Source of the DNA: Cornus controversa
Taxonomy: Eukaryota; Streptophyta; Magnoliopsida; Cornales; Cornaceae
Assembly (NCBI GenBank): GCA_026545225.1
Contig: CM048850.1
Span: 24,788,297 to 24,852,296 of the forward strand
Length of the DNA: 64,000 nt
Direction: 5' to 3'
Shown: in pieces, positions 1-64,000 of the stretch
How the letters are laid out: each line of letters begins with the position of its first letter
Position numbering within the stretch: the first letter of the stretch is position 1
Translations under genes and position numbers: made by a program
The notes under the pieces: generated by a model
Database searches by the model: none
Told to the model about the DNA's origin: nothing
Seen by the model: the letters and a program-made list of their open reading frames with translations, nothing else

Positions 1-137
1 ATTTCTAGTCAGCAGTCTGGGTTTCAGGGTATTGGATAGCGAGGTCAGCAGATATAGGGTTGTGTTTTCACACTTTCTCAAGTAGAGGATATACCAGGAT
101 CATCCGTAGTCCAAGATATTTTTTTAGTTTCTAACTC

Positions 138-611
138 ATGGGTTAGGGTGTTGATAGATTTGGGTGCATCTCATTTATTTGTATCTACTACATTAGTATA
201 TGCCTTAGGCTAGAGGTGTCATCTCTAGAGTCACCATTGTCCATTTATACACCGGTTGGGAGTAGATTTATCTTGGGTAAAGTTTGTCGGTCTTACGAGA
301 TCGAAGTGGCAGGACGTCAACTAGTATTCTACTTTGTGTTGCTAGACATGGCTTGTTTTGATATCATTTTAGGTATGGATTGGTTGTCTATGTTTAGGAC
401 CAACATTGATTGTCTCCATTGAAGAGTGATGGTGTTTACACCTGAGGGTGACTGCTTCTACTTTGTGAGGGAATGTGAGGATTTTCACTTACCATCCTTG
501 CATAGTTTTGATAGTCAGAATGGAGTTGAGTGCTTCTTGGCTAGTTTATTGACCAAGGAAGAAGAGGTTATGATTCAAGGAGGTTTTCCACTGGTAGTTC
601 GTGACTTCTAA
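138..611 (+). pseudogene. Retroviral-type aspartic protease domain, element E
   Basis: In the intact family this domain cleaves the Gag-Pol polyprotein. The flap-side motif LIDLGASHLF begins near 148, followed by the conserved region around ILGMDWLSMF (near 368-400). The reading frame is broken by stops near 210 and 421, so no active enzyme is expected. The catalytic triad reads Asp-Leu-Gly rather than the usual Asp-Thr/Ser-Gly, and the related element C has the same Leu, so the change belongs to the family rather than to this copy. Confidence 0.8.
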
Positions 612-658
612 GATGTATTTTCAGAGGACTTAACAGAATTGCTTTGAAGTGAGAAGTA

Positions 659-1534
659 GTGTTCAGTATTGATCTTGCTCTTGGTATTGCACCTATCTCT
701 ATGGAATTATACCATATGGCACCGACAGAGTTAAAGGACCTGAAAGATCAGTTGCAAGATTTGTTGGACAAGGGTTTTGTATGGCTTAGTACATTACCTT
801 GGGGAGCTCCGGTCCTCTTTACTAAGAAGAAGGACAGATTTTTGAGAATGTGTATTGACTACAGAAAGTTGGACCGAGCAACAATCAGGAACAAGTATCA
901 TTTTCCAAAGATAGATGACTTGTTTGACTAACTCAAGGGTTTAAAGTATTTTTCTAAGATCGACTTGAGGTTGGGTTATTACCAGTTGAGGGTAAGGGTT
1001 GAGGACATTCCGGAGACTGCTTTTCATACTCGATATAGACATTATGAGTTTCTAGTGATGTCATTTGGTTTGACGAATGCATTGGCAGCATTCATAGACT
1101 TAATGAATCAAATCTTCAGTGTTTATTTGGACCAGTTCATGGTGGTGTTTGTGGATGACATTCTCGTGTACTCATCCTCTATAGAGGAATATAAGAGTCA
1201 CTTGAGGACTGTGTTACAAATTTTAAGGGAGCTCTGTTTGTACGCCAAGTATGAAAAGTGTGAATTTTGGCTGATGGAAGTGAAGTTCCTTGGACATGTG
1301 GTGTCAGAAAGAGGCATTTTTGTAGACCCTTCAAAGATTGAAGCTGTAATGAGTTGGAAAAGACCGAAGAACATATTTGAGATACGTAGTTTCTTGGGCT
1401 TAATTAGCTATTATCGACGTTTTGTGAAATACTTTTCGAGGTTAGTGGCGCCTATGACTCGACTTACTCATGAAAGAGTTAAGTTTGTATGGAACGATGT
1501 TTATGAGCATTCTTTCATGGAATTAAAGATTTAA
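659..1534 (+). pseudogene. Reverse transcriptase domain, element E
   Basis: Ty3/gypsy reverse transcriptase, which copies the element RNA into cDNA. Visible motifs in order are the fingers segment [12 protein letters not shown] (near 800-837), CIDYRKL, the palm motif [13 protein letters not shown] (near 955-995), the region around VMSFGLTNA, and the catalytic FVDDILVYS near 1149-1175 with both aspartates present. One in-frame TAA at 929-931, in a position where relatives have Gln, splits the frame. The next stop lies at 1532-1534. The two open parts are in the same frame, so this is a lightly damaged copy. Confidence 0.9.
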
Positions 1535-2164
1535 TTGACTAGTGCTCTAATTTTAATAATTCCCGAATGTTGTTTAGGATATGTGATCTACTATGATGCT
1601 TCACATGACGGTTTGAGTTGTGTTTTGATGTAAACTGAGACGGTCGTAGTACATAGTTCCTGACAGTTGAAGACACATGAGCAGAATTACTCGACTCATG
1701 ACTTGGAGTTGGTGACGGTAATTTTTGCACTGAAAATGAGGAGGCATTACTTCTACGAGAAAAAAGTTTGAGGTATTTTTTGATCACAATAGTTTGAAGT
1801 ACCTTTTCACCCAAAAAGATTTGAATATGAGACAACGAAGATGGGTGAAGTAAATGGAGGATTATAACTTCGATTTATAGTATCACCTAGGAAAGGCCAA
1901 CATGGTAGTTGATGTCTTGAGTAGAAAATCACATGGTACATTGGCAAGCACTGCCATCCGTGAGTGGAAGATTATGGAAGATATCTTAGAAATAAGATTG
2001 TATTTCAGTGAGGATAAGGAACCGGCTACATTGTTCACATTTATTGTTGAACCAACTCTAATAAGTAGAGTGATTGAGGAGCAGACGTATGATAGTGAGA
2101 TAGAGGCTTCAAAGGGAAGATGGTTGTACCATTGGCTTATAGGGATGATATCCTTAGGGAGTTT
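1535..2164 (+). pseudogene. RNase H to integrase N-terminus, element E
   Basis: After a stop at 1532-1534 the RNase H segment continues (VIYYDASHDGL near 1581-1613) with further stops and a frame change. The RNase H-integrase linker appears as VVDVLSRKSHGTL near 1904-1942, followed by AIREWKIMEDI, which aligns by eye with the same segment of element C at 21087-21020. The frame ends at the insertion point of LTR A1. Clearly non-functional. Confidence 0.75.
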
Positions 2165-3630
2165 TGATAGGAGTAGAATGTTACGTATTCTAGCCTCTTA
2201 ATTTGCATATTTTATTCTCTTAGTAGTAGATTATTTGTGATTTTACTCTGTTTTAGTGTTTTCTGTATTTTCAAGTCCTTAATGACAATTTTAGTTAAAT
2301 CATGATTTTTGGGCTTTTAAAGATGACATTCAAGAGGGTTATAAAAAGCCTACATCAAGTAGACCAAGTTTAGCCAATATTTCAACTCAAAACAACGTAA
2401 GGAAGAGGCCTAAGAGAATTATAACTGCTTAAGGAGATTATGGGCTGAAGCCCAATTCTGCACCAAATATAGTTTTAATCCCATTTTGTTAAACTGCTTG
2501 CAACTCTTATTTTCGATTGTCAAAATGGCCAAATTCCTAAATTAATAAAATAAAATTCATTTATGGACATTTTTGTATTTAACAAAAATTTCATGAATTG
2601 GACTTCTAAGGCGTCAAACGTTGGGCCGAAGTTCAGCAGGAAAATCTACCTAATTAAGGCCTGCAGGGAAACCCTAATTATTTCCTAATTAGGTGGGGAC
2701 ACTTCATATTCTCTTGGCTATTAAAATTGGCGAATTGAGGCTGTATAGGGGACCCTGGGAAGTAGCTTTGAAGAGCTTTTGGAGTGAAGAATCATTAGAG
2801 AACAAGTCATACCATTACTTCCATAGAGATGACGTCTTCTTCCTCAACCGTGGAGACGTCTTCTTCTACCATGAGCGGCTCGTTCATCCACTGGGGTTTT
2901 GATGTAGCCCTAACTAAGCATCAATGGTTTTATTGTTCTAATTATTAGAAATTTTTATATTCATGTATAGATTTTGTAATTTAGAGGATTCTATTATGAA
3001 AGAATTGAGTAATAAAGTCTTATATTCAGTTTCAAATTTCTTATCTTGTCTTAGATATTTAGTTGTTGTGATTGAATTCAATCCCTCTTGTCTTTTGTTA
3101 TTATGAGAGTGATTATTACACAATAGTATTAATTGAATGTATGATTAAAGTTTTGATGGATTATGCTTAGAGAAGATAGACCATACTGCACCCTAGAGTA
3201 GAGTAGTTAGGCAGATGGTCCATGCCAATCGAAGATAGTCCATTCCTGAGCTTTAATTATATGTTATCCCCTTGATGGTTGAAAGTGAACTTATAGCCAC
3301 TAATATCACTTATGCATGATATAATTCCCCATAGTTAGTTTAATTGGCCATTGATTGTAAAGTTAGTGGTAAAATCAATAACCCTAGATTTATCTCATAT
3401 TTTTGACACTCTATAATTTTCCTTGCTTCTGTTTAAATTCCGTTAGTAGTTAATTTAGAATAAGAATCAACAACTCTTTTCTTTTAATTTAATTAGAATT
3501 GGTTATATAAATTCAACACAATTAGAACACAGTCTTTGTGATTCGACACCCCTTTCAATAGCTCTATTCTATAAAAAATTTGTTCTATTGTGAAGTGGTA
3601 AATTTTAATTGATACACTTAGCCACGATCA
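2165..3630 (+). mobile_element. Athila-like 5' LTR (A1)
   Basis: Begins TGATAGG and ends GATCA, followed by a short gap and a primer binding site, so it is a 5' LTR in plus orientation. It is 1466 bp and matches two other copies in the window: A2 (8411-9909, minus) and the solo LTR A3 (15975-17493, plus). The 5 bp before it are AGTTT; the other half of the duplication is not visible. Short ORFs inside have no recognisable product and are not conserved as frames in the other copies. Confidence 0.88.
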
Positions 3631-3635
3631 ATTTT

Positions 3636-3653
3636 TGGCACCATTGCCGGGGA
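3636..3653 (+). other. Primer binding site, tRNA-Asp type (element A)
   Basis: Lies 5 nt after LTR A1. Sixteen of 18 bases agree with the complement of the plant tRNA-Asp 3' end (TGGCGCCGTTGCCGGGGA); both differences are G-to-A changes. This PBS class is typical of the Athila/Tat branch of plant Ty3/gypsy elements. The tRNA sequence is from general knowledge, not computed here. Confidence 0.85.
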
Positions 3654-3776
3654 CTGCCTATTTCGATTATTTGGATTTTAGAATTAGTTCTAGTTAGATT
3701 TTTAGTTTAGAAATATTTTTTATATTTTGCTTTTAATTATTTCTTTTCCTTTCTTTTCAGGTACTGCAGTCACTAT

Positions 3777-4246
3777 ATGCTCGGTCTCCGTTCTTTGTCT
3801 GATTCATTAATACGTTACGATCCCAAGGTTAAACGTAATCTTAAACAACAGAAGAGTACTACTAACCGCATTGAGCAAGAGGAAGAGAATATTGACACCA
3901 TGGGTGATGAACGAGATAATAATAATAATATTCTTGATACTATTGTGGATAGGGCGCGCTTACTCAGAGATTATTATGTCCCAAAGACATACAATTCGTT
4001 GGCTAGTTTTCAACTGCCAGATGTCACAACACAGAACTACGAGATCAAATCCAGCATCATTCAGATTCTACCATCCTATTTTGGACTGACTCATGAGGAT
4101 CTATACAAGCATCTGGATGACTTTATAGAAGTATGCTCAACTACCAAAATTCACAACTTCTCTGAAGATTCTTTCAGGATGTGACTCTTTCCATTCTCAT
4201 TGAAGAACAAAGCTAAGTATTGGTTCAATTCTCTACACACGGGCTC
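3777..4246 (+). pseudogene. Athila-like Gag, N-terminal part (element A)
   Basis: A frame from 3777 to 4184 contains LLRDYYVPKTYNSLASF, IIQILPSYFGLTHEDLYKHL and DDFIEVCSTTKI, the usual order in Athila-type Gag (retrotransposon gag domain). After a stop at 4182-4184 the next frame carries LFPFSLKNKAKYWFNSL, the conserved continuation, so a small frame change has occurred. The coding sequence is then cut at 4246 by LTR B1 and resumes at 5650. Gag would form the virus-like particle. This copy is dead. Confidence 0.85.
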
Positions 4247-5649
4247 TGATGTGGCTAAACTTGAATTATAATTGTAAGCTTATTTTTGCCCTTTTTCAAA
4301 ATATAATTTAACCACTCGCAAGAGCACGAATCTTTGTAGATACGGTTCTATATAGAGGGTATCGATCCCACGAGGACTAGTTGTTAATTGTCTTGAAGAG
4401 AGATTAATTCCACTTTAATTCTAAAAATAAGGTTTTGATTTTTGTTTTAAAACTATTGCATGAAATGTAATAACACTAAATTTAAAGAGTTAAAAGTTGG
4501 GAGAGAGAACTAGGGGTGGTTTCCACCATTAGCCATTCACATGTCCATAAATGTAGCAAGCTTGGGATTTATAAAATTAAATGTCTAACAATGTCATTAG
4601 GCTTGTGACCTCAATGACATATCAAAAGATTAATGTGTGTGCAAACCTATCATAATCCATCTTCAACAAGCATAGTTCTTCAACCTAACTAACTACCCTA
4701 CTCTCTAAATGAACCTAAATGCATCCAAACTACCTTATCTTGGCATGGTTTATACAAGCAAGAACAACACATTCAATTTAAATACCATTACCTAGCCATC
4801 ATTTGCATTTCTTGTGGAAGATGCAAATGTTGTGCATTCACATGATAGATTCTACTCTAAGACAAGAATAAAATCAACATCAAATGAATATATATAAGAA
4901 ATGTATAAGTGTACATTGTCACTAGACTAAGTAATCAACATTTAATACAAATCCCAAATAATGCTACAAAAATGAACAAGTTTACATGGCTAAGGGTTTC
5001 ACCCACACCCTAGTAGAGAAGTTAGTTGATCATGACAGCCTTGCACTCTTCCATTGATGGAGAAAATGAAGCTTCAAGGTTTGGTTCAGCTTCCTCTTCC
5101 TCTCTCCCGAAAGTCTCAAAGTATGCATATGATATATGGTGAAAAATGGCTCCTTTTGTGCTTTATGGCTCCTTTTTTAACCTCGGGGCCCACCATGTAT
5201 ATATATATAGCAATATATGTACCAACTATATCTCTAATATCTCCATGTGTCTTATTCAAGTCAGAAAATCCCTCCAAGTCGTGCAAAAAGGTGGATTTTG
5301 TTGCAAGTGGGAAGAGCAGGTGAGCAAGTGGGCAAGTGGGTCTGCAGAATCTCGATCAATCGAAATTGGAATCTCGATTGATCGAGATTTCGATCAATCG
5401 AAATTCAAGTCTCGATCAATCGAGATCTTGATTGATCGAGATCAACATCTCGATTGATCGAGATGCCTTAGCTTTATTTCTGAATTCTTCTCTTCAACTG
5501 CAAATGGCCCCAAACATTGCTCCTTTTGGTACAAAACCTGCAATACATCAAAAACACAAAAATACTGTAAATGTACCTCGGTAAACGTAATAACGGGACT
5601 AACATATGCAATAAAGAGGGTTCAAATACATAGTATTGAACACTTATCA
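4247..5649 (-). mobile_element. Solo LTR B1 inserted in element A gag, perfect TSD
   Basis: On the minus strand it begins TGATAAGTG and ends CCACATCA. It is 1403 bp and matches LTR B2 (12632-14040) end to end in the opposite orientation. It is flanked by a perfect 5-bp duplication GGCTC (4242-4246 and 5650-5654), and gag reads on across the site. There is no internal sequence, so it is a solo LTR left by LTR-LTR recombination, or the product of a related loss. ORFs inside it (5054-5457) are not coding. Confidence 0.93.
5349..5464. repeat. Cluster of TCGATCAATCGA inverted repeats in LTR B1
   Basis: About seven copies of a 14-16 bp inverted repeat, of the form CTCGATCAATCGAG with a 2-nt centre, in both orientations and separated by a few bases. 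The same cluster is in LTR B2 at 12817-12933, so it is a property of this LTR family. Confidence 0.9.
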
Positions 5650-6985
5650 GGCTCTATCACTACATGGAATGAAATGCAACATGAGTTCTTGAAAAAATAT
5701 TTTTTGATAGGGAAGACTAATCAATTCAGACGGGCTATCACTAGTTTCTCTCAATTTGAGGGGGAACAATTCTATGAGACATAGGAGGGATTCAAAGACC
5801 TTCTTAGGAAGTGTCCTCATCACCAAGTTCCAAAGTGGCAGTTAGTGCAGTGTTTCTATGAAGGGATGACTGAAGGTAATAGACAGATGGTGGATGCATC
5901 ACGTGGGGACACTTTCATTTAAAAAAGTGAAGATGAAGCATTGACTTTGTTCAAGAACCTCAGTGACAATATTTTACAACATGTGTCTTTATCTTATTCG
6001 AGCAGACCGTCCAATTCTAATATAAGGAAGGCTGATGGTATTTTTTAGATTGGTTCTGTAGATGCTATGTCTACCATTGTGGATGCTGTGGCATAGAGAG
6101 TGGTGCAACTCATGGTGGATGGTCAAGCTCCTAACCCATATTCAAATCCTCCTATTTTGAGTTATGTATTTTTTGCTCTAGTCCTATGCACTATGTGAAC
6201 AATTACAGGCTGCATTTTCTAGTCCGATGAACAATCCATATACCAATACTTATAATTCGACATGGCGGAATCATGGGTTAGCAAATCAGCCCATTTTTCA
6301 GCCTCAAAACTGTGCCTCCATAACCAAATCAAGCTCAAGTTCCCGTGCCACCAAAGAATTCAGCTTTCGAGGAAAAGATGTTGGGTGCCATCGAGAAACT
6401 AGAGAAATTAGATTTTATTGCTCAAGCAGTTCAAGCTACCTCACAACTGGTTCATTCTCACTCTCAGTCGATTGCTAAACTGGAATCTTAGTTTAGTCAA
6501 CTTGTTAGTGTCTTGAGTAGAAGAGAGGAGGGGAAATGTCCAAGCTAAACAATCACCAACCCAAGAGGGGTATATGTCCTTGACAATATTTCTTCATCAT
6601 GTAACTCACACCATGAGTAGGTTCAATCAATAATCACTTTAAGAAGTGAAAAAGTAATTGATAACAAGGTGGGGGAGAAGAAGAGTGATGAAGAAGAGGT
6701 GGCGAAGAGTCCTAGAGCTAAAATTTCTTATGAGCCTAAGGCTCCTTTCCCACAACGTTTTCAAGAAGCATCTAAGTTGGAAAAACAAGGGGACAAGTTG
6801 CGTGACATGATGGAGGTGTTTCGACAAGTGAAGATTGGTCTGCCACTCCTTGATGCAATTAAGTAGATTCCTCCTTATGATAAATTCTTGAAGAACTTGT
6901 GCACTCAGAAAAGGAGATCAATGAGTCATCTTCCAAAGAGAGTTATGCTTCCATAATAAATGAGCTCTAATTATCCAATATTGCA
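5650..6985 (+). pseudogene. Athila-like Gag, central and C-terminal part (element A)
   Basis: Resumes the gag frame after LTR B1: WNEMQHEFLKKYFLIGKTNQFR (partly; near 5657-5735), then FSQFEGEQFYE, LLRKCPHHQVPKWQLVQCFYEGM and VVQLMVDGQAPNP. Several in-frame stops are present (near 5782, 5920, 6046, 6095). Downstream at 6500-6985 is a charged linker leading to the protease. The same stretch occurs in inverted orientation at 7273-8410. Non-functional. Confidence 0.85.
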
Positions 6986-7272
6986 CTCCTCCAAATTACA
7001 AAGATCTTGGAGCTCCAACTATTTCATGCATCATTGGAGAACATCAAGTGGAGAAAGCTCTTCTGGATTTGAGTGCAAGTGTGAACTTATTGCCCTACTT
7101 GGTTTATCTACAGTTGGGTTTGGGAGAGTTAAAGCCTACCACGGTGGTGTTGTAATTTGTAGATAGATCAACCAAACACCCTCGTGAGATCATTGAAGAT
7201 GTCATCATCAAGGTGGATAAATTCTATTTTCCAATGGATTTCATAGTCTTAGATACCGAGTCAGTTCATAAT
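6986..7272 (+). pseudogene. Athila-like protease remnant (element A)
   Basis: Frame-shifted pieces agree with the Athila protease region: the segment encoding ALLDLSASVNLLPYL-like residues near 7045-7105, GRVKAYH/KPTTVVL-like residues near 7118-7160, and VDKFYFPMDFIVLDTES near 7211-7265. Homology stops near 7272, where the sequence switches to the inverted gag copy. The Asp-Leu-Ser/Gly form at the active site is common in Athila elements. Stops and frameshifts rule out function. Confidence 0.7.
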
Positions 7273-8410
7273 CCAATGCTGAATAATCGAGCTTACTTGT
7301 TGTGGAAGCATCACCCTCTTGGGAACATGGCTCTTGGATTGCCTCTTTTGAGTGCACAAGCCCTTCAAAAATTTAGCATAAGGAGAAATTTGTTTGATGG
7401 CATCAAGGAGTGTTAGATTAATTTTCACTTGTCAAAACACGTCCATCATGTCATGCAACTTATCCCATTGCTCCCCAACTTGGATGCTTCTTAAAAATGT
7501 TGTGGAAAATGATCATTGGGCTTATAAGAATTTTCAACACATAGACTCTTAAGCACTTCTTCTTTACCATCATTCTTCTTCTCCCCCACGTTGTTATCAA
7601 TTATTTTTCCACTTCTTAAAGTGATGATTGCCTGAATCTGCTCATGTCATGAGTTACTTGATGAAGAAATATCGTCGAGGATATGAACCCTTCTTGGGTT
7701 GGGACTGTTTGACTTGGTAGTTTCCCCTCTTCTCTTTTACTCAAAGTGTTGGCAAGTTGTCCAAACTGAGATTCCAGTTTGGAAATCGACTGAGAATGAG
7801 AGTGAACTAGTTGAGCAGTGGATTGAACTACTTTATCAATAGAGTTAAGTTTCTTAAGCTTTACTAGGACAATCACCATCTTGTCCTCAAGAGTTGAATT
7901 TTTTGGTGGCATATGAACTTATGCTTGATATGGCTGTGGAGTCACATAGTTCCGAGGGTAATAAGTAGGTTGATTTGCTAAAGATGGATTAGGAACTTAA
8001 CTAGTCGCCATGAGTTGCACCACTCTCTGTGCCATAACATCCACAATGGTAGACATATCATCTACAAAACTAATCTCAAAAATACCATCTGTCCTCCATG
8101 TATTGGATGGTCTGCTCGAACGAGATGAAGACACACGTTGTAAAGAATTTTCACTGAGGGTCTCGAACAAAGTCCATGCTTCTTCTTCACTTTTTAACAT
8201 GAAAATGTCCCCACATGATGTATCTACCATCTGTCTATTGGCTTCTATCAGCCCTTCATAGAAATATTTCACAAGCTATCACTTGGGAACCTAAAGATGA
8301 GGACACTTCCTAAGAAGGTCCTTGAATCTCTCTCATGTCTCATAAAATTGTTTCCCCTCAAATTAAGAGAAACCATTGATAGCTCATCTGAATTGATTGG
8401 TCCTCCCTAT
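7273..8410 (-). pseudogene. Second Athila-like Gag copy, inverted
   Basis: Reads on the minus strand and matches plus-strand gag 5703-6985 almost throughout: FYEGLIEANRQMVDTSCGD (near 8262), SSRSSRPSNTW, VVQLMATS, then KKLNSIDKVVQSTAQLVHSH near 7860-7800. It ends at 8410, joined to the CA terminus of LTR A2. Part of the gag N-terminus is therefore missing here. With the plus copy it forms a tail-to-tail inverted repeat of over 1.1 kb with about 290 bp between the arms. It contains stops and is not functional. Confidence 0.85.
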
Positions 8411-9909
8411 TGATTCGTGTGTGAGTGCGTCTCAAATTATAATTACCACACTTCGCAATAAAATGAATTCCTTGCAGAATAGGGCTATCGAAAAGGGTGT
8501 CGAACCTCAGGGATTATGGTCTGATGAGTTGAAATACGGAATTAATTCTAATTAAATTTAAGAGAAAAGAATTCTGATTTTTAAACTAAACTAATTAAAA
8601 AGTAAAATAAAATAAATCAAAGTAAATAGAAAGTGAAGATAATATGAGAGAAATCTAGGGTATTTGACTTCACCACTAACTCCATAATCAATGGTCAATT
8701 GAATTAACTATGGGGGATTAAATCATGCATAAGTGGTGTCGGTGGCTACAAGCTCACCTTCATCCGTCAAGAAGATAACATATGATTAAGGCTAAGTCAT
8801 GGACTATCTTCAATTGGCATGGGCCATCTGCCTAACTACTCCAATCTAGGGTGCAGTATGGTTCATCTTCTCTAGGCATAATCCATCAAAGCTTTTAATG
8901 ATATATTCAGTGATTACCATTGTGTAATAATCGCTCTCATGATCACAAAAAATAAGAGAGATTGAGTTCAATAACAACAACTAAATATCTAAGACAAGAT
9001 AAGAAATCATTGAAACTGAATTTACAAGACTTTTATTGCTCAATTCTAAAATAAGAATCCTCTAAATTACACAATCTATGCATGTATATAAAGGTCCCCA
9101 ATAATTAAAACAATCAAACCATTGATTCTTTGTTAGGGTTACATCAAAACCCTAGTGGATGAACTAGCCGCTCATGGTAGAAGAAAAAGCTTCAATTATT
9201 GAAGAAGAATGTATCATCTTCATGAATTATGCGTATGACTTCGTTCTCCAATGGCTATGCAAAGTATGTCTTCTGTTCTATCCAAAGCTCTCTCAGACTC
9301 TCCAACCTCTATCAATCACTCCCCAACTTAGCCTCCAATTCTTCACTTTATGCCCCAAGAGAATACACCAAAGTCCTAATCCAATTAGGAATTAATTAGG
9401 TTTTCCCGCAGCACTAATCAGGTGGGTTTTTCCTGCTGACGTTCGACCTAACTTTTGACCCACTAGAAGTCCGATTCATGGAATTTTCGTGAAATACAAA
9501 AGGGTGCAGAATCGAATTTCGTTGAACTCAAATGGAAATTAAGTTGAGTTGAGGCTCGAAAATAACACTTCTGGTCCATTTTCTAAAACGGGATTATGAC
9601 TGTATTAAGTGCAGATTTGGGCTTCAGGCCTGAAACCTTCTTAAGCAGCTGTAATTCTCTTGGACCTCTTCCTTGGGATGATTTGAGTTGAAATAAATAG
9701 TTGAATGAATCTCCTTGAAGTAGGCTTCATCTAACCATCTTGGATGTCTTCTTTAAAAGCCCAAAATCATGGTTTTAACTAAAATAATCATTAAGGCCCT
9801 GAAAATACAGAAAACACTAAAACAAAGTAAAATAACAAAATAATCTATTACTAAGAGAATAAAATACATAAGTTAAGAGGCTAGAATGCGTAACATTCAG
9901 CGCCTATCA
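8411..9909 (-). mobile_element. Athila-like LTR (A2), minus orientation
   Basis: 1499 bp, starting TGATAGGCG at 9909 and ending ACGAATCA at 8411 on the minus strand. It is preceded on that strand by a polypurine tract (9922-9910), so it is the 3' LTR of a minus-oriented element. Its CA end abuts the interior of a gag copy, which makes that gag the likely target of a nested insertion; the target duplication would be ATAGG (8406-8410). Confidence 0.88.
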
Positions 9910-9922
9910 CACCCCCAAACTT
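9910..9922 (-). other. Polypurine tract before LTR A2
   Basis: Minus strand AAGTTTGGGGGTG, immediately upstream of the TG of LTR A2 and following GCTAAGGGACTAGCAAT. The same block stands before LTR B2 at 12619-12631. The PPT primes plus-strand cDNA synthesis. Confidence 0.85.
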
Positions 9923-10545
9923 ACATATTGCTAGTCCCTTAGCAATAAAATAAAATAAAACTAAAACAAAGGAAACTAATAAACACTAACTAAACTACCC
10001 AAACTCCACTTTTATGGAAGAAACGATTGCATTTAGCGTATGCAACAAGCCTTTAAACCCCAAGGTTCCCCCTAGTGGATGAGTATAGTCTCGTGAGGGT
10101 TTCCAGAAATGTTACCCACAAACATTCAAAATTATGTTTCAACACTAATCAAGAAGAAGATTACAATACATAGTTACAAAATTGCATTCAAGAATAATTT
10201 CAAACTTTTAAATTTCATAATTCAAAGCAATGGTCCCCACACATAATTCACATCAACATATCTCAAAATAATCAACTTTAGTTCCCTCGTGCCAAGTGAA
10301 CTAACAGTCATCTCATGTAGTATAACTTAGCTCCGAATATATTAAGGTACATATCCCTTCAACTCACTAGCTCCCCTTATTGAAATCATACTTCCAAACA
10401 TGAATACATGACTTTTTAATTATTTTTCTCATCATTCTTTTTTTTTTCTTTGCTTTATTGGTTGTGCAATGTCTTGATTTATTAAGCTTTCTGAAAGATC
10501 CATGTAGCAAGCTTTCAATCAGTGACTCCCAAACCAGATGACTTT
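9923..10545 (-). mobile_element. 3' internal (untranslated) region of a minus-oriented Athila-like element
   Basis: Non-coding sequence upstream of the PPT. By eye, a stretch near 10515-10545 resembles the plus-strand 3' internal region near 12118-12160 (TGCCCTAAA...TTGGTTTGGG...GTCA), so it is an inverted counterpart of the next feature. No pol or envelope-like frame is visible. Confidence 0.6.
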
Positions 10546-12631
10546 AGGGCACTAGGCTTAATGATCCCAAAGCGGCATGAGATTTTAGCTACAGGCTATT
10601 CCTGTCTGGCAACCGACGTTGAGCGTCTCTAGCAGGGTTTTGAGGAGCATGTCCAGGTGACGCAGAGTCAGCTGGCAGCTATGAGGACGGACATTACGTC
10701 TCTGACGCAGGGTCAGAGGGTGCTTTTAGATGAGTTCTGGGCTTTCGACAGGACTTGCAGTTCATGTTTGCCAGTCGAGCTTCCACCTCCACCTCTACTC
10801 CACCCACCGAGCCACCTCCACCACCACCCACCCTAGAGTAGCTTTATCTTTTCGTATTTTTTGCTTTACTTTCCGTTATTTTTCTTTCTTTGCTTTTTGA
10901 TGGGCCATGTTGGTCATGTTAGTTTTTGTGTATTCCAAATGCATGTACCCTTTTGTACTGAAACTCATTTTGACATATATGGAATAGAGTTGTCATTTCT
11001 TTTATATCATGTATTCTATTTACTGTCTTTCTTTTTACTTTCTGCCAATATCTCTGCTCTCTATACTTTGACTATGTATGTAGTACCACTTGCCTAATTG
11101 TTATATGCGATTCAGTTGATAATTTCCGTTTATTACCGCCTGCTTTCAATTCTCAATACTGTTGAGATTGCTTCAACACAGTATGGCGTTAATAAAGAAA
11201 GGCAGCCCCTTTGCATGCTATACGTTAACGTGCCTAGATAGTCAATATCTTATCGCATAGACCTCTTAGTCAATTGGGAAACACCAGTTTAGAGCCTTGG
11301 ATGTGCAGTGATTTCAGCATTGTCAACTTGTACATAATTCTTTTATCATGTTCTTTTCATGTACTTTTTGTTCCATTTAATGCTCGTGGTATCCAGTTGG
11401 TGTTCCGTGCAGGTTTTTCTCAATTACAGGATGACCGGCCGTGTTGGAATGCCATTTTTGTCGAGTTCTGCAGTCCCGGTAATTTCTTTCCTTGTTCTTT
11501 TTGTCCAAGCATTGATGACAATGTTGCATCTAAGTTTGGGGGTGCGGTATGCTATTCCACTTGCATATGCATGCAAATGTTCAATCTTTGTATTTATTGT
11601 CATTCTAGAGCAGTTTTTTTCTTGATATTTTTGCATACTTGCTATGATGTCTTGCTTTTTAAGGGAAGATCATTCGAATAAATGTCCGAGGTAAATGCAG
11701 CAGGTAGTTAAGAGCTTTAACATTGTAAATACCCGCACTTTTGCAAGCTATGTAATAGGTTAGAACGGTCCACATTTTTATTCAAATATGAATATGTACG
11801 GTTCTTGCCCTAAATTTGTCCTTAACCGCACATATTCGCACACATGAATTTTAAATTGTAGGGGTATAAGTCTGATGGAGAGTTTTGTAAATTTCTATTT
11901 TTATTTGAACAGCTTAAAGAATGAGTTCTTTCAGTTGTTTTAAAAAATAAAAAAAAAATATGCCATAAGCCTTCTCACTTAATAGACCGGATCTCTGTGC
12001 CTCATTAAGCATGGAGTATTCGCGTATAAGTGTGCAAGGTTGAGCAATAATAAGCGGGTGGCTTGTTTAAGCTCATTGCCTTGTAAGCTCGGTTATTAAG
12101 TCCGAGGGGTGTTTCTTCACCTAATGCCCTAAAACCAATTGGTTTGGGTGTCATTGGCCCAATGCCGATACATGGGCTTGCAAGAAAGCAAAAAGAGCTA
12201 AGCATTGCATGGTCATCCGCACATGAGCATTCATGTATGTTTTGCGGTAATGAACAACAGTGTCGAGCTTTTTCAATGAGTTTTTTTAAAAAAAAATATA
12301 TTTGTTCTTATTTTTCTCCAAATATGACAAAGCCACGCGTTAGAATGCATGTTCACTTTTCAAAGAGGATTTTGGGGTTGGAATCGGTATTTTTGTTCGG
12401 ACTGGCCATTATGTGGGGACTGTCGTCTATTTGTAGTTTGTGAAGGTCCATTTTTGCTAATGACCGCATAGTTCTGTAATACTTGTTACATTTGTCAGGT
12501 GTTAAATGAACGGATAATCATCCTTTATCTAGTTGATGACTGAGCATGATTCAATTTTTGTATAAGATAGTTCATTTCATTTTTGTAACATTGCATTGCT
12601 AAGGGACTAGTAATGTGTAAGTTCGGGGGTG
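10546..12631 (+). mobile_element. 3' internal region of an Athila-like element ending in a PPT
   Basis: A degenerate coding stretch at about 10600-10850 contains QGFEEHVQVTQSQLAAMRTD and a proline-rich tail; I do not recognise its function. The rest is non-coding. It has a PPT-like block AAGTTTGGGGGTG at 11533-11545, and the true PPT AAGTTCGGGGGTG at 12619-12631 directly before LTR B2. ORFs at 10861-11097, 11274-11681 and 12144-12443 show no family features and are treated as chance. The 5' part of this element is missing. Confidence 0.6.
12619..12631 (+). other. Polypurine tract before LTR B2
   Basis: AAGTTCGGGGGTG, adjacent to the TG of LTR B2 and following AAGGGACTAGTAATG. It makes B2 a 3' LTR rather than a solo LTR. 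Confidence 0.85.
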
Positions 12632-14040
12632 TGATAAGTGTTCAATACTATGCATTTGAACCCTCTTTATTGTATATGTTAGTCCCATTATTACGTTTAC
12701 CGAGGTATATTTACGGTATTTTTGTATTTTTGATGTATTGCAGGTTTTGTACCAAAAGGAGTAATGTTTGAGGCCATTTGCAGTTGAAGAGCAGAATTCA
12801 GAAATGAAGCTAAGGCATCTCGATCAATCGAGATGTTGATCTCGATCAATCGAGATCTCGATTGATCGAGACATGCATTTCAATTAATCGAAATCTCGAT
12901 CAATCGAGATTCCAATCTTGATCAATCGAGATTCTACAGACCCACTTGCCCACTTGCTCACCTACTCTCCCACTTGCAACATAATCCACCTTTTTGCACG
13001 ACTTGGATGGATTTTTGGACTTGAAGAAGACACATGGAGATATTATTGATTTAGTTGGTATATATATTGCTATATATATATATATACATGGTGAGTCCTA
13101 AGGATGGAAAGTAGCAAAAAATGCACAAAAGGAGCCATTTCTCTCATATATCACAGACCATACATTAGAGACTTTTGGGAGAGGAGAAGGAGAAGCTGAA
13201 CCAGACCTTGAAGCTTTAATTTCTCCATCAATGGAAGAGTGCAAGGCTGCCATGATCAACTAACTTCTCTACTAGGGTGTGGGTGAAACCCCTAGCCATG
13301 TAAACTTGTTCATTTTTGTAGCATAATTTGGGATTTGTATTTAAATGTTGATTACTTAGTCTAGTGATGATGTACACTTATACATTTCTTATATATATTC
13401 ATATGATGTTGTTTTTATTCTTGTCTTAGAGTAGAATCCATCTTATGAATGCACAACACTTGCATCTTCTACAAAAAGTGTAAGTGATGGCTAAGCAATG
13501 GTGTTTAAATGGAATGTGTTGTTCTTGCTTGTATAAACCATGCCAAGATGAGGTAGTTTGGATGCATTTAGGTTCACTTAGAGAGTAGGGTAATTAGTTA
13601 GGTTGAAGAACTATGCTTGTTGAAGATGGGTTATGATAGGTTGGAAAACACATTGATCTTTTGATATGTTATTGAGGTCACAAGCCTAATGACATTGTTA
13701 GGCATTTCATTTTATAAATCCCAAGCTTGCTACATTTATGGACATGTGAATGGCTAGTGGTGGAAACCACCCCTAGTTCTCTCTCACAACTTACAACTCT
13801 TTAAATTTAGTGTTTTTTACATTTCATGCAATAGTTTTAAAACAAAAATCAAAACCTTGTTTTTAAAATTAAAGTGGAATTAATCTCTCTTCAAGACAAT
13901 TAACAACTAGTCCTCGTGGGATAGATACCTTCTATATAGAAATCGTATCTACAAAGATTCGTGCTCTTGCGAGTGGTTAAATTATATTTTGAAAAAGGGC
14001 AAAAATAAGCTTACAATTACAATCAAGTTTAGCCACATCA
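12632..14040 (+). mobile_element. Athila-like 3' LTR (B2)
   Basis: 1409 bp, TGATAAGTG to CCACATCA, matching the inverted solo LTR B1 throughout. It carries the TCGATCAATCGA cluster (12817-12933) and a short (TA)n tract near 13060-13086. The 5 bp after it are GTATC; the other half of the target duplication is not seen because the element's left side is lost. Confidence 0.9.
12817..12933. repeat. Cluster of TCGATCAATCGA inverted repeats in LTR B2
   Basis: Six or seven imperfect copies of CTCGATCAATCGAG in alternating orientation, equivalent to 5349-5464 in LTR B1. Confidence 0.9.
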
Positions 14041-15118
14041 GTATCTACAACTATAAATCATTCTAATAATTAACTTGTATCCTCAATTTCTAGCATATAA
14101 GGCATCCATACATAATTCACACCCATAGTTCACTTTGATACATGTTCTAGCATATTTCCATTCAATAATTTCATCAAGACATATACATATAATGACAATA
14201 CACATTAGTATCATCATAGTTATCATGTGAAGACTCAATTAATAAGTATAAGCATAAGAAAGATGCAAGACTCACTTCCTAGCACCTCTAACCATGCTAA
14301 TCAATTCAAAACCAATATCAATTCCTAAGAAATCGATGATAAGGTGGAGAGAACACCCATACCTCAACTCCAAGCTAAATTTTGAAAAGTCCCAAATTGC
14401 CAAATCTTTGAATAGCTCTGAATTCGACTCTTGAACCATAGATGCGTAGATCATAGCGAGGAGAACAACTCTCTCTTCTTGAGCTATCCCCAATTCCAAA
14501 CCCTAGTTTTGCCCAAATCTTCAACCTCCACCAAATTGAACTTTGAATCGATCAAATTGAAGAGAAAGATGAGGATAGCGATCTTTCCTCTTGGAACAAT
14601 CTTCAAATCACACTCTAAGCCATTTTAATTCTAAAGAAAAGTTGGGATGAGGTTGTAGTGGGAGAGAGATGAGAGCAAATCTGATTTTTGTAGTTAAATA
14701 AATAATATAAGTCTATTTTTATTTTTCATCTTTGCAGCTAAGTCTCTCTTTCTCTTTTAATTTGATCATTGTTACTACTAACTCTCTACTAATAACATAC
14801 TAACATTTTCACCCCTAACTTATCTTTCAAATCCCTTAATTATTTGTGTATACCCCTACGTACATTTCCGAGACTTATGAAAGTCTCCCAACTCATCCGA
14901 CTAGTCTCGGGTCCCACACCCAGACTCAAAATTTTTGAAAAAGTCTCACCACACACAAACACACATATTTAAACTAATTTCTCATGTTTTATCACAATTA
15001 AAACATAATTAATTGTAATTAAAAATTAAAGAAAATTCTGAGGCTTTATAATTTTGCACTTGGTTTTACTTTGATACGTCTTTCTAATATCGAATGTACA
15101 GTATATGATCGACAAAAA
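14041..15118. other. Non-coding, no gene recognised
   Basis: AT-rich sequence without a supported gene. Stretches such as CAAACCCTAGTTTTGCCC near 14500 and the tone of the sequence resemble the untranslated part of gypsy LTRs in this window (compare 18900-19230), so it may be an old, unclassified LTR fragment. The short ORFs at 14272-14499 and 14431-14628 overlap on opposite strands and have no family features. Confidence 0.4.
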
Positions 15119-15473
15119 AGACCATTCATTGTGGTTTTTAGCCCTGAACAGTATTGTAGTTATTTGGCGTGGAACATGATTGGGATTCCTTGTTCACATG
15201 TATGTAATGCCATCTAACAGTTTTCTTTAAATATTTATGACATGGTTAAATTATGGTTAATTCAGGGTTGAAACATAAGAGAAACTATGTGAACATCTCA
15301 CCTCTTAGGTCCCCATGCATGATATACCAGTGCCAGGTGGTGACGATGAAGATACTACCCATCTTAGGCCTCCCATAGTACCATGTCCTCCTGGAAGACC
15401 CCGTAATAAATTGATTGAATCACAATTTTAAAATGTAAGGCCGATACATTATGGGCGATGCCATAAGACTGGT
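15119..15473 (+). pseudogene. MULE (Mutator-like) transposase C-terminal relic
   Basis: Frame pieces give a SWIM zinc-finger region: FSPEQYCSYLAWNMIGIPCSHV (partly; from 15119), in which the second Cys of the C-x-C...C-x-H pattern has become Tyr. Further on come PMHDIPVPGGDDEDT, a PPGRPRNK basic motif and a terminal zinc knuckle HYGRCHKTG, again with Cys changed to Tyr. This order (SWIM, PGRP/K-rich, knuckle) is typical of plant MuDR-family transposases. Stops at about 15215 and 15430 break it. The knuckle is cut at 15473 by element C. Only the C-terminal end of the gene is visible. Confidence 0.75.
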
Positions 15474-18400
15474 TGTCACACCCCAAATTTTGACTCCGGA
15501 AAAATGAGGGTGAGTAAGTTACATGTTATCACCTCACATCAACTATCTCACTATAATACCATGCTCTGATACCAAGTTGTCACGCCCTAATTTCTGACAC
15601 TTAGAAATCGAAGGTGAACTGGTCTATTAAGCCCAAATGAACCATCTTAATTTCTCAACTACCGCGGAAGTTTAATCCTACATACGCAATTTTGTAAGCG
15701 TATACTCAACATCATTCATCCCAATGGACTCACATTAATTAATGAATGCACATCTAGCATAGTGAGGACTGTAATTTTTGCACAATCGAAAGTCTGATTT
15801 CACACAATCGAAAACCTAATTTCGCACAATTGAAATTCTAATCTTGAACAATCAAAGCTCTCGATCAATCGAAGTACTATCGAGATTCTCATGGAATAGG
15901 ACCTACTTCCATCAAAATGTTTTAAACCAAGTTTGCACAATCGAAAATTTTTGACCATGCGAAAATGGGATTTCTGATAGGCGTTGAATGTTACGCATTC
16001 TAGCCTCTTAACTTATGTATTTTAATCTCTTAATGATAGATTATTTTGTGATTTTACTTTGTTTTAGTGTTTTCTGTATTTGCAGGGCCTTAATGATTAT
16101 TTCAGTTAAAACAAAGCTTTTGGGCTTTTAAAGAAGACATCCAAGATGGTGAGATGAAGCCTACATCAAGGAGAATCATTCAACCATTTATTTTAACTCA
16201 ATTCAGCCCAAAAAAGGGGTCCAAGAGAATTACAACTGCTTAAGAAGGTTTCGGGCCTGAAGCCCAAATCTGCGCATAATACAGTCTTAATCCCGTTTTG
16301 GAAAACAGACCAGAAGTCTTATTTCTGAGCCTCAAATCAACATTATTTCCATGTGAGGTTGAACGAAATTTAATTCTGTACACTTTTGTATTTCACAAAA
16401 ATTCCATAAATCGAACTTCTAGGGGTCAAAAGTTGGGCCGAAGTCAGCAGAAAAAAACCCACCTGATTAGTGCTGCGGGAAACCCTAATTTATTCCTAAT
16501 TGGATTAGGACTTTGGTGTATTCTCTTGGGGAATAAAGTGAAGAATAAGGAGATGAGTTTTGGGGATGAGAGACAAAGAGAACAGAGCTTGGAGAGTCTG
16601 AGAGGGCTGAGAAGAGAACAGAAACATATTGCAGAGTCATTAGAGAACGAAGTCATACGCATAATTCAGAAAGATGATGTCTTCTTCCTTAACAGTTGAA
16701 GCTTCTTCTTCTACCATGAGCGGCTAGTTCATCCACTAGGGTTTTGATGTAGCCCTAACAAAGCATCAATGGTTTGATTGTTTTAATTATTGGGGACCTT
16801 TATATACATGCATAGATTGTGTAATTCAGAGGATTCTTATTATAGAATTGAGCAATAAAAGTCTTGTAAATTCAATCTCAATGATTTCTTATCTTGTCTT
16901 AGATATTTAGTTGTTGTTATTGAACTCAATCTCTCTTGTTTTCTGTGATCATGAGAGAGATTATTACACAATGGTAATCACTGAATATATTGTTATGAGC
17001 TTTGATGGATTATGCCTAGAGAAGATGAACCATACTGCACCCTAGATTAGAGTAGTTAGGCAGATGGCCCATGCCAATCGAAGATAGTCCATGGCTTAGC
17101 CTTAATCATATGTTATCTTCTTGACGGATGAAGGTGAGCTTGTAGCCACCAACACCACTTATGCATGATGTAATTCCCCTATAGTTGATTCAATTGACCA
17201 TTGATTGTGGAGTTAGTGGTGAAGTCAAACACCCTAGATTTCTCTCATATTATCTTCACTATCTTGTTTACTTTGATTTATTTTATTCTTTCTTTTTAAT
17301 TAGTTTAATTTAAAAATCAGAATTCTTTTCTTAAATTTAATTAGAATTAATTTCGTATTCTAACTCATCAGACCATAATCCCTGAGGTACGATACCCCTT
17401 TCGATAGCCCTATTCTGCAAGGAATTCGTTCTATTGCGAAGTGTGGAAATTTTTAATTGATATACTTTTTGAGTCACACTCACACACGAATCAATTTCGC
17501 GTAATAAAAAAGTCTTTCTACAGAAATCCTACAACTCTACACTTTATCCATTTTATGCACAATTCGACCTTCCACACACACTCAAATCCTTATATGCCTC
17601 CATACACATTTGCAATCATAAATGATGTGCAAAACATCATACATTTGATGCATTGAATACAAAAATCATAATTCCCATACATACATCCCTCCTATTTATT
17701 AATTTGTCCACAAAATATACATAACTTTGCATATAATCCCATCATCCACAACTCATTCTCATATACATACATAAGTGGTCTAAATCATATATTTCATTAA
17801 AATGACCTTCAAAGTTCATAGTCATCATATGAAATACACGTATACGGTCAAAAGTACTAGCAATTCAACTATGATTATGAGTACAACAAAATCAAGATGC
17901 CACAAGCTGACATGGATAGCCATATATATAATATCCAAAATAAAGCCAAAAATGCTACAAGGAGCTCCACTTAGATGCTCAAGTCACGTCAGTCATCGAT
18001 GCTTTATTTGTAAAAGGTTTGAGGAAGAGGGGTAAGCATACAACTATGCATAGTAGGAATGTCCCATTCCACCTAGGTATTGACCCGACACCGACCTAGA
18101 TGATATGTATCTCGGTACACTACAGGGCACATTCTACATCTTCATGTTCAACCAATAAAATGCAATTCAAGGATAATGCATTAAATCAATATATCATGCT
18201 TAACAATTTAAATACATAAGCAATAAAATATATATACACTTTCTCAGTCATAATCCGATACGTGAACATGATTGGTCAACTCCAACGATTATGTGGCCTT
18301 GGACACCTCCGATGATACCCATATAATTTGGATAACTCTGAATGATCATACAACCTTGGTAATATATTAGTTTGCAAAATGGGAGTGGACAACTCTGATG

Positions 18401-19501
18401 CTCACAAAGTTATGGACAATGTCCGAGTTATAGGCCTTAGCCTTGGCATGATGGGGCGACTCTGACTATCATACCTAGTGGGTAAATTATACCACTCTTG
18501 TGATACGATTGGACAACTCTGAAGCCCCGTGCACAGTCAACTTACACAATTTTCCCATAATTACTCATATATGCATTTTAAACATATATAACACATAGCA
18601 TATATTTTTCATGCTTTTCCAATGCACATTCTTGCTATAATTATATTTAGCATGTATTCTCGCTACACAAACACCATATAGCCACATATATGTTGAATTT
18701 TTGCGTACAAATCACATATGCACACAATATATCACATAGTTTGATATGTTATCAATTTGTACACTTTGCATGTATATATTCACCACATCATATATGTCAC
18801 TCTATACATCACACTAGCATGTAGAAATCATAAGAAAATGGGAAAATTACAATACCACAGCCCCTCCCATTACCCTCATACATGCCAAATTAACTTATGC
18901 CTCTCCAAACCCATCGAAACCCTAGAATTGACGACTAAGAGAGAAGAAACAACCCTACCTTGAATTTGAAAGCTTCTCAAGCTATTCCCAAGAATTCCAT
19001 CGAGGTTTATCTTGCTGAAATCAAAGATTTTCAGTTCAAATCGAAGCTCTTGACCTATGCTACAAGTCGTCCTTCACCCGCAACTCCCGAATCCAAGCCG
19101 AAGGCCTATGAAATGAAGAGAGATGAAGTGGGAGAGAGAGAGAAAGATGGATGTGAGTTTGATCTATGGGAAAAGTGCAGATATTCTCCCAGCCACTTGG
19201 TAGATATAATATCTAGGCACGAAATGACCAAAACCTAAAAAACACTTCCTTAACTCTTTAAATATTTCATTTGGTTTAAAATCAAAAATAAATATTTTTC
19301 AAAAAAAATTTCGATTTCCGGGCCCTGCCGACCTAAAAATCTCAACTTTACCCAAACGCTCCCAAAACTTTCCAGAACCTCTAAATAAGTTCCCAAACAT
19401 GTTTGCTACACCCAAAATATGCTACAGATCATTTAAAATGCAATTATGGCAAAAATGATGAATAAAATGAAAACTGACCAAAATTGGTCCTAGTCTCTAC
19501 A
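15474..19501 (-). mobile_element. 3' LTR of element C
   Basis: On the minus strand it starts TGTAGAGACTAGG at 19501 and ends ...TGTGACA at 15474. It is interrupted by solo LTR A3; without that it is about 2.5 kb, like the 5' LTR. Near its end (15563-15578) it contains a PBS-like GCTCTGATACCA followed by a second TGTCACGCC, so a PBS plus LTR-end module is embedded within the LTR. A region at 18250-18530 holds imperfect repeats around GGACAACTCTGATG. Confidence 0.85.
15975..17493 (+). mobile_element. Athila-like solo LTR (A3) in the 3' LTR of element C, perfect TSD
   Basis: 1519 bp, TGATAGGCG to ACGAATCA, homologous to A1 and A2. It is flanked by ATTTC at 15970-15974 and 17494-17498. The uninterrupted target is seen in the 5' LTR of C near 24870 (GGGATTTCGCACAA). 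No internal sequence is present. The ORF at 16298-16699 lies inside this LTR and is not a gene. Confidence 0.95.
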
Positions 19502-19514
19502 ACGTCCCAACCTT
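19502..19514 (-). other. Polypurine tract of element C
   Basis: Minus strand AAGGTTGGGACGT just before the 3' LTR and just after the polyprotein end (the NFEDEI-like sequence read from about 19540). Two pyrimidines interrupt the tract, which suggests decay. Confidence 0.7.
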
Positions 19515-19559
19515 CAAAGAATTTCATCCTCGAAATTAGAAACATACCTCAAGTAGTGA

Positions 19560-20800
19560 ACAACTTGGGGTACTTTGAACGGACTTCCTTTTACCGTTCC
19601 CACGTAGCCTCCTCAACTCCGTGATGCCTCCAAAACACCTTAACCAAAGGAATGGTTTTGCCCCGAAGCACTTGCTCCCTAAAGTCCAAAACTTGAATTG
19701 ACTTCTCCTCATACAACACGTCCTCCTCCACCCCAAGGTATATCCAATATAGCACATGTGAAGGATCCATCTCATACTTTCTTAACATTGAAGAGTGGAA
19801 AGTATTGTGCACACTTGACATTTATGGTAGCAGTGCCTAGCGATAAACTACCCCACCAACACTATCCAATATTTCAAATGGACTGATAAACCGGGGCACT
19901 AGCTTGCCACTATGCCCAAACCTTATCAAACCTCTCCGTGGCGATACCTTTATAAAGACATGGTCCCCCACCTTAAATACCAAAGGTTGTCGCCTTTTAT
20001 CGGTATAGCTTTTCTAACAACTTTGAGCCATAAACAACCATTGCCTTATCACCTTTCTCTTTTCTGTAATCTCGTGGACTATATCCGACCCCAAGGCAAT
20101 AGTCTCTCTAACCTCCATCCAATACACGGGTCACCTACAACGTCTACCATACGAGGCCTCGAATAGAGTCATCTCAATACTAGCTTGATAACTATTATTG
20201 TATGTAAACTCCACCAATGGAAGGTGATCCTCCTAACTACCGCTAAAATCAAGTGCACATGCCGGAAGCATATCCTCCAAAATCTGTACAGTACGCTCTG
20301 ATTGACCATCTGTCTAAGGATGGAAAATCGTACTGAAATGGAGGTCTGTATCAAGTGCCGCCTGAAAGCTTTGCCAAAACCGTGACGTAAACCTCGGATC
20401 TCTATCAGATACAATGGAAACTAACACTTTGTGCAGTTTCAGAATCTGATCAATTTATAACCGACTAAGAGTATCGACGTCATTAGTCACTTGAATTGGA
20501 AGGAAATGAGCCACCTTGGTTAATCTGTCCACAATAACCCAAACTACGTCGTGACTCTTCCTCGACCTAGGTAACCCCGTCACAAAGTCTATAGTGATGT
20601 GCTCCCACTTCTATAAAGCCACCGGTAATGGCTGTAATAGACCCACCGATCTCTGATGCTCATCACTTATTGACCAGTGAGGCACCATGCCACAAACTAT
20701 GCGACATCTTTCTTCATACCCTTCCACCAATACTATTGGCATAAGTTATAGTGCATTTTGGTACCACCGGGATGCACTGCAAGTATAGAGTTATGAAACT
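19560..20800 (-). pseudogene. Integrase and chromodomain, element C
   Basis: Integrase inserts cDNA into the genome. Minus-strand pieces show the zinc-binding region (HPGGTKMHY near 20770, WWKGMKKDV near 20715), the core with DFVTGLPRSRKSHDVVWVIV near 20590-20530 (first Asp), SDRDPRFTSRFWQSF near 20405-20360 (second Asp) and DGQSERTVQILEDM near 20310-20265 (Glu). A C-terminal GPY-like region follows (FGHSGKLVPRFISPFEIL near 19915-19860). A chromodomain ends the protein (VLDFREQVLRGKTIPLVKVF from 19692, then WRHHGVEEATWER). Chromodomains direct chromovirus integration towards particular chromatin. Stops lie at several points, including near 20305, 20230 and 19590. Confidence 0.88.
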
Positions 20801-21129
20801 CTCTAAGACCTTATCCCTACAAACCAATGGTAATACCATTTTCCTTTGAACCTCATGCCACATTCAGAATGGACAATCTTGTTTTCCACCACTTCATCAC
20901 CCAATATCCGAGTACGAATGCTTTCCATCTCACTATCATTTCTTTGTTCCTCAACCACTATACTCACTAGAGTAGGTTGTGTAATGAGCATGAATAATGT
21001 AACTGGTTTACCACCCTCACTAAAGTACAATCCCACTTCTGAGATGTCTTCCATCATTTTCCACTCTCGGATGGCAATGCTTGCCAAAGTACCATGTTAT
21101 TTTCTACTTAAAGCATCGACAACCACATT

Positions 21130-22414
21130 AGTTTTCCTCAAGTGATACTGAAGATCAAAATTGTAGTCTTTCATGCACTCCACCCACCTCTTCTGCCTCA
21201 TATTCAAGTCTCTTTGTGTGAAAAGATACTATAAGCTTTTGTGATCAGAGAAAACCTCAAACTTTTTCCTGTACAAATAATGCATCCACATCTTCAATGC
21301 AAAAATTACCGCCGCTAACTCCAAGTCATGAATTGAGTAATTTTGCTCATGTGTCTTCAATTGTTAAAAACATATGCAACAATCCTCTTGGTTTGCATCA
21401 ATACACATCCCAAACCGTTCCGTAAGGCGTCACAGTAGATTATATAACCCAAACCATATTTGAGAATTATCAATATCGGAACACTAGTTAATTTACACTT
21501 CAACTCCATAAAAGAATGCTCGCAAGCATCATTCCATACAAACTTAACTCCTTTATGAGTAAGTTTAGTCAGCAACGCCGCTAACTTTAAAAAATCCTTT
21601 ACGAAAGATCGGTAATAACCTATTAGCCTTAAGAAACTATGTATCTCAAATACGTTCTTTGGCCTTTCCAATTCATTACCACTTCAATCTTAGAAGAGTC
21701 CATTGAAATTCCCCCTTCCGACACCACGTGTCCTAGGAACTTCACTTCCGTTAGCCAAAATTCACAGTTTTTATATTTAGCATACAAAGGGTGCTCCCTC
21801 AAAATCTGCAATACAGTCCTCAAGTGGATCTCGTGTTCCTCCATATAAGAAGAATACACAAGAATATCATCCACGAATACCACCACAAATCTATCCAATT
21901 ACACACTGAAAACTCAGTTCATTAGGTCCATGAACGTCGCCGGTGCGTTCATCAAACCAAATGGCATCACTAGAAACTCATAGTGGTTATATCTAATCCG
22001 AAAAACTGTCTTCTGAATGTCTTCATCCCTTACCCTCAGCTAGTAATACCCCAACCTCAAGTCAATATTTGGAAAGCAAGTTGAACCCTTAAGTTGATCA
22101 AACAAGTCATCTATCCTTGACAAAGGATACTTGATCCTGTTCGTTACTTAGTTCAATTTTTGGTACTCAATGCATAACCACAAGGATCCGTCCTTCTTTC
22201 TAGCAAAGAGGACTGGAGCTCCCCAAGGCGATGTACTAGGTCATATAAATCCCTTATCTAACAACTCTTGCAATTAATCCTTTAACTCCTTTAATTCTAT
22301 TGGAGCCATACAGTACGGTGCCATAGAGATGGGCATAGTACCGGGAGCAAGATCAATGTTAAACACTACATTCCTCATCAGAGGTAACTTTGTCAAGTCC
22401 CTTGAAAACACGTC
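21130..22414 (-). pseudogene. Reverse transcriptase and RNase H, element C
   Basis: Minus strand: [15 protein letters not shown] near 22220-22175, IDLRLGYY near 22060, [17 protein letters not shown] near 21970-21920, catalytic [10 protein letters not shown] near 21880-21850 with both Asp retained, [10 protein letters not shown] near 21740-21710, and [16 protein letters not shown] near 21640-21590. RNase H starts at VIYCDALRNGLGCVLMQ near 21450-21395. In-frame stops are scattered (for example near 22150, 22040, 21900 and 21360). The open stretches 21898-21629 and 21671-21357 are in different frames. Confidence 0.9.
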
Positions 22415-22921
22415 TTAGAAATCACTCACCGTTGGTGGAAACCCTCCATGAGCCATAACATCATCCTCCTCGACTAATAGGCTAGCTAAGAAGCACCCAA
22501 TCCTGTCCCAAATACCGAAACTAAGAAATGATGGTATGTAGAAATTATCACCCTCTCCTACAAAATAGAAGCAATCACCTTCGGGTGTGCACACTGTCAC
22601 CCTCCTACGGAGACAATCGATCACGGCTTTAAACATAGACAACCAATCTATACCTAGAATGACATCAACCATGGTCATATCTAGTAACACAAAGTGAAAT
22701 ACTAGCAGACGTCCCATAACCTCGATTTCGCAAGACCGACACACTCTACCCAGGGTAACTCTACCCCCAATAGGCGTATCAATGGACAATGATGACTCTA
22801 GTGATGACACCTCTAGTCCCAAGGCACAAGCAAATGCAGCAGATATGAATGAATGTGATGCACCTAAATCTATCAACACCCTAGCCCACGAGCTAGAAAC
22901 CAAGAAAATACCTCTGACCAT
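22415..22921 (-). pseudogene. Aspartic protease domain, element C
   Basis: One open frame of about 168 residues, between the gag linker and RT. It begins at GIFLVSSSWARVLIDLGASH (active-site region, Asp-Leu-Gly), followed by SFISAAFACALGLEVSSLES, the VILGIDWLSMF region and an acidic linker ending SDF. The equivalent in element E (138-611) is broken, so this is the better-kept copy. It is a domain of a polyprotein that is broken elsewhere, hence called a pseudogene. Confidence 0.88.
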
Positions 22922-23049
22922 TGATGGCCCTAGTACCTCCTCTGCCTGAGCAAGTGTGAAAACATGGCCTTGTGTCTGTTGACCCTACTGGTTAGTCCCC
23001 TGTAATCCTAACTACTGACTAGAAGCAGGCGTAAACCCTCTCACTGCTC

Positions 23050-24135
23050 GAGAAACATATACTGACTGAGTTGGCTAATTGGTGGCAATGCCCTAAAACC
23101 ATAATAAACTGTGGCAGCCTATACAAACCTCTATTGAGACCCTGGACCACTCTGCGTACTCTGCGGCTCTGCCTTTGAGGGCAGTTCGCCTTAACATGTC
23201 TGGGCTACCAGCAATGGAAACATGTTCGCTCCCTCGCTGATACCCATTGGCACTGGTGCCATTGTTTGCCTTTGAGGGCACTCATATCTATAATAGCTAG
23301 ATTGCTGACAATGATAGCATACTACCATAGATCGTTAAGATCGATAGGCATGGTAAGTGAAGGCATTGTGCGAGTCTATTGTTGCCCTAAGAAAGTGATA
23401 CATTCTCTTTGTGCCTTCTCCTCCCTTGATTACTCGCGGATACCCTAACACCCTTTGCCTAATTCTTAGAGTCCTATATCCTTTGGGTATCTCTATCGTC
23501 TTCCTCCGCCACCAAAGCCCTATCAACCACTTCATTATAGGTCTTCAAGCCTAAGATTGACACTCTTTTTCTGATAGAGGCCTTAAGCCTTTTCACAAAC
23601 TTCTTCACCCTCAATTCCTCATCATTCACTATCTCCGGTACAAAGCGAGCCAAGGATGTGAACTTGGTCTCATACCCCATAATGTCCAAGTCTCCTTGGA
23701 CTAGGTCTATGAACTATTGCCTAATCTAGTCTTTCACTGACGTCGGAAAGAACTTATTGAAGAAAAGTCCTTTGAATGCTTCCCACTCCATAGTTTCAGT
23801 ATTGTGGGTATTCCCAATAAACTGCCACCACTTATCCATTTCCCCTTACAAGTGACGCGCCACAACTTCAACTCTTAGATCCTCATTGATTTCGAGAGCA
23901 ACCAAGAGTTTGTAAGTTTGATCTATCCAACCTTCCACTACTAGTGGATCACGTGCACCGGCAGAAGTAGGTGGTTTGAACTTCACATATTCTTTCATTG
24001 CAACCATTTTTCGGCTCAAGCTAACCCTAGGTTGCGATTTGTTTCATGGTACCTACCATATCTTATATGAACTGCTCTGTCAGTCGGCTCTTATAGAGCA
24101 TTAGGGCCTCCACATCGCACTCTTCTTGGTGGCAT
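23050..24135 (-). pseudogene. Gag with two zinc knuckles, element C
   Basis: The likely start is MPPRRVRCGGPNAL at 24135. The retrotransposon gag core follows: MKEYVKFKPPTSAGARDPLV near 24000-23940, EMDKWWQFIGN near 23850, and MGYETKFTSLARFVPEIVND from about 23683. Two CX2CX4(H)X4C knuckles are readable: CYHCQQSSYYRYEC near 23325-23285, with the His changed to Tyr, and one near 23222-23180 with a stop inside it. Gag packages the RNA; the knuckles bind nucleic acid. Stops at several positions inactivate it. Confidence 0.85.
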
Positions 24136-24361
24136 TTTGCTATACACATAACAGGAAAATTCAACACCAAGCATATATATACACACATAACTCTCGCCAT
24201 GCTTACACAATGCAATGCCAATTTAATCCACAATTAGCATGTTATAAAGGCATAAGCAAACAATCATGTTACGTATAAGTAATTTATAACTTCAATTCTA
24301 AATCCTTATGTTCCAATCCTTAACCTCAAATAAACTCGTAATCAATTCTCACCCTTCGTCC

Positions 24362-24379
24362 TTAGGTTTTTGAACCTAA
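24362..24379 (-). repeat. Hairpin next to the element C PBS
   Basis: An 18-bp inverted repeat with six paired bases (TTAGGT/ACCTAA) and a 6-nt loop, one base from the PBS. The LARD array has the same hairpin at the same spacing with a different terminal pair (see 42722-42739). Confidence 0.8.
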
Positions 24380-24380
24380 T

Positions 24381-24392
24381 GCTCTAATACCA
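24381..24392 (-). other. Primer binding site, initiator tRNA-Met type (element C)
   Basis: Minus strand TGGTATTAGAGC, one transition from TGGTATCAGAGC, the complement of the initiator tRNA-Met 3' end. It lies 3 nt downstream of the 5' LTR end. Confidence 0.88.
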
Positions 24393-24395
24393 CGC

Positions 24396-26941
24396 TGTCA
24401 CGCTCCGATTTTTGACTCCGATAAATCGAGGGTGAGTAAGTTACACGTCATCACCTCATATCAACTATCTCACTATGATACTACGCTCTGATACCAAGTT
24501 GTCACACCCCAATTTGTGACTCTCAGAACCGTTTTAACTTCTCAAATATCATGGAAGCTTAATCGTACATACGCAATTATGTAAGCGTATACTCAACATC
24601 ATTCATCCCAATGTGCCCCACATTAATCCATGCATGCACATTTAACATGGTGTGGACTGTAATTTTCACACAATCAAAAGTCTGGTTCGCATAATCGAAA
24701 ACCTAATTTCGTACAATCAAAATTCTATTCTCGCACAATCAAAATTCTCGATCAATCAAAGTACTTACGAAGTACTACTGAGATCCTCCTGGAATTGGAC
24801 CTACTTCCATTGAAATGTTTCAAAAAAAGTTCGCACAATCGAATGATTTTGATCGTGCGAAAATGGGATTTCGCACAATTTAAAAGCCTCTCTACAGAAT
24901 CCTGGAACTCTATACTTGGTCCATTTTATGCATAATTCAACCTTCTACACACACTCAAGTCCTTAGATACCTCCATACACATTTGCAATTATCAATGAAA
25001 TGCAAAACATCATACATTTGATACATTGGATACAAAAATCATAATTCCCATACATACATCCCTCCAATTTTATAATTTGTCCACAAGATATACATAATTT
25101 TGCATATAATCCCATCATCCACAACTCATCCTCATATAAATACATAAGTGATCCAAATCATGCATTTCATTAAAATGGCCTTCAAAATTCATAGTCATCA
25201 TATGAATTACACGTATACGATTAAAAGTACTAGCAATTCAATTATGACTACGACTACAACAAAATCAACATACCACAAGTCGGCATGGATAGCCATATAC
25301 ATAATATCCTAAATAAAGTCAAAAATGATACAAGGAGCTCCACTTGGATGCTCAACTCCCGTCCATCATCGGTGCCTTATCTGTAAAAAGGTTTGGGGAA
25401 TAGGGGTAAGCATACAACTATGCCTAGTAGGAATGCCCCAACCCATCTAGGCATCGACCCAACACCGACCTACATGATATGTATGTCACTACATTACATG
25501 GCACATTTGACATCTTCATATTCAACTAACACAATGTAATTCAAGGATAATGTATTAAATCCATATATCATGCTTAACAATTTAAATACATAAGAAACAA
25601 GATATATATACACTTTCTCGATCATAATCTAGTGCGTGAACATGATTGTCAACTCCGACGATCATGTGGCCTTGTACAACTCCGATGATACCCGTATGAT
25701 TTTGACAACTCCGAATGATTATACAATCTTGGCAATATGTTAGTTTGCCAAATGTGAGTGGACAACTCTGATGCTCACAAAGTTATGGACAATTTCTGAG
25801 TTCTAGGACTTAGCCTTGGTATGACGAGGCGACTCCGATAGTCATACCTAGTGAGTAATTATACCACTCTCGTGACATGGTTGGACAACTCTAAAGCCTC
25901 GTTCACGGTCCATTTACACAATTTTTCCATAACTACTCATATATGCATTTTAAACATATATAACACATAACATATACTTTTCATACTTTTCCAATGCACA
26001 TTCTTACTATAATTATATTTAGCATGCATTCTCACTACACAAAGACCATATAGCCACATATATGTTAAATTCTTGCATACAAATCACATATGCACACAAT
26101 ATATCACATAGTTACATATGCTCTCAATTTGTACACATTGCATGTATACATTCACCACATCATATATCACTCTATACATCAAACTAGCATGTAGAAATCA
26201 TAAGAAAATAAGAAAATCACAATACACAGCCCCTCCCATCACCCTCATACATGTCAACTCAACTTATACCTCTCCAAACCCACCAAAACCCTAGAATTGA
26301 CGACTAAGAGAGATAAAACACCCCTTTCTTGAATTTGAAGGATTTCCAAGCTATTTTCAAGAATTCTACCAAGGTCTACCTTACTAAAATCAAAGACTTT
26401 TTAGTTTAAACAGAAGCTCTTGACCCATGCTACGAGTTATCCTTCACCGGTAATTGTTGAATCCAAGTTGAAGGCCTCTGAATTGAAAAGAGAAGGAAGA
26501 GAGATGAAGTGGGAGAGAGAGATCGGAGTGAGTTTGGTCTGTGGGAAAAGTGCATAGATTCTCCCAGCCACTTGGTAGATATAATATCTAGGCACAAAAT
26601 GACCAAAATGCCGCTGGGTCACTTAACGTACCCTCCCGACCTCCATTTTCGATTTTGAAAGCACCTATGACTCCGAAATCACTTTCCTAACTCTTTCAAT
26701 ATTTCATTTGGTTTAAAATTAAAAATAAATATTTTTTAAAAAATTTCTGATTCCTAGATCCACCCGACCCGCTTCCTGGGCCCGACAGACCCAAAAATCT
26801 CAACTTTACCCAAACGCTTCCAAAATTTCCTGAAACCTTTAAACAAATTCCCAAATATGCTTTCCACACTCAAAAAATGCTACACGTCATTTAAAATGTA
26901 ATTGTGGCAAAAATGATGAATAAAATAAAAATTGGCCAAAA
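24396..26941 (-). mobile_element. 5' LTR of element C, outer edge truncated
   Basis: Homologous to the 3' LTR without its nested insertion. It ends ...GGAGCGTGACA at 24396 on the minus strand. It also carries the embedded PBS-like GCTCTGATACCA (24485-24496) and inner TGTCACACC start (24500). Homology to the 3' LTR stops near 26941, short of the expected terminus. Confidence 0.85.
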
Positions 26942-28276
26942 TTCCCAAATATGAAGACTATATTTACATTTGTTTGGTTGAGAAGTCTAATAGCTAATGA
27001 GTTGAATATTAACCTTAAAGTTTAGATTTTGTAATTGTGACTATGTTAGGAAATGAGGAAGCGAATGAATCATGGATGTTATATTATGGATTTTATCTTT
27101 GTTCGAATTATATTTGTTACTATTAAATTCCTTTTATTCTGTTGATATTGCAATTGGCGTGTTGTGTTTTATTTTGATTTTTTTTAACTGTTAAAGGCTC
27201 TTTTGTAATTTTAGCCTCTCTTAATGGTCCAACCTGATGGCCGCCAACCTCAATGGTGTAGTGTGAGCACTTTTGAAAGTTGGAGATCTTAGTTATAACA
27301 ATTGATAATTGAGGGGTGCATTTTGGAACAAGTCAACAATTAAGGGGGTGTTTAGTACACTCTTGTCTTTTCTTTAAATAAATTTTTTTGTTTTCATATT
27401 TTTAGGTGACGTGACACATCTAAACTCGATGTTAGGTGACAATTCCCCAAATATTTACTTATAATTACTTTTGCACTATTAAGCATAAATTTTGACATGT
27501 TTCATTCTTTTTTAAAATTATTATTTTGGGGAATGGAATGAGTCAAAATCTGAGCAGGAAACCTTTCATATTACATGGCAGTGATGCTAAATTTTAGAAC
27601 AATGATATTACAAGGCAATGATGCTAAATTTTAGAATAATGGGTAACTTGGAAAAGCTTTATAGTACAAGGGGGGTTTTGCGATTGAGACAAGAGAGCCT
27701 TCTCATAACAAGAATCATGAATTCTCTATTTATTTGAGGAAGTATGAACGGTAATCAAATTGAGTTTATCTCTCTCTAATTTTTTTATTTATATGTTTTA
27801 TTATATATATATGTATATATATATTCTTTTTTGCACTCCCTTAGCTTCTCTTCATCTTTACTCTGATTTTCTTTACAATTCAATTGTGATCGAAAATATA
27901 GAGAAAATTAGAGTTTTTATTCAAGAGAAAGAGTTCCAAGCTTATGTTAAAGAAATTATGGAAAATTTTTTGTAGTTTCTAGCCTCAATTATTTAAAGAT
28001 TTAATGGAAAGATCTTTCAAAGGACATGCATAAAATTTAATTTGAATTCTACGTTATTTAGTTATGTTAATATTTGGATTCTATAATGATATGTTTTGCC
28101 ATTTTTTTCTCTTTTTCCTTACCGTATTCTCTCAAAAGAATTTCCTTTAAAATATAAAAAGTTGTCAAATAATCAGCTAGGTAACGCCAAATAATCAGCC
28201 ACCAAATTCGAGATACTAATTCATGAAGTTTAACATTTTTCTTAAATAAGTTGGTTTTTGGAAGGGTTAAAAAAAG
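26942..28276. other. Intergenic, no gene recognised
   Basis: AT-rich sequence between element C and the MITE. It contains a small tandem duplication at about 27573-27645 (two copies of a roughly 37-bp unit containing GATGCTAAATTTTAGAA). The ORF at 27760-27975 lies in low-complexity AT sequence and has no family features. Confidence 0.6.
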
Positions 28277-28488
28277 GAGTAATGCTACACGTCTCGAATA
28301 AATATCATGAATTATAACCCGAATCTATGTGGCAGGTGATAGAGTCCATTATTTTAGGAGATAAAATTAAATGGTAAGTTATTATTGGTGGAATTCCCCC
28401 GATACACGGAGTTCCTATGGTATTAACACCTGCCACATAAATTCGAGTTAAAATTCATGAAATAAAATTGTGACGTTTATCATTTCTC
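28277..28488. mobile_element. MITE, Mutator-like, with perfect 9-bp TSD
   Basis: A 212-bp element with terminal inverted repeats of about 62 bp: GAGTAATGCTACACGTC at the left, GAGAAATGATAAACGTC at the right read inward, ending in the shared TATGTGGCAGGTG. It is flanked by TAAAAAAAG on both sides (28268-28276 and 28489-28497). Long TIRs and a 9-bp duplication are the mark of Mutator-type elements. It has no coding capacity. The A-rich flank lowers the weight of the TSD a little. Confidence 0.85.
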
Positions 28489-28663
28489 TAAAAAAAGAGT
28501 TAGTTTTTGGAAAGAAATGAAAAAACAAGAAGCAAATAAATCACACAAGTTAACGCATGAAGGGAAATGAAACTAGAAGCACTATATCATAACTGACGTG
28601 TCTCTCTAATTGAAAATTGAGACTTCTTCAAGTGTAACTGCATCCTAAAAACTCCAATTTACA

Positions 28664-28684
28664 GATAAATAAATAAATAAATAA

Positions 28685-28722
<38 letters not shown>
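28664..28722. repeat. (AAAT)n and (TA)n microsatellite
   Basis: About seven AAAT units run directly into a long (TA)n tract, 0.4 kb downstream of the PME stop codon. Confidence 0.95.
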
Positions 28723-28724
<2 letters not shown>

Positions 28725-29121
28725 ACTAATTGCATCCTATCAAATGAACAAAAGTTAAAATTCAGCTCATAATTAAGTGATTGTCGAACACCAAGGAAAT
28801 CGTTTACTTAAGATTAGACTCTCATGTGTCGAGTAATTAATTATACGTTGCTTTACGAAACCTTAAACCGCCATCATCCACAAACATGTAAATATAAATA
28901 TAAATAAAAAATTAATTCTCCAACATTCAAATCTCAAACAAAACATTCGATTTTCATATAGATGTTAGAAGTAAAAGACATATATAGCCCCTATGAGAAT
29001 TTACAAGAAATTCAAAGAAGTACACAAGGGCCAACAATTAAGTCATATATAAAGAACAAAATAACAACCAATTAACAAAGAAATGGAGCAAAGTAATACA
29101 CAATTAATCACATATAAATGA

Positions 29122-31712
29122 TCAGAGGCCAGAAGTGAAGGGCACGCTGGTGGCCGGCAACCATGACTGGCCGGCTATAAAGTTGGCCACGTTGAACTGG
29201 GACGCTTCAGTCGCGCTTGTTATAACCTTATAACCACCCCACTTCACTCTCCCCCTAGTAGAAGAACCAGGGCCTGAGTTCTTATACTCTCCATAGTACA
29301 AAGTACTGAGAGCAAAATTACCATCCCATTCTAACCACCCTGCAGGATCAACTAAGGTGTCCAGATAGGTCCGAAGATACACGGTACGCGAGTATTGCTT
29401 CCATGGTCGTCCCAAGAAGGTTTTGAACGAACTCAGCACCGGTGATAGGTCCGAAGAAGCCATGACTCGGGAGTTGTGGATCGAAATCCCGGTATTTTGG
29501 TTCGGGTCGGTCCGGCCTTGTGCTGTGACCACATTTTTCTGAGCATTCATGGGTTTTCTAGCATATATCATGCAGTTTTGGAGTACTACTGCAGCATTGC
29601 CAAATATGAAGTCTACTGTTCCATAGATGTAGCATTCTTTGTAGAATTGTCGCTGCGAATGGACGTAGAGGGTGTCTTGGTATCCTTCGAAGCCACAACG
29701 GTAGAAGACGGAGAGATCGGAGCCGGACCGGAGTGCCACGGCTTGGTGGTTTTGTGGACCGGCTGTGTTGCGGAACGTTATGCCACGGGCAATGAAACCC
29801 TCGCCAGTTACAGCTGAAAATCACAAATTTAATTTATGAAAATTTGGATATAGTTTCCTTAATATATATTTATTAGAAAAACTATGAAAAATAATGGAGT
29901 AAATACTACTTTGAGCCCCACAGTTTAGCCAATATTTCGACCGGACTCCTAGTTTAATATTCTCGACTACACCTCATGTGATTAACGTCAATCAAATTTA
30001 TTTTTTTGCTGACGTTAGCAGATTTCATTTGTCTAGTGACGTCGCACTATCGAAAAAGAAAAATCGATAGGTAAATCCAAAATTCAGAAAGTATAGTCGA
30101 AAATATTAAAACTTAGCGAATATAAGTGGTATTTATCCAAAGAGCAGTGACACACAAGTTAAAATTGAATTAATCCAATTAATTTTTTATGAGTAGAGTG
30201 TGACATCATACTGATGTCACACTACACTCACAAAAACCAATTAATCTTCGACTGTTAATCACCAAATTATTATTCTTATCCAAACAAATATGTACTTCAA
30301 CTGTAAGACTAATCGGATGACTTTGTACGTCATGACATAGATGGATGTCTCCGACTTTAACAGACCTGTATCAAGATTCAAAAAATTGTTGATGAAGTTA
30401 TCATGACATTTCCCAAGTGATGTGGATGTCTAGTATTTCTTGACTTGGACAAAGGGTAACGCTTCTAGAGGACGCATTTTCGTGGTACAAAAAGAAAAGT
30501 ATTTCTTGGACCGATTTCGGTCCAAGAAGCAAGGCTCTCTCTTTCTCTCTCTCTCTATATATAAATTATATCTATAACTTTCAATGCTTAATTGTTTTAA
30601 AATTAATAGCTTTAACAATTATTAAGTTTTAATCTTCGGTTTATATGTCAACATAATTAACCATCGTTTTCAAATAATAGCTCTCACAACTATTAAGTTG
30701 CATGTAATCTTGGGTATATATATGTGTCAAAATAATTAATTATCATTTTCAAACACCATCTTCTTATTTTCAACTTTATTAAATTCACTATCATGAATTC
30801 ATGATAAATGAGGTAGAGTACTTTTCTATAGAGAGAGAGAGTCTTACCAACAGTTGCAGAGTTGAAGGTGGTGGAACCCCCTCCCACGCTCCGGCTGCCG
30901 GTGATGATGGTGTTTCTCAACCCATCACCCATCAGCATAATATTCTTCATCTTGTTACCAATCTCAATGTTCTCCTTATAAACACCACTTTTCACATGTA
31001 TAACATACCTCCCACTGCCACTTCTCTTTGCCGCTGCGTCGATGGCGGCTTGGATAGTCCGGTGATTCCCCGACCCATCTTGAGCCACCACGAGGTTCAC
31101 CGCCGGCGATGACGACTGCAACAGCTTCCGGTCACCGGGCGAAACCCACGTCGGAAAACCATCCTTATAAGTCTTTTTCTCAGTAGAACCATTGTTAATG
31201 GACAAAGTGTTGCTAATTAGCTTGGAAACATTGTTGGACATGAGAGGCAGCATGTAGTCCGAAACACCTAGCTCGACAAACCCGGCTCGACAAGTCTCGA
31301 GGTTCGTCAAGGCCGTGCTGAGCCATGTTTGAGCATCAAAGTCACTACACTTCGTGTTTGGATCTAGGGTTTGGTTGAGTTGAAGAATGGTGCTCTCATA
31401 CAGCTTCAAACAATCAGCCAACGCAGTCTTTTCTCTCTCGTTACGGCATTTAGGACCGAGCCATTTGTTGTGACTCTCGGCGTTTAGGGCTCGTTCCATG
31501 GCGATTTGGATCGCCATCTTCCGAAAATCGGACTGTTGTTTGGGTACAAAATGGTGAGGACCATGGCTCATGAAGTACTTGCATGGTTCAGGGTATGGGG
31601 TTTTATTGCACCACCAGTTTAGGGCACTGGCGGGTACTGGAGAGGATAGGGATGGTAAGAGGAATGAAGAAATCGAAATGAATAGTATGAGAAATCCAAA
31701 CTTGGTCGCCAT
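29122..31712 (-). CDS. Pectinesterase with N-terminal inhibitor domain (PMEI-PME)
   Basis: Two exons on the minus strand, 31712-30848 and 29813-29122, with a GT-AG intron of 1034 bp (30847-29814) splitting an Ala codon in phase 1. The joined product is 518 residues. The enzyme removes methyl esters from homogalacturonan in the cell wall. Residues 1-24 look like a signal peptide. The PMEI-type pro-domain spans about 32-180 with Cys35, Cys44, Cys101 and Cys141. A basic processing motif RKLL is at 195-198. The catalytic domain runs from about 204 to 515 with Gln312, GYQDTL (Gln334, Asp335), VDFIFG (Asp356) and LGRPW (Arg424, Trp426), so all expected catalytic residues are present. The protein ends FTSGL. 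Length and layout are normal for plant type I PMEs. Reading exon 1 on into the intron gives an unrelated tail, so the splice is needed. It looks intact. I cannot tell which paralogue it is. Confidence 0.95.
29814..30847 (-). other. Intron of the PME gene
   Basis: Starts GTAAGACTC and ends TTTTCAG on the minus strand. AT-rich, with a CT/GA microsatellite at about 30537-30560. No inserted element recognised. Confidence 0.92.
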
Positions 31713-31770
31713 TGATAAGCCAAGTCTTTTTCTTGAAACTTAGTATGGCCATAACTAAGGTTTTTGCATG

Positions 31771-31777
31771 TTTTATA
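31771..31777 (-). promoter_or_regulatory. Probable TATA box of the PME gene
   Basis: TATAAAA on the minus strand, about 59-65 bp upstream of the start codon at 31712. This would put the transcription start roughly 30 bp before the ATG, giving a short leader. Confidence 0.6.
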
Positions 31778-32969
31778 GGTGAATGAAAAGATGGAAACAG
31801 GTTGGCTTGACTTAAGTGGCCGAGGACAAGAAGTAAAAAAAATACAAATCAATATATAATTACACAGATACTGTGTCGATCAGACCACTTGAATTAATCT
31901 TTATGTCAAAACTATAATGTCCTTTGTACGTGGCCACTTGAATTATATAAAGGGTTTCAGGGAAAAAAATTTAAATAAATCTTTTGAAGCTTATAATTAA
32001 TGCTAATATAAGGTGGTTCTCGTTATATAAGGTGAGAATAAATATAGAACAAAGGGTTGTTATGTATGTGTATCGATGTTGACTATGGAATTATTAATGA
32101 TTTGTGTAGCACATAGTTTATACGCGGCACGCATTTTTCCACGCGGTTCGCATGATACAAGGTGAGAATAAATATTGATCAAATAAATGGTTATGTATAT
32201 GTATAGATGTTGACTATGGAATTAATGATGCAGATATATATAACTCTCACAGTTTACTTGGGAGACTTGAACCCCCTAAGTTTTACTGTAAAATGAGAGA
32301 AAATACTACTCACCATAGTCTCTGTGATATATAAAACATATTTTATGACACTCATTTTTTCAAATGAAAAATATTAAAAATATTATTCTTCTCAATTTGT
32401 TTGCTGAGCTGATAATGAAGGAAAATCGATGCTTAAGTCTGTGACGAAAATCCTTCTTCCATCCGTAACCATTATCAATGTTTTTGATGTCCGTAGAATA
32501 ATGTGAAGGGAAGGTTTCGCTTGTTTGGATCATAAAATATTTTACATGGAAAATTATTTTTCATGTAAAATATTTTACACAAAAAAATATTTTCTTATTT
32601 TCGGTGTTTGGTTGACATTTTAAAAATAACTTACCAATTTTTAAAACATGCATAATTACAATTTTTACAACAATTAGAATTTTCATCAATGTGAAAAACT
32701 GCCAAAAAAAACCTAGGAGGAACATTGGTGAAGCCTTTACCAGCGAACTACCAGCGTTCCTCAAATAGCCCTGGTGTTTCTTGCGTGGCAATGGCATTAC
32801 CAGGTTTCTTTGATAACCGTTTAGAATAACATAATGGTAGCAGACATATTGAAGAACATTTTTTTAATACCGGGTTATTTAGATGTAAGGGTGCACAAAA
32901 AATCGGTGAAATCGAAAATTCATACCAAATTGGCAGACGATTTCTGTTTCAAAATTATGAAACTGTTAG
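31778..32969. other. PME upstream region, no gene recognised
   Basis: AT-rich 5' flank. It holds two copies of a roughly 75-bp segment (32023-32100 and 32157-32230, containing GGTGAGAATAAATAT and GATGTTGACTATGGAATTA) and a strong hairpin at 32534-32576. No other gene is supported. Confidence 0.7.
32534..32576. repeat. Near-perfect 20-bp inverted repeat (hairpin)
   Basis: Arms AAAATATTTTACATGGAAAA and its near complement around a 3-nt centre. The style, next to a GTTTGGAT motif, recalls the ends of small hAT-type MITEs, but no second terminus or TSD was identified. Confidence 0.7.
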
Positions 32970-33530
32970 TGTAACGACCCGCTCCACCACATGATATAAT
33001 ATTGTCCGCTTTGGACCTAAGTTCGCACGGTTTTGCTTTTGAGTTTTACTTCAAAATGTCTCATACTATTTGAAAATAACACACTATATATAAGTACATC
33101 TCCTTCTCCACACCCAGGCGATGTGGGATTAAGCACCCTGTAACCTGCTAGTGTGGTAGCTTGCCCAATGTCTCTCGCACCCGTCCACATCACACCTGCC
33201 CACAAGGGTCACTACAATCCACCCCCCTAGGAGGCCCGACGTCTCCGTCGGCACACTTCCGACTAGGTTCAGCTCTAATACTATTTATAATAGCTCACTC
33301 CAACATATGATATGATATTGTCTGCTTTGGGCCTAAGCCCGCACGATTTCTCTTGGATTTTACCCTAAAAGACCACATACAATTTGAAGAGAACACACTA
33401 CATATAAGCACATCTCATTCTCCACATTCAAGCGATGTGAAATTGAGTATCTTGTAACCTGCTAGTGTGATATCTCGCCCAGTGTCTCTCGCACCAGCCC
33501 ACATCACACCCGCTCACAAGGGTCACTACA
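32970..33530 (-). mobile_element. TRIM retrotransposon upstream of PME
   Basis: Two direct repeats, 32970-33216 (247 bp) and 33286-33530 (245 bp), bounded by TG...CA (slightly decayed at 33286), with only 69 bp between them. On the minus strand the right repeat is followed by a decayed initiator-Met PBS (33266-33283, TAGTATTAGAGCTGAACC). A purine tract GGGGGGTGGAT precedes the left repeat (33217-33227). The flanks are GTTAG (32965-32969) and GTTAA (33531-33535), a one-mismatch TSD. Size, lack of coding sequence, PBS and PPT fit a terminal-repeat retrotransposon in miniature. Confidence 0.85.
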
Positions 33531-33583
33531 GTTAAATAACGGTTCGATTATGGCTTGAGATTCTTCAAAACCGAACCGTTTAT

Positions 33584-33619
<36 letters not shown>

Positions 33620-34653
33620 TACATATTTTAATGTTATATTATATATATTATATTTTTTTTATGTTCCAAGGCTAGAACCATGGAACAAAATCGAACCGAT
33701 AATCCTCATGGTTTGGTTTAGTTCCAATACTTTTGGAACAAACCAAACCGTGTGCAACCCTATCTAAATGTAGTACTCTTGATAAATACAAACTCTTTAG
33801 GCCTGCTCAGTGTTTTGAAAATAGTTCAAGAGCTCAAAAAACTATTTTCAGATAACTATAAAATACAAGTTTCTAAAAACAAGTCTTTTTATAGGTGAAT
33901 TTTCATAAAACAATTTTTAAATACTAAACCAAGTAGAATTTGTGTACAATTTTCTGAAAAATGAAAATTGTTCTTAGAAAACTTAACCAAGCAAACCCTT
34001 TAATTATTATTATTTTTTTTGGTAAATCAGTGCCATTTATTTGCCATGATAATAGGAAATAAAGAGTTTTTATTGATCATGTACTATATTTGTGATACCC
34101 CAGGGTACCTAGTACTTGCTCTATACTGAGATCAGGAGTAAAAGTATCCTTAAGCGACAATTGGGACCGCCAAAATAAACTCAAATATAAAACTAAACCT
34201 TTATCAGTTGTTTTGGAATGCTAGTAATTACTGTGTGGCACTGATGGTTAAGGCTCTCATCTCTGCTGTTAATTACATTTGTGTACAACTATCACCGGCT
34301 TATCAAATCACTGGTATTGATTATATTTTTTTATTATTTCTTATAGGGTTTTTCTTCCCCTAAAGAAACATTGTTTCACCCTCTTCACTCATAATACATC
34401 CAAAAAGTACCACAAATAATTAAATTTTAGTAAGGAATAATTTCACATTCAAAATTCAATTGTTACATATAAAGTAACATCCAATTCTCAGGTTTCAATA
34501 TGTCAAGTTTGTCAACTACTAATATATTTGCAAAACCAAAGAAGGAAAAAGAAAAGAAAATTAAGAATACATAAAAAAGCGATCAAGTGCATCTTCAAAT
34601 TTCTTCTTTTAAATAAGTACCCTAAATTTTATATTAAATTCATTAAGCACATA
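33531..34653. other. Intergenic, no gene recognised
   Basis: AT-rich sequence with an (AT)n microsatellite at about 33584-33614. The ORF at 33555-33767 runs through this tract and is not a gene. Confidence 0.6.
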
Positions 34654-35076
34654 TAGTAATAAAATTCTGATCAGTAGTTCCAATAGTGGATAAGGTAGGC
34701 CAAAGGGTCGTATGGATGACATAACGATAAATATGGCAATAAATAGGTGAGATAATAAGTATCCGGATATATAAACCAATCAGGTTTAAATCAGATAACG
34801 GATAACCATCCGCATCAGATTACTATGAGAAGTGTCTTACTACTATATTCCACGTCAACGATAACTAAACCTTTATAAATAAGAGGTCTGTCCACTTAAC
34901 TGGGTACGACACAAACTATTAAATTCAACTCTTAATCTATTTTCATATTTTATCAAGCACTCACTTGATCATCAAAGTGTACCCGATCGGCACCCTGCTG
35001 GTGTCGGTCCCGGTCTCATCTCCTCTTTGTCTTGCAGGAAGGCGACGCCAAACCAGATCATGAATTTTTATCAACA
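34654..35076 (+). mobile_element. 5' LTR of a Tat-like element (outer element)
   Basis: Matches 62155-62582 in direct orientation: AGTAGTTCCAAYAGTGGATA near the start, then GATAACGGATAACCATCC-like text, and CTTGCAGGAAGGCGA near the end. The start is uncertain by about 15 bp (it could be TGATCAGTAG at 34669). A decayed PBS follows. Confidence 0.75.
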
Positions 35077-35078
35077 GC

Positions 35079-35096
35079 TGACACCATTTATGGGAA
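35079..35096 (+). other. Decayed PBS of the outer Tat-like element
   Basis: TGACACCATTTATGGGAA differs only by transitions from TGGCGCCGTCTGTGGGAA, the sequence usually found after the 5' LTR in Tat-type plant elements. It lies 2 nt after the LTR. Confidence 0.65.
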
Positions 35097-35205
35097 ATGA
35101 TTAGTTTCCTGAAAAGATGCGATCTGGTTTGGACGTAGCTAGGAATTGTTCACTACAAGTTTTCGATGGTCTGGGGCATCTAATTTCCCGTAGGTCTTCT
35201 TCCAC

Positions 35206-35385
35206 CACAACACAAGTAGGGATTACCATGTCAGGATCCTTTATCCAATACAACTAGTAGGGGAAACCCATATCAGGATACCCTATCCAAGAAAACCAGT
35301 GGGGAAACCCATGTCAAGATCCTCTATCCTGCACAGTCAGCGGGAAAACCCACATTAGAATCTCCTCTCCGTATATTCAGCTGAG
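35206..35385. repeat. About 42-bp tandem repeat, four diverged copies
   Basis: Units of the form AGTAGGGGAAACCCATRTCAGGATCC..., inside the 5' internal part of the outer element. Confidence 0.7.
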
Positions 35386-35449
35386 TAAAATCCACTCGAA
35401 GCAGATCGAGACAATCTCCAGCAACTAATCGAAAAGATTAGAGCCTCCT

Positions 35450-35619
35450 GATCTGACCAACCTCTCGATCTAGCCTACCTCGTGATCTAGTCAATATCTT
35501 GATCTGGCTAACCTCCTAATCTAGCTAGCCTTCTGATTTGGCCAGCCTCCGAATCTGGTCAACCTTCTGATCTTGTCAACTTCCTGATTTGGCCAATTTC
35601 CTAATCTGACCAGCCTACC
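35450..35619. repeat. 17-bp minisatellite, about ten copies
   Basis: Units GATCTGGCCAACCTCCT and variants, in exact 17-bp register for ten units, in the internal region of the outer element. Degenerate traces continue to about 35700. Confidence 0.85.
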
Positions 35620-35933
35620 AAATTGGCCACCCTCTTGGACTAACCTACCTGACTCCGAATTGGCTTACCTTCTAATTTGGCATGCTACTTCCTGATTTGC
35701 CAAAGCCTAGCTACTTATCGTTGTCTGCCAAGGCTGACCTACGGGGCCTATCTACTAAGTCCTACATGCTTATTAAGGCTTACTTGTTGCTGCCTTCCAA
35801 GGCCTACACCTACTAATGCCTGCATGTCAAGGCCTACCTACTAAATTGGCCTATCTCCCAAGGTTCCCTACCTATCGAACTAGTTGGCTAAGCTGCTTAG
35901 CTGACAAAACCATCGAGCTACCGAGACCAAGTT

Positions 35934-35938
35934 AACCG
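35934..35938. other. Left target-site duplication of the LARD array
   Basis: AACCG directly before LTR1, identical to 60485-60489. Together they show that the whole 24.5-kb array occupies a single integration site. Confidence 0.92.
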
Positions 35939-37053
35939 TGTCACGCCCCGATTCCCGAGGCCCGGAAACCGAGGTGTGAACCTCGTGAGATCACCTTCAC
36001 GCTCTAACCACCACCTGATCATGCAACCTCAATTTCCTATCATTTTTACGAAAATTGGGCATGACCCACTCTAAATTATCAGCTCCTGGCACGATATACC
36101 TGCTTTACAATTTATATGGACACTTCTGGGCACGTGTCCCCCCCAGCATTTATATCTAAACAATAAAAATGGACACTTCTGGGCCCGTGTCCCCCCAATA
36201 TTTCTACACATGCATAATACAATCATAAATACATGTCTCAGTCCTTGAATGTCCGTATTTAATACATACATCACATGAATAAATACAATTGAAGGGACTG
36301 AATCAATATGAGCCTCTCCATACATTTAATCCAAATGTAACACGTCTATCTATCCAAAATTCTGGACATACATCAGATTCTAAGTAATCTAAACACTACC
36401 TCTGTAACCGGTGCTGTCAGTTTCCCCAACTGACTCCAAAACCAGCAATACCTGCAAAACCTGGGAGGGGGTGAGCTCAAAGGCCCAACAAGGTATGTAG
36501 AACCATACTATCACCGCTGCAGCAGGTCGATCCTCACATATTCTCAAAAATATACATGCACTTAAATATATCACAATATTTAAGACCATGCTCTACCTAT
36601 CATGCATGAATCAACGATTTATATGGCTACTCTAGCACATATGAACATACAAAATTCAGAACACATGATTTTAGAAATCATTTTCAACATGCTTGAAAGT
36701 AGTAAACATCAGGCATCAATATGTATACAGAACATATATGTCAACACATTTACATAACCGATGTAAATCAACTACCACATCTCCTACTCGTCAAGTAGCA
36801 CATCTCAAATGCAATAAAGATGCATTTAAACCATGTAACATGCTCAAAAGCAATAGATATCCAACATATATCATGTTCTGTCACAAACAACGCATATATA
36901 TAAGAATGTGTTAAACACAAAGCATGCTTTACAAAAGATAATGTAAGCAAGTTCACACACTTGTCTCTCTCTCGGACTCAACCCGATACCCTGACATGAT
37001 TCTCAACCAATCATGTGACCGAGACACTTCCCACACAATTTCAGAATCGACAT

Positions 37054-37298
37054 CACTGAGAACATTGGTCCTACCAAGTGATGAGATAATTTCGGAATGC
37101 ACCACTGAGAACATCGGTCCTACCAAGTGATGAGACCATTTTAGAATGCACCACCGAGAACATCGGTCCTACCAGGTGATGAGATAATCTCAACATGCAC
37201 CACCGAGAACATCGGTCCTACCAGGTGATGAGATAATTTCCAAATACACCACCGAGAACATCGGTCCTACCAGGTGATGGGACCACTTCGACACCGTG
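37054..37298. repeat. 49-bp minisatellite with embedded hairpin, five copies
   Basis: Units start at 37054, 37103, 37152, 37201 and 37250, each 49 bp. Each contains ACCGAGAACATCGGT, a 5-bp stem with a 5-nt loop (first two copies ACTGA at the left arm). The same array is in the other LTRs, starting at 43871, 50686 and 57503. Confidence 0.92.
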
Positions 37299-38032
37299 AC
37301 CGAGTAATGACCTACTCTGGGTGACTCAACTACACTTCCCCGTTTTCTCACAACGGCACCATATATGCATTTTGAACATATAATAACCGAACATTCAATG
37401 TTCACGCCTCACAATGCCTAAGCTAGTTAAAAGAACATAACCTGCATTTCATCTCCACATGAACCCACATATAACCACATATGTGTCATTTCCCTCCTAT
37501 ACATGCAATATGGATGCATATACATACAGCATAATACTTTCATACTTCAACTCATGCTTATGAATACTAAAAAGAAGTATTTAGCATACTTTTCATCACA
37601 TTCCAACACACATAGCACATATATGTTCAAAACCTGTATAATACGTCATATATGCCAACAAACTCAACCTAGCACATTTTTATCATGCTAGTATCAATGC
37701 ACACATTCGATATATATAAATAAGCCAGCATGCATCTCATATTCACATTCTCACATATAATCACATATATGTCCAATCCTGCATATAAGTCCTATATGCA
37801 CGTATACTAGCATACATACAGTCATGCTCTCATTTCAATGCATGCATTCATTACAAGTAGCTAACATGCATTCCAATCACAATATACATACACATATATA
37901 TATTACATCACCCACATATGTATCAAGAACATATAAAATGCTTTGCACATTTCATGCTTTTCGAATGCTCGCCAAAAGTTATATTCAACTTAGCATGCAT
38001 TTCTACCACTGCAACCATATATATATATAATC

Positions 38033-38080
<48 letters not shown>

Positions 38081-38439
38081 TGGACACCATGCATAAGAAC
38101 CACATATGCATACAAGACAATATATAGCTAAACATGTATTATTTAGCATGCTCTCCATAGACTTTAATCTATACATACATGCATATCACAATGCAATTAG
38201 GCGATAAATCTAACATGTTATTGCTTCCCAAACCCGCACATACATATATATACACACACACACATATGTATATCCTCTCACATCCCATGTATGTACCACA
38301 TTCCCTATACACATATATATATATAAGCGCCTACATATATATGTATATACACATACCACATATGATTAAATTAATAACATATGTAAATTACTCAACGTAA
38401 ATAAAAAGTACGTAAGAGGTAGAGGCAAGAATCAACTTG

Positions 38440-39720
38440 CCTTAGGTCCCGCTCTCAACCGGTCCGTGCTTGCAAATCGGCCTGTTTCCAAGCCCGATCC
38501 AGTCCTGCGTCGAAATCCACACGAGCAAATCCACTGGACCATCTCGTTTCCTTTTAATTTCCGTGTTCGGCCCAATTAATTTGGCCAAGCCCAAACCTCA
38601 ACCTATTTTCCCATGTCCAAGCCCACCATCTATGAGGGCCCAAAACCACAAGGCCGCCATTCTTGGCCCAACCAACCGCAAACTCTGACCACTACGGGCT
38701 GTCCAAACTGAACCTACAAGTTTCGGCACCATTCGAAACCACCCAAACCAGGCTGTCCAACCTGCCATGAACAGCCTCTTCCTCGGCCTCAAACAACCCA
38801 AACCGAACCCCCCCTTGATCAGTCACAAACAAACTCCATGTGCAACCCACACACGACTCGCTACTTAGCCGAAGCCACTAGCAACCGAATCAAAAGGGAA
38901 CCCACGAACCAAACACCTCAATCAAACCCAAGACCACCGCCGGAAACCACCACCTGCTGCCACAAACCCGACAGCCCAGCACGGCCCGTGCACCAGCCAA
39001 AGCCAAACAGATCCCATCATCAATTCTGGGTACCTTCAACCCGAGGCACCACCATCTGACCTAGCAGGAACCATCACAGCCTCGGCTTCCACCTGAAACT
39101 GACCCAAGCCGAGAACAAAGGAGCCAAAATCGAACCCCATCAACACCCTGGTCGAACCCACACGCGACCCAGTCCGTGGAACCACTCGAAGACCCAGCCA
39201 TTTCCGGCCACCACTCAGCCAAGTCGAACCACCGCCGACCACTACCATGGCCAGAATAGCCACTGTCGTGACCCCCGTTGTCCGATCCAAACCGCTACGG
39301 CCGAGCCAAGCTGAACCCAGCCGAGTTCAACCCCGAGATTGAACCACCTACAGTCACTCCCGGCACCAACTCCACCGGAAACAGCCGAGGAGAACCCACA
39401 AAGAATCGCCTGAAGCTGCGAGCATCCGTCGGACCGTCTTCGCGAACAGCCCAGCCGAACCAAGCACCCCGCGAGCCAGCCGCCACCGTCGTCCAGGCCG
39501 GAGCTCCGCCGTTCGCGGTCGACAGCCATGGCCACCGTCGGCGCCGGATCGGCGGCCCTTCCTTCCCCCGGTCTCTCTCTCTCCTCGGTTTTCTCTCTCC
39601 CCAATTCTCTCTCCTTCTTCTTTTCTTTTCTTTTCTTTTCTTTTTTCCTTTTCTTTCTTTCCTCTTTTCTTCTTTTCTCTTTTCTTCCTCTCTTCAGCCG
39701 AGACCACTAAGGTGGTCTTC
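38440..39720. other. GC-rich island within the LARD LTR
   Basis: Composition changes sharply from the AT-rich LTR to GC-rich text with long overlapping open frames on both strands (for example 39278-39844 plus and 39242-39604 minus), ending in a CT-rich tract. No domain is recognised, the frames overlap antiparallel, and two of them run into TA microsatellites, so I treat it as non-coding LTR sequence. Equivalent islands are in LTR2-4. Confidence 0.55.
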
Positions 39721-41762
39721 CCTTTTGTTTGACCACTCTTGGTCCACACATTATACATATTATATATATATATATATATATATAATATATTACACCATAC
39801 ACAAAATACATGTATTCTATGTATTTCCCCACACTTACCTTTAATCGCACATGAGCCCACCCTATATTTATAATTTAATATAAATATAGGCACTATATAT
39901 ATATATAGATATATATATATACATATACACACACCTTCCACTTGGATGGAAACATAAATGTCCCTACCCTTTCCGGAATTTTAATTAATCCGAAAAAAAA
40001 AATTTTAATCCGGTCAAAGAAATTTTCGGTCCTTACAACCTCCCCTCCTTCAAGGAATTTCGTCCTCGAAATTAGCATAGTCATGGTCTTTCCAAAACCA
40101 ATCCTTACCAGACGTCATTTTCGCCAATGATCGTCACTTTCCCTTTTCACGTACCCTAGGCGCTACACTTGTAACACCTAACTCATAACTCTCAAGTCTT
40201 GCACAATAGTGCATATCGACTCGCTTGTTAGAGTCCACAGTCCCTACCTCAAGACCTATCCAGTCTATCTCTATCTCTAGTCTAAGGCAACACCTTCGAC
40301 TGATCATTCCAATCACTCACCGTGATACATCCCCATAATCCGGGATCATCAATACTCAAAGTCATTGTTTAATTATCAAACATGACTTTCAATCTCTGGC
40401 ATACCATTCCCGGGCTTAGTCCAATATCCTGGGCATCATCACAACACAAACCACATCAATCCAGTGCACATCACAAGCGCACTCACCAGCAAGGCACATG
40501 ACAGTGTACTCGCCGATACAAACCACATAAACAGCGTACTTGCCGCAGCAAGCCACATAATCCTGCCCAGTCTCAAAGACTACAACCCACTGGAATCCAA
40601 TGCCAAGTCCAGGATCTCACATCCCACTGGTTTCACAATCTCATTATTCAAGAGGAGAAGCATTTATCCCCTTTCATCCTTCACACCAAGGAACTAGTTG
40701 ACAATTAGAGAGAATTCCTTTCATATCAGCACTTCACTTTAGACAACCCCTACCAATGAAAGTTTGAGGTCACCTACAGTAGCCAAACAGCAGCCATACA
40801 GTGGCCGCAGCCCACTGCGTCTACACGTCCACTGCGTCCACCTCTCCCCTTCATAGTAAGAAATTATCCTCACTTCAGATACCATATGTCAGGATCCTCG
40901 TCCACTATCAACCCATCCTTCTCTTAACATCATATCCACACTATGATCCAACTACATCTATCATGCGCATATCCCAGCACACCACTAAGGTTAAGGCACA
41001 TAAAGAGTGCACTTGTCAAAAGAAATCATCCAGTCCTGTCCACTTTTGTGGACTACATTCCATTGGCATTTAGCGCCAAAATTAGGGTTTTTCATGCCCT
41101 TAACTTCACAACCTCATTTCTCAAGGAATGAGTCCAATTTACTCACTCGTCCATTACTCCTAACGGACGTTTCCAGCTTCCCGGGTATTTATCCATTCCT
41201 TTCCAGCATCTCATTTGAGACTCCAAGATCCTGACTGCTTCGTCTAGGACCCTACAATTCTTTCCATGTATCACTATTGCACTATTCAGCATCTAGGTAT
41301 TAAGATGCATCATAATGCACATAATCCAAATGTCTTATATTCTTCAGACATCTAAGTCATCACATGTCTACTGACTCTAAGAATTAAATCAATCCTGAGT
41401 CCTCAATCGTTGCGCAATGATTACAACGCAAATCTAAATCACCAAACTCTTGGTTTGGAAAACCACAAGGTAAATCACACCTTCCTCAACAATTCCAGAC
41501 TCATACTTTCAAAGCATATCACTACCTGTCTATTTCAACATCACAGCCCACTCGGTTTCAAACCTCTACCCAGGTTTACCAATTCTCAAAACCAGAACTC
41601 TCTAGGTGACTACATGTCACTACTAACGATGTGACACAAAATGCAACACAAAAATGCAAAGCTTAGTCACATGTATCATATCTACCACATACCACATAAC
41701 ACACAACATGCTAATCAAATAAACACATACCATACATGATATGAAATATGATGCATAAATCA

Positions 41763-41860
41763 AAACCCTAGCCTTCGGGCTAATACTAGGAAAATACCCT
41801 TGACAATACACGGTCCTGGTACCTCCTCTGCCTGAGCAAGCGTGTAAAACACAGCCCAGT
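41763..41860 (-). pseudogene. Gag-protease linker relic in INT1
   Basis: On the minus strand it matches element C from the linker near 22965 into the start of protease near 22860. Shared text includes TGCTCAGGCAGAGGAGGTAC and GGTATTTTC, and GGCTAGGGT lies at the matching distance. It retains only about 100 bp of coding origin. Copies are at 48578-48675 and 55395-55492. It is evidence that the LARD arose by deletion from a Tekay-like element. Confidence 0.75.
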
Positions 41861-42442
41861 CCCCCTAGTATACACACATACTAGAACACAACATCTAGAG
41901 TGGTTCAAACCAACCTACTCTCATCCTCTGTACCCATTGGTAAACACCTACCAATCTATCCACCTCTGTAGTCTAAGGTAGCAACCTTGACTATCAATAC
42001 CAATCACTTTCAGTGACATATCCCTACTAGAGGGAATCTCGTATCCATCGTCATTCGGACGAAACAACTCAACATCCACAAGAGCCAGCGTATTGTAAGA
42101 GGAACGCTAATCCAAGAAAAATGTCTGGCCAGGCCACTTTTCCCAGTTAGCCCAACTCCGGCAATATGCCTTCCTTGTATCCCACCTCAATCTCAATTGC
42201 CAACCCCGGCAAAATACTTACCAACAACACATCATAAGTCCCTAAGTATCTCTAAGGACTTATACACTCGCAATATCCCTTGCGGTATCTCTTCATTGCT
42301 CACTAATGAGACTTAATCACCAAATCCAAAGGTCTAAACTCAACCAACTCTGGGAGTTTTACCAACTCGATTCAATTCTATATCAACACTTTGCTCTTTC
42401 ATTAGGATTGCTCAATCCGAGCAAGTCATTCCACTACCGTAC

Positions 42443-42739
42443 ATAGGTAATCAAACCTATCGTCTAGACAACTATCAACCCTTGCCTATCCCCAAATCCA
42501 CACGTGATTTGACCTTCCGTCCTTAGGTATTCGAACCTACGACTTTGATACCCTAGGTTTTCCAACCTAATGCTTTAACAGCAATATAGAGTTCCTCAAA
42601 TCCATAACTCTATCCAGTCGCCCCTAGGTATTCCAACCTAGTGCTCTCATAGCATTCTGGTATTAGGAACATAATCCAACCTTCTCAACCATACACATGA
42701 TACGTCCATCACCCGTCGTCCCTAGGTATTCTGACCTAG
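42443..42739 (-). repeat. Five PBS-proximal hairpins in INT1
   Basis: Inverted repeats of 18 nt with 6-nt loops at 42443-42460 (ATAGGT/ACCTAT), 42523-42540 (TTAGGT/ACCTAC), 42553-42570 (CTAGGT/ACCTAA), 42624-42641 and 42722-42739 (CTAGGT/ACCTAG). The terminal pair changes while pairing is kept in three of the five; loops resemble ATTCNA. They are repeated in INT2 (offset 6815) and INT3 (offset 13632). Confidence 0.85.
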
Positions 42740-42740
42740 A

Positions 42741-42752
42741 GCTCTGATACCA
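42741..42752 (-). other. Initiator tRNA-Met PBS of LARD unit 1
   Basis: Minus strand TGGTATCAGAGC, a perfect match to the usual initiator-Met PBS, 3 nt after LTR2 in transcription direction. Confidence 0.92.
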
Positions 42753-42755
42753 TTC

Positions 42756-44849
42756 TGTCACGCCCCGATTCCCGAGGCCCGGAAACCGAGGTGTGAACCT
42801 CGTGAGATCACCCTCACGCTCTAACCACCACCTGATCATGCAACCTCAATTTCCTATCATTTTTACGAAAATTGGGCATGACCCACTCTAAATTATCAGC
42901 TCCTGGCACGATATACCTGCTTTACAATTTATATGGACACTTCTGGGCACGTGTCCCCCCCAGCATTTATATCTAAACAATAAAAATGGACACTTCTGGG
43001 CCCGTGTCCCCCCAATATTTCTACACATGCATAATACAATCATAAATACATGTCTCAGTCCTTGAATGTCCGTATTTAATACATACATCACATGAATAAA
43101 TACAATTGAAGGGACTGAATCAATATGAGCCTCTCCATACATTTAATCCAAATGTAACACGTCTATCTATCCAAAATTCTGGACATACATCAGATTCTAA
43201 GTAATCTAAACACTACCTCTGTAACCGGTGCTGTCAGTTTCCCCAACTGACTCCAAAACCAGCAATACCTGCAAAACCTGGGAGGGGGTGAGCTCAAAGG
43301 CCCAACAAGGTATGTAGAACCATACTATCACCGCTGCAGCAGGTCGATCCTCACATATTCTCAAAAATATACATGCACTTAAATATATCACAATATTTAA
43401 GACCATGCTCTACCTATCATGCATGAATCAACGATTTATATGGCTACTCTAGCACATATGAACATACAAAATTCAGAACACATGATTTTAGAAATCATTT
43501 TCAACATGCTTGAAAGTAGTAAACATCAGGCATCAATATGTATACAGAACATATATGTCAACACATTTACATAACCGATGTAAATCAACTACCACATCTC
43601 CTACTCGTCAAGTAGCACATCTCAAATGCAATAAAGATGCATTTAAACCATGTAACATGCTCAAAAGCAATAGATATCCAACATATATCATGTTCTGTCA
43701 CAAACAACGCATATATATAAGAATGTGTTAAACACAAAGCATGCTTTACAAAAGATAATGTAAGCAAGTTCACACACTTGTCTCTCTCTCGGACTCAACC
43801 CGATACCCTGACATGATTCTCAACCAATCATGTGACCGAGACACTTCCCACACAATTTCAGAATCGACATCACTGAGAACATTGGTCCTACCAAGTGATG
43901 AGATAATTTCGGAATGCACCACTGAGAACATCGGTCCTACCAAGTGATGAGACCATTTTAGAATGCACCACCGAGAACATCGGTCCTACCAGGTGATGAG
44001 ATAATCTCAACATGCACCACCGAGAACATCGGTCCTACCAGGTGATGAGATAATTTCCAAATACACCACCGAGAACATCGGTCCTACCAGGTGATGGGAC
44101 CACTTCGACACCGTGACCGAGTAATGACCTACTCTGGGTGACTCAACTACACTTCCCCGTTTTCTCACAACGGCACCATATATGCATTTTGAACATATAA
44201 TAACCGAACATTCAATGTTCACGCCTCACAATGCCTAAGCTAGTTAAAAGAACATAACCTGCATTTCATCTCCACATGAACCCACATATAACCACATATG
44301 TGTCATTTCCCTCCTATACATGCAATATGGATGCATATACATACAGCATAATACTTTCATACTTCAACTCATGCTTATGAATACTAAAAAGAAGTATTTA
44401 GCATACTTTTCATCACATTCCAACACACATAGCACATATATGTTCAAAACCTGTATAATACGTCATATATGCCAACAAACTCAACCTAGCACATTTTTAT
44501 CATGCTAGTATCAATGCACACATTCGATATATATAAATAAGCCAGCATGCATCTCATATTCACATTCTCACATATAATCACATATATGTCCAATCCTGCA
44601 TATAAGTCCTATATGCACGTATACTAGCATACATACAGTCATGCTCTCATTTCAATGCATGCATTCATTACAAGTAGCTAACATGCATTCCAATCACAAT
44701 ATACATACACATATATATATTACATCACCCACATATGTATCAAGAACATATAAAATGCTTTGCACATTTCATGCTTTTCGAATGCTCGCCAAAAGTTATA
44801 TTCAACTTAGCATGCATTTCTACCACTGCAACCATATATATATATAATC

Positions 44850-44895
<46 letters not shown>

Positions 44896-46852
44896 TGGAC
44901 ACCATGCATAAGAACCACATATGCATACAAGACAATATATAGCTAAACATGTATTATTTAGCATGCTCTCCATAGACTTTAATCTATACATACATGCATA
45001 TCACAATGCAATTAGGCGATAAATCTAACATGTTATTGCTTCCCAAACCCGCACATACATATATATACACACACACACATATGTATATCCTCTCACATCC
45101 CATGTATGTACCACATTCCCTATACACATATATATATATAAGCGCCTACATATATATGTATATACACATACCACATATGATTAAATTAATAACATATGTA
45201 AATTACTCAACGTAAATAAAAAGTACGTAAGAGGTAGAGGCAAGAATCAACTTGCCTTAGGTCCCGCTCTCAACCGGTCCGTGCTTGCAAATCGGCCTGT
45301 TTCCAAGCCCGATCCAGTCCTGCGTCGAAATCCACACGAGCAAATCCACTGGACCATCTCGTTTCCTTTTAATTTCCGTGTTCGGCCCAATTAATTTGGC
45401 CAAGCCCAAACCTCAACCTATTTTCCCATGTCCAAGCCCACCATCTATGAGGGCCCAAAACCACAAGGCCGCCATTCTTGGCCCAACCAACCGCAAACTC
45501 TGACCACTACGGGCTGTCCAAACTGAACCTACAAGTTTCGGCACCATTCGAAACCACCCAAACCAGGCTGTCCAACCTGCCATGAACAGCCTCTTCCTCG
45601 GCCTCAAACAACCCAAACCGAACCCCCCCTTGATCAGTCACAAACAAACTCCATGTGCAACCCACACACGACTCGCTACTTAGCCGAAGCCACTAGCAAC
45701 CGAATCAAAAGGGAACCCACGAACCAAACACCTCAATCAAACCCAAGACCACCGCCGGAAACCACCACCTGCTGCCACAAACCCGACAGCCCAGCACGGC
45801 CCGTGCACCAGCCAAAGCCAAACAGATCCCATCATCAATTCTGGGTACCTTCAACCCGAGGCACCACCATCTGACCTAGCAGGAACCATCACAGCCTCGG
45901 CTTCCACCTGAAACTGACCCAAGCCGAGAACAAAGGAGCCAAAATCGAACCCCATCAACACCCTGGTCGAACCCACACGCGACCCAGTCCGTGGAACCAC
46001 TCGAAGACCCAGCCATTTCCGGCCACCACTCAGCCAAGTCGAACCACCGCCGACCACTACCATGGCCAGAATAGCCACTGTCGTGACCCCCGTTGTCCGA
46101 TCCAAACCGCTACGGCCGAGCCAAGCTGAACCCAGCCGAGTTCAACCCCGAGATTGAACCACCTACAGTCACTCCCGGCACCAACTCCACCGGAAACAGC
46201 CGAGGAGAACCCACAAAGAATCGCCTGAAGCTGCGAGCATCCGTCGGACCGTCTTCGCGAACAGCCCAGCCGAACCAAGCACCCCGCGAGCCAGCCGCCA
46301 CCGTCGTCCAGGCCGGAGCTCCGCCGTTCGCGGTCGACAGCCATGGCCACCGTCGGCGCCGGATCGGCGGCCCTTCCTTCCCCCGGTCTCTCTCTCTCCT
46401 CGGTTTTCTCTCTCCCCAATTCTCTCTCCTTCTTCTTTTCTTTTCTTTTCTTTTCTTTTTTCCTTTTCTTTCTTTCCTCTTTTCTTCTTTTCTCTTTTCT
46501 TCCTCTCTTCAGCCGAGACCACTAAGGTGGTCTTCCCTTTTGTTTGACCACTCTTGGTCCACACATTATACATATTATATATATATATATATATATATAA
46601 TATATTACACCATACACAAAATACATGTATTCTATGTATTTCCCCACACTTACCTTTAATCGCACATGAGCCCACCCTATATTTATAATTTAATATAAAT
46701 ATAGGCACTATATATATATATAGATATATATATATACATATACACACACCTTCCACTTGGATGGAAACATAAATGTCCCTACCCTTTCCGGAATTTTAAT
46801 TAATCCGAAAAAAAAAATTTTAATCCGGTCAAAGAAATTTTCGGTCCTTACA
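42756..46852 (-). mobile_element. LARD LTR2
   Basis: 4097 bp, shared between the units on either side: it follows the PPT of INT2 and precedes the PBS of INT1. No private change was noticed relative to LTR4 other than those listed for LTR4. Confidence 0.92.
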
Positions 46853-49570
46853 ACCTCCCCTCCTTCAAGGAATTTCGTCCTCGAAATTAGCATAGTCATG
46901 GTCTTTCCAAAACCAATCCTTACCAGACGTCATTTTCGCCAATGATCGTCACTTTCCCTTTTCACGTACCCTAGGCGCTACACTTGTAACACCTAACTCA
47001 TAACTCTCAAGTCTTGCACAATAGTGCATATCGACTCGCTTGTTAGAGTCCACAGTCCCTACCTCAAGACCTATCCAGTCTATCTCTATCTCTAGTCTAA
47101 GGCAACACCTTCGACTGATCATTCCAATCACTCACCGTGATACATCCCCATAATCCGGGATCATCAATACTCAAAGTCATTGTTTAATTATCAAACATGA
47201 CTTTCAATCTCTGGCATACCATTCCCGGGCTTAGTCCAATATCCTGGGCATCATCACAACACAAACCACATCAATCCAGTGCACATCACAAGCGCACTCA
47301 CCAGCAAGGCACATGACAGTGTACTCGCCGATACAAACCACATAAACAGCGTACTTGCCGCAGCAAGCCACATAATCCTGCCCAGTCTCAAAGACTACAA
47401 CCCACTGGAATCCAATGCCAAGTCCAGGATCTCACATCCCACTGGTTTCACAATCTCATTATTCAAGAGGAGAAGCATTTATCCCCTTTCATCCTTCACA
47501 CCAAGGAACTAGTTGACAATTAGAGAGAATTCCTTTCATATCAGCACTTCACTTTAGACAACCCCTACCAATGAAAGTTTGAGGTCACCTACAGTAGCCA
47601 AACAGCAGCCATACAGTGGCCGCAGCCCACTGCGTCTACACGTCCACTGCGTCCACCTCTCCCCTTCATAGTAAGAAATTATCCTCACTTCAGATACCAT
47701 ATGTCAGGATCCTCGTCCACTATCAACCCATCCTTCTCTTAACATCATATCCACACTATGATCCAACTACATCTATCATGCGCATATCCCAGCACACCAC
47801 TAAGGTTAAGGCACATAAAGAGTGCACTTGTCAAAAGAAATCATCCAGTCCTGTCCACTTTTGTGGACTACATTCCATTGGCATTTAGCGCCAAAATTAG
47901 GGTTTTTCATGCCCTTAACTTCACAACCTCATTTCTCAAGGAATGAGTCCAATTTACTCACTCGTCCATTACTCCTAACGGACGTTTCCAGCTTCCCGGG
48001 TATTTATCCATTCCTTTCCAGCATCTCATTTGAGACTCCAAGATCCTGACTGCTTCGTCTAGGACCCTACAATTCTTTCCATGTATCACTATTGCACTAT
48101 TCAGCATCTAGGTATTAAGATGCATCATAATGCACATAATCCAAATGTCTTATATTCTTCAGACATCTAAGTCATCACATGTCTACTGACTCTAAGAATT
48201 AAATCAATCCTGAGTCCTCAATCGTTGCGCAATGATTACAACGCAAATCTAAATCACCAAACTCTTGGTTTGGAAAACCACAAGGTAAATCACACCTTCC
48301 TCAACAATTCCAGACTCATACTTTCAAAGCATATCACTACCTGTCTATTTCAACATCACAGCCCACTCGGTTTCAAACCTCTACCCAGGTTTACCAATTC
48401 TCAAAACCAGAACTCTCTAGGTGACTACATGTCACTACTAACGATGTGACACAAAATGCAACACAAAAATGCAAAGCTTAGTCACATGTATCATATCTAC
48501 CACATACCACATAACACACAACATGCTAATCAAATAAACACATACCATACATGATATGAAATATGATGCATAAATCAAAACCCTAGCCTTCGGGCTAATA
48601 CTAGGAAAATACCCTTGACAATACACGGTCCTGGTACCTCCTCTGCCTGAGCAAGCGTGTAAAACACAGCCCAGTCCCCCTAGTATACACACATACTAGA
48701 ACACAACATCTAGAGTGGTTCAAACCAACCTACTCTCATCCTCTGTACCCATTGGTAAACACCTACCAATCTATCCACCTCTGTAGTCTAAGGTAGCAAC
48801 CTTGACTATCAATACCAATCACTTTCAGTGACATATCCCTACTAGAGGAAATCTCGTATCCATCGTCATTCGGACGAAACAACTCAACATCCACAAGAGC
48901 CAGCGTATTGTAAGAGGAACGCTAATCCAAGAAAAATGTCTGGCCAGGCCACTTTTCCCAGTTAGCCCAACTCCGGCAATATGCCTTCCTTGTATCCCAC
49001 CTCAATCTCAATTGCCAACCCCGGCAAAATACTTACCAACAACACATCATAAGTCCCTAAGTATCTCTAAGGACTTATACACTCGCAATATCCCTTGCGG
49101 TATCTCTTCATTGCTCACTAATGAGACTTAATCACCAAATCCAAAGGTCTAAACTCAACCAACTCTGGGAGTTTTACCAACTCGATTCAATTCTATATCA
49201 ACACTTTGCTCTTTCATTAGGATTGCTCAATCCGAGCAAGTCATTCCACTACCGTACATAGGTAATCAAACCTATCGTCTAGACAACTATCAACCCTTGC
49301 CTATCCCCAAATCCACACGTGATTTGACCTTCCGTCCTTAGGTATTCGAACCTACGACTTTGATACCCTAGGTTTTCCAACCTAATGCTTTAACAGCAAT
49401 ATAGAGTTCCTCAAATCCATAACTCTATCCAGTCGCCCCTAGGTATTCCAACCTAGTGCTCTCATAGCATTCTGGTATTAGGAACATAATCCAACCTTCT
49501 CAACCATACACATGATACGTCCATCACCCGTCGTCCCTAGGTATTCTGACCTAGAGCTCTGATACCATTC
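46853..49570 (-). mobile_element. LARD internal region INT2
   Basis: 2718 bp, like INT1, with one base change noticed at 48849 (A; G in INT1 and INT3). PPT at 46853-46865, PBS at 49556-49567. Confidence 0.9.
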
Positions 49571-51664
49571 TGTCACGCCCCGATTCCCGAGGCCCGGAAA
49601 CCGAGGTGTGAACCTCGTGAGATCACCCTCACGCTCTAACCACCACCTGATCATGCAACCTCAATTTCCTATCATTTTTACGAAAATTGGGCATGACCCA
49701 CTCTAAATTATCAGCTCCTGGCACGATATACCTGCTTTACAATTTATATGGACACTTCTGGGCACGTGTCCCCCCCAGCATTTATATCTAAACAATAAAA
49801 ATGGACACTTCTGGGCCCGTGTCCCCCCAATATTTCTACACATGCATAATACAATCATAAATACATGTCTCAGTCCTTGAATGTCCGTATTTAATACATA
49901 CATCACATGAATAAATACAATTGAAGGGACTGAATCAATATGAGCCTCTCCATACATTTAATCCAAATGTAACACGTCTATCTATCCAAAATTCTGGACA
50001 TACATCAGATTCTAAGTAATCTAAACACTACCTCTGTAACCGGTGCTGTCAGTTTCCCCAACTGACTCCAAAACCAGCAATACCTGCAAAACCTGGGAGG
50101 GGGTGAGCTCAAAGGCCCAACAAGGTATGTAGAACCATACTATCACCGCTGCAGCAGGTCGATCCTCACATATTCTCAAAAATATACATGCACTTAAATA
50201 TATCACAATATTTAAGACCATGCTCTACCTATCATGCATGAATCAACGATTTATATGGCTACTCTAGCACATATGAACATACAAAATTCAGAACACATGA
50301 TTTTAGAAATCATTTTCAACATGCTTGAAAGTAGTAAACATCAGGCATCAATATGTATACAGAACATATATGTCAACACATTTACATAACCGATGTAAAT
50401 CAACTACCACATCTCCTACTCGTCAAGTAGCACATCTCAAATGCAATAAAGATGCATTTAAACCATGTAACATGCTCAAAAGCAATAGATATCCAACATA
50501 TATCATGTTCTGTCACAAACAACGCATATATATAAGAATGTGTTAAACACAAAGCATGCTTTACAAAAGATAATGTAAGCAAGTTCACACACTTGTCTCT
50601 CTCTCGGACTCAACCCGATACCCTGACATGATTCTCAACCAATCATGTGACCGAGACACTTCCCACACAATTTCAGAATCGACATCACTGAGAACATTGG
50701 TCCTACCAAGTGATGAGATAATTTCGGAATGCACCACTGAGAACATCGGTCCTACCAAGTGATGAGACCATTTTAGAATGCACCACCGAGAACATCGGTC
50801 CTACCAGGTGATGAGATAATCTCAACATGCACCACCGAGAACATCGGTCCTACCAGGTGATGAGATAATTTCCAAATACACCACCGAGAACATCGGTCCT
50901 ACCAGGTGATGGGACCACTTCGACACCGTGACCGAGTAATGACCTACTCTGGGTGACTCAACTACACTTCCCCGTTTTCTCACAACGGCACCATATATGC
51001 ATTTTGAACATATAATAACCGAACATTCAATGTTCACGCCTCACAATGCCTAAGCTAGTTAAAAGAACATAACCTGCATTTCATCTCCACATGAACCCAC
51101 ATATAACCACATATGTGTCATTTCCCTCCTATACATGCAATATGGATGCATATACATACAGCATAATACTTTCATACTTCAACTCATGCTTATGAATACT
51201 AAAAAGAAGTATTTAGCATACTTTTCATCACATTCCAACACACATAGCACATATATGTTCAAAACCTGTATAATACGTCATATATGCCAACAAACTCAAC
51301 CTAGCACATTTTTATCATGCTAGTATCAATGCACACATTCGATATATATAAATAAGCCAGCATGCATCTCATATTCACATTCTCACATATAATCACATAT
51401 ATGTCCAATCCTGCATATAAGTCCTATATGCACGTATACTAGCATACATACAGTCATGCTCTCATTTCAATGCATGCATTCATTACAAGTAGCTAACATG
51501 CATTCCAATCACAATATACATACACATATATATATTACATCACCCACATATGTATCAAGAACATATAAAATGCTTTGCACATTTCATGCTTTTCGAATGC
51601 TCGCCAAAAGTTATATTCAACTTAGCATGCATTTCTACCACTGCAACCATATATATATATAATC

Positions 51665-51710
<46 letters not shown>

Positions 51711-53390
51711 TGGACACCATGCATAAGAACCACATATGCATACAAGACAATATATAGCTAAACATGTATTATTTAGCATGCTCTCCATAGACTTTAATCT
51801 ATACATACATGCATATCACAATGCAATTAGGCGATAAATCTAACATGTTATTGCTTCCCAAACCCGCACATACATATATATACACACACACACATATGTA
51901 TATCCTCTCACATCCCATGTATGTACCACATTCCCTATACACATATATATATATAAGCGCCTACATATATATGTATATACACATACCACATATGATTAAA
52001 TTAATAACATATGTAAATTACTCAACGTAAATAAAAAGTACGTAAGAGGTAGAGGCAAGAATCAACTTGCCTTAGGTCCCGCTCTCAACCGGTCCGTGCT
52101 TGCAAATCGGCCTGTTTCCAAGCCCGATCCAGTCCTGCGTCGAAATCCACACGAGCAAATCCACTGGACCATCTCGTTTCCTTTTAATTTCCGTGTTCGG
52201 CCCAATTAATTTGGCCAAGCCCAAACCTCAACCTATTTTCCCATGTCCAAGCCCACCATCTATGAGGGCCCAAAACCACAAGGCCGCCATTCTTGGCCCA
52301 ACCAACCGCAAACTCTGACCACTACGGGCTGTCCAAACTGAACCTACAAGTTTCGGCACCATTCGAAACCACCCAAACCAGGCTGTCCAACCTGCCATGA
52401 ACAGCCTCTTCCTCGGCCTCAAACAACCCAAACCGAACCCCCCCTTGATCAGTCACAAACAAACTCCATGTGCAACCCACACACGACTCGCTACTTAGCC
52501 GAAGCCACTAGCAACCGAATCAAAAGGGAACCCACGAACCAAACACCTCAATCAAACCCAAGACCACCGCCGGAAACCACCACCTGCTGCCACAAACCCG
52601 ACAGCCCAGCACGGCCCGTGCACCAGCCAAAGCCAAACAGATCCCATCATCAATTCTGGGTACCTTCAACCCGAGGCACCACCATCTGACCTAGCAGGAA
52701 CCATCACAGCCTCGGCTTCCACCTGAAACTGACCCAAGCCGAGAACAAAGGAGCCAAAATCGAACCCCATCAACACCCTGGTCGAACCCACACGCGACCC
52801 AGTCCGTGGAACCACTCGAAGACCCAGCCATTTCCGGCCACCACTCAGCCAAGTCGAACCACCGCCGACCACTACCATGGCCAGAATAGCCACTGTCGTG
52901 ACCCCCGTTGTCCGATCCAAACCGCTACGGCCGAGCCAAGCTGAACCCAGCCGAGTTCAACCCCGAGATTGAACCACCTACAGTCACTCCCGGCACCAAC
53001 TCCACCGGAAACAGCCGAGGAGAACCCACAAAGAATCGCCTGAAGCTGCGAGCATCCGTCGGACCGTCTTCGCGAACAGCCCAGCCGAACCAAGCACCCC
53101 GCGAGCCAGCCGCCACCGTCGTCCAGGCCGGAGCTCCGCCGTTCGCGGTCGACAGCCATGGCCACCGTCGGCGCCGGATCGGCGGCCCTTCCTTCCCCCG
53201 GTCTCTCTCTCTCCTCGGTTTTCTCTCTCCCCAATTCTCTCTCCTTCTTCTTTTCTTTTCTTTTCTTTTCTTTTTTCCTTTTCTTTCTTTCCTCTTTTCT
53301 TCTTTTCTCTTTTCTTCCTCTCTTCAGCCGAGACCACTAAGGTGGTCTTCCCTTTTGTTTGACCACTCTTGGTCCACACATTATACATAT

Positions 53391-53422
<32 letters not shown>

Positions 53423-53669
53423 TACACCATACACAAAATACATGTATTCTATGTATTTCCCCACACTTACCTTTAATCGCACATGAGCCCACCCTATATT
53501 TATAATTTAATATAAATATAGGCACTATATATATATATAGATATATATATATACATATACACACACCTTCCACTTGGATGGAAACATAAATGTCCCTACC
53601 CTTTCCGGAATTTTAATTAATCCGAAAAAAAAAATTTTAATCCGGTCAAAGAAATTTTCGGTCCTTACA
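49571..53669 (-). mobile_element. LARD LTR3
   Basis: 4099 bp. Its extra 2 bp are in the TA tract at 53391-53416 (26 bases; 24 in the others), a different tract from the one expanded in LTR1. That change alters the local long frames, showing they are not under coding constraint. Confidence 0.92.
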
Positions 53670-56387
53670 ACCTCCCCTCCTTCAAGGAATTTCGTCCTCG
53701 AAATTAGCATAGTCATGGTCTTTCCAAAACCAATCCTTACCAGACGTCATTTTCGCCAATGATCGTCACTTTCCCTTTTCACGTACCCTAGGCGCTACAC
53801 TTGTAACACCTAACTCATAACTCTCAAGTCTTGCACAATAGTGCATATCGACTCGCTTGTTAGAGTCCACAGTCCCTACCTCAAGACCTATCCAGTCTAT
53901 CTCTATCTCTAGTCTAAGGCAACACCTTCGACTGATCATTCCAATCACTCACCGTGATACATCCCCATAATCCGGGATCATCAATACTCAAAGTCATTGT
54001 TTAATTATCAAACATGACTTTCAATCTCTGGCATACCATTCCCGGGCTTAGTCCAATATCCTGGGCATCATCACAACACAAACCACATCAATCCAGTGCA
54101 CATCACAAGCGCACTCACCAGCAAGGCACATGACAGTGTACTCGCCGATACAAACCACATAAACAGCGTACTTGCCGCAGCAAGCCACATAATCCTGCCC
54201 AGTCTCAAAGACTACAACCCACTGGAATCCAATGCCAAGTCCAGGATCTCACATCCCACTGGTTTCACAATCTCATTATTCAAGAGGAGAAGCATTTATC
54301 CCCTTTCATCCTTCACACCAAGGAACTAGTTGACAATTAGAGAGAATTCCTTTCATATCAGCACTTCACTTTAGACAACCCCTACCAATGAAAGTTTGAG
54401 GTCACCTACAGTAGCCAAACAGCAGCCATACAGTGGCCGCAGCCCACTGCGTCTACACGTCCACTGCGTCCACCTCTCCCCTTCATAGTAAGAAATTATC
54501 CTCACTTCAGATACCATATGTCAGGATCCTCGTCCACTATCAACCCATCCTTCTCTTAACATCATATCCACACTATGATCCAACTACATCTATCATGCGC
54601 ATATCCCAGCACACCACTAAGGTTAAGGCACATAAAGAGTGCACTTGTCAAAAGAAATCATCCAGTCCTGTCCACTTTTGTGGACTACATTCCATTGGCA
54701 TTTAGCGCCAAAATTAGGGTTTTTCATGCCCTTAACTTCACAACCTCATTTCTCAAGGAATGAGTCCAATTTACTCACTCGTCCATTACTCCTAACGGAC
54801 GTTTCCAGCTTCCCGGGTATTTATCCATTCCTTTCCAGCATCTCATTTGAGACTCCAAGATCCTGACTGCTTCGTCTAGGACCCTACAATTCTTTCCATG
54901 TATCACTATTGCACTATTCAGCATCTAGGTATTAAGATGCATCATAATGCACATAATCCAAATGTCTTATATTCTTCAGACATCTAAGTCATCACATGTC
55001 TACTGACTCTAAGAATTAAATCAATCCTGAGTCCTCAATCGTTGCGCAATGATTACAACGCAAATCTAAATCACCAAACTCTTGGTTTGGAAAACCACAA
55101 GGTAAATCACACCTTCCTCAACAATTCCAGACTCATACTTTCAAAGCATATCACTACCTGTCTATTTCAACATCACAGCCCACTCGGTTTCAAACCTCTA
55201 CCCAGGTTTACCAATTCTCAAAACCAGAACTCTCTAGGTGACTACATGTCACTACTAACGATGTGACACAAAATGCAACACAAAAATGCAAAGCTTAGTC
55301 ACATGTATCATATCTACCACATACCACATAACACACAACATGCTAATCAAATAAACACATACCATACATGATATGAAATATGATGCATAAATCAAAACCC
55401 TAGCCTTCGGGCTAATACTAGGAAAATACCCTTGACAATACACGGTCCTGGTACCTCCTCTGCCTGAGCAAGCGTGTAAAACACAGCCCAGTCCCCCTAG
55501 TATACACACATACTAGAACACAACATCTAGAGTGGTTCAAACCAACCTACTCTCATCCTCTGTACCCATTGGTAAACACCTACCAATCTATCCACCTCTG
55601 TAGTCTAAGGTAGCAACCTTGACTATCAATACCAATCACTTTCAGTGACATATCCCTACTAGAGGGAATCTCGTATCCATCGTCATTCGGACGAAACAAC
55701 TCAACATCCACAAGAGCCAGCGTATTGTAAGAGGAACGCTAATCCAAGAAAAATGTCTGGCCAGGCCACTTTTCCCAGTTAGCCCAACTCCGGCAATATG
55801 CCTTCCTTGTATCCCACCTCAATCTCAATTGCCAACCCCGGCAAAATACTTACCAACAACACATCATAAGTCCCTAAGTATCTCTAAGGACTTATACACT
55901 CGCAATATCCCTTGCGGTATCTCTTCATTGCTCACTAATGAGACTTAATCACCAAATCCAAAGGTCTAAACTCAACCAACTCTGGGAGTTTTACCAACTC
56001 GATTCAATTCTATATCAACACTTTGCTCTTTCATTAGGATTGCTCAATCCGAGCAAGTCATTCCACTACCGTACATAGGTAATCAAACCTATCGTCTAGA
56101 CAACTATCAACCCTTGCCTATCCCCAAATCCACACGTGATTTGACCTTCCGTCCTTAGGTATTCGAACCTACGACTTTGATACCCTAGGTTTTCCAACCT
56201 AATGCTTTAACAGCAATATAGAGTTCCTCAAATCCATAACTCTATCCAGTCGCCCCTAGGTATTCCAACCTAGTGCTCTCATAGCATTCTGGTATTAGGA
56301 ACATAATCCAACCTTCTCAACCATACACATGATACGTCCATCACCCGTCGTCCCTAGGTATTCTGACCTAGAGCTCTGATACCATTC
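53670..56387 (-). mobile_element. LARD internal region INT3
   Basis: 2718 bp, PPT at 53670-53682, PBS at 56373-56384. This is the unit adjacent to the 5'-most LTR. Confidence 0.9.
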
Positions 56388-58481
56388 TGTCACGCCCCGA
56401 TTCCCGAGGCCCGGAAACCGAGGTGTGAACCTCGTGAGATCACCCTCACGCTCTAACCACCACCTGATCATGCAACCTCAATTTCCTATCATTTTTACGA
56501 AAATTGGGCATGACCCACTCTAAATTATCAGCTCCTGGCACGATATACCTGCTTTACAATTTATATGGACACTTCTGGGCACGTGTCCCCCCCAGCATTT
56601 ATATCTAAACAATAAAAATGGACACTTCTGGGCCCGTGTCCCCCCAATATTTCTACACATGCATAATACAATCATAAATACATGTCTCAGTCCTTGAATG
56701 TCCGTATTTAATACATACATCACATGAATAAATACAATTGAAGGGACTGAATCAATATGAGCCTCTCCATACATTTAATCCAAATGTAACACGTCTATCT
56801 ATCCAAAATTCTGGACATACATCAGATTCTAAGTAATCTAAACACTACCTCTGTAACCGGTGCTGTCAGTTTCCCCAACTGACTCCAAAACCAGCAATAC
56901 CTGCAAAACCTGGGAGGGGGTGAGCTCAAAGGCCCAACAAGGTATGTAGAACCATACTATCACCGCTGCAGCAGGTCGATCCTCACATATTCTCAAAAAT
57001 ATACATGCACTTAAATATATCACAATATTTAAGACCATGCTCTACCTATCATGCATGAATCAACGATTTATATGGCTACTCTAGCACATATGAACATACA
57101 AAATTCAGAACACATGATTTTAGAAATCATTTTCAACATGCTTGAAAGTAGTAAACATCAGGCATCAATATGTATACAGAACATATATGTCAACACATTT
57201 ACATAACCGATGTAAATCAACTACCACATCTCCTACTCGTCAAGTAGCACATCTCAAATGCAATAAAGATGCATTTAAACCATGTAACATGCTCAAAAGC
57301 AATAGATATCCAACATATATCATGTTCTGTCACAAACAACGCATATATATAAGAATGTGTTAAACACAAAGCATGCTTTACAAAAGATAATGTAAGCAAG
57401 TTCACACACTTGTCTCTCTCTCGGACTCAACCCGATACCCTGACATGATTCTCAACCAATCATGTGACCGAGACACTTCCCACACAATTTCAGAATCGAC
57501 ATCACTGAGAACATTGGTCCTACCAAGTGATGAGATAATTTCGGAATGCACCACTGAGAACATCGGTCCTACCAAGTGATGAGACCATTTTAGAATGCAC
57601 CACCGAGAACATCGGTCCTACCAGGTGATGAGATAATCTCAACATGCACCACCGAGAACATCGGTCCTACCAGGTGATGAGATAATTTCCAAATACACCA
57701 CCGAGAACATCGGTCCTACCAGGTGATGGGACCACTTCGACACCGTGACCGAGTAATGACCTACTCTGGGTGACTCAACTACACTTCCCCGTTTTCTCAC
57801 AACGGCACCATATATGCATTTTGAATATATAATAACCGAACATTCAATGTTCACGCCTCACAATGCCTAAGCTAGTTAAAAGAACATAACCTGCATTTCA
57901 TCTCCACATGAACCCACATATAACCACATATGTGTCATTTCCCTCCTATACATGCAATATGGATGCATATACATACAGCATAATACTTTCATACTTCAAC
58001 TCATGCTTATGAATACTAAAAAGAAGTATTTAGCATACTTTTCATCACATTCCAACACACATAGCACATATATGTTCAAAACCTGTATAATACGTCATAT
58101 ATGCCAACAAACTCAACCTAGCACATTTTTATCATGCTAGTATCAATGCACACATTCGATATATATAAATAAGCCAGCATGCATCTCATATTCACATTCT
58201 CACATATAATCACATATATGTCCAATCCTGCATATAAGTCCTATATGCACGTATACTAGCATACATACAGTCATGCTCTCATTTCAATGCATGCATTCAT
58301 TACAAGTAGCTAACATGCATTCCAATCACAATATACATACACATATATATATTACATCACCCACATATGTATCAAGAACATATAAAATGCTTTGCACATT
58401 TCATGCTTTTCGAATGCTCGCCAAAAGTTATATTCAACTTAGCATGCATTTCTACCACTGCAACCATATATATATATAATC

Positions 58482-58527
<46 letters not shown>

Positions 58528-60484
58528 TGGACACCATGCATAAGAACCACATATGCATACAAGACAATATATAGCTAAACATGTATTATTTAGCATGCTC
58601 TCCATAGACTTTAATCTATACATACATGCATATCACAATGCAATTAGGCGATAAATCTAACATGTTATTGCTTCCCAAACCCGCACATACATATATATAC
58701 ACACACACACATATGTATATCCTCTCACATCCCATGTATGTACCACATTCCCTATACACATATATATATATAAGCGCCTACATATATATGTATATACACA
58801 TACCACATATGATTAAATTAATAACATATGTAAATTACTCAACGTAAATAAAAAGTACGTAAGAGGTAGAGGCAAGAATCAACTTGCCTTAGGTCCCGCT
58901 CTCAACCGGTCCGTGCTTGCAAATCGGCCTGTTTCCAAGCCCGATCCAGTCCTGCGTCGAAATCCACACGAGCAAATCCACTGGACCATCTCGTTTCCTT
59001 TTAATTTCCGTGTTCGGCCCAATTAATTTGGCCAAGCCCAAACCTCAACCTATTTTCCCATGTCCAAGCCCACCATCTATGAGGGCCCAAAACCACAAGG
59101 CCGCCATTCTTGGCCCAACCAACCGCAAACTCTGACCACTACGGGCTGTCCAAACTGAACCTACAAGTTTCGGCACCATTCGAAACCACCCAAACCAGGC
59201 TGTCCAACCTGCCATGAACAGCCTCTTCCTCGGCCTCAAACAACCCAAACCGAACCCCCCCTTGATCAGTCACAAACAAACTCCATGTGCAACCCACACA
59301 CGACTCGCTACTTAGCCGAAGCCACTAGCAACCGAATCAAAAGGGAACCCACGAACCAAACACCTCAATCAAACCCAAGACCACCGCCGGAAACCACCAC
59401 CTGCTGCCACAAACCCGACAGCCCAGCACGGCCCGTGCACCAGCCAAAGCCAAACAGATCCCATCATCAATTCTGGGTACCTTCAACCCGAGGCACCACC
59501 ATCTGACCTAGCAGGAACCATCACAGCCTCGGCTTCCACCTGAAACTGACCCAAGCCGAGAACAAAGGAGCCAAAATCGAACCCCATCAACACCCTGGTC
59601 GAACCCACACGCGACCCAGTCCGTGGAACCACTCGAAGACCCAGCCATTTCCGGCCACCACTCAGCCAAGTCGAACCACCGCCGACCACTACCATGGCCA
59701 GAATAGCCACTGTCGTGACCCCCGTTGTCCGATCCAAACCGCTACGGCCGAGCCAAGCTGAACCCAGCCGAGTTCAACCCCGAGATTGAACCACCTACAG
59801 TCACTCCCGGCACCAACTCCACCGGAAACAGCCGAGGAGAACCCACAAAGAATCGCCTGAAGCTGCGAGCATCCGTCGGACCGTCTTCGCGAACAGCCCA
59901 GCCGAACCAAGCACCCCGCGAGCCAGCCGCCACCGTCGTCCAGGCCGGAGCTCCGCCGTTCGCGGTCGACAGCCATGGCCACCGTCGGCGCCGGATCGGC
60001 GGCCCTTCCTTCCCCCGGTCTCTCTCTCTCCTCGGTTTTCTCTCTCCCCAATTCTCTCTCCTTCTTCTTTTCTTTTCTTTTCTTTTCTTTTTTCCTTTTC
60101 TTTCTTTCCTCTTTTCTTCTTTTCTCTTTTCTTCCTCTCTTCAGCCGAGACCACTAAGGTGGTCTTCCCTTTTGTTTGACCACTCTTGGTCCACACATTA
60201 TACATATTATATATATATATATATATATATAATATATTACACCATACACAAAATACATGTATTCTATGTATTTCCCCACACTTACCTTTAATCGCACATG
60301 AGCCCACCCTATATTTATAATTTAATATAAATATAGGCACTATATATATATATAGATATATATATATACATATACACACACCTTCCACTTGGATGGAAAC
60401 ATAAATGTCCCTACCCTTTCCGGAATTTTAATTAATCCGAAAAAAAAAATTTTAATCCGGTCAAAGAAATTTTCGGTCCTTACA
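56388..60484 (-). mobile_element. LARD LTR4 (outermost 5' LTR)
   Basis: 4097 bp with a private T at 57826 (C elsewhere). Its outer end TGTAAGG (read from 60484) abuts the right AACCG duplication and, unlike LTR1-3, has no PPT beside it. This marks it as the true 5' LTR of the insertion. Confidence 0.92.
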
Positions 60485-60489
60485 AACCG
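60485..60489. other. Right target-site duplication of the LARD array
   Basis: AACCG, identical to 35934-35938. The interior of the outer element resumes directly after it. Confidence 0.92.
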
Positions 60490-62026
60490 AGTCCACAAAT
60501 CAGTGACATAACCTTAACATAAGGTCTTCTCCCCAACATAGCTAAAAGATATAAGGGTAGTTGGAAGGCAATTCAATATAAGCAAGCCTGGAATGGGCTT
60601 GTGATTCAAGCTTTTCAGCCTCAACCACAATGATAATAGACTTCTTGTGATTGTCAGCACATCCGCTTGCAATAAAAAATAGTCTAGCATCACCTCTACC
60701 TATCACTAGTTAATACGCCTTCTAACCAAGCACGATGTCGGTGATCAAGAAGGCTACCCGACTACAACTTGGAGTGCTGACAAAGGGAAAAGTTGGCCCC
60801 TAACTGGAGGAATTGCAGCGTCACAAACAAAGAACGTGGGCATGTTAGCCCTGGAAGGAATATCTACGAACCCCTTATTAAAGGGGAGCTCATGAAGCTC
60901 GGATCTATGAACCTCCTTATTAAAAGGGAGAGCTCATGAAGCTCGGATCTATGAACCTCTTTATTAAAAGGGGGAGCTCACAAAGCTAAGATATACGAAC
61001 TCCCATCATTAAAGAGGCGAGCTAACAAAACACAGAAGTAGAAACCCCCTTATTAAAAAGGCAAACACACAAAACGCGGGCTTATGAACCCTCAGAAAGA
61101 GTTGAGCTAAGCCCAGGGTACCCCATATTAAAGGAGTGAGACTATGAACCCTTAAAGGGCTCAATGAAGCCTAGGCTACAACACCTCCCTTTATTAAAAG
61201 GAGAGCATAACACCTCCCTTATTAAAGGTAAAGAAGAATATTTTACCTTATTCAAGGGTGAGTCGAACACCTTAGGAGAGCACATTCGTTGTTAAAAAGC
61301 AAAACACCTCCCTTACTAAAGGGAGAACAGAACATCTCCCCTTATTAAAGGGCGAGTCGAACACCTTAGGAGAGCAGCTCTGTTGTTAAAGGGTAGAGCA
61401 CCTCTCTTATTAAACGGTCAAGAAAGTCGCGACCTTGCTGCAAGTTCTTCCCTCTTATTAAAGGGATAAGCGAAATGAAAAAAAAAAAAAAAAAGCTCAA
61501 ACACAGCTAAGGCAACATCAATTCTTAAGGGAGAGATGACAATTCCCACCTCTTACAAGTCCGGTCCCACCTCTTACAATGTGGTACAAGGGAAGAAGGT
61601 ATAGTCCAGTCCTAAGCTAAGTTGGATTGTATAGAAGCATGCAGGAAATAACTTATAAAATTTGCTTTAAGAGGGGTGAGCGGCTCGTTTTGAGCCATCC
61701 AGGAGTGGACGATTCAATCCGAGTCATCCATCATTGAACGGCTCAGAACCATCCCATGGTTTGGCCTCTATAGGGCCGAGTCATTTGTCCAATTGAAGGA
61801 CATTGTCCCTCTAATGGACAAATCTTACAAGAATTAGAAGCAGATGACAGACATTTATGGGCAATATGTCTGGAAAAAATTATATATCTACGATGAGAGA
61901 ATATACAAACATCCCATCAATAGTAAGTTTAGACCAAAGATCAATGGCCCCCACTTTTCTATTCCTCTATTTATATATTTTATAGGATTGTAATTAAAAT
62001 TATCGCGCTAATTTAGTTTTCATTTA

Positions 62027-62064
<38 letters not shown>

Positions 62065-62154
62065 GCCCATAAATGTCTTCTATTGAATACTAAAGGAGAA
62101 ACGAGATTGATGTTCCAAAGGTTCGACAAGCAATCTTCCGAAACGGGAGGCAGC
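60490..62154 (+). mobile_element. 3' internal part of the outer Tat-like element
   Basis: Continuation of 35077-35938 across the LARD insertion. Non-coding apart from the tandem repeats. It ends in a purine-rich stretch AAACGGGAGGCAGC before the 3' LTR and has an (AT)n tract at about 62029-62061. Without the array the whole outer element is only about 3.4 kb, so it is non-autonomous or heavily deleted. Confidence 0.65.
60868..61450. repeat. Diverged tandem repeat with CTTATTAAAGGG core
   Basis: About 12-14 degenerate copies, first in units of roughly 44 bp (GAACCTCCTTATTAAAAGGG...GAGCTCATGAAGCTC), later shorter units around ACACCTCCCTTATTAAAGG. A poly-A run follows at about 61478-61494. Inside the 3' internal part of the outer Tat-like element. 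Confidence 0.85.
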
Positions 62155-62582
62155 TGATAGAGAAATCCTGATGAGTAGTTCCAACAGTGGATAAGGTAAG
62201 CCAAAAGGTCAAATGGATAACGTGACGATAAATACAATAATAAAGATATGAGATAATCAATATCCGAATAGATAAATCAATGAGGTTAATTTAGATCAGA
62301 TAAGGGATAACCATCCTCATCAAATTACTATGAGAAGAGTCCTACTACTGTACTCCATGTCAATGACAACTAAACCTTCATAAATGAGACGTATGTCCAC
62401 TTAAACGAGTATGACACAAAATATTGAATTCAGCTTTTAATATATTTTCATATTTCATCAATCACTAACTTGATCGTCGGAAAGTACTCGACTGGCACCT
62501 CACTAGTGCCAATCCCAATCTCATCTTCTCTCTGTCTTGCAGGAAGGCGATGTCAAACCATATCTTGAAGTTTTTTCCAACA
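62155..62582 (+). mobile_element. 3' LTR of the outer Tat-like element
   Basis: Direct repeat of 34654-35076, clearly diverged from it, so the outer element is much older than the array inside it. Both ends are uncertain by about 15 bp and no clear TSD was found. Confidence 0.75.
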
Positions 62583-62789
62583 ACAATATGTAAGAAAGTG
62601 CTCATCGTAGATAAATTGTCACGACTAAAAACTGAATGTGATAAGACTCTAAGTGCATGCATTTGAAAAATAAAAATTCTTCACTATAAAATATATCTAT
62701 ACATGTAATCTTGTCAACGATAAAATTATATTCAATAAAAATATATAATTAATAATAACTTTAACTATCTACTAAAATTTTGTTGTTTA
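62583..62789. other. Intergenic, no gene recognised
   Basis: Short AT-rich stretch between the outer element and the LINE. Confidence 0.6.
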
Positions 62790-64000
62790 TTTTTTTTGGA
62801 AAGTTAAGCAATGTGTATTAAAAGAAGTAAGTAATTACAAAGCCTAATTAAAGGGAATGACTAAGCCCAAAAAGCAATAGTCAGAAAAAGAGACAAGGCC
62901 CACACTAGCTATTTGTTTAACAGTGTAAATCCAAATAGAAACTAGCCCAAAGATGAGCCTTCTGAATTCAAATAGCTGTTGTAACAGCTATAAGATTCGC
63001 ATCCGGTTGCCACAAGAGATTTCAATTCTCATTCTCTCTTAGGAGGAGTTGATAGGTCAATCAGGGGGCTAAGGAAGAAGACACGGAAAGGAATCTAGAA
63101 ACTCCCATGCTTTATGAGCTCTCCTTGAGGCTAGCCATACCTTATAGGAAAGAGGATACAATCGATCCCTGATCCAGTTAACAATTTGTGTTTGAACTAA
63201 GTTACCAGGTCTTCTTTTGCCTTCACGTTGCCTCATGTTCCTTTCGATCCAGATGTGGTAAACGGTTGCTGAAAGAGCTAGTTTATTAATGGAGTTGCCA
63301 CAATTTTTTTGCTTCCAATGATGGCTTGCCCACAAGATAAAAGTATCCCAATTCATAGAGTTTATATGGAACCCACACTATGTTTGAATAAATATCCAAA
63401 TTGGCTTTGAAAAAGAACATTTGAAGAACAGGTGATCTACTGATTCAGTAGATGTCCTGCATAAAGGGCACATATTTGGAATGTTGAGATATGCAGTCCT
63501 ATCTAAGGTGAGAAATCTCTTAAGAATGGCAAGCCAAAGAGTGAACTTATGTTTTGGGATGAACATTGAATTCTATACCATGTGAGACCAGGTTGCAGGG
63601 TTATAATGTGGATATATGAATGGCATAGTTAGCTTCAAGAGAATTCATTATTTGAAGAAGGCATCCAAATCTATGAGTCAAAATATAGAGTTGGGGGAAG
63701 GGCATTGTGGAGTTCAGGAATCATGGAAAAGATAGCAGGATGAATTGTCCACACATAATTCGAAATAAGGGAATTTAGAGTAGTATTGTTTGGGATTCCA
63801 GAATTTGTGATTTCATGATCTTAAAATTTGGAGCAAAGAGGTAAATTGTTAAGCCAATTATAATGCCTGAAGGAAGTAGTATTATCATTGCCCACCTTGA
63901 TCTTGCAAAGAGGTTTAATAAGAGGTCTTAATTGCAGCAACTTCCTCTAATTCCAGGAGCTCTTCTGAGGACATTTTATCTCCCATATGCATCTTCCTCT
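62790..64000 (-). mobile_element. LINE (L1-type) 3' end, runs off the window
   Basis: Minus-oriented non-LTR retrotransposon. It ends in a short A tract (62797-62790 on the minus strand), with a 3' untranslated part at about 62798-63065. Upstream is the C-terminal region of the reverse-transcriptase ORF. The 63600-64000 part is a broken extension of the same ORF. Confidence 0.8.
63069..63600 (-). pseudogene. LINE ORF2 C-terminus with RT-type zinc-binding domain
   Basis: The zf-RVT domain shows FIPKHKFTLWLAILKRFLTL, then CPLCRTSTESVDHLFFKC (Cys-x2-Cys...His...Cys) and SFSKPIW, the standard layout at the end of plant L1 reverse transcriptases. A single in-frame stop at 63378-63380 separates this from NWDTFILWASHHWKQKN and LALSATVYHIWIERNMRQRE in the same frame, ending at 63069. 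In intact elements the domain lies downstream of RT and is thought to bind the template RNA. Confidence 0.85.

Follow-up and report, generated by a model that had tools for sequence, protein, structure and literature searches.

How can an LTR retrotransposon come to have four LTRs and three interiors within a single target-site duplication? This question is raised by an array in the 64,000-bp stretch of Cornus controversa DNA analysed here (the window). Tandem LTR elements, which create highly polymorphic loci in plants, are already known there, and what is added here is evidence on the mechanism. Our analysis gives a probability of about 0.77 to the reading that one inserted element was lengthened in the window via at least two misaligned LTR-LTR exchanges.

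Self-comparison of the window revealed LTRs alternating head to tail with interiors of equal length (Table 1). The initial annotation had given the same LTR coordinates, the same interiors and AACCG on the outer sides only, and our analysis agrees with it to the base; it had left the strand unstated. That adjacent units share their LTRs was likewise borne out by the anatomy. The element runs on the minus strand, which makes LTR1 its 3′ LTR. All six inner joints were inspected, and the AACCG duplication is absent from each of them. This supports one insertion, as had been proposed. Independent or nested insertions were rejected because no inner joint carries a duplication and the primer-binding site (PBS) and polypurine tract (PPT) are intact at each shared LTR. 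Elsewhere in the window, a 60-bp match to the LTRs (28665–28722) was discarded, as it falls within an AT repeat of the LTR. As to the host, the best named relatives of the pectinesterase come from Salvia, Dorcoceras, Camellia and Rehmannia, and an asterid is likely.

Table 1. Features of the tandem array, in window positions.
Feature	Position	Strand	Details
Left target-site duplication	35934–35938		AACCG
LTR1	35939–40037	-	4099 bp; element's 3′ LTR
Minisatellite within LTR	37037–37279		49-bp repeat, 4.9 copies; found in 4/4 LTRs
Interior 1	40038–42755	-	2718 bp; no gag/pol detected
PPT adjoining LTR1	40038–40051	-	further copies 46853–46866, 53670–53683
PBS TGGTATCAGAGC	42741–42752	-	further copies 49556–49567, 56373–56384
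LTR2	42756–46852	-	4097 bp; common to units 1 and 2
Interior 2	46853–49570	-	2718 bp
LTR3	49571–53669	-	4099 bp; common to units 2 and 3
Interior 3	53670–56387	-	2718 bp
LTR4	56388–60484	-	4097 bp; element's 5′ LTR
Right target-site duplication	60485–60489		AACCG

The window matches itself over 17.7 kb at 99.94% identity, far beyond chance. Variation across the whole array amounts to three substitutions and two microsatellite differences of 2 bp, and all five variable places are private to one copy. LTR1 has a C to T change at 35996 and an AT/TA microsatellite step at 38039, interior 2 a G to A change at 48849, LTR3 an AT/TA step at 53391, and LTR4 a C to T change at 57826. The repeat unit of 6.8 kb is almost identical between copies and the unit number is known from the assembly alone, so that the extra units might have been made by misassembly. 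This is very improbable: the private variants in LTR1, interior 2, LTR3 and LTR4 each argue against an artefact, and so does the recurrence of this structure at seven further loci, where both the sequences and the flanks are different. With one substitution private to the first LTR and one to the last (permutation p = 0.50), the window array alone was abandoned as a test of mechanism because it has only these two outer-LTR substitutions.

The family of this element has 947 PPT junctions in the 772-Mb genome. Among the 100 of these that were listed, 20 stand in same-strand runs with steps of 6.2–6.95 kb, and their spacing indicates runs of two and three units. The census of single versus tandem copies was made on left-flank pieces of loci in place of whole loci. 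The seven further loci, which were read as sequence, hold arrays of the same family in which two or four units share their LTRs. The initial annotation had considered a uniform three-unit array unusual, a view which these arrays and runs do not uphold; tandem LTR elements are also reported to be common in plants (PMC11899658). Counting the window array, seven of the eight arrays have a single outer 5-bp duplication (window AACCG, C6 AGAGT, C3a AAGTC, C3b TTATA, C9 TGAAT, C1 ATATG, C1b CGAAG). The eighth, C8, is truncated at one end; it was omitted from the polarity test below, as its units show no difference over 8655 bp and one of its LTRs retains just 2661 of 3486 bp.

The test pooled the seven arrays having any substitutions private to an outer LTR. 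Those private to the first LTR fall 31 in the left half and 5 in the right, and those private to the last LTR 6 in the left and 25 in the right (Fisher p = 2.9e-8, an optimistic value because neighbouring substitutions may not be independent). The first six arrays alone gave 29/5 versus 6/22 (p = 3.9e-7), which none of 100,000 label permutations reached, and p was at most 5.8e-5 with any single one of the six omitted. The mean position of first-private substitutions lies to the left of that of last-private ones in all seven arrays. In C1b, which was discovered after the hypothesis had been formed, four of four sites fit, an adjoining pair being counted as one site. With one breakpoint allowed per array, the forward polarity accommodates 59 of 66 sites (permutation mean 48, maximum 58, p < 5e-5) and the reversed polarity 45; the seven misfits to the forward model are in C3a (4), C3b (2) and C1 (1). 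Taken singly, only C3a (0.012) and C1 (0.015) have a permutation p below 5%, while C6 (0.065), C3b (0.106), C1b (0.16) and C9 (0.50) lie above it.

Thus the inner LTRs resemble mosaics of a left part of last-LTR type and a right part of first-LTR type, and for the older sister arrays taken together this mosaic structure is shown. It is what unequal LTR-LTR exchange after insertion predicts. A single insertion would come first, leaving one AACCG duplication; the last LTR of one chromatid would then cross over with the first LTR of a sister or homologue, and the crossover joint would become an inner LTR with its left part of last-LTR type and its right part of first-LTR type. Reciprocal unequal crossover, break-induced replication, or a one-LTR circle re-inserted at the locus by homologous recombination would each give the same joint. 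The older arrays suggest that arrays of this family likely grow through misaligned exchange between repeats after one insertion. We infer that the window array, which is too young for the mosaic signature, was formed in the same way. The choice between expansion after insertion and insertion of a concatemer was rightly framed in the initial annotation, and the mosaic inner LTRs of the sister arrays favour expansion.

The element might instead have entered as a concatemer already assembled, either by copying of a read-through or tandem transcript or by template switching in reverse transcription, an origin discussed in the available parts of PMC11899658 and PMC7215508. All units would then be equally old at the locus, and near-identical units inside one duplication, as in the window, are also predicted. 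However, private substitutions should then show no polarity, and the pooled arrays are strongly polar. A reverse-transcribed array should also have its outer LTRs most alike, but those of C3a differ at 28 sites, against 0 between LTR3 and LTR4. At site 3698 of C3b both outer LTRs carry a derived base, where the inner LTR matches the outgroup. This suits insertion as a concatemer; a reverse-transcribed array would leave such a pattern, as would conversion. On balance we consider this origin unlikely.

Derived bases were polarised against other family members, and 13 of 67 sites were not polarisable. Nine derived bases on the left and one on the right are common to inner and last LTRs; none on the left and two on the right are common to inner and first LTRs. 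This distribution speaks for exchange after insertion, but the two right-side shared bases are fewer than the 20 left-side private-derived bases would suggest.

Exchange after insertion also bears on the age of the interiors, which under concatemer insertion should be no younger than the insertion itself. In C1 and C3b, however, the interiors are younger than the split of the outer LTRs (1/2641 versus 14/4096, p = 0.006; 2/2675 versus 13/4246, p = 0.034). No significant difference was found in C9 (p = 0.87), C3a (p = 0.18) or C6 (p = 0.066), the test in C6 and C3a being made on the I1–I4 pair only. Low interior divergence, and the same polarity, would be expected too if gene conversion between neighbouring units had homogenised an inserted concatemer except at its two outer edges, thereby mimicking a mosaic. 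In C3a, a cluster at 593–1292 of LTR2 is unlike its four sister LTRs and has the outgroup base at 593 and 650; therefore conversion from elsewhere may occur. Yet escape at the edges is expected to be roughly symmetric, whereas the best breakpoints are scattered (C1 423–1346, C6 880–1913, C3b 2094–3997), and two processes are needed against one for exchange. We regard such conversion as quite unlikely.

The interiors of C3a differ, over 2478 sites, at 1 (I3–I4), 5 (I2–I4) and 11 (I1–I4), and three derived bases are common to its inner LTRs alone. By these sequences, C3a grew in steps. For the family as a whole, the odds seem about even that host recombination is a large source of copies beside transposition. 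About one-fifth of the interiors would then lie in arrays grown in place, every inner LTR would be a datable crossover joint, and a single genome assembly would document past unequal exchanges and their breakpoints.

Tandem LTR-retrotransposons of rice, Arabidopsis, almond and cotton were described by Morales-Diaz et al. in 2025 (PMC11899658). In the available text, interiors alternate with shared LTRs and the loci analysed closely have one target-site duplication, as in the window. Those tandems are mostly recent, and the rice ones are mostly gypsy with Tekay enriched. The two closely described rice loci have two units, whereas the window array has three; retrotransposon domains are encoded by the 28 tandems selected there, and no coding domain was detected in the window element. 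The mechanism of formation is left undecided there, whereas the pooled older arrays here have a directional mosaic. At intermediate array age, the outer-LTR half that holds private substitutions separates the simple forms of insertion as an array and of growth in place. A single good assembly suffices for this reading, which could be extended to the published rice set. Among the papers listed, judged by title and abstract opening and with subscription journals outside the scope, we recognised no earlier use of a mosaic test of this kind, and we do not claim its absence. The available part of PMC1560396 contains nothing on three-LTR arrays. For the maize TRIM Wukong, 3–7 LTRs were found in 15 of 89 intact elements and unequal crossing over was proposed (PMC4528315), a mechanism which the available text infers from the arrangement; Wukong LTRs are 230 bp, against 4.1 kb here.

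The direct LTRs with TG...CA ends, the 5-bp target-site duplication, the PBS and the PPT identify the window element as an LTR retrotransposon. A tandem element has two or more interiors that alternate with shared LTRs within a single duplication, and the window element, with three, is one. The PBS lies 3 bases past the LTR end ...GGGGCGTGACA, and we take it to match initiator tRNA-Met. The PPT, GAAGGAGGGGAGGT, lies directly before TGTAAGG. The LTRs are long and the longest minus-strand ORF within the interior is 85 aa. No Pfam family reached the curated cut-off in three ORFs of LTR1 and interior 1. Interior 1 and LTR2 have 48 ORFs of 60 aa or longer; the 10 of them that were scanned likewise gave no family at the cut-off, with RDD appearing below threshold (E = 0.047). 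As the initial annotation had proposed, the element is thus LARD-like (large retrotransposon derivative) and appears non-coding on the scanned ORFs; ORFs outside the scanned set may hold decayed coding remnants.

Cassandra TRIM arrays (PMC7215508) are likewise non-coding and many-unit, with LTRs alternating with interiors, but in the available text Cassandra is a miniature element whose short LTRs carry 5S sequences. The window element does not belong to Cassandra, which is marked by a short LTR with a 5S rRNA domain: no Rfam family matched at the gathering score within the window, and the LTRs here are 4.1 kb. Sukkula-type LARDs, named in PMC7215508, are likewise large and without a coding interior, a likeness by description only.

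The LTRs also carry end motifs. The Del/Tekay lineage of Gypsy is defined via reverse transcriptase/integrase phylogeny, with a chromodomain. Since pol was undetected in our element, its likeness to Del in the available text of PMC4029996 is limited to the LTR ends. Of the 10 bases of the common maize/sorghum Del motif TGTAACACCC, 3 are changed in the U3 end TGTAAGGACC, and one of these (position 6) is among the best conserved in Del. As in Del type A, GGG occupies positions −8 to −10 of the U5 end (PMC4029996).

Re-examination of the window (G000:C6:24788297-24852296, in a genome of 771.7 Mb) returned the anatomy described in the initial annotation at the same coordinates, that is, four LTRs and three 2718-bp interiors with AACCG only outside. 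This duplication flanks both outer sides of the array and is absent from all six inner joints. The units differ in total by three substitutions and two microsatellite steps. The outer LTRs are identical at all but 2 of 4097 sites, which gives an age of about 19,000 years with a wide error, because only two sites underlie it and the rate, 1.3e-8 per site per year as applied to grasses (PMC1560396), is untested in Cornus controversa.

Features of the window and sister arrays of the same family
Feature	Window position	Strand	Size or number	Basis
Window array	35939-60484	minus		self-comparison of window
LTRs of window array			n=4; 4099, 4097, 4099, 4097 bp	
Interiors of window array			n=3; 2718 bp each	
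Pectinesterase gene with inhibitor domain	29122-31739	minus	two exon-like ORFs	
Retroelement fragment, reverse transcriptase (coding)	932-1534	+		
Retroelement fragment, retroviral-type protease (coding)	22415-22984	-		
Sister arrays C6, C3a			four interiors each	sequence read
Sister arrays C3b, C9, C8, C1			two interiors each	sequence read

The longest minus-strand ORF within the interior has 85 aa, and a scan of 13 ORFs (3, plus 10 of the 48 in a second ORF set) detected no gag or pol domain; on these grounds the element is taken as non-autonomous and LARD-like. In minus-strand orientation the LTR terminates in GGGGCGTGACA; three bases beyond it comes TGGTATCAGAGC, the primer-binding motif usual for the plant initiator tRNA, and the other LTR of the unit is preceded by a polypurine tract (PPT). 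The U5 end of the window element carries GGG at −8 to −10, as described for Del (Tekay) in PMC4029996, whereas its U3 end has 3 of 10 bases unlike the U3 motif of that paper. The U5 end resembles that of Del, without this being a classification.

The tandem LTR structure is of a kind already known in plants, since such arrays have been described before. The accessible text of PMC11899658 reports tandem LTR elements in plants as common and polymorphic, and leaves undecided whether they insert as tandems or originate by recombination; arrays of non-coding miniature elements are described in PMC7215508 and PMC4528315. What is added here is an element family whose LTR joints have a readable history.

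Interior 1, over its first 1001 bp, served as the query, and the best 40 of 1636 candidates were scored. Nineteen of these 40 sit in seven clusters, the window's among them, at a spacing of about one unit, and all six remaining clusters proved to be shared-LTR arrays when fetched. For the 21 non-clustered matches the left flank was read. One of them (C1:43217082) adjoins another interior and represents an eighth array, C1b; 17 have no interior left of the LTR on this side, 13 of which start in unrelated sequence and 4 (L041, L050, L051 and a C2 copy) after a head resembling a primer-binding site (PBS); three (L036, L040 and L047) fall in neither class by the left flank. In the C8 array (L022-L023, L028-L029) the LTR head contains two near-copies of about 107 bp, each terminating in a similar PBS-like stretch, GCTCTGATACCA, ahead of the usual LTR head. 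C8 is a very young array with one end truncated: its last LTR ends at 2661 of 3486 bp, and the aligned remainder is 100% identical.

The PPT/LTR junction pattern, with up to 3 mismatches, occurs at 947 places in the genome and its reversed control at none. The 100 junctions listed are exact matches located on C1, C2 and part of C3; they include 9 runs on one strand whose interiors follow each other in steps of 6.2-6.95 kb (two interiors in seven runs, three in the other two), holding 20 of the 100 interiors, or 9 of 89 loci; C1:42370568 was also read as sequence, and the other eight are known by spacing alone. The 11 unit-length steps exceed what 5000 random shifts produced (0.8 on average, 5 at most).

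A single element A-I-B would lengthen if B on one chromatid crossed over with A on the second chromatid. The resulting inner LTR would be B on its left part and A on its right, and A/B differences would then appear A-private on the left and B-private on the right. In six arrays (window, C6, C3a, C3b, C9 and C1), sites private to the first LTR, counted by LTR half, were 29 left and 5 right, and those private to the last were 6 and 22 (Fisher 3.9e-7; label permutations 0/100000; dropping each array in turn kept p at or below 5.8e-5). C1b, found after the test was framed, carries substitutions private to its first LTR at 531 and 577, while those private to its last LTR are at 2831 and, as an adjoining pair, near 3002; its addition gives 31/5 against 6/25 over 67 sites (Fisher 2.9e-8), pooled values that are optimistic in assuming independence of neighbouring sites. 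A concatemer that was inserted and afterwards only mutated predicts no such left/right polarity. Mean site position agrees with the crossover prediction in all seven arrays, four of which have six sites or fewer, and only C3a and C1 pass 5% singly. With one breakpoint per array and the C1b pair counted once, forward polarity fitted 59 of 66 sites and reversed polarity 45 (label permutations: mean 48, maximum 58). Conversion among array units with escaping edges is possible as another source of such polarity, but the scattered breakpoints among arrays argue against it. We infer the window array's own mechanism, growth by crossover, from its sister arrays.

Sites were also polarised against other family members, except 13 of the 67 which could not be. 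Derived bases common to inner and last LTRs number 9 left and 1 right, and those common to inner and first LTRs 0 and 2. Such sharing points to common descent, not independent mutation of identical units; the few cases on the right are a weak point of the crossover case, and C3b site 3698, with a derived base common to both outer LTRs, is contrary.

Over 2478 interior sites of C3a, I3 and I4 differ by 1, I2 from both by 5 to 6, and I1 from the others by 10 to 12, and no substitution separates LTR3 from LTR4; therefore the array probably gained its units on separate occasions. Three derived bases are confined to its three inner LTRs, as expected from recopying of one inner LTR. Among five arrays tested, interiors were younger than the outer LTR split in C1 (p 0.006) and C3b (p 0.034), and the difference was not significant in C6 and C3a (I1-I4 pair in both) or in C9. 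At LTR positions 2264-2270 of C3a, a 2-bp microsatellite gains one step per successive LTR from first to last. A cluster of bases private to its LTR2 lies at 593-1292, with those at 593 and 650 matching the outgroup, a pattern suggestive of gene conversion by a different copy.

The window array lies 4.2 kb upstream of the pectinesterase gene on the same strand, so an LTR promoter could transcribe towards this gene. The reverse transcriptase and protease fragments stand amid direct and inverted repeats that lie within 2785-26608.
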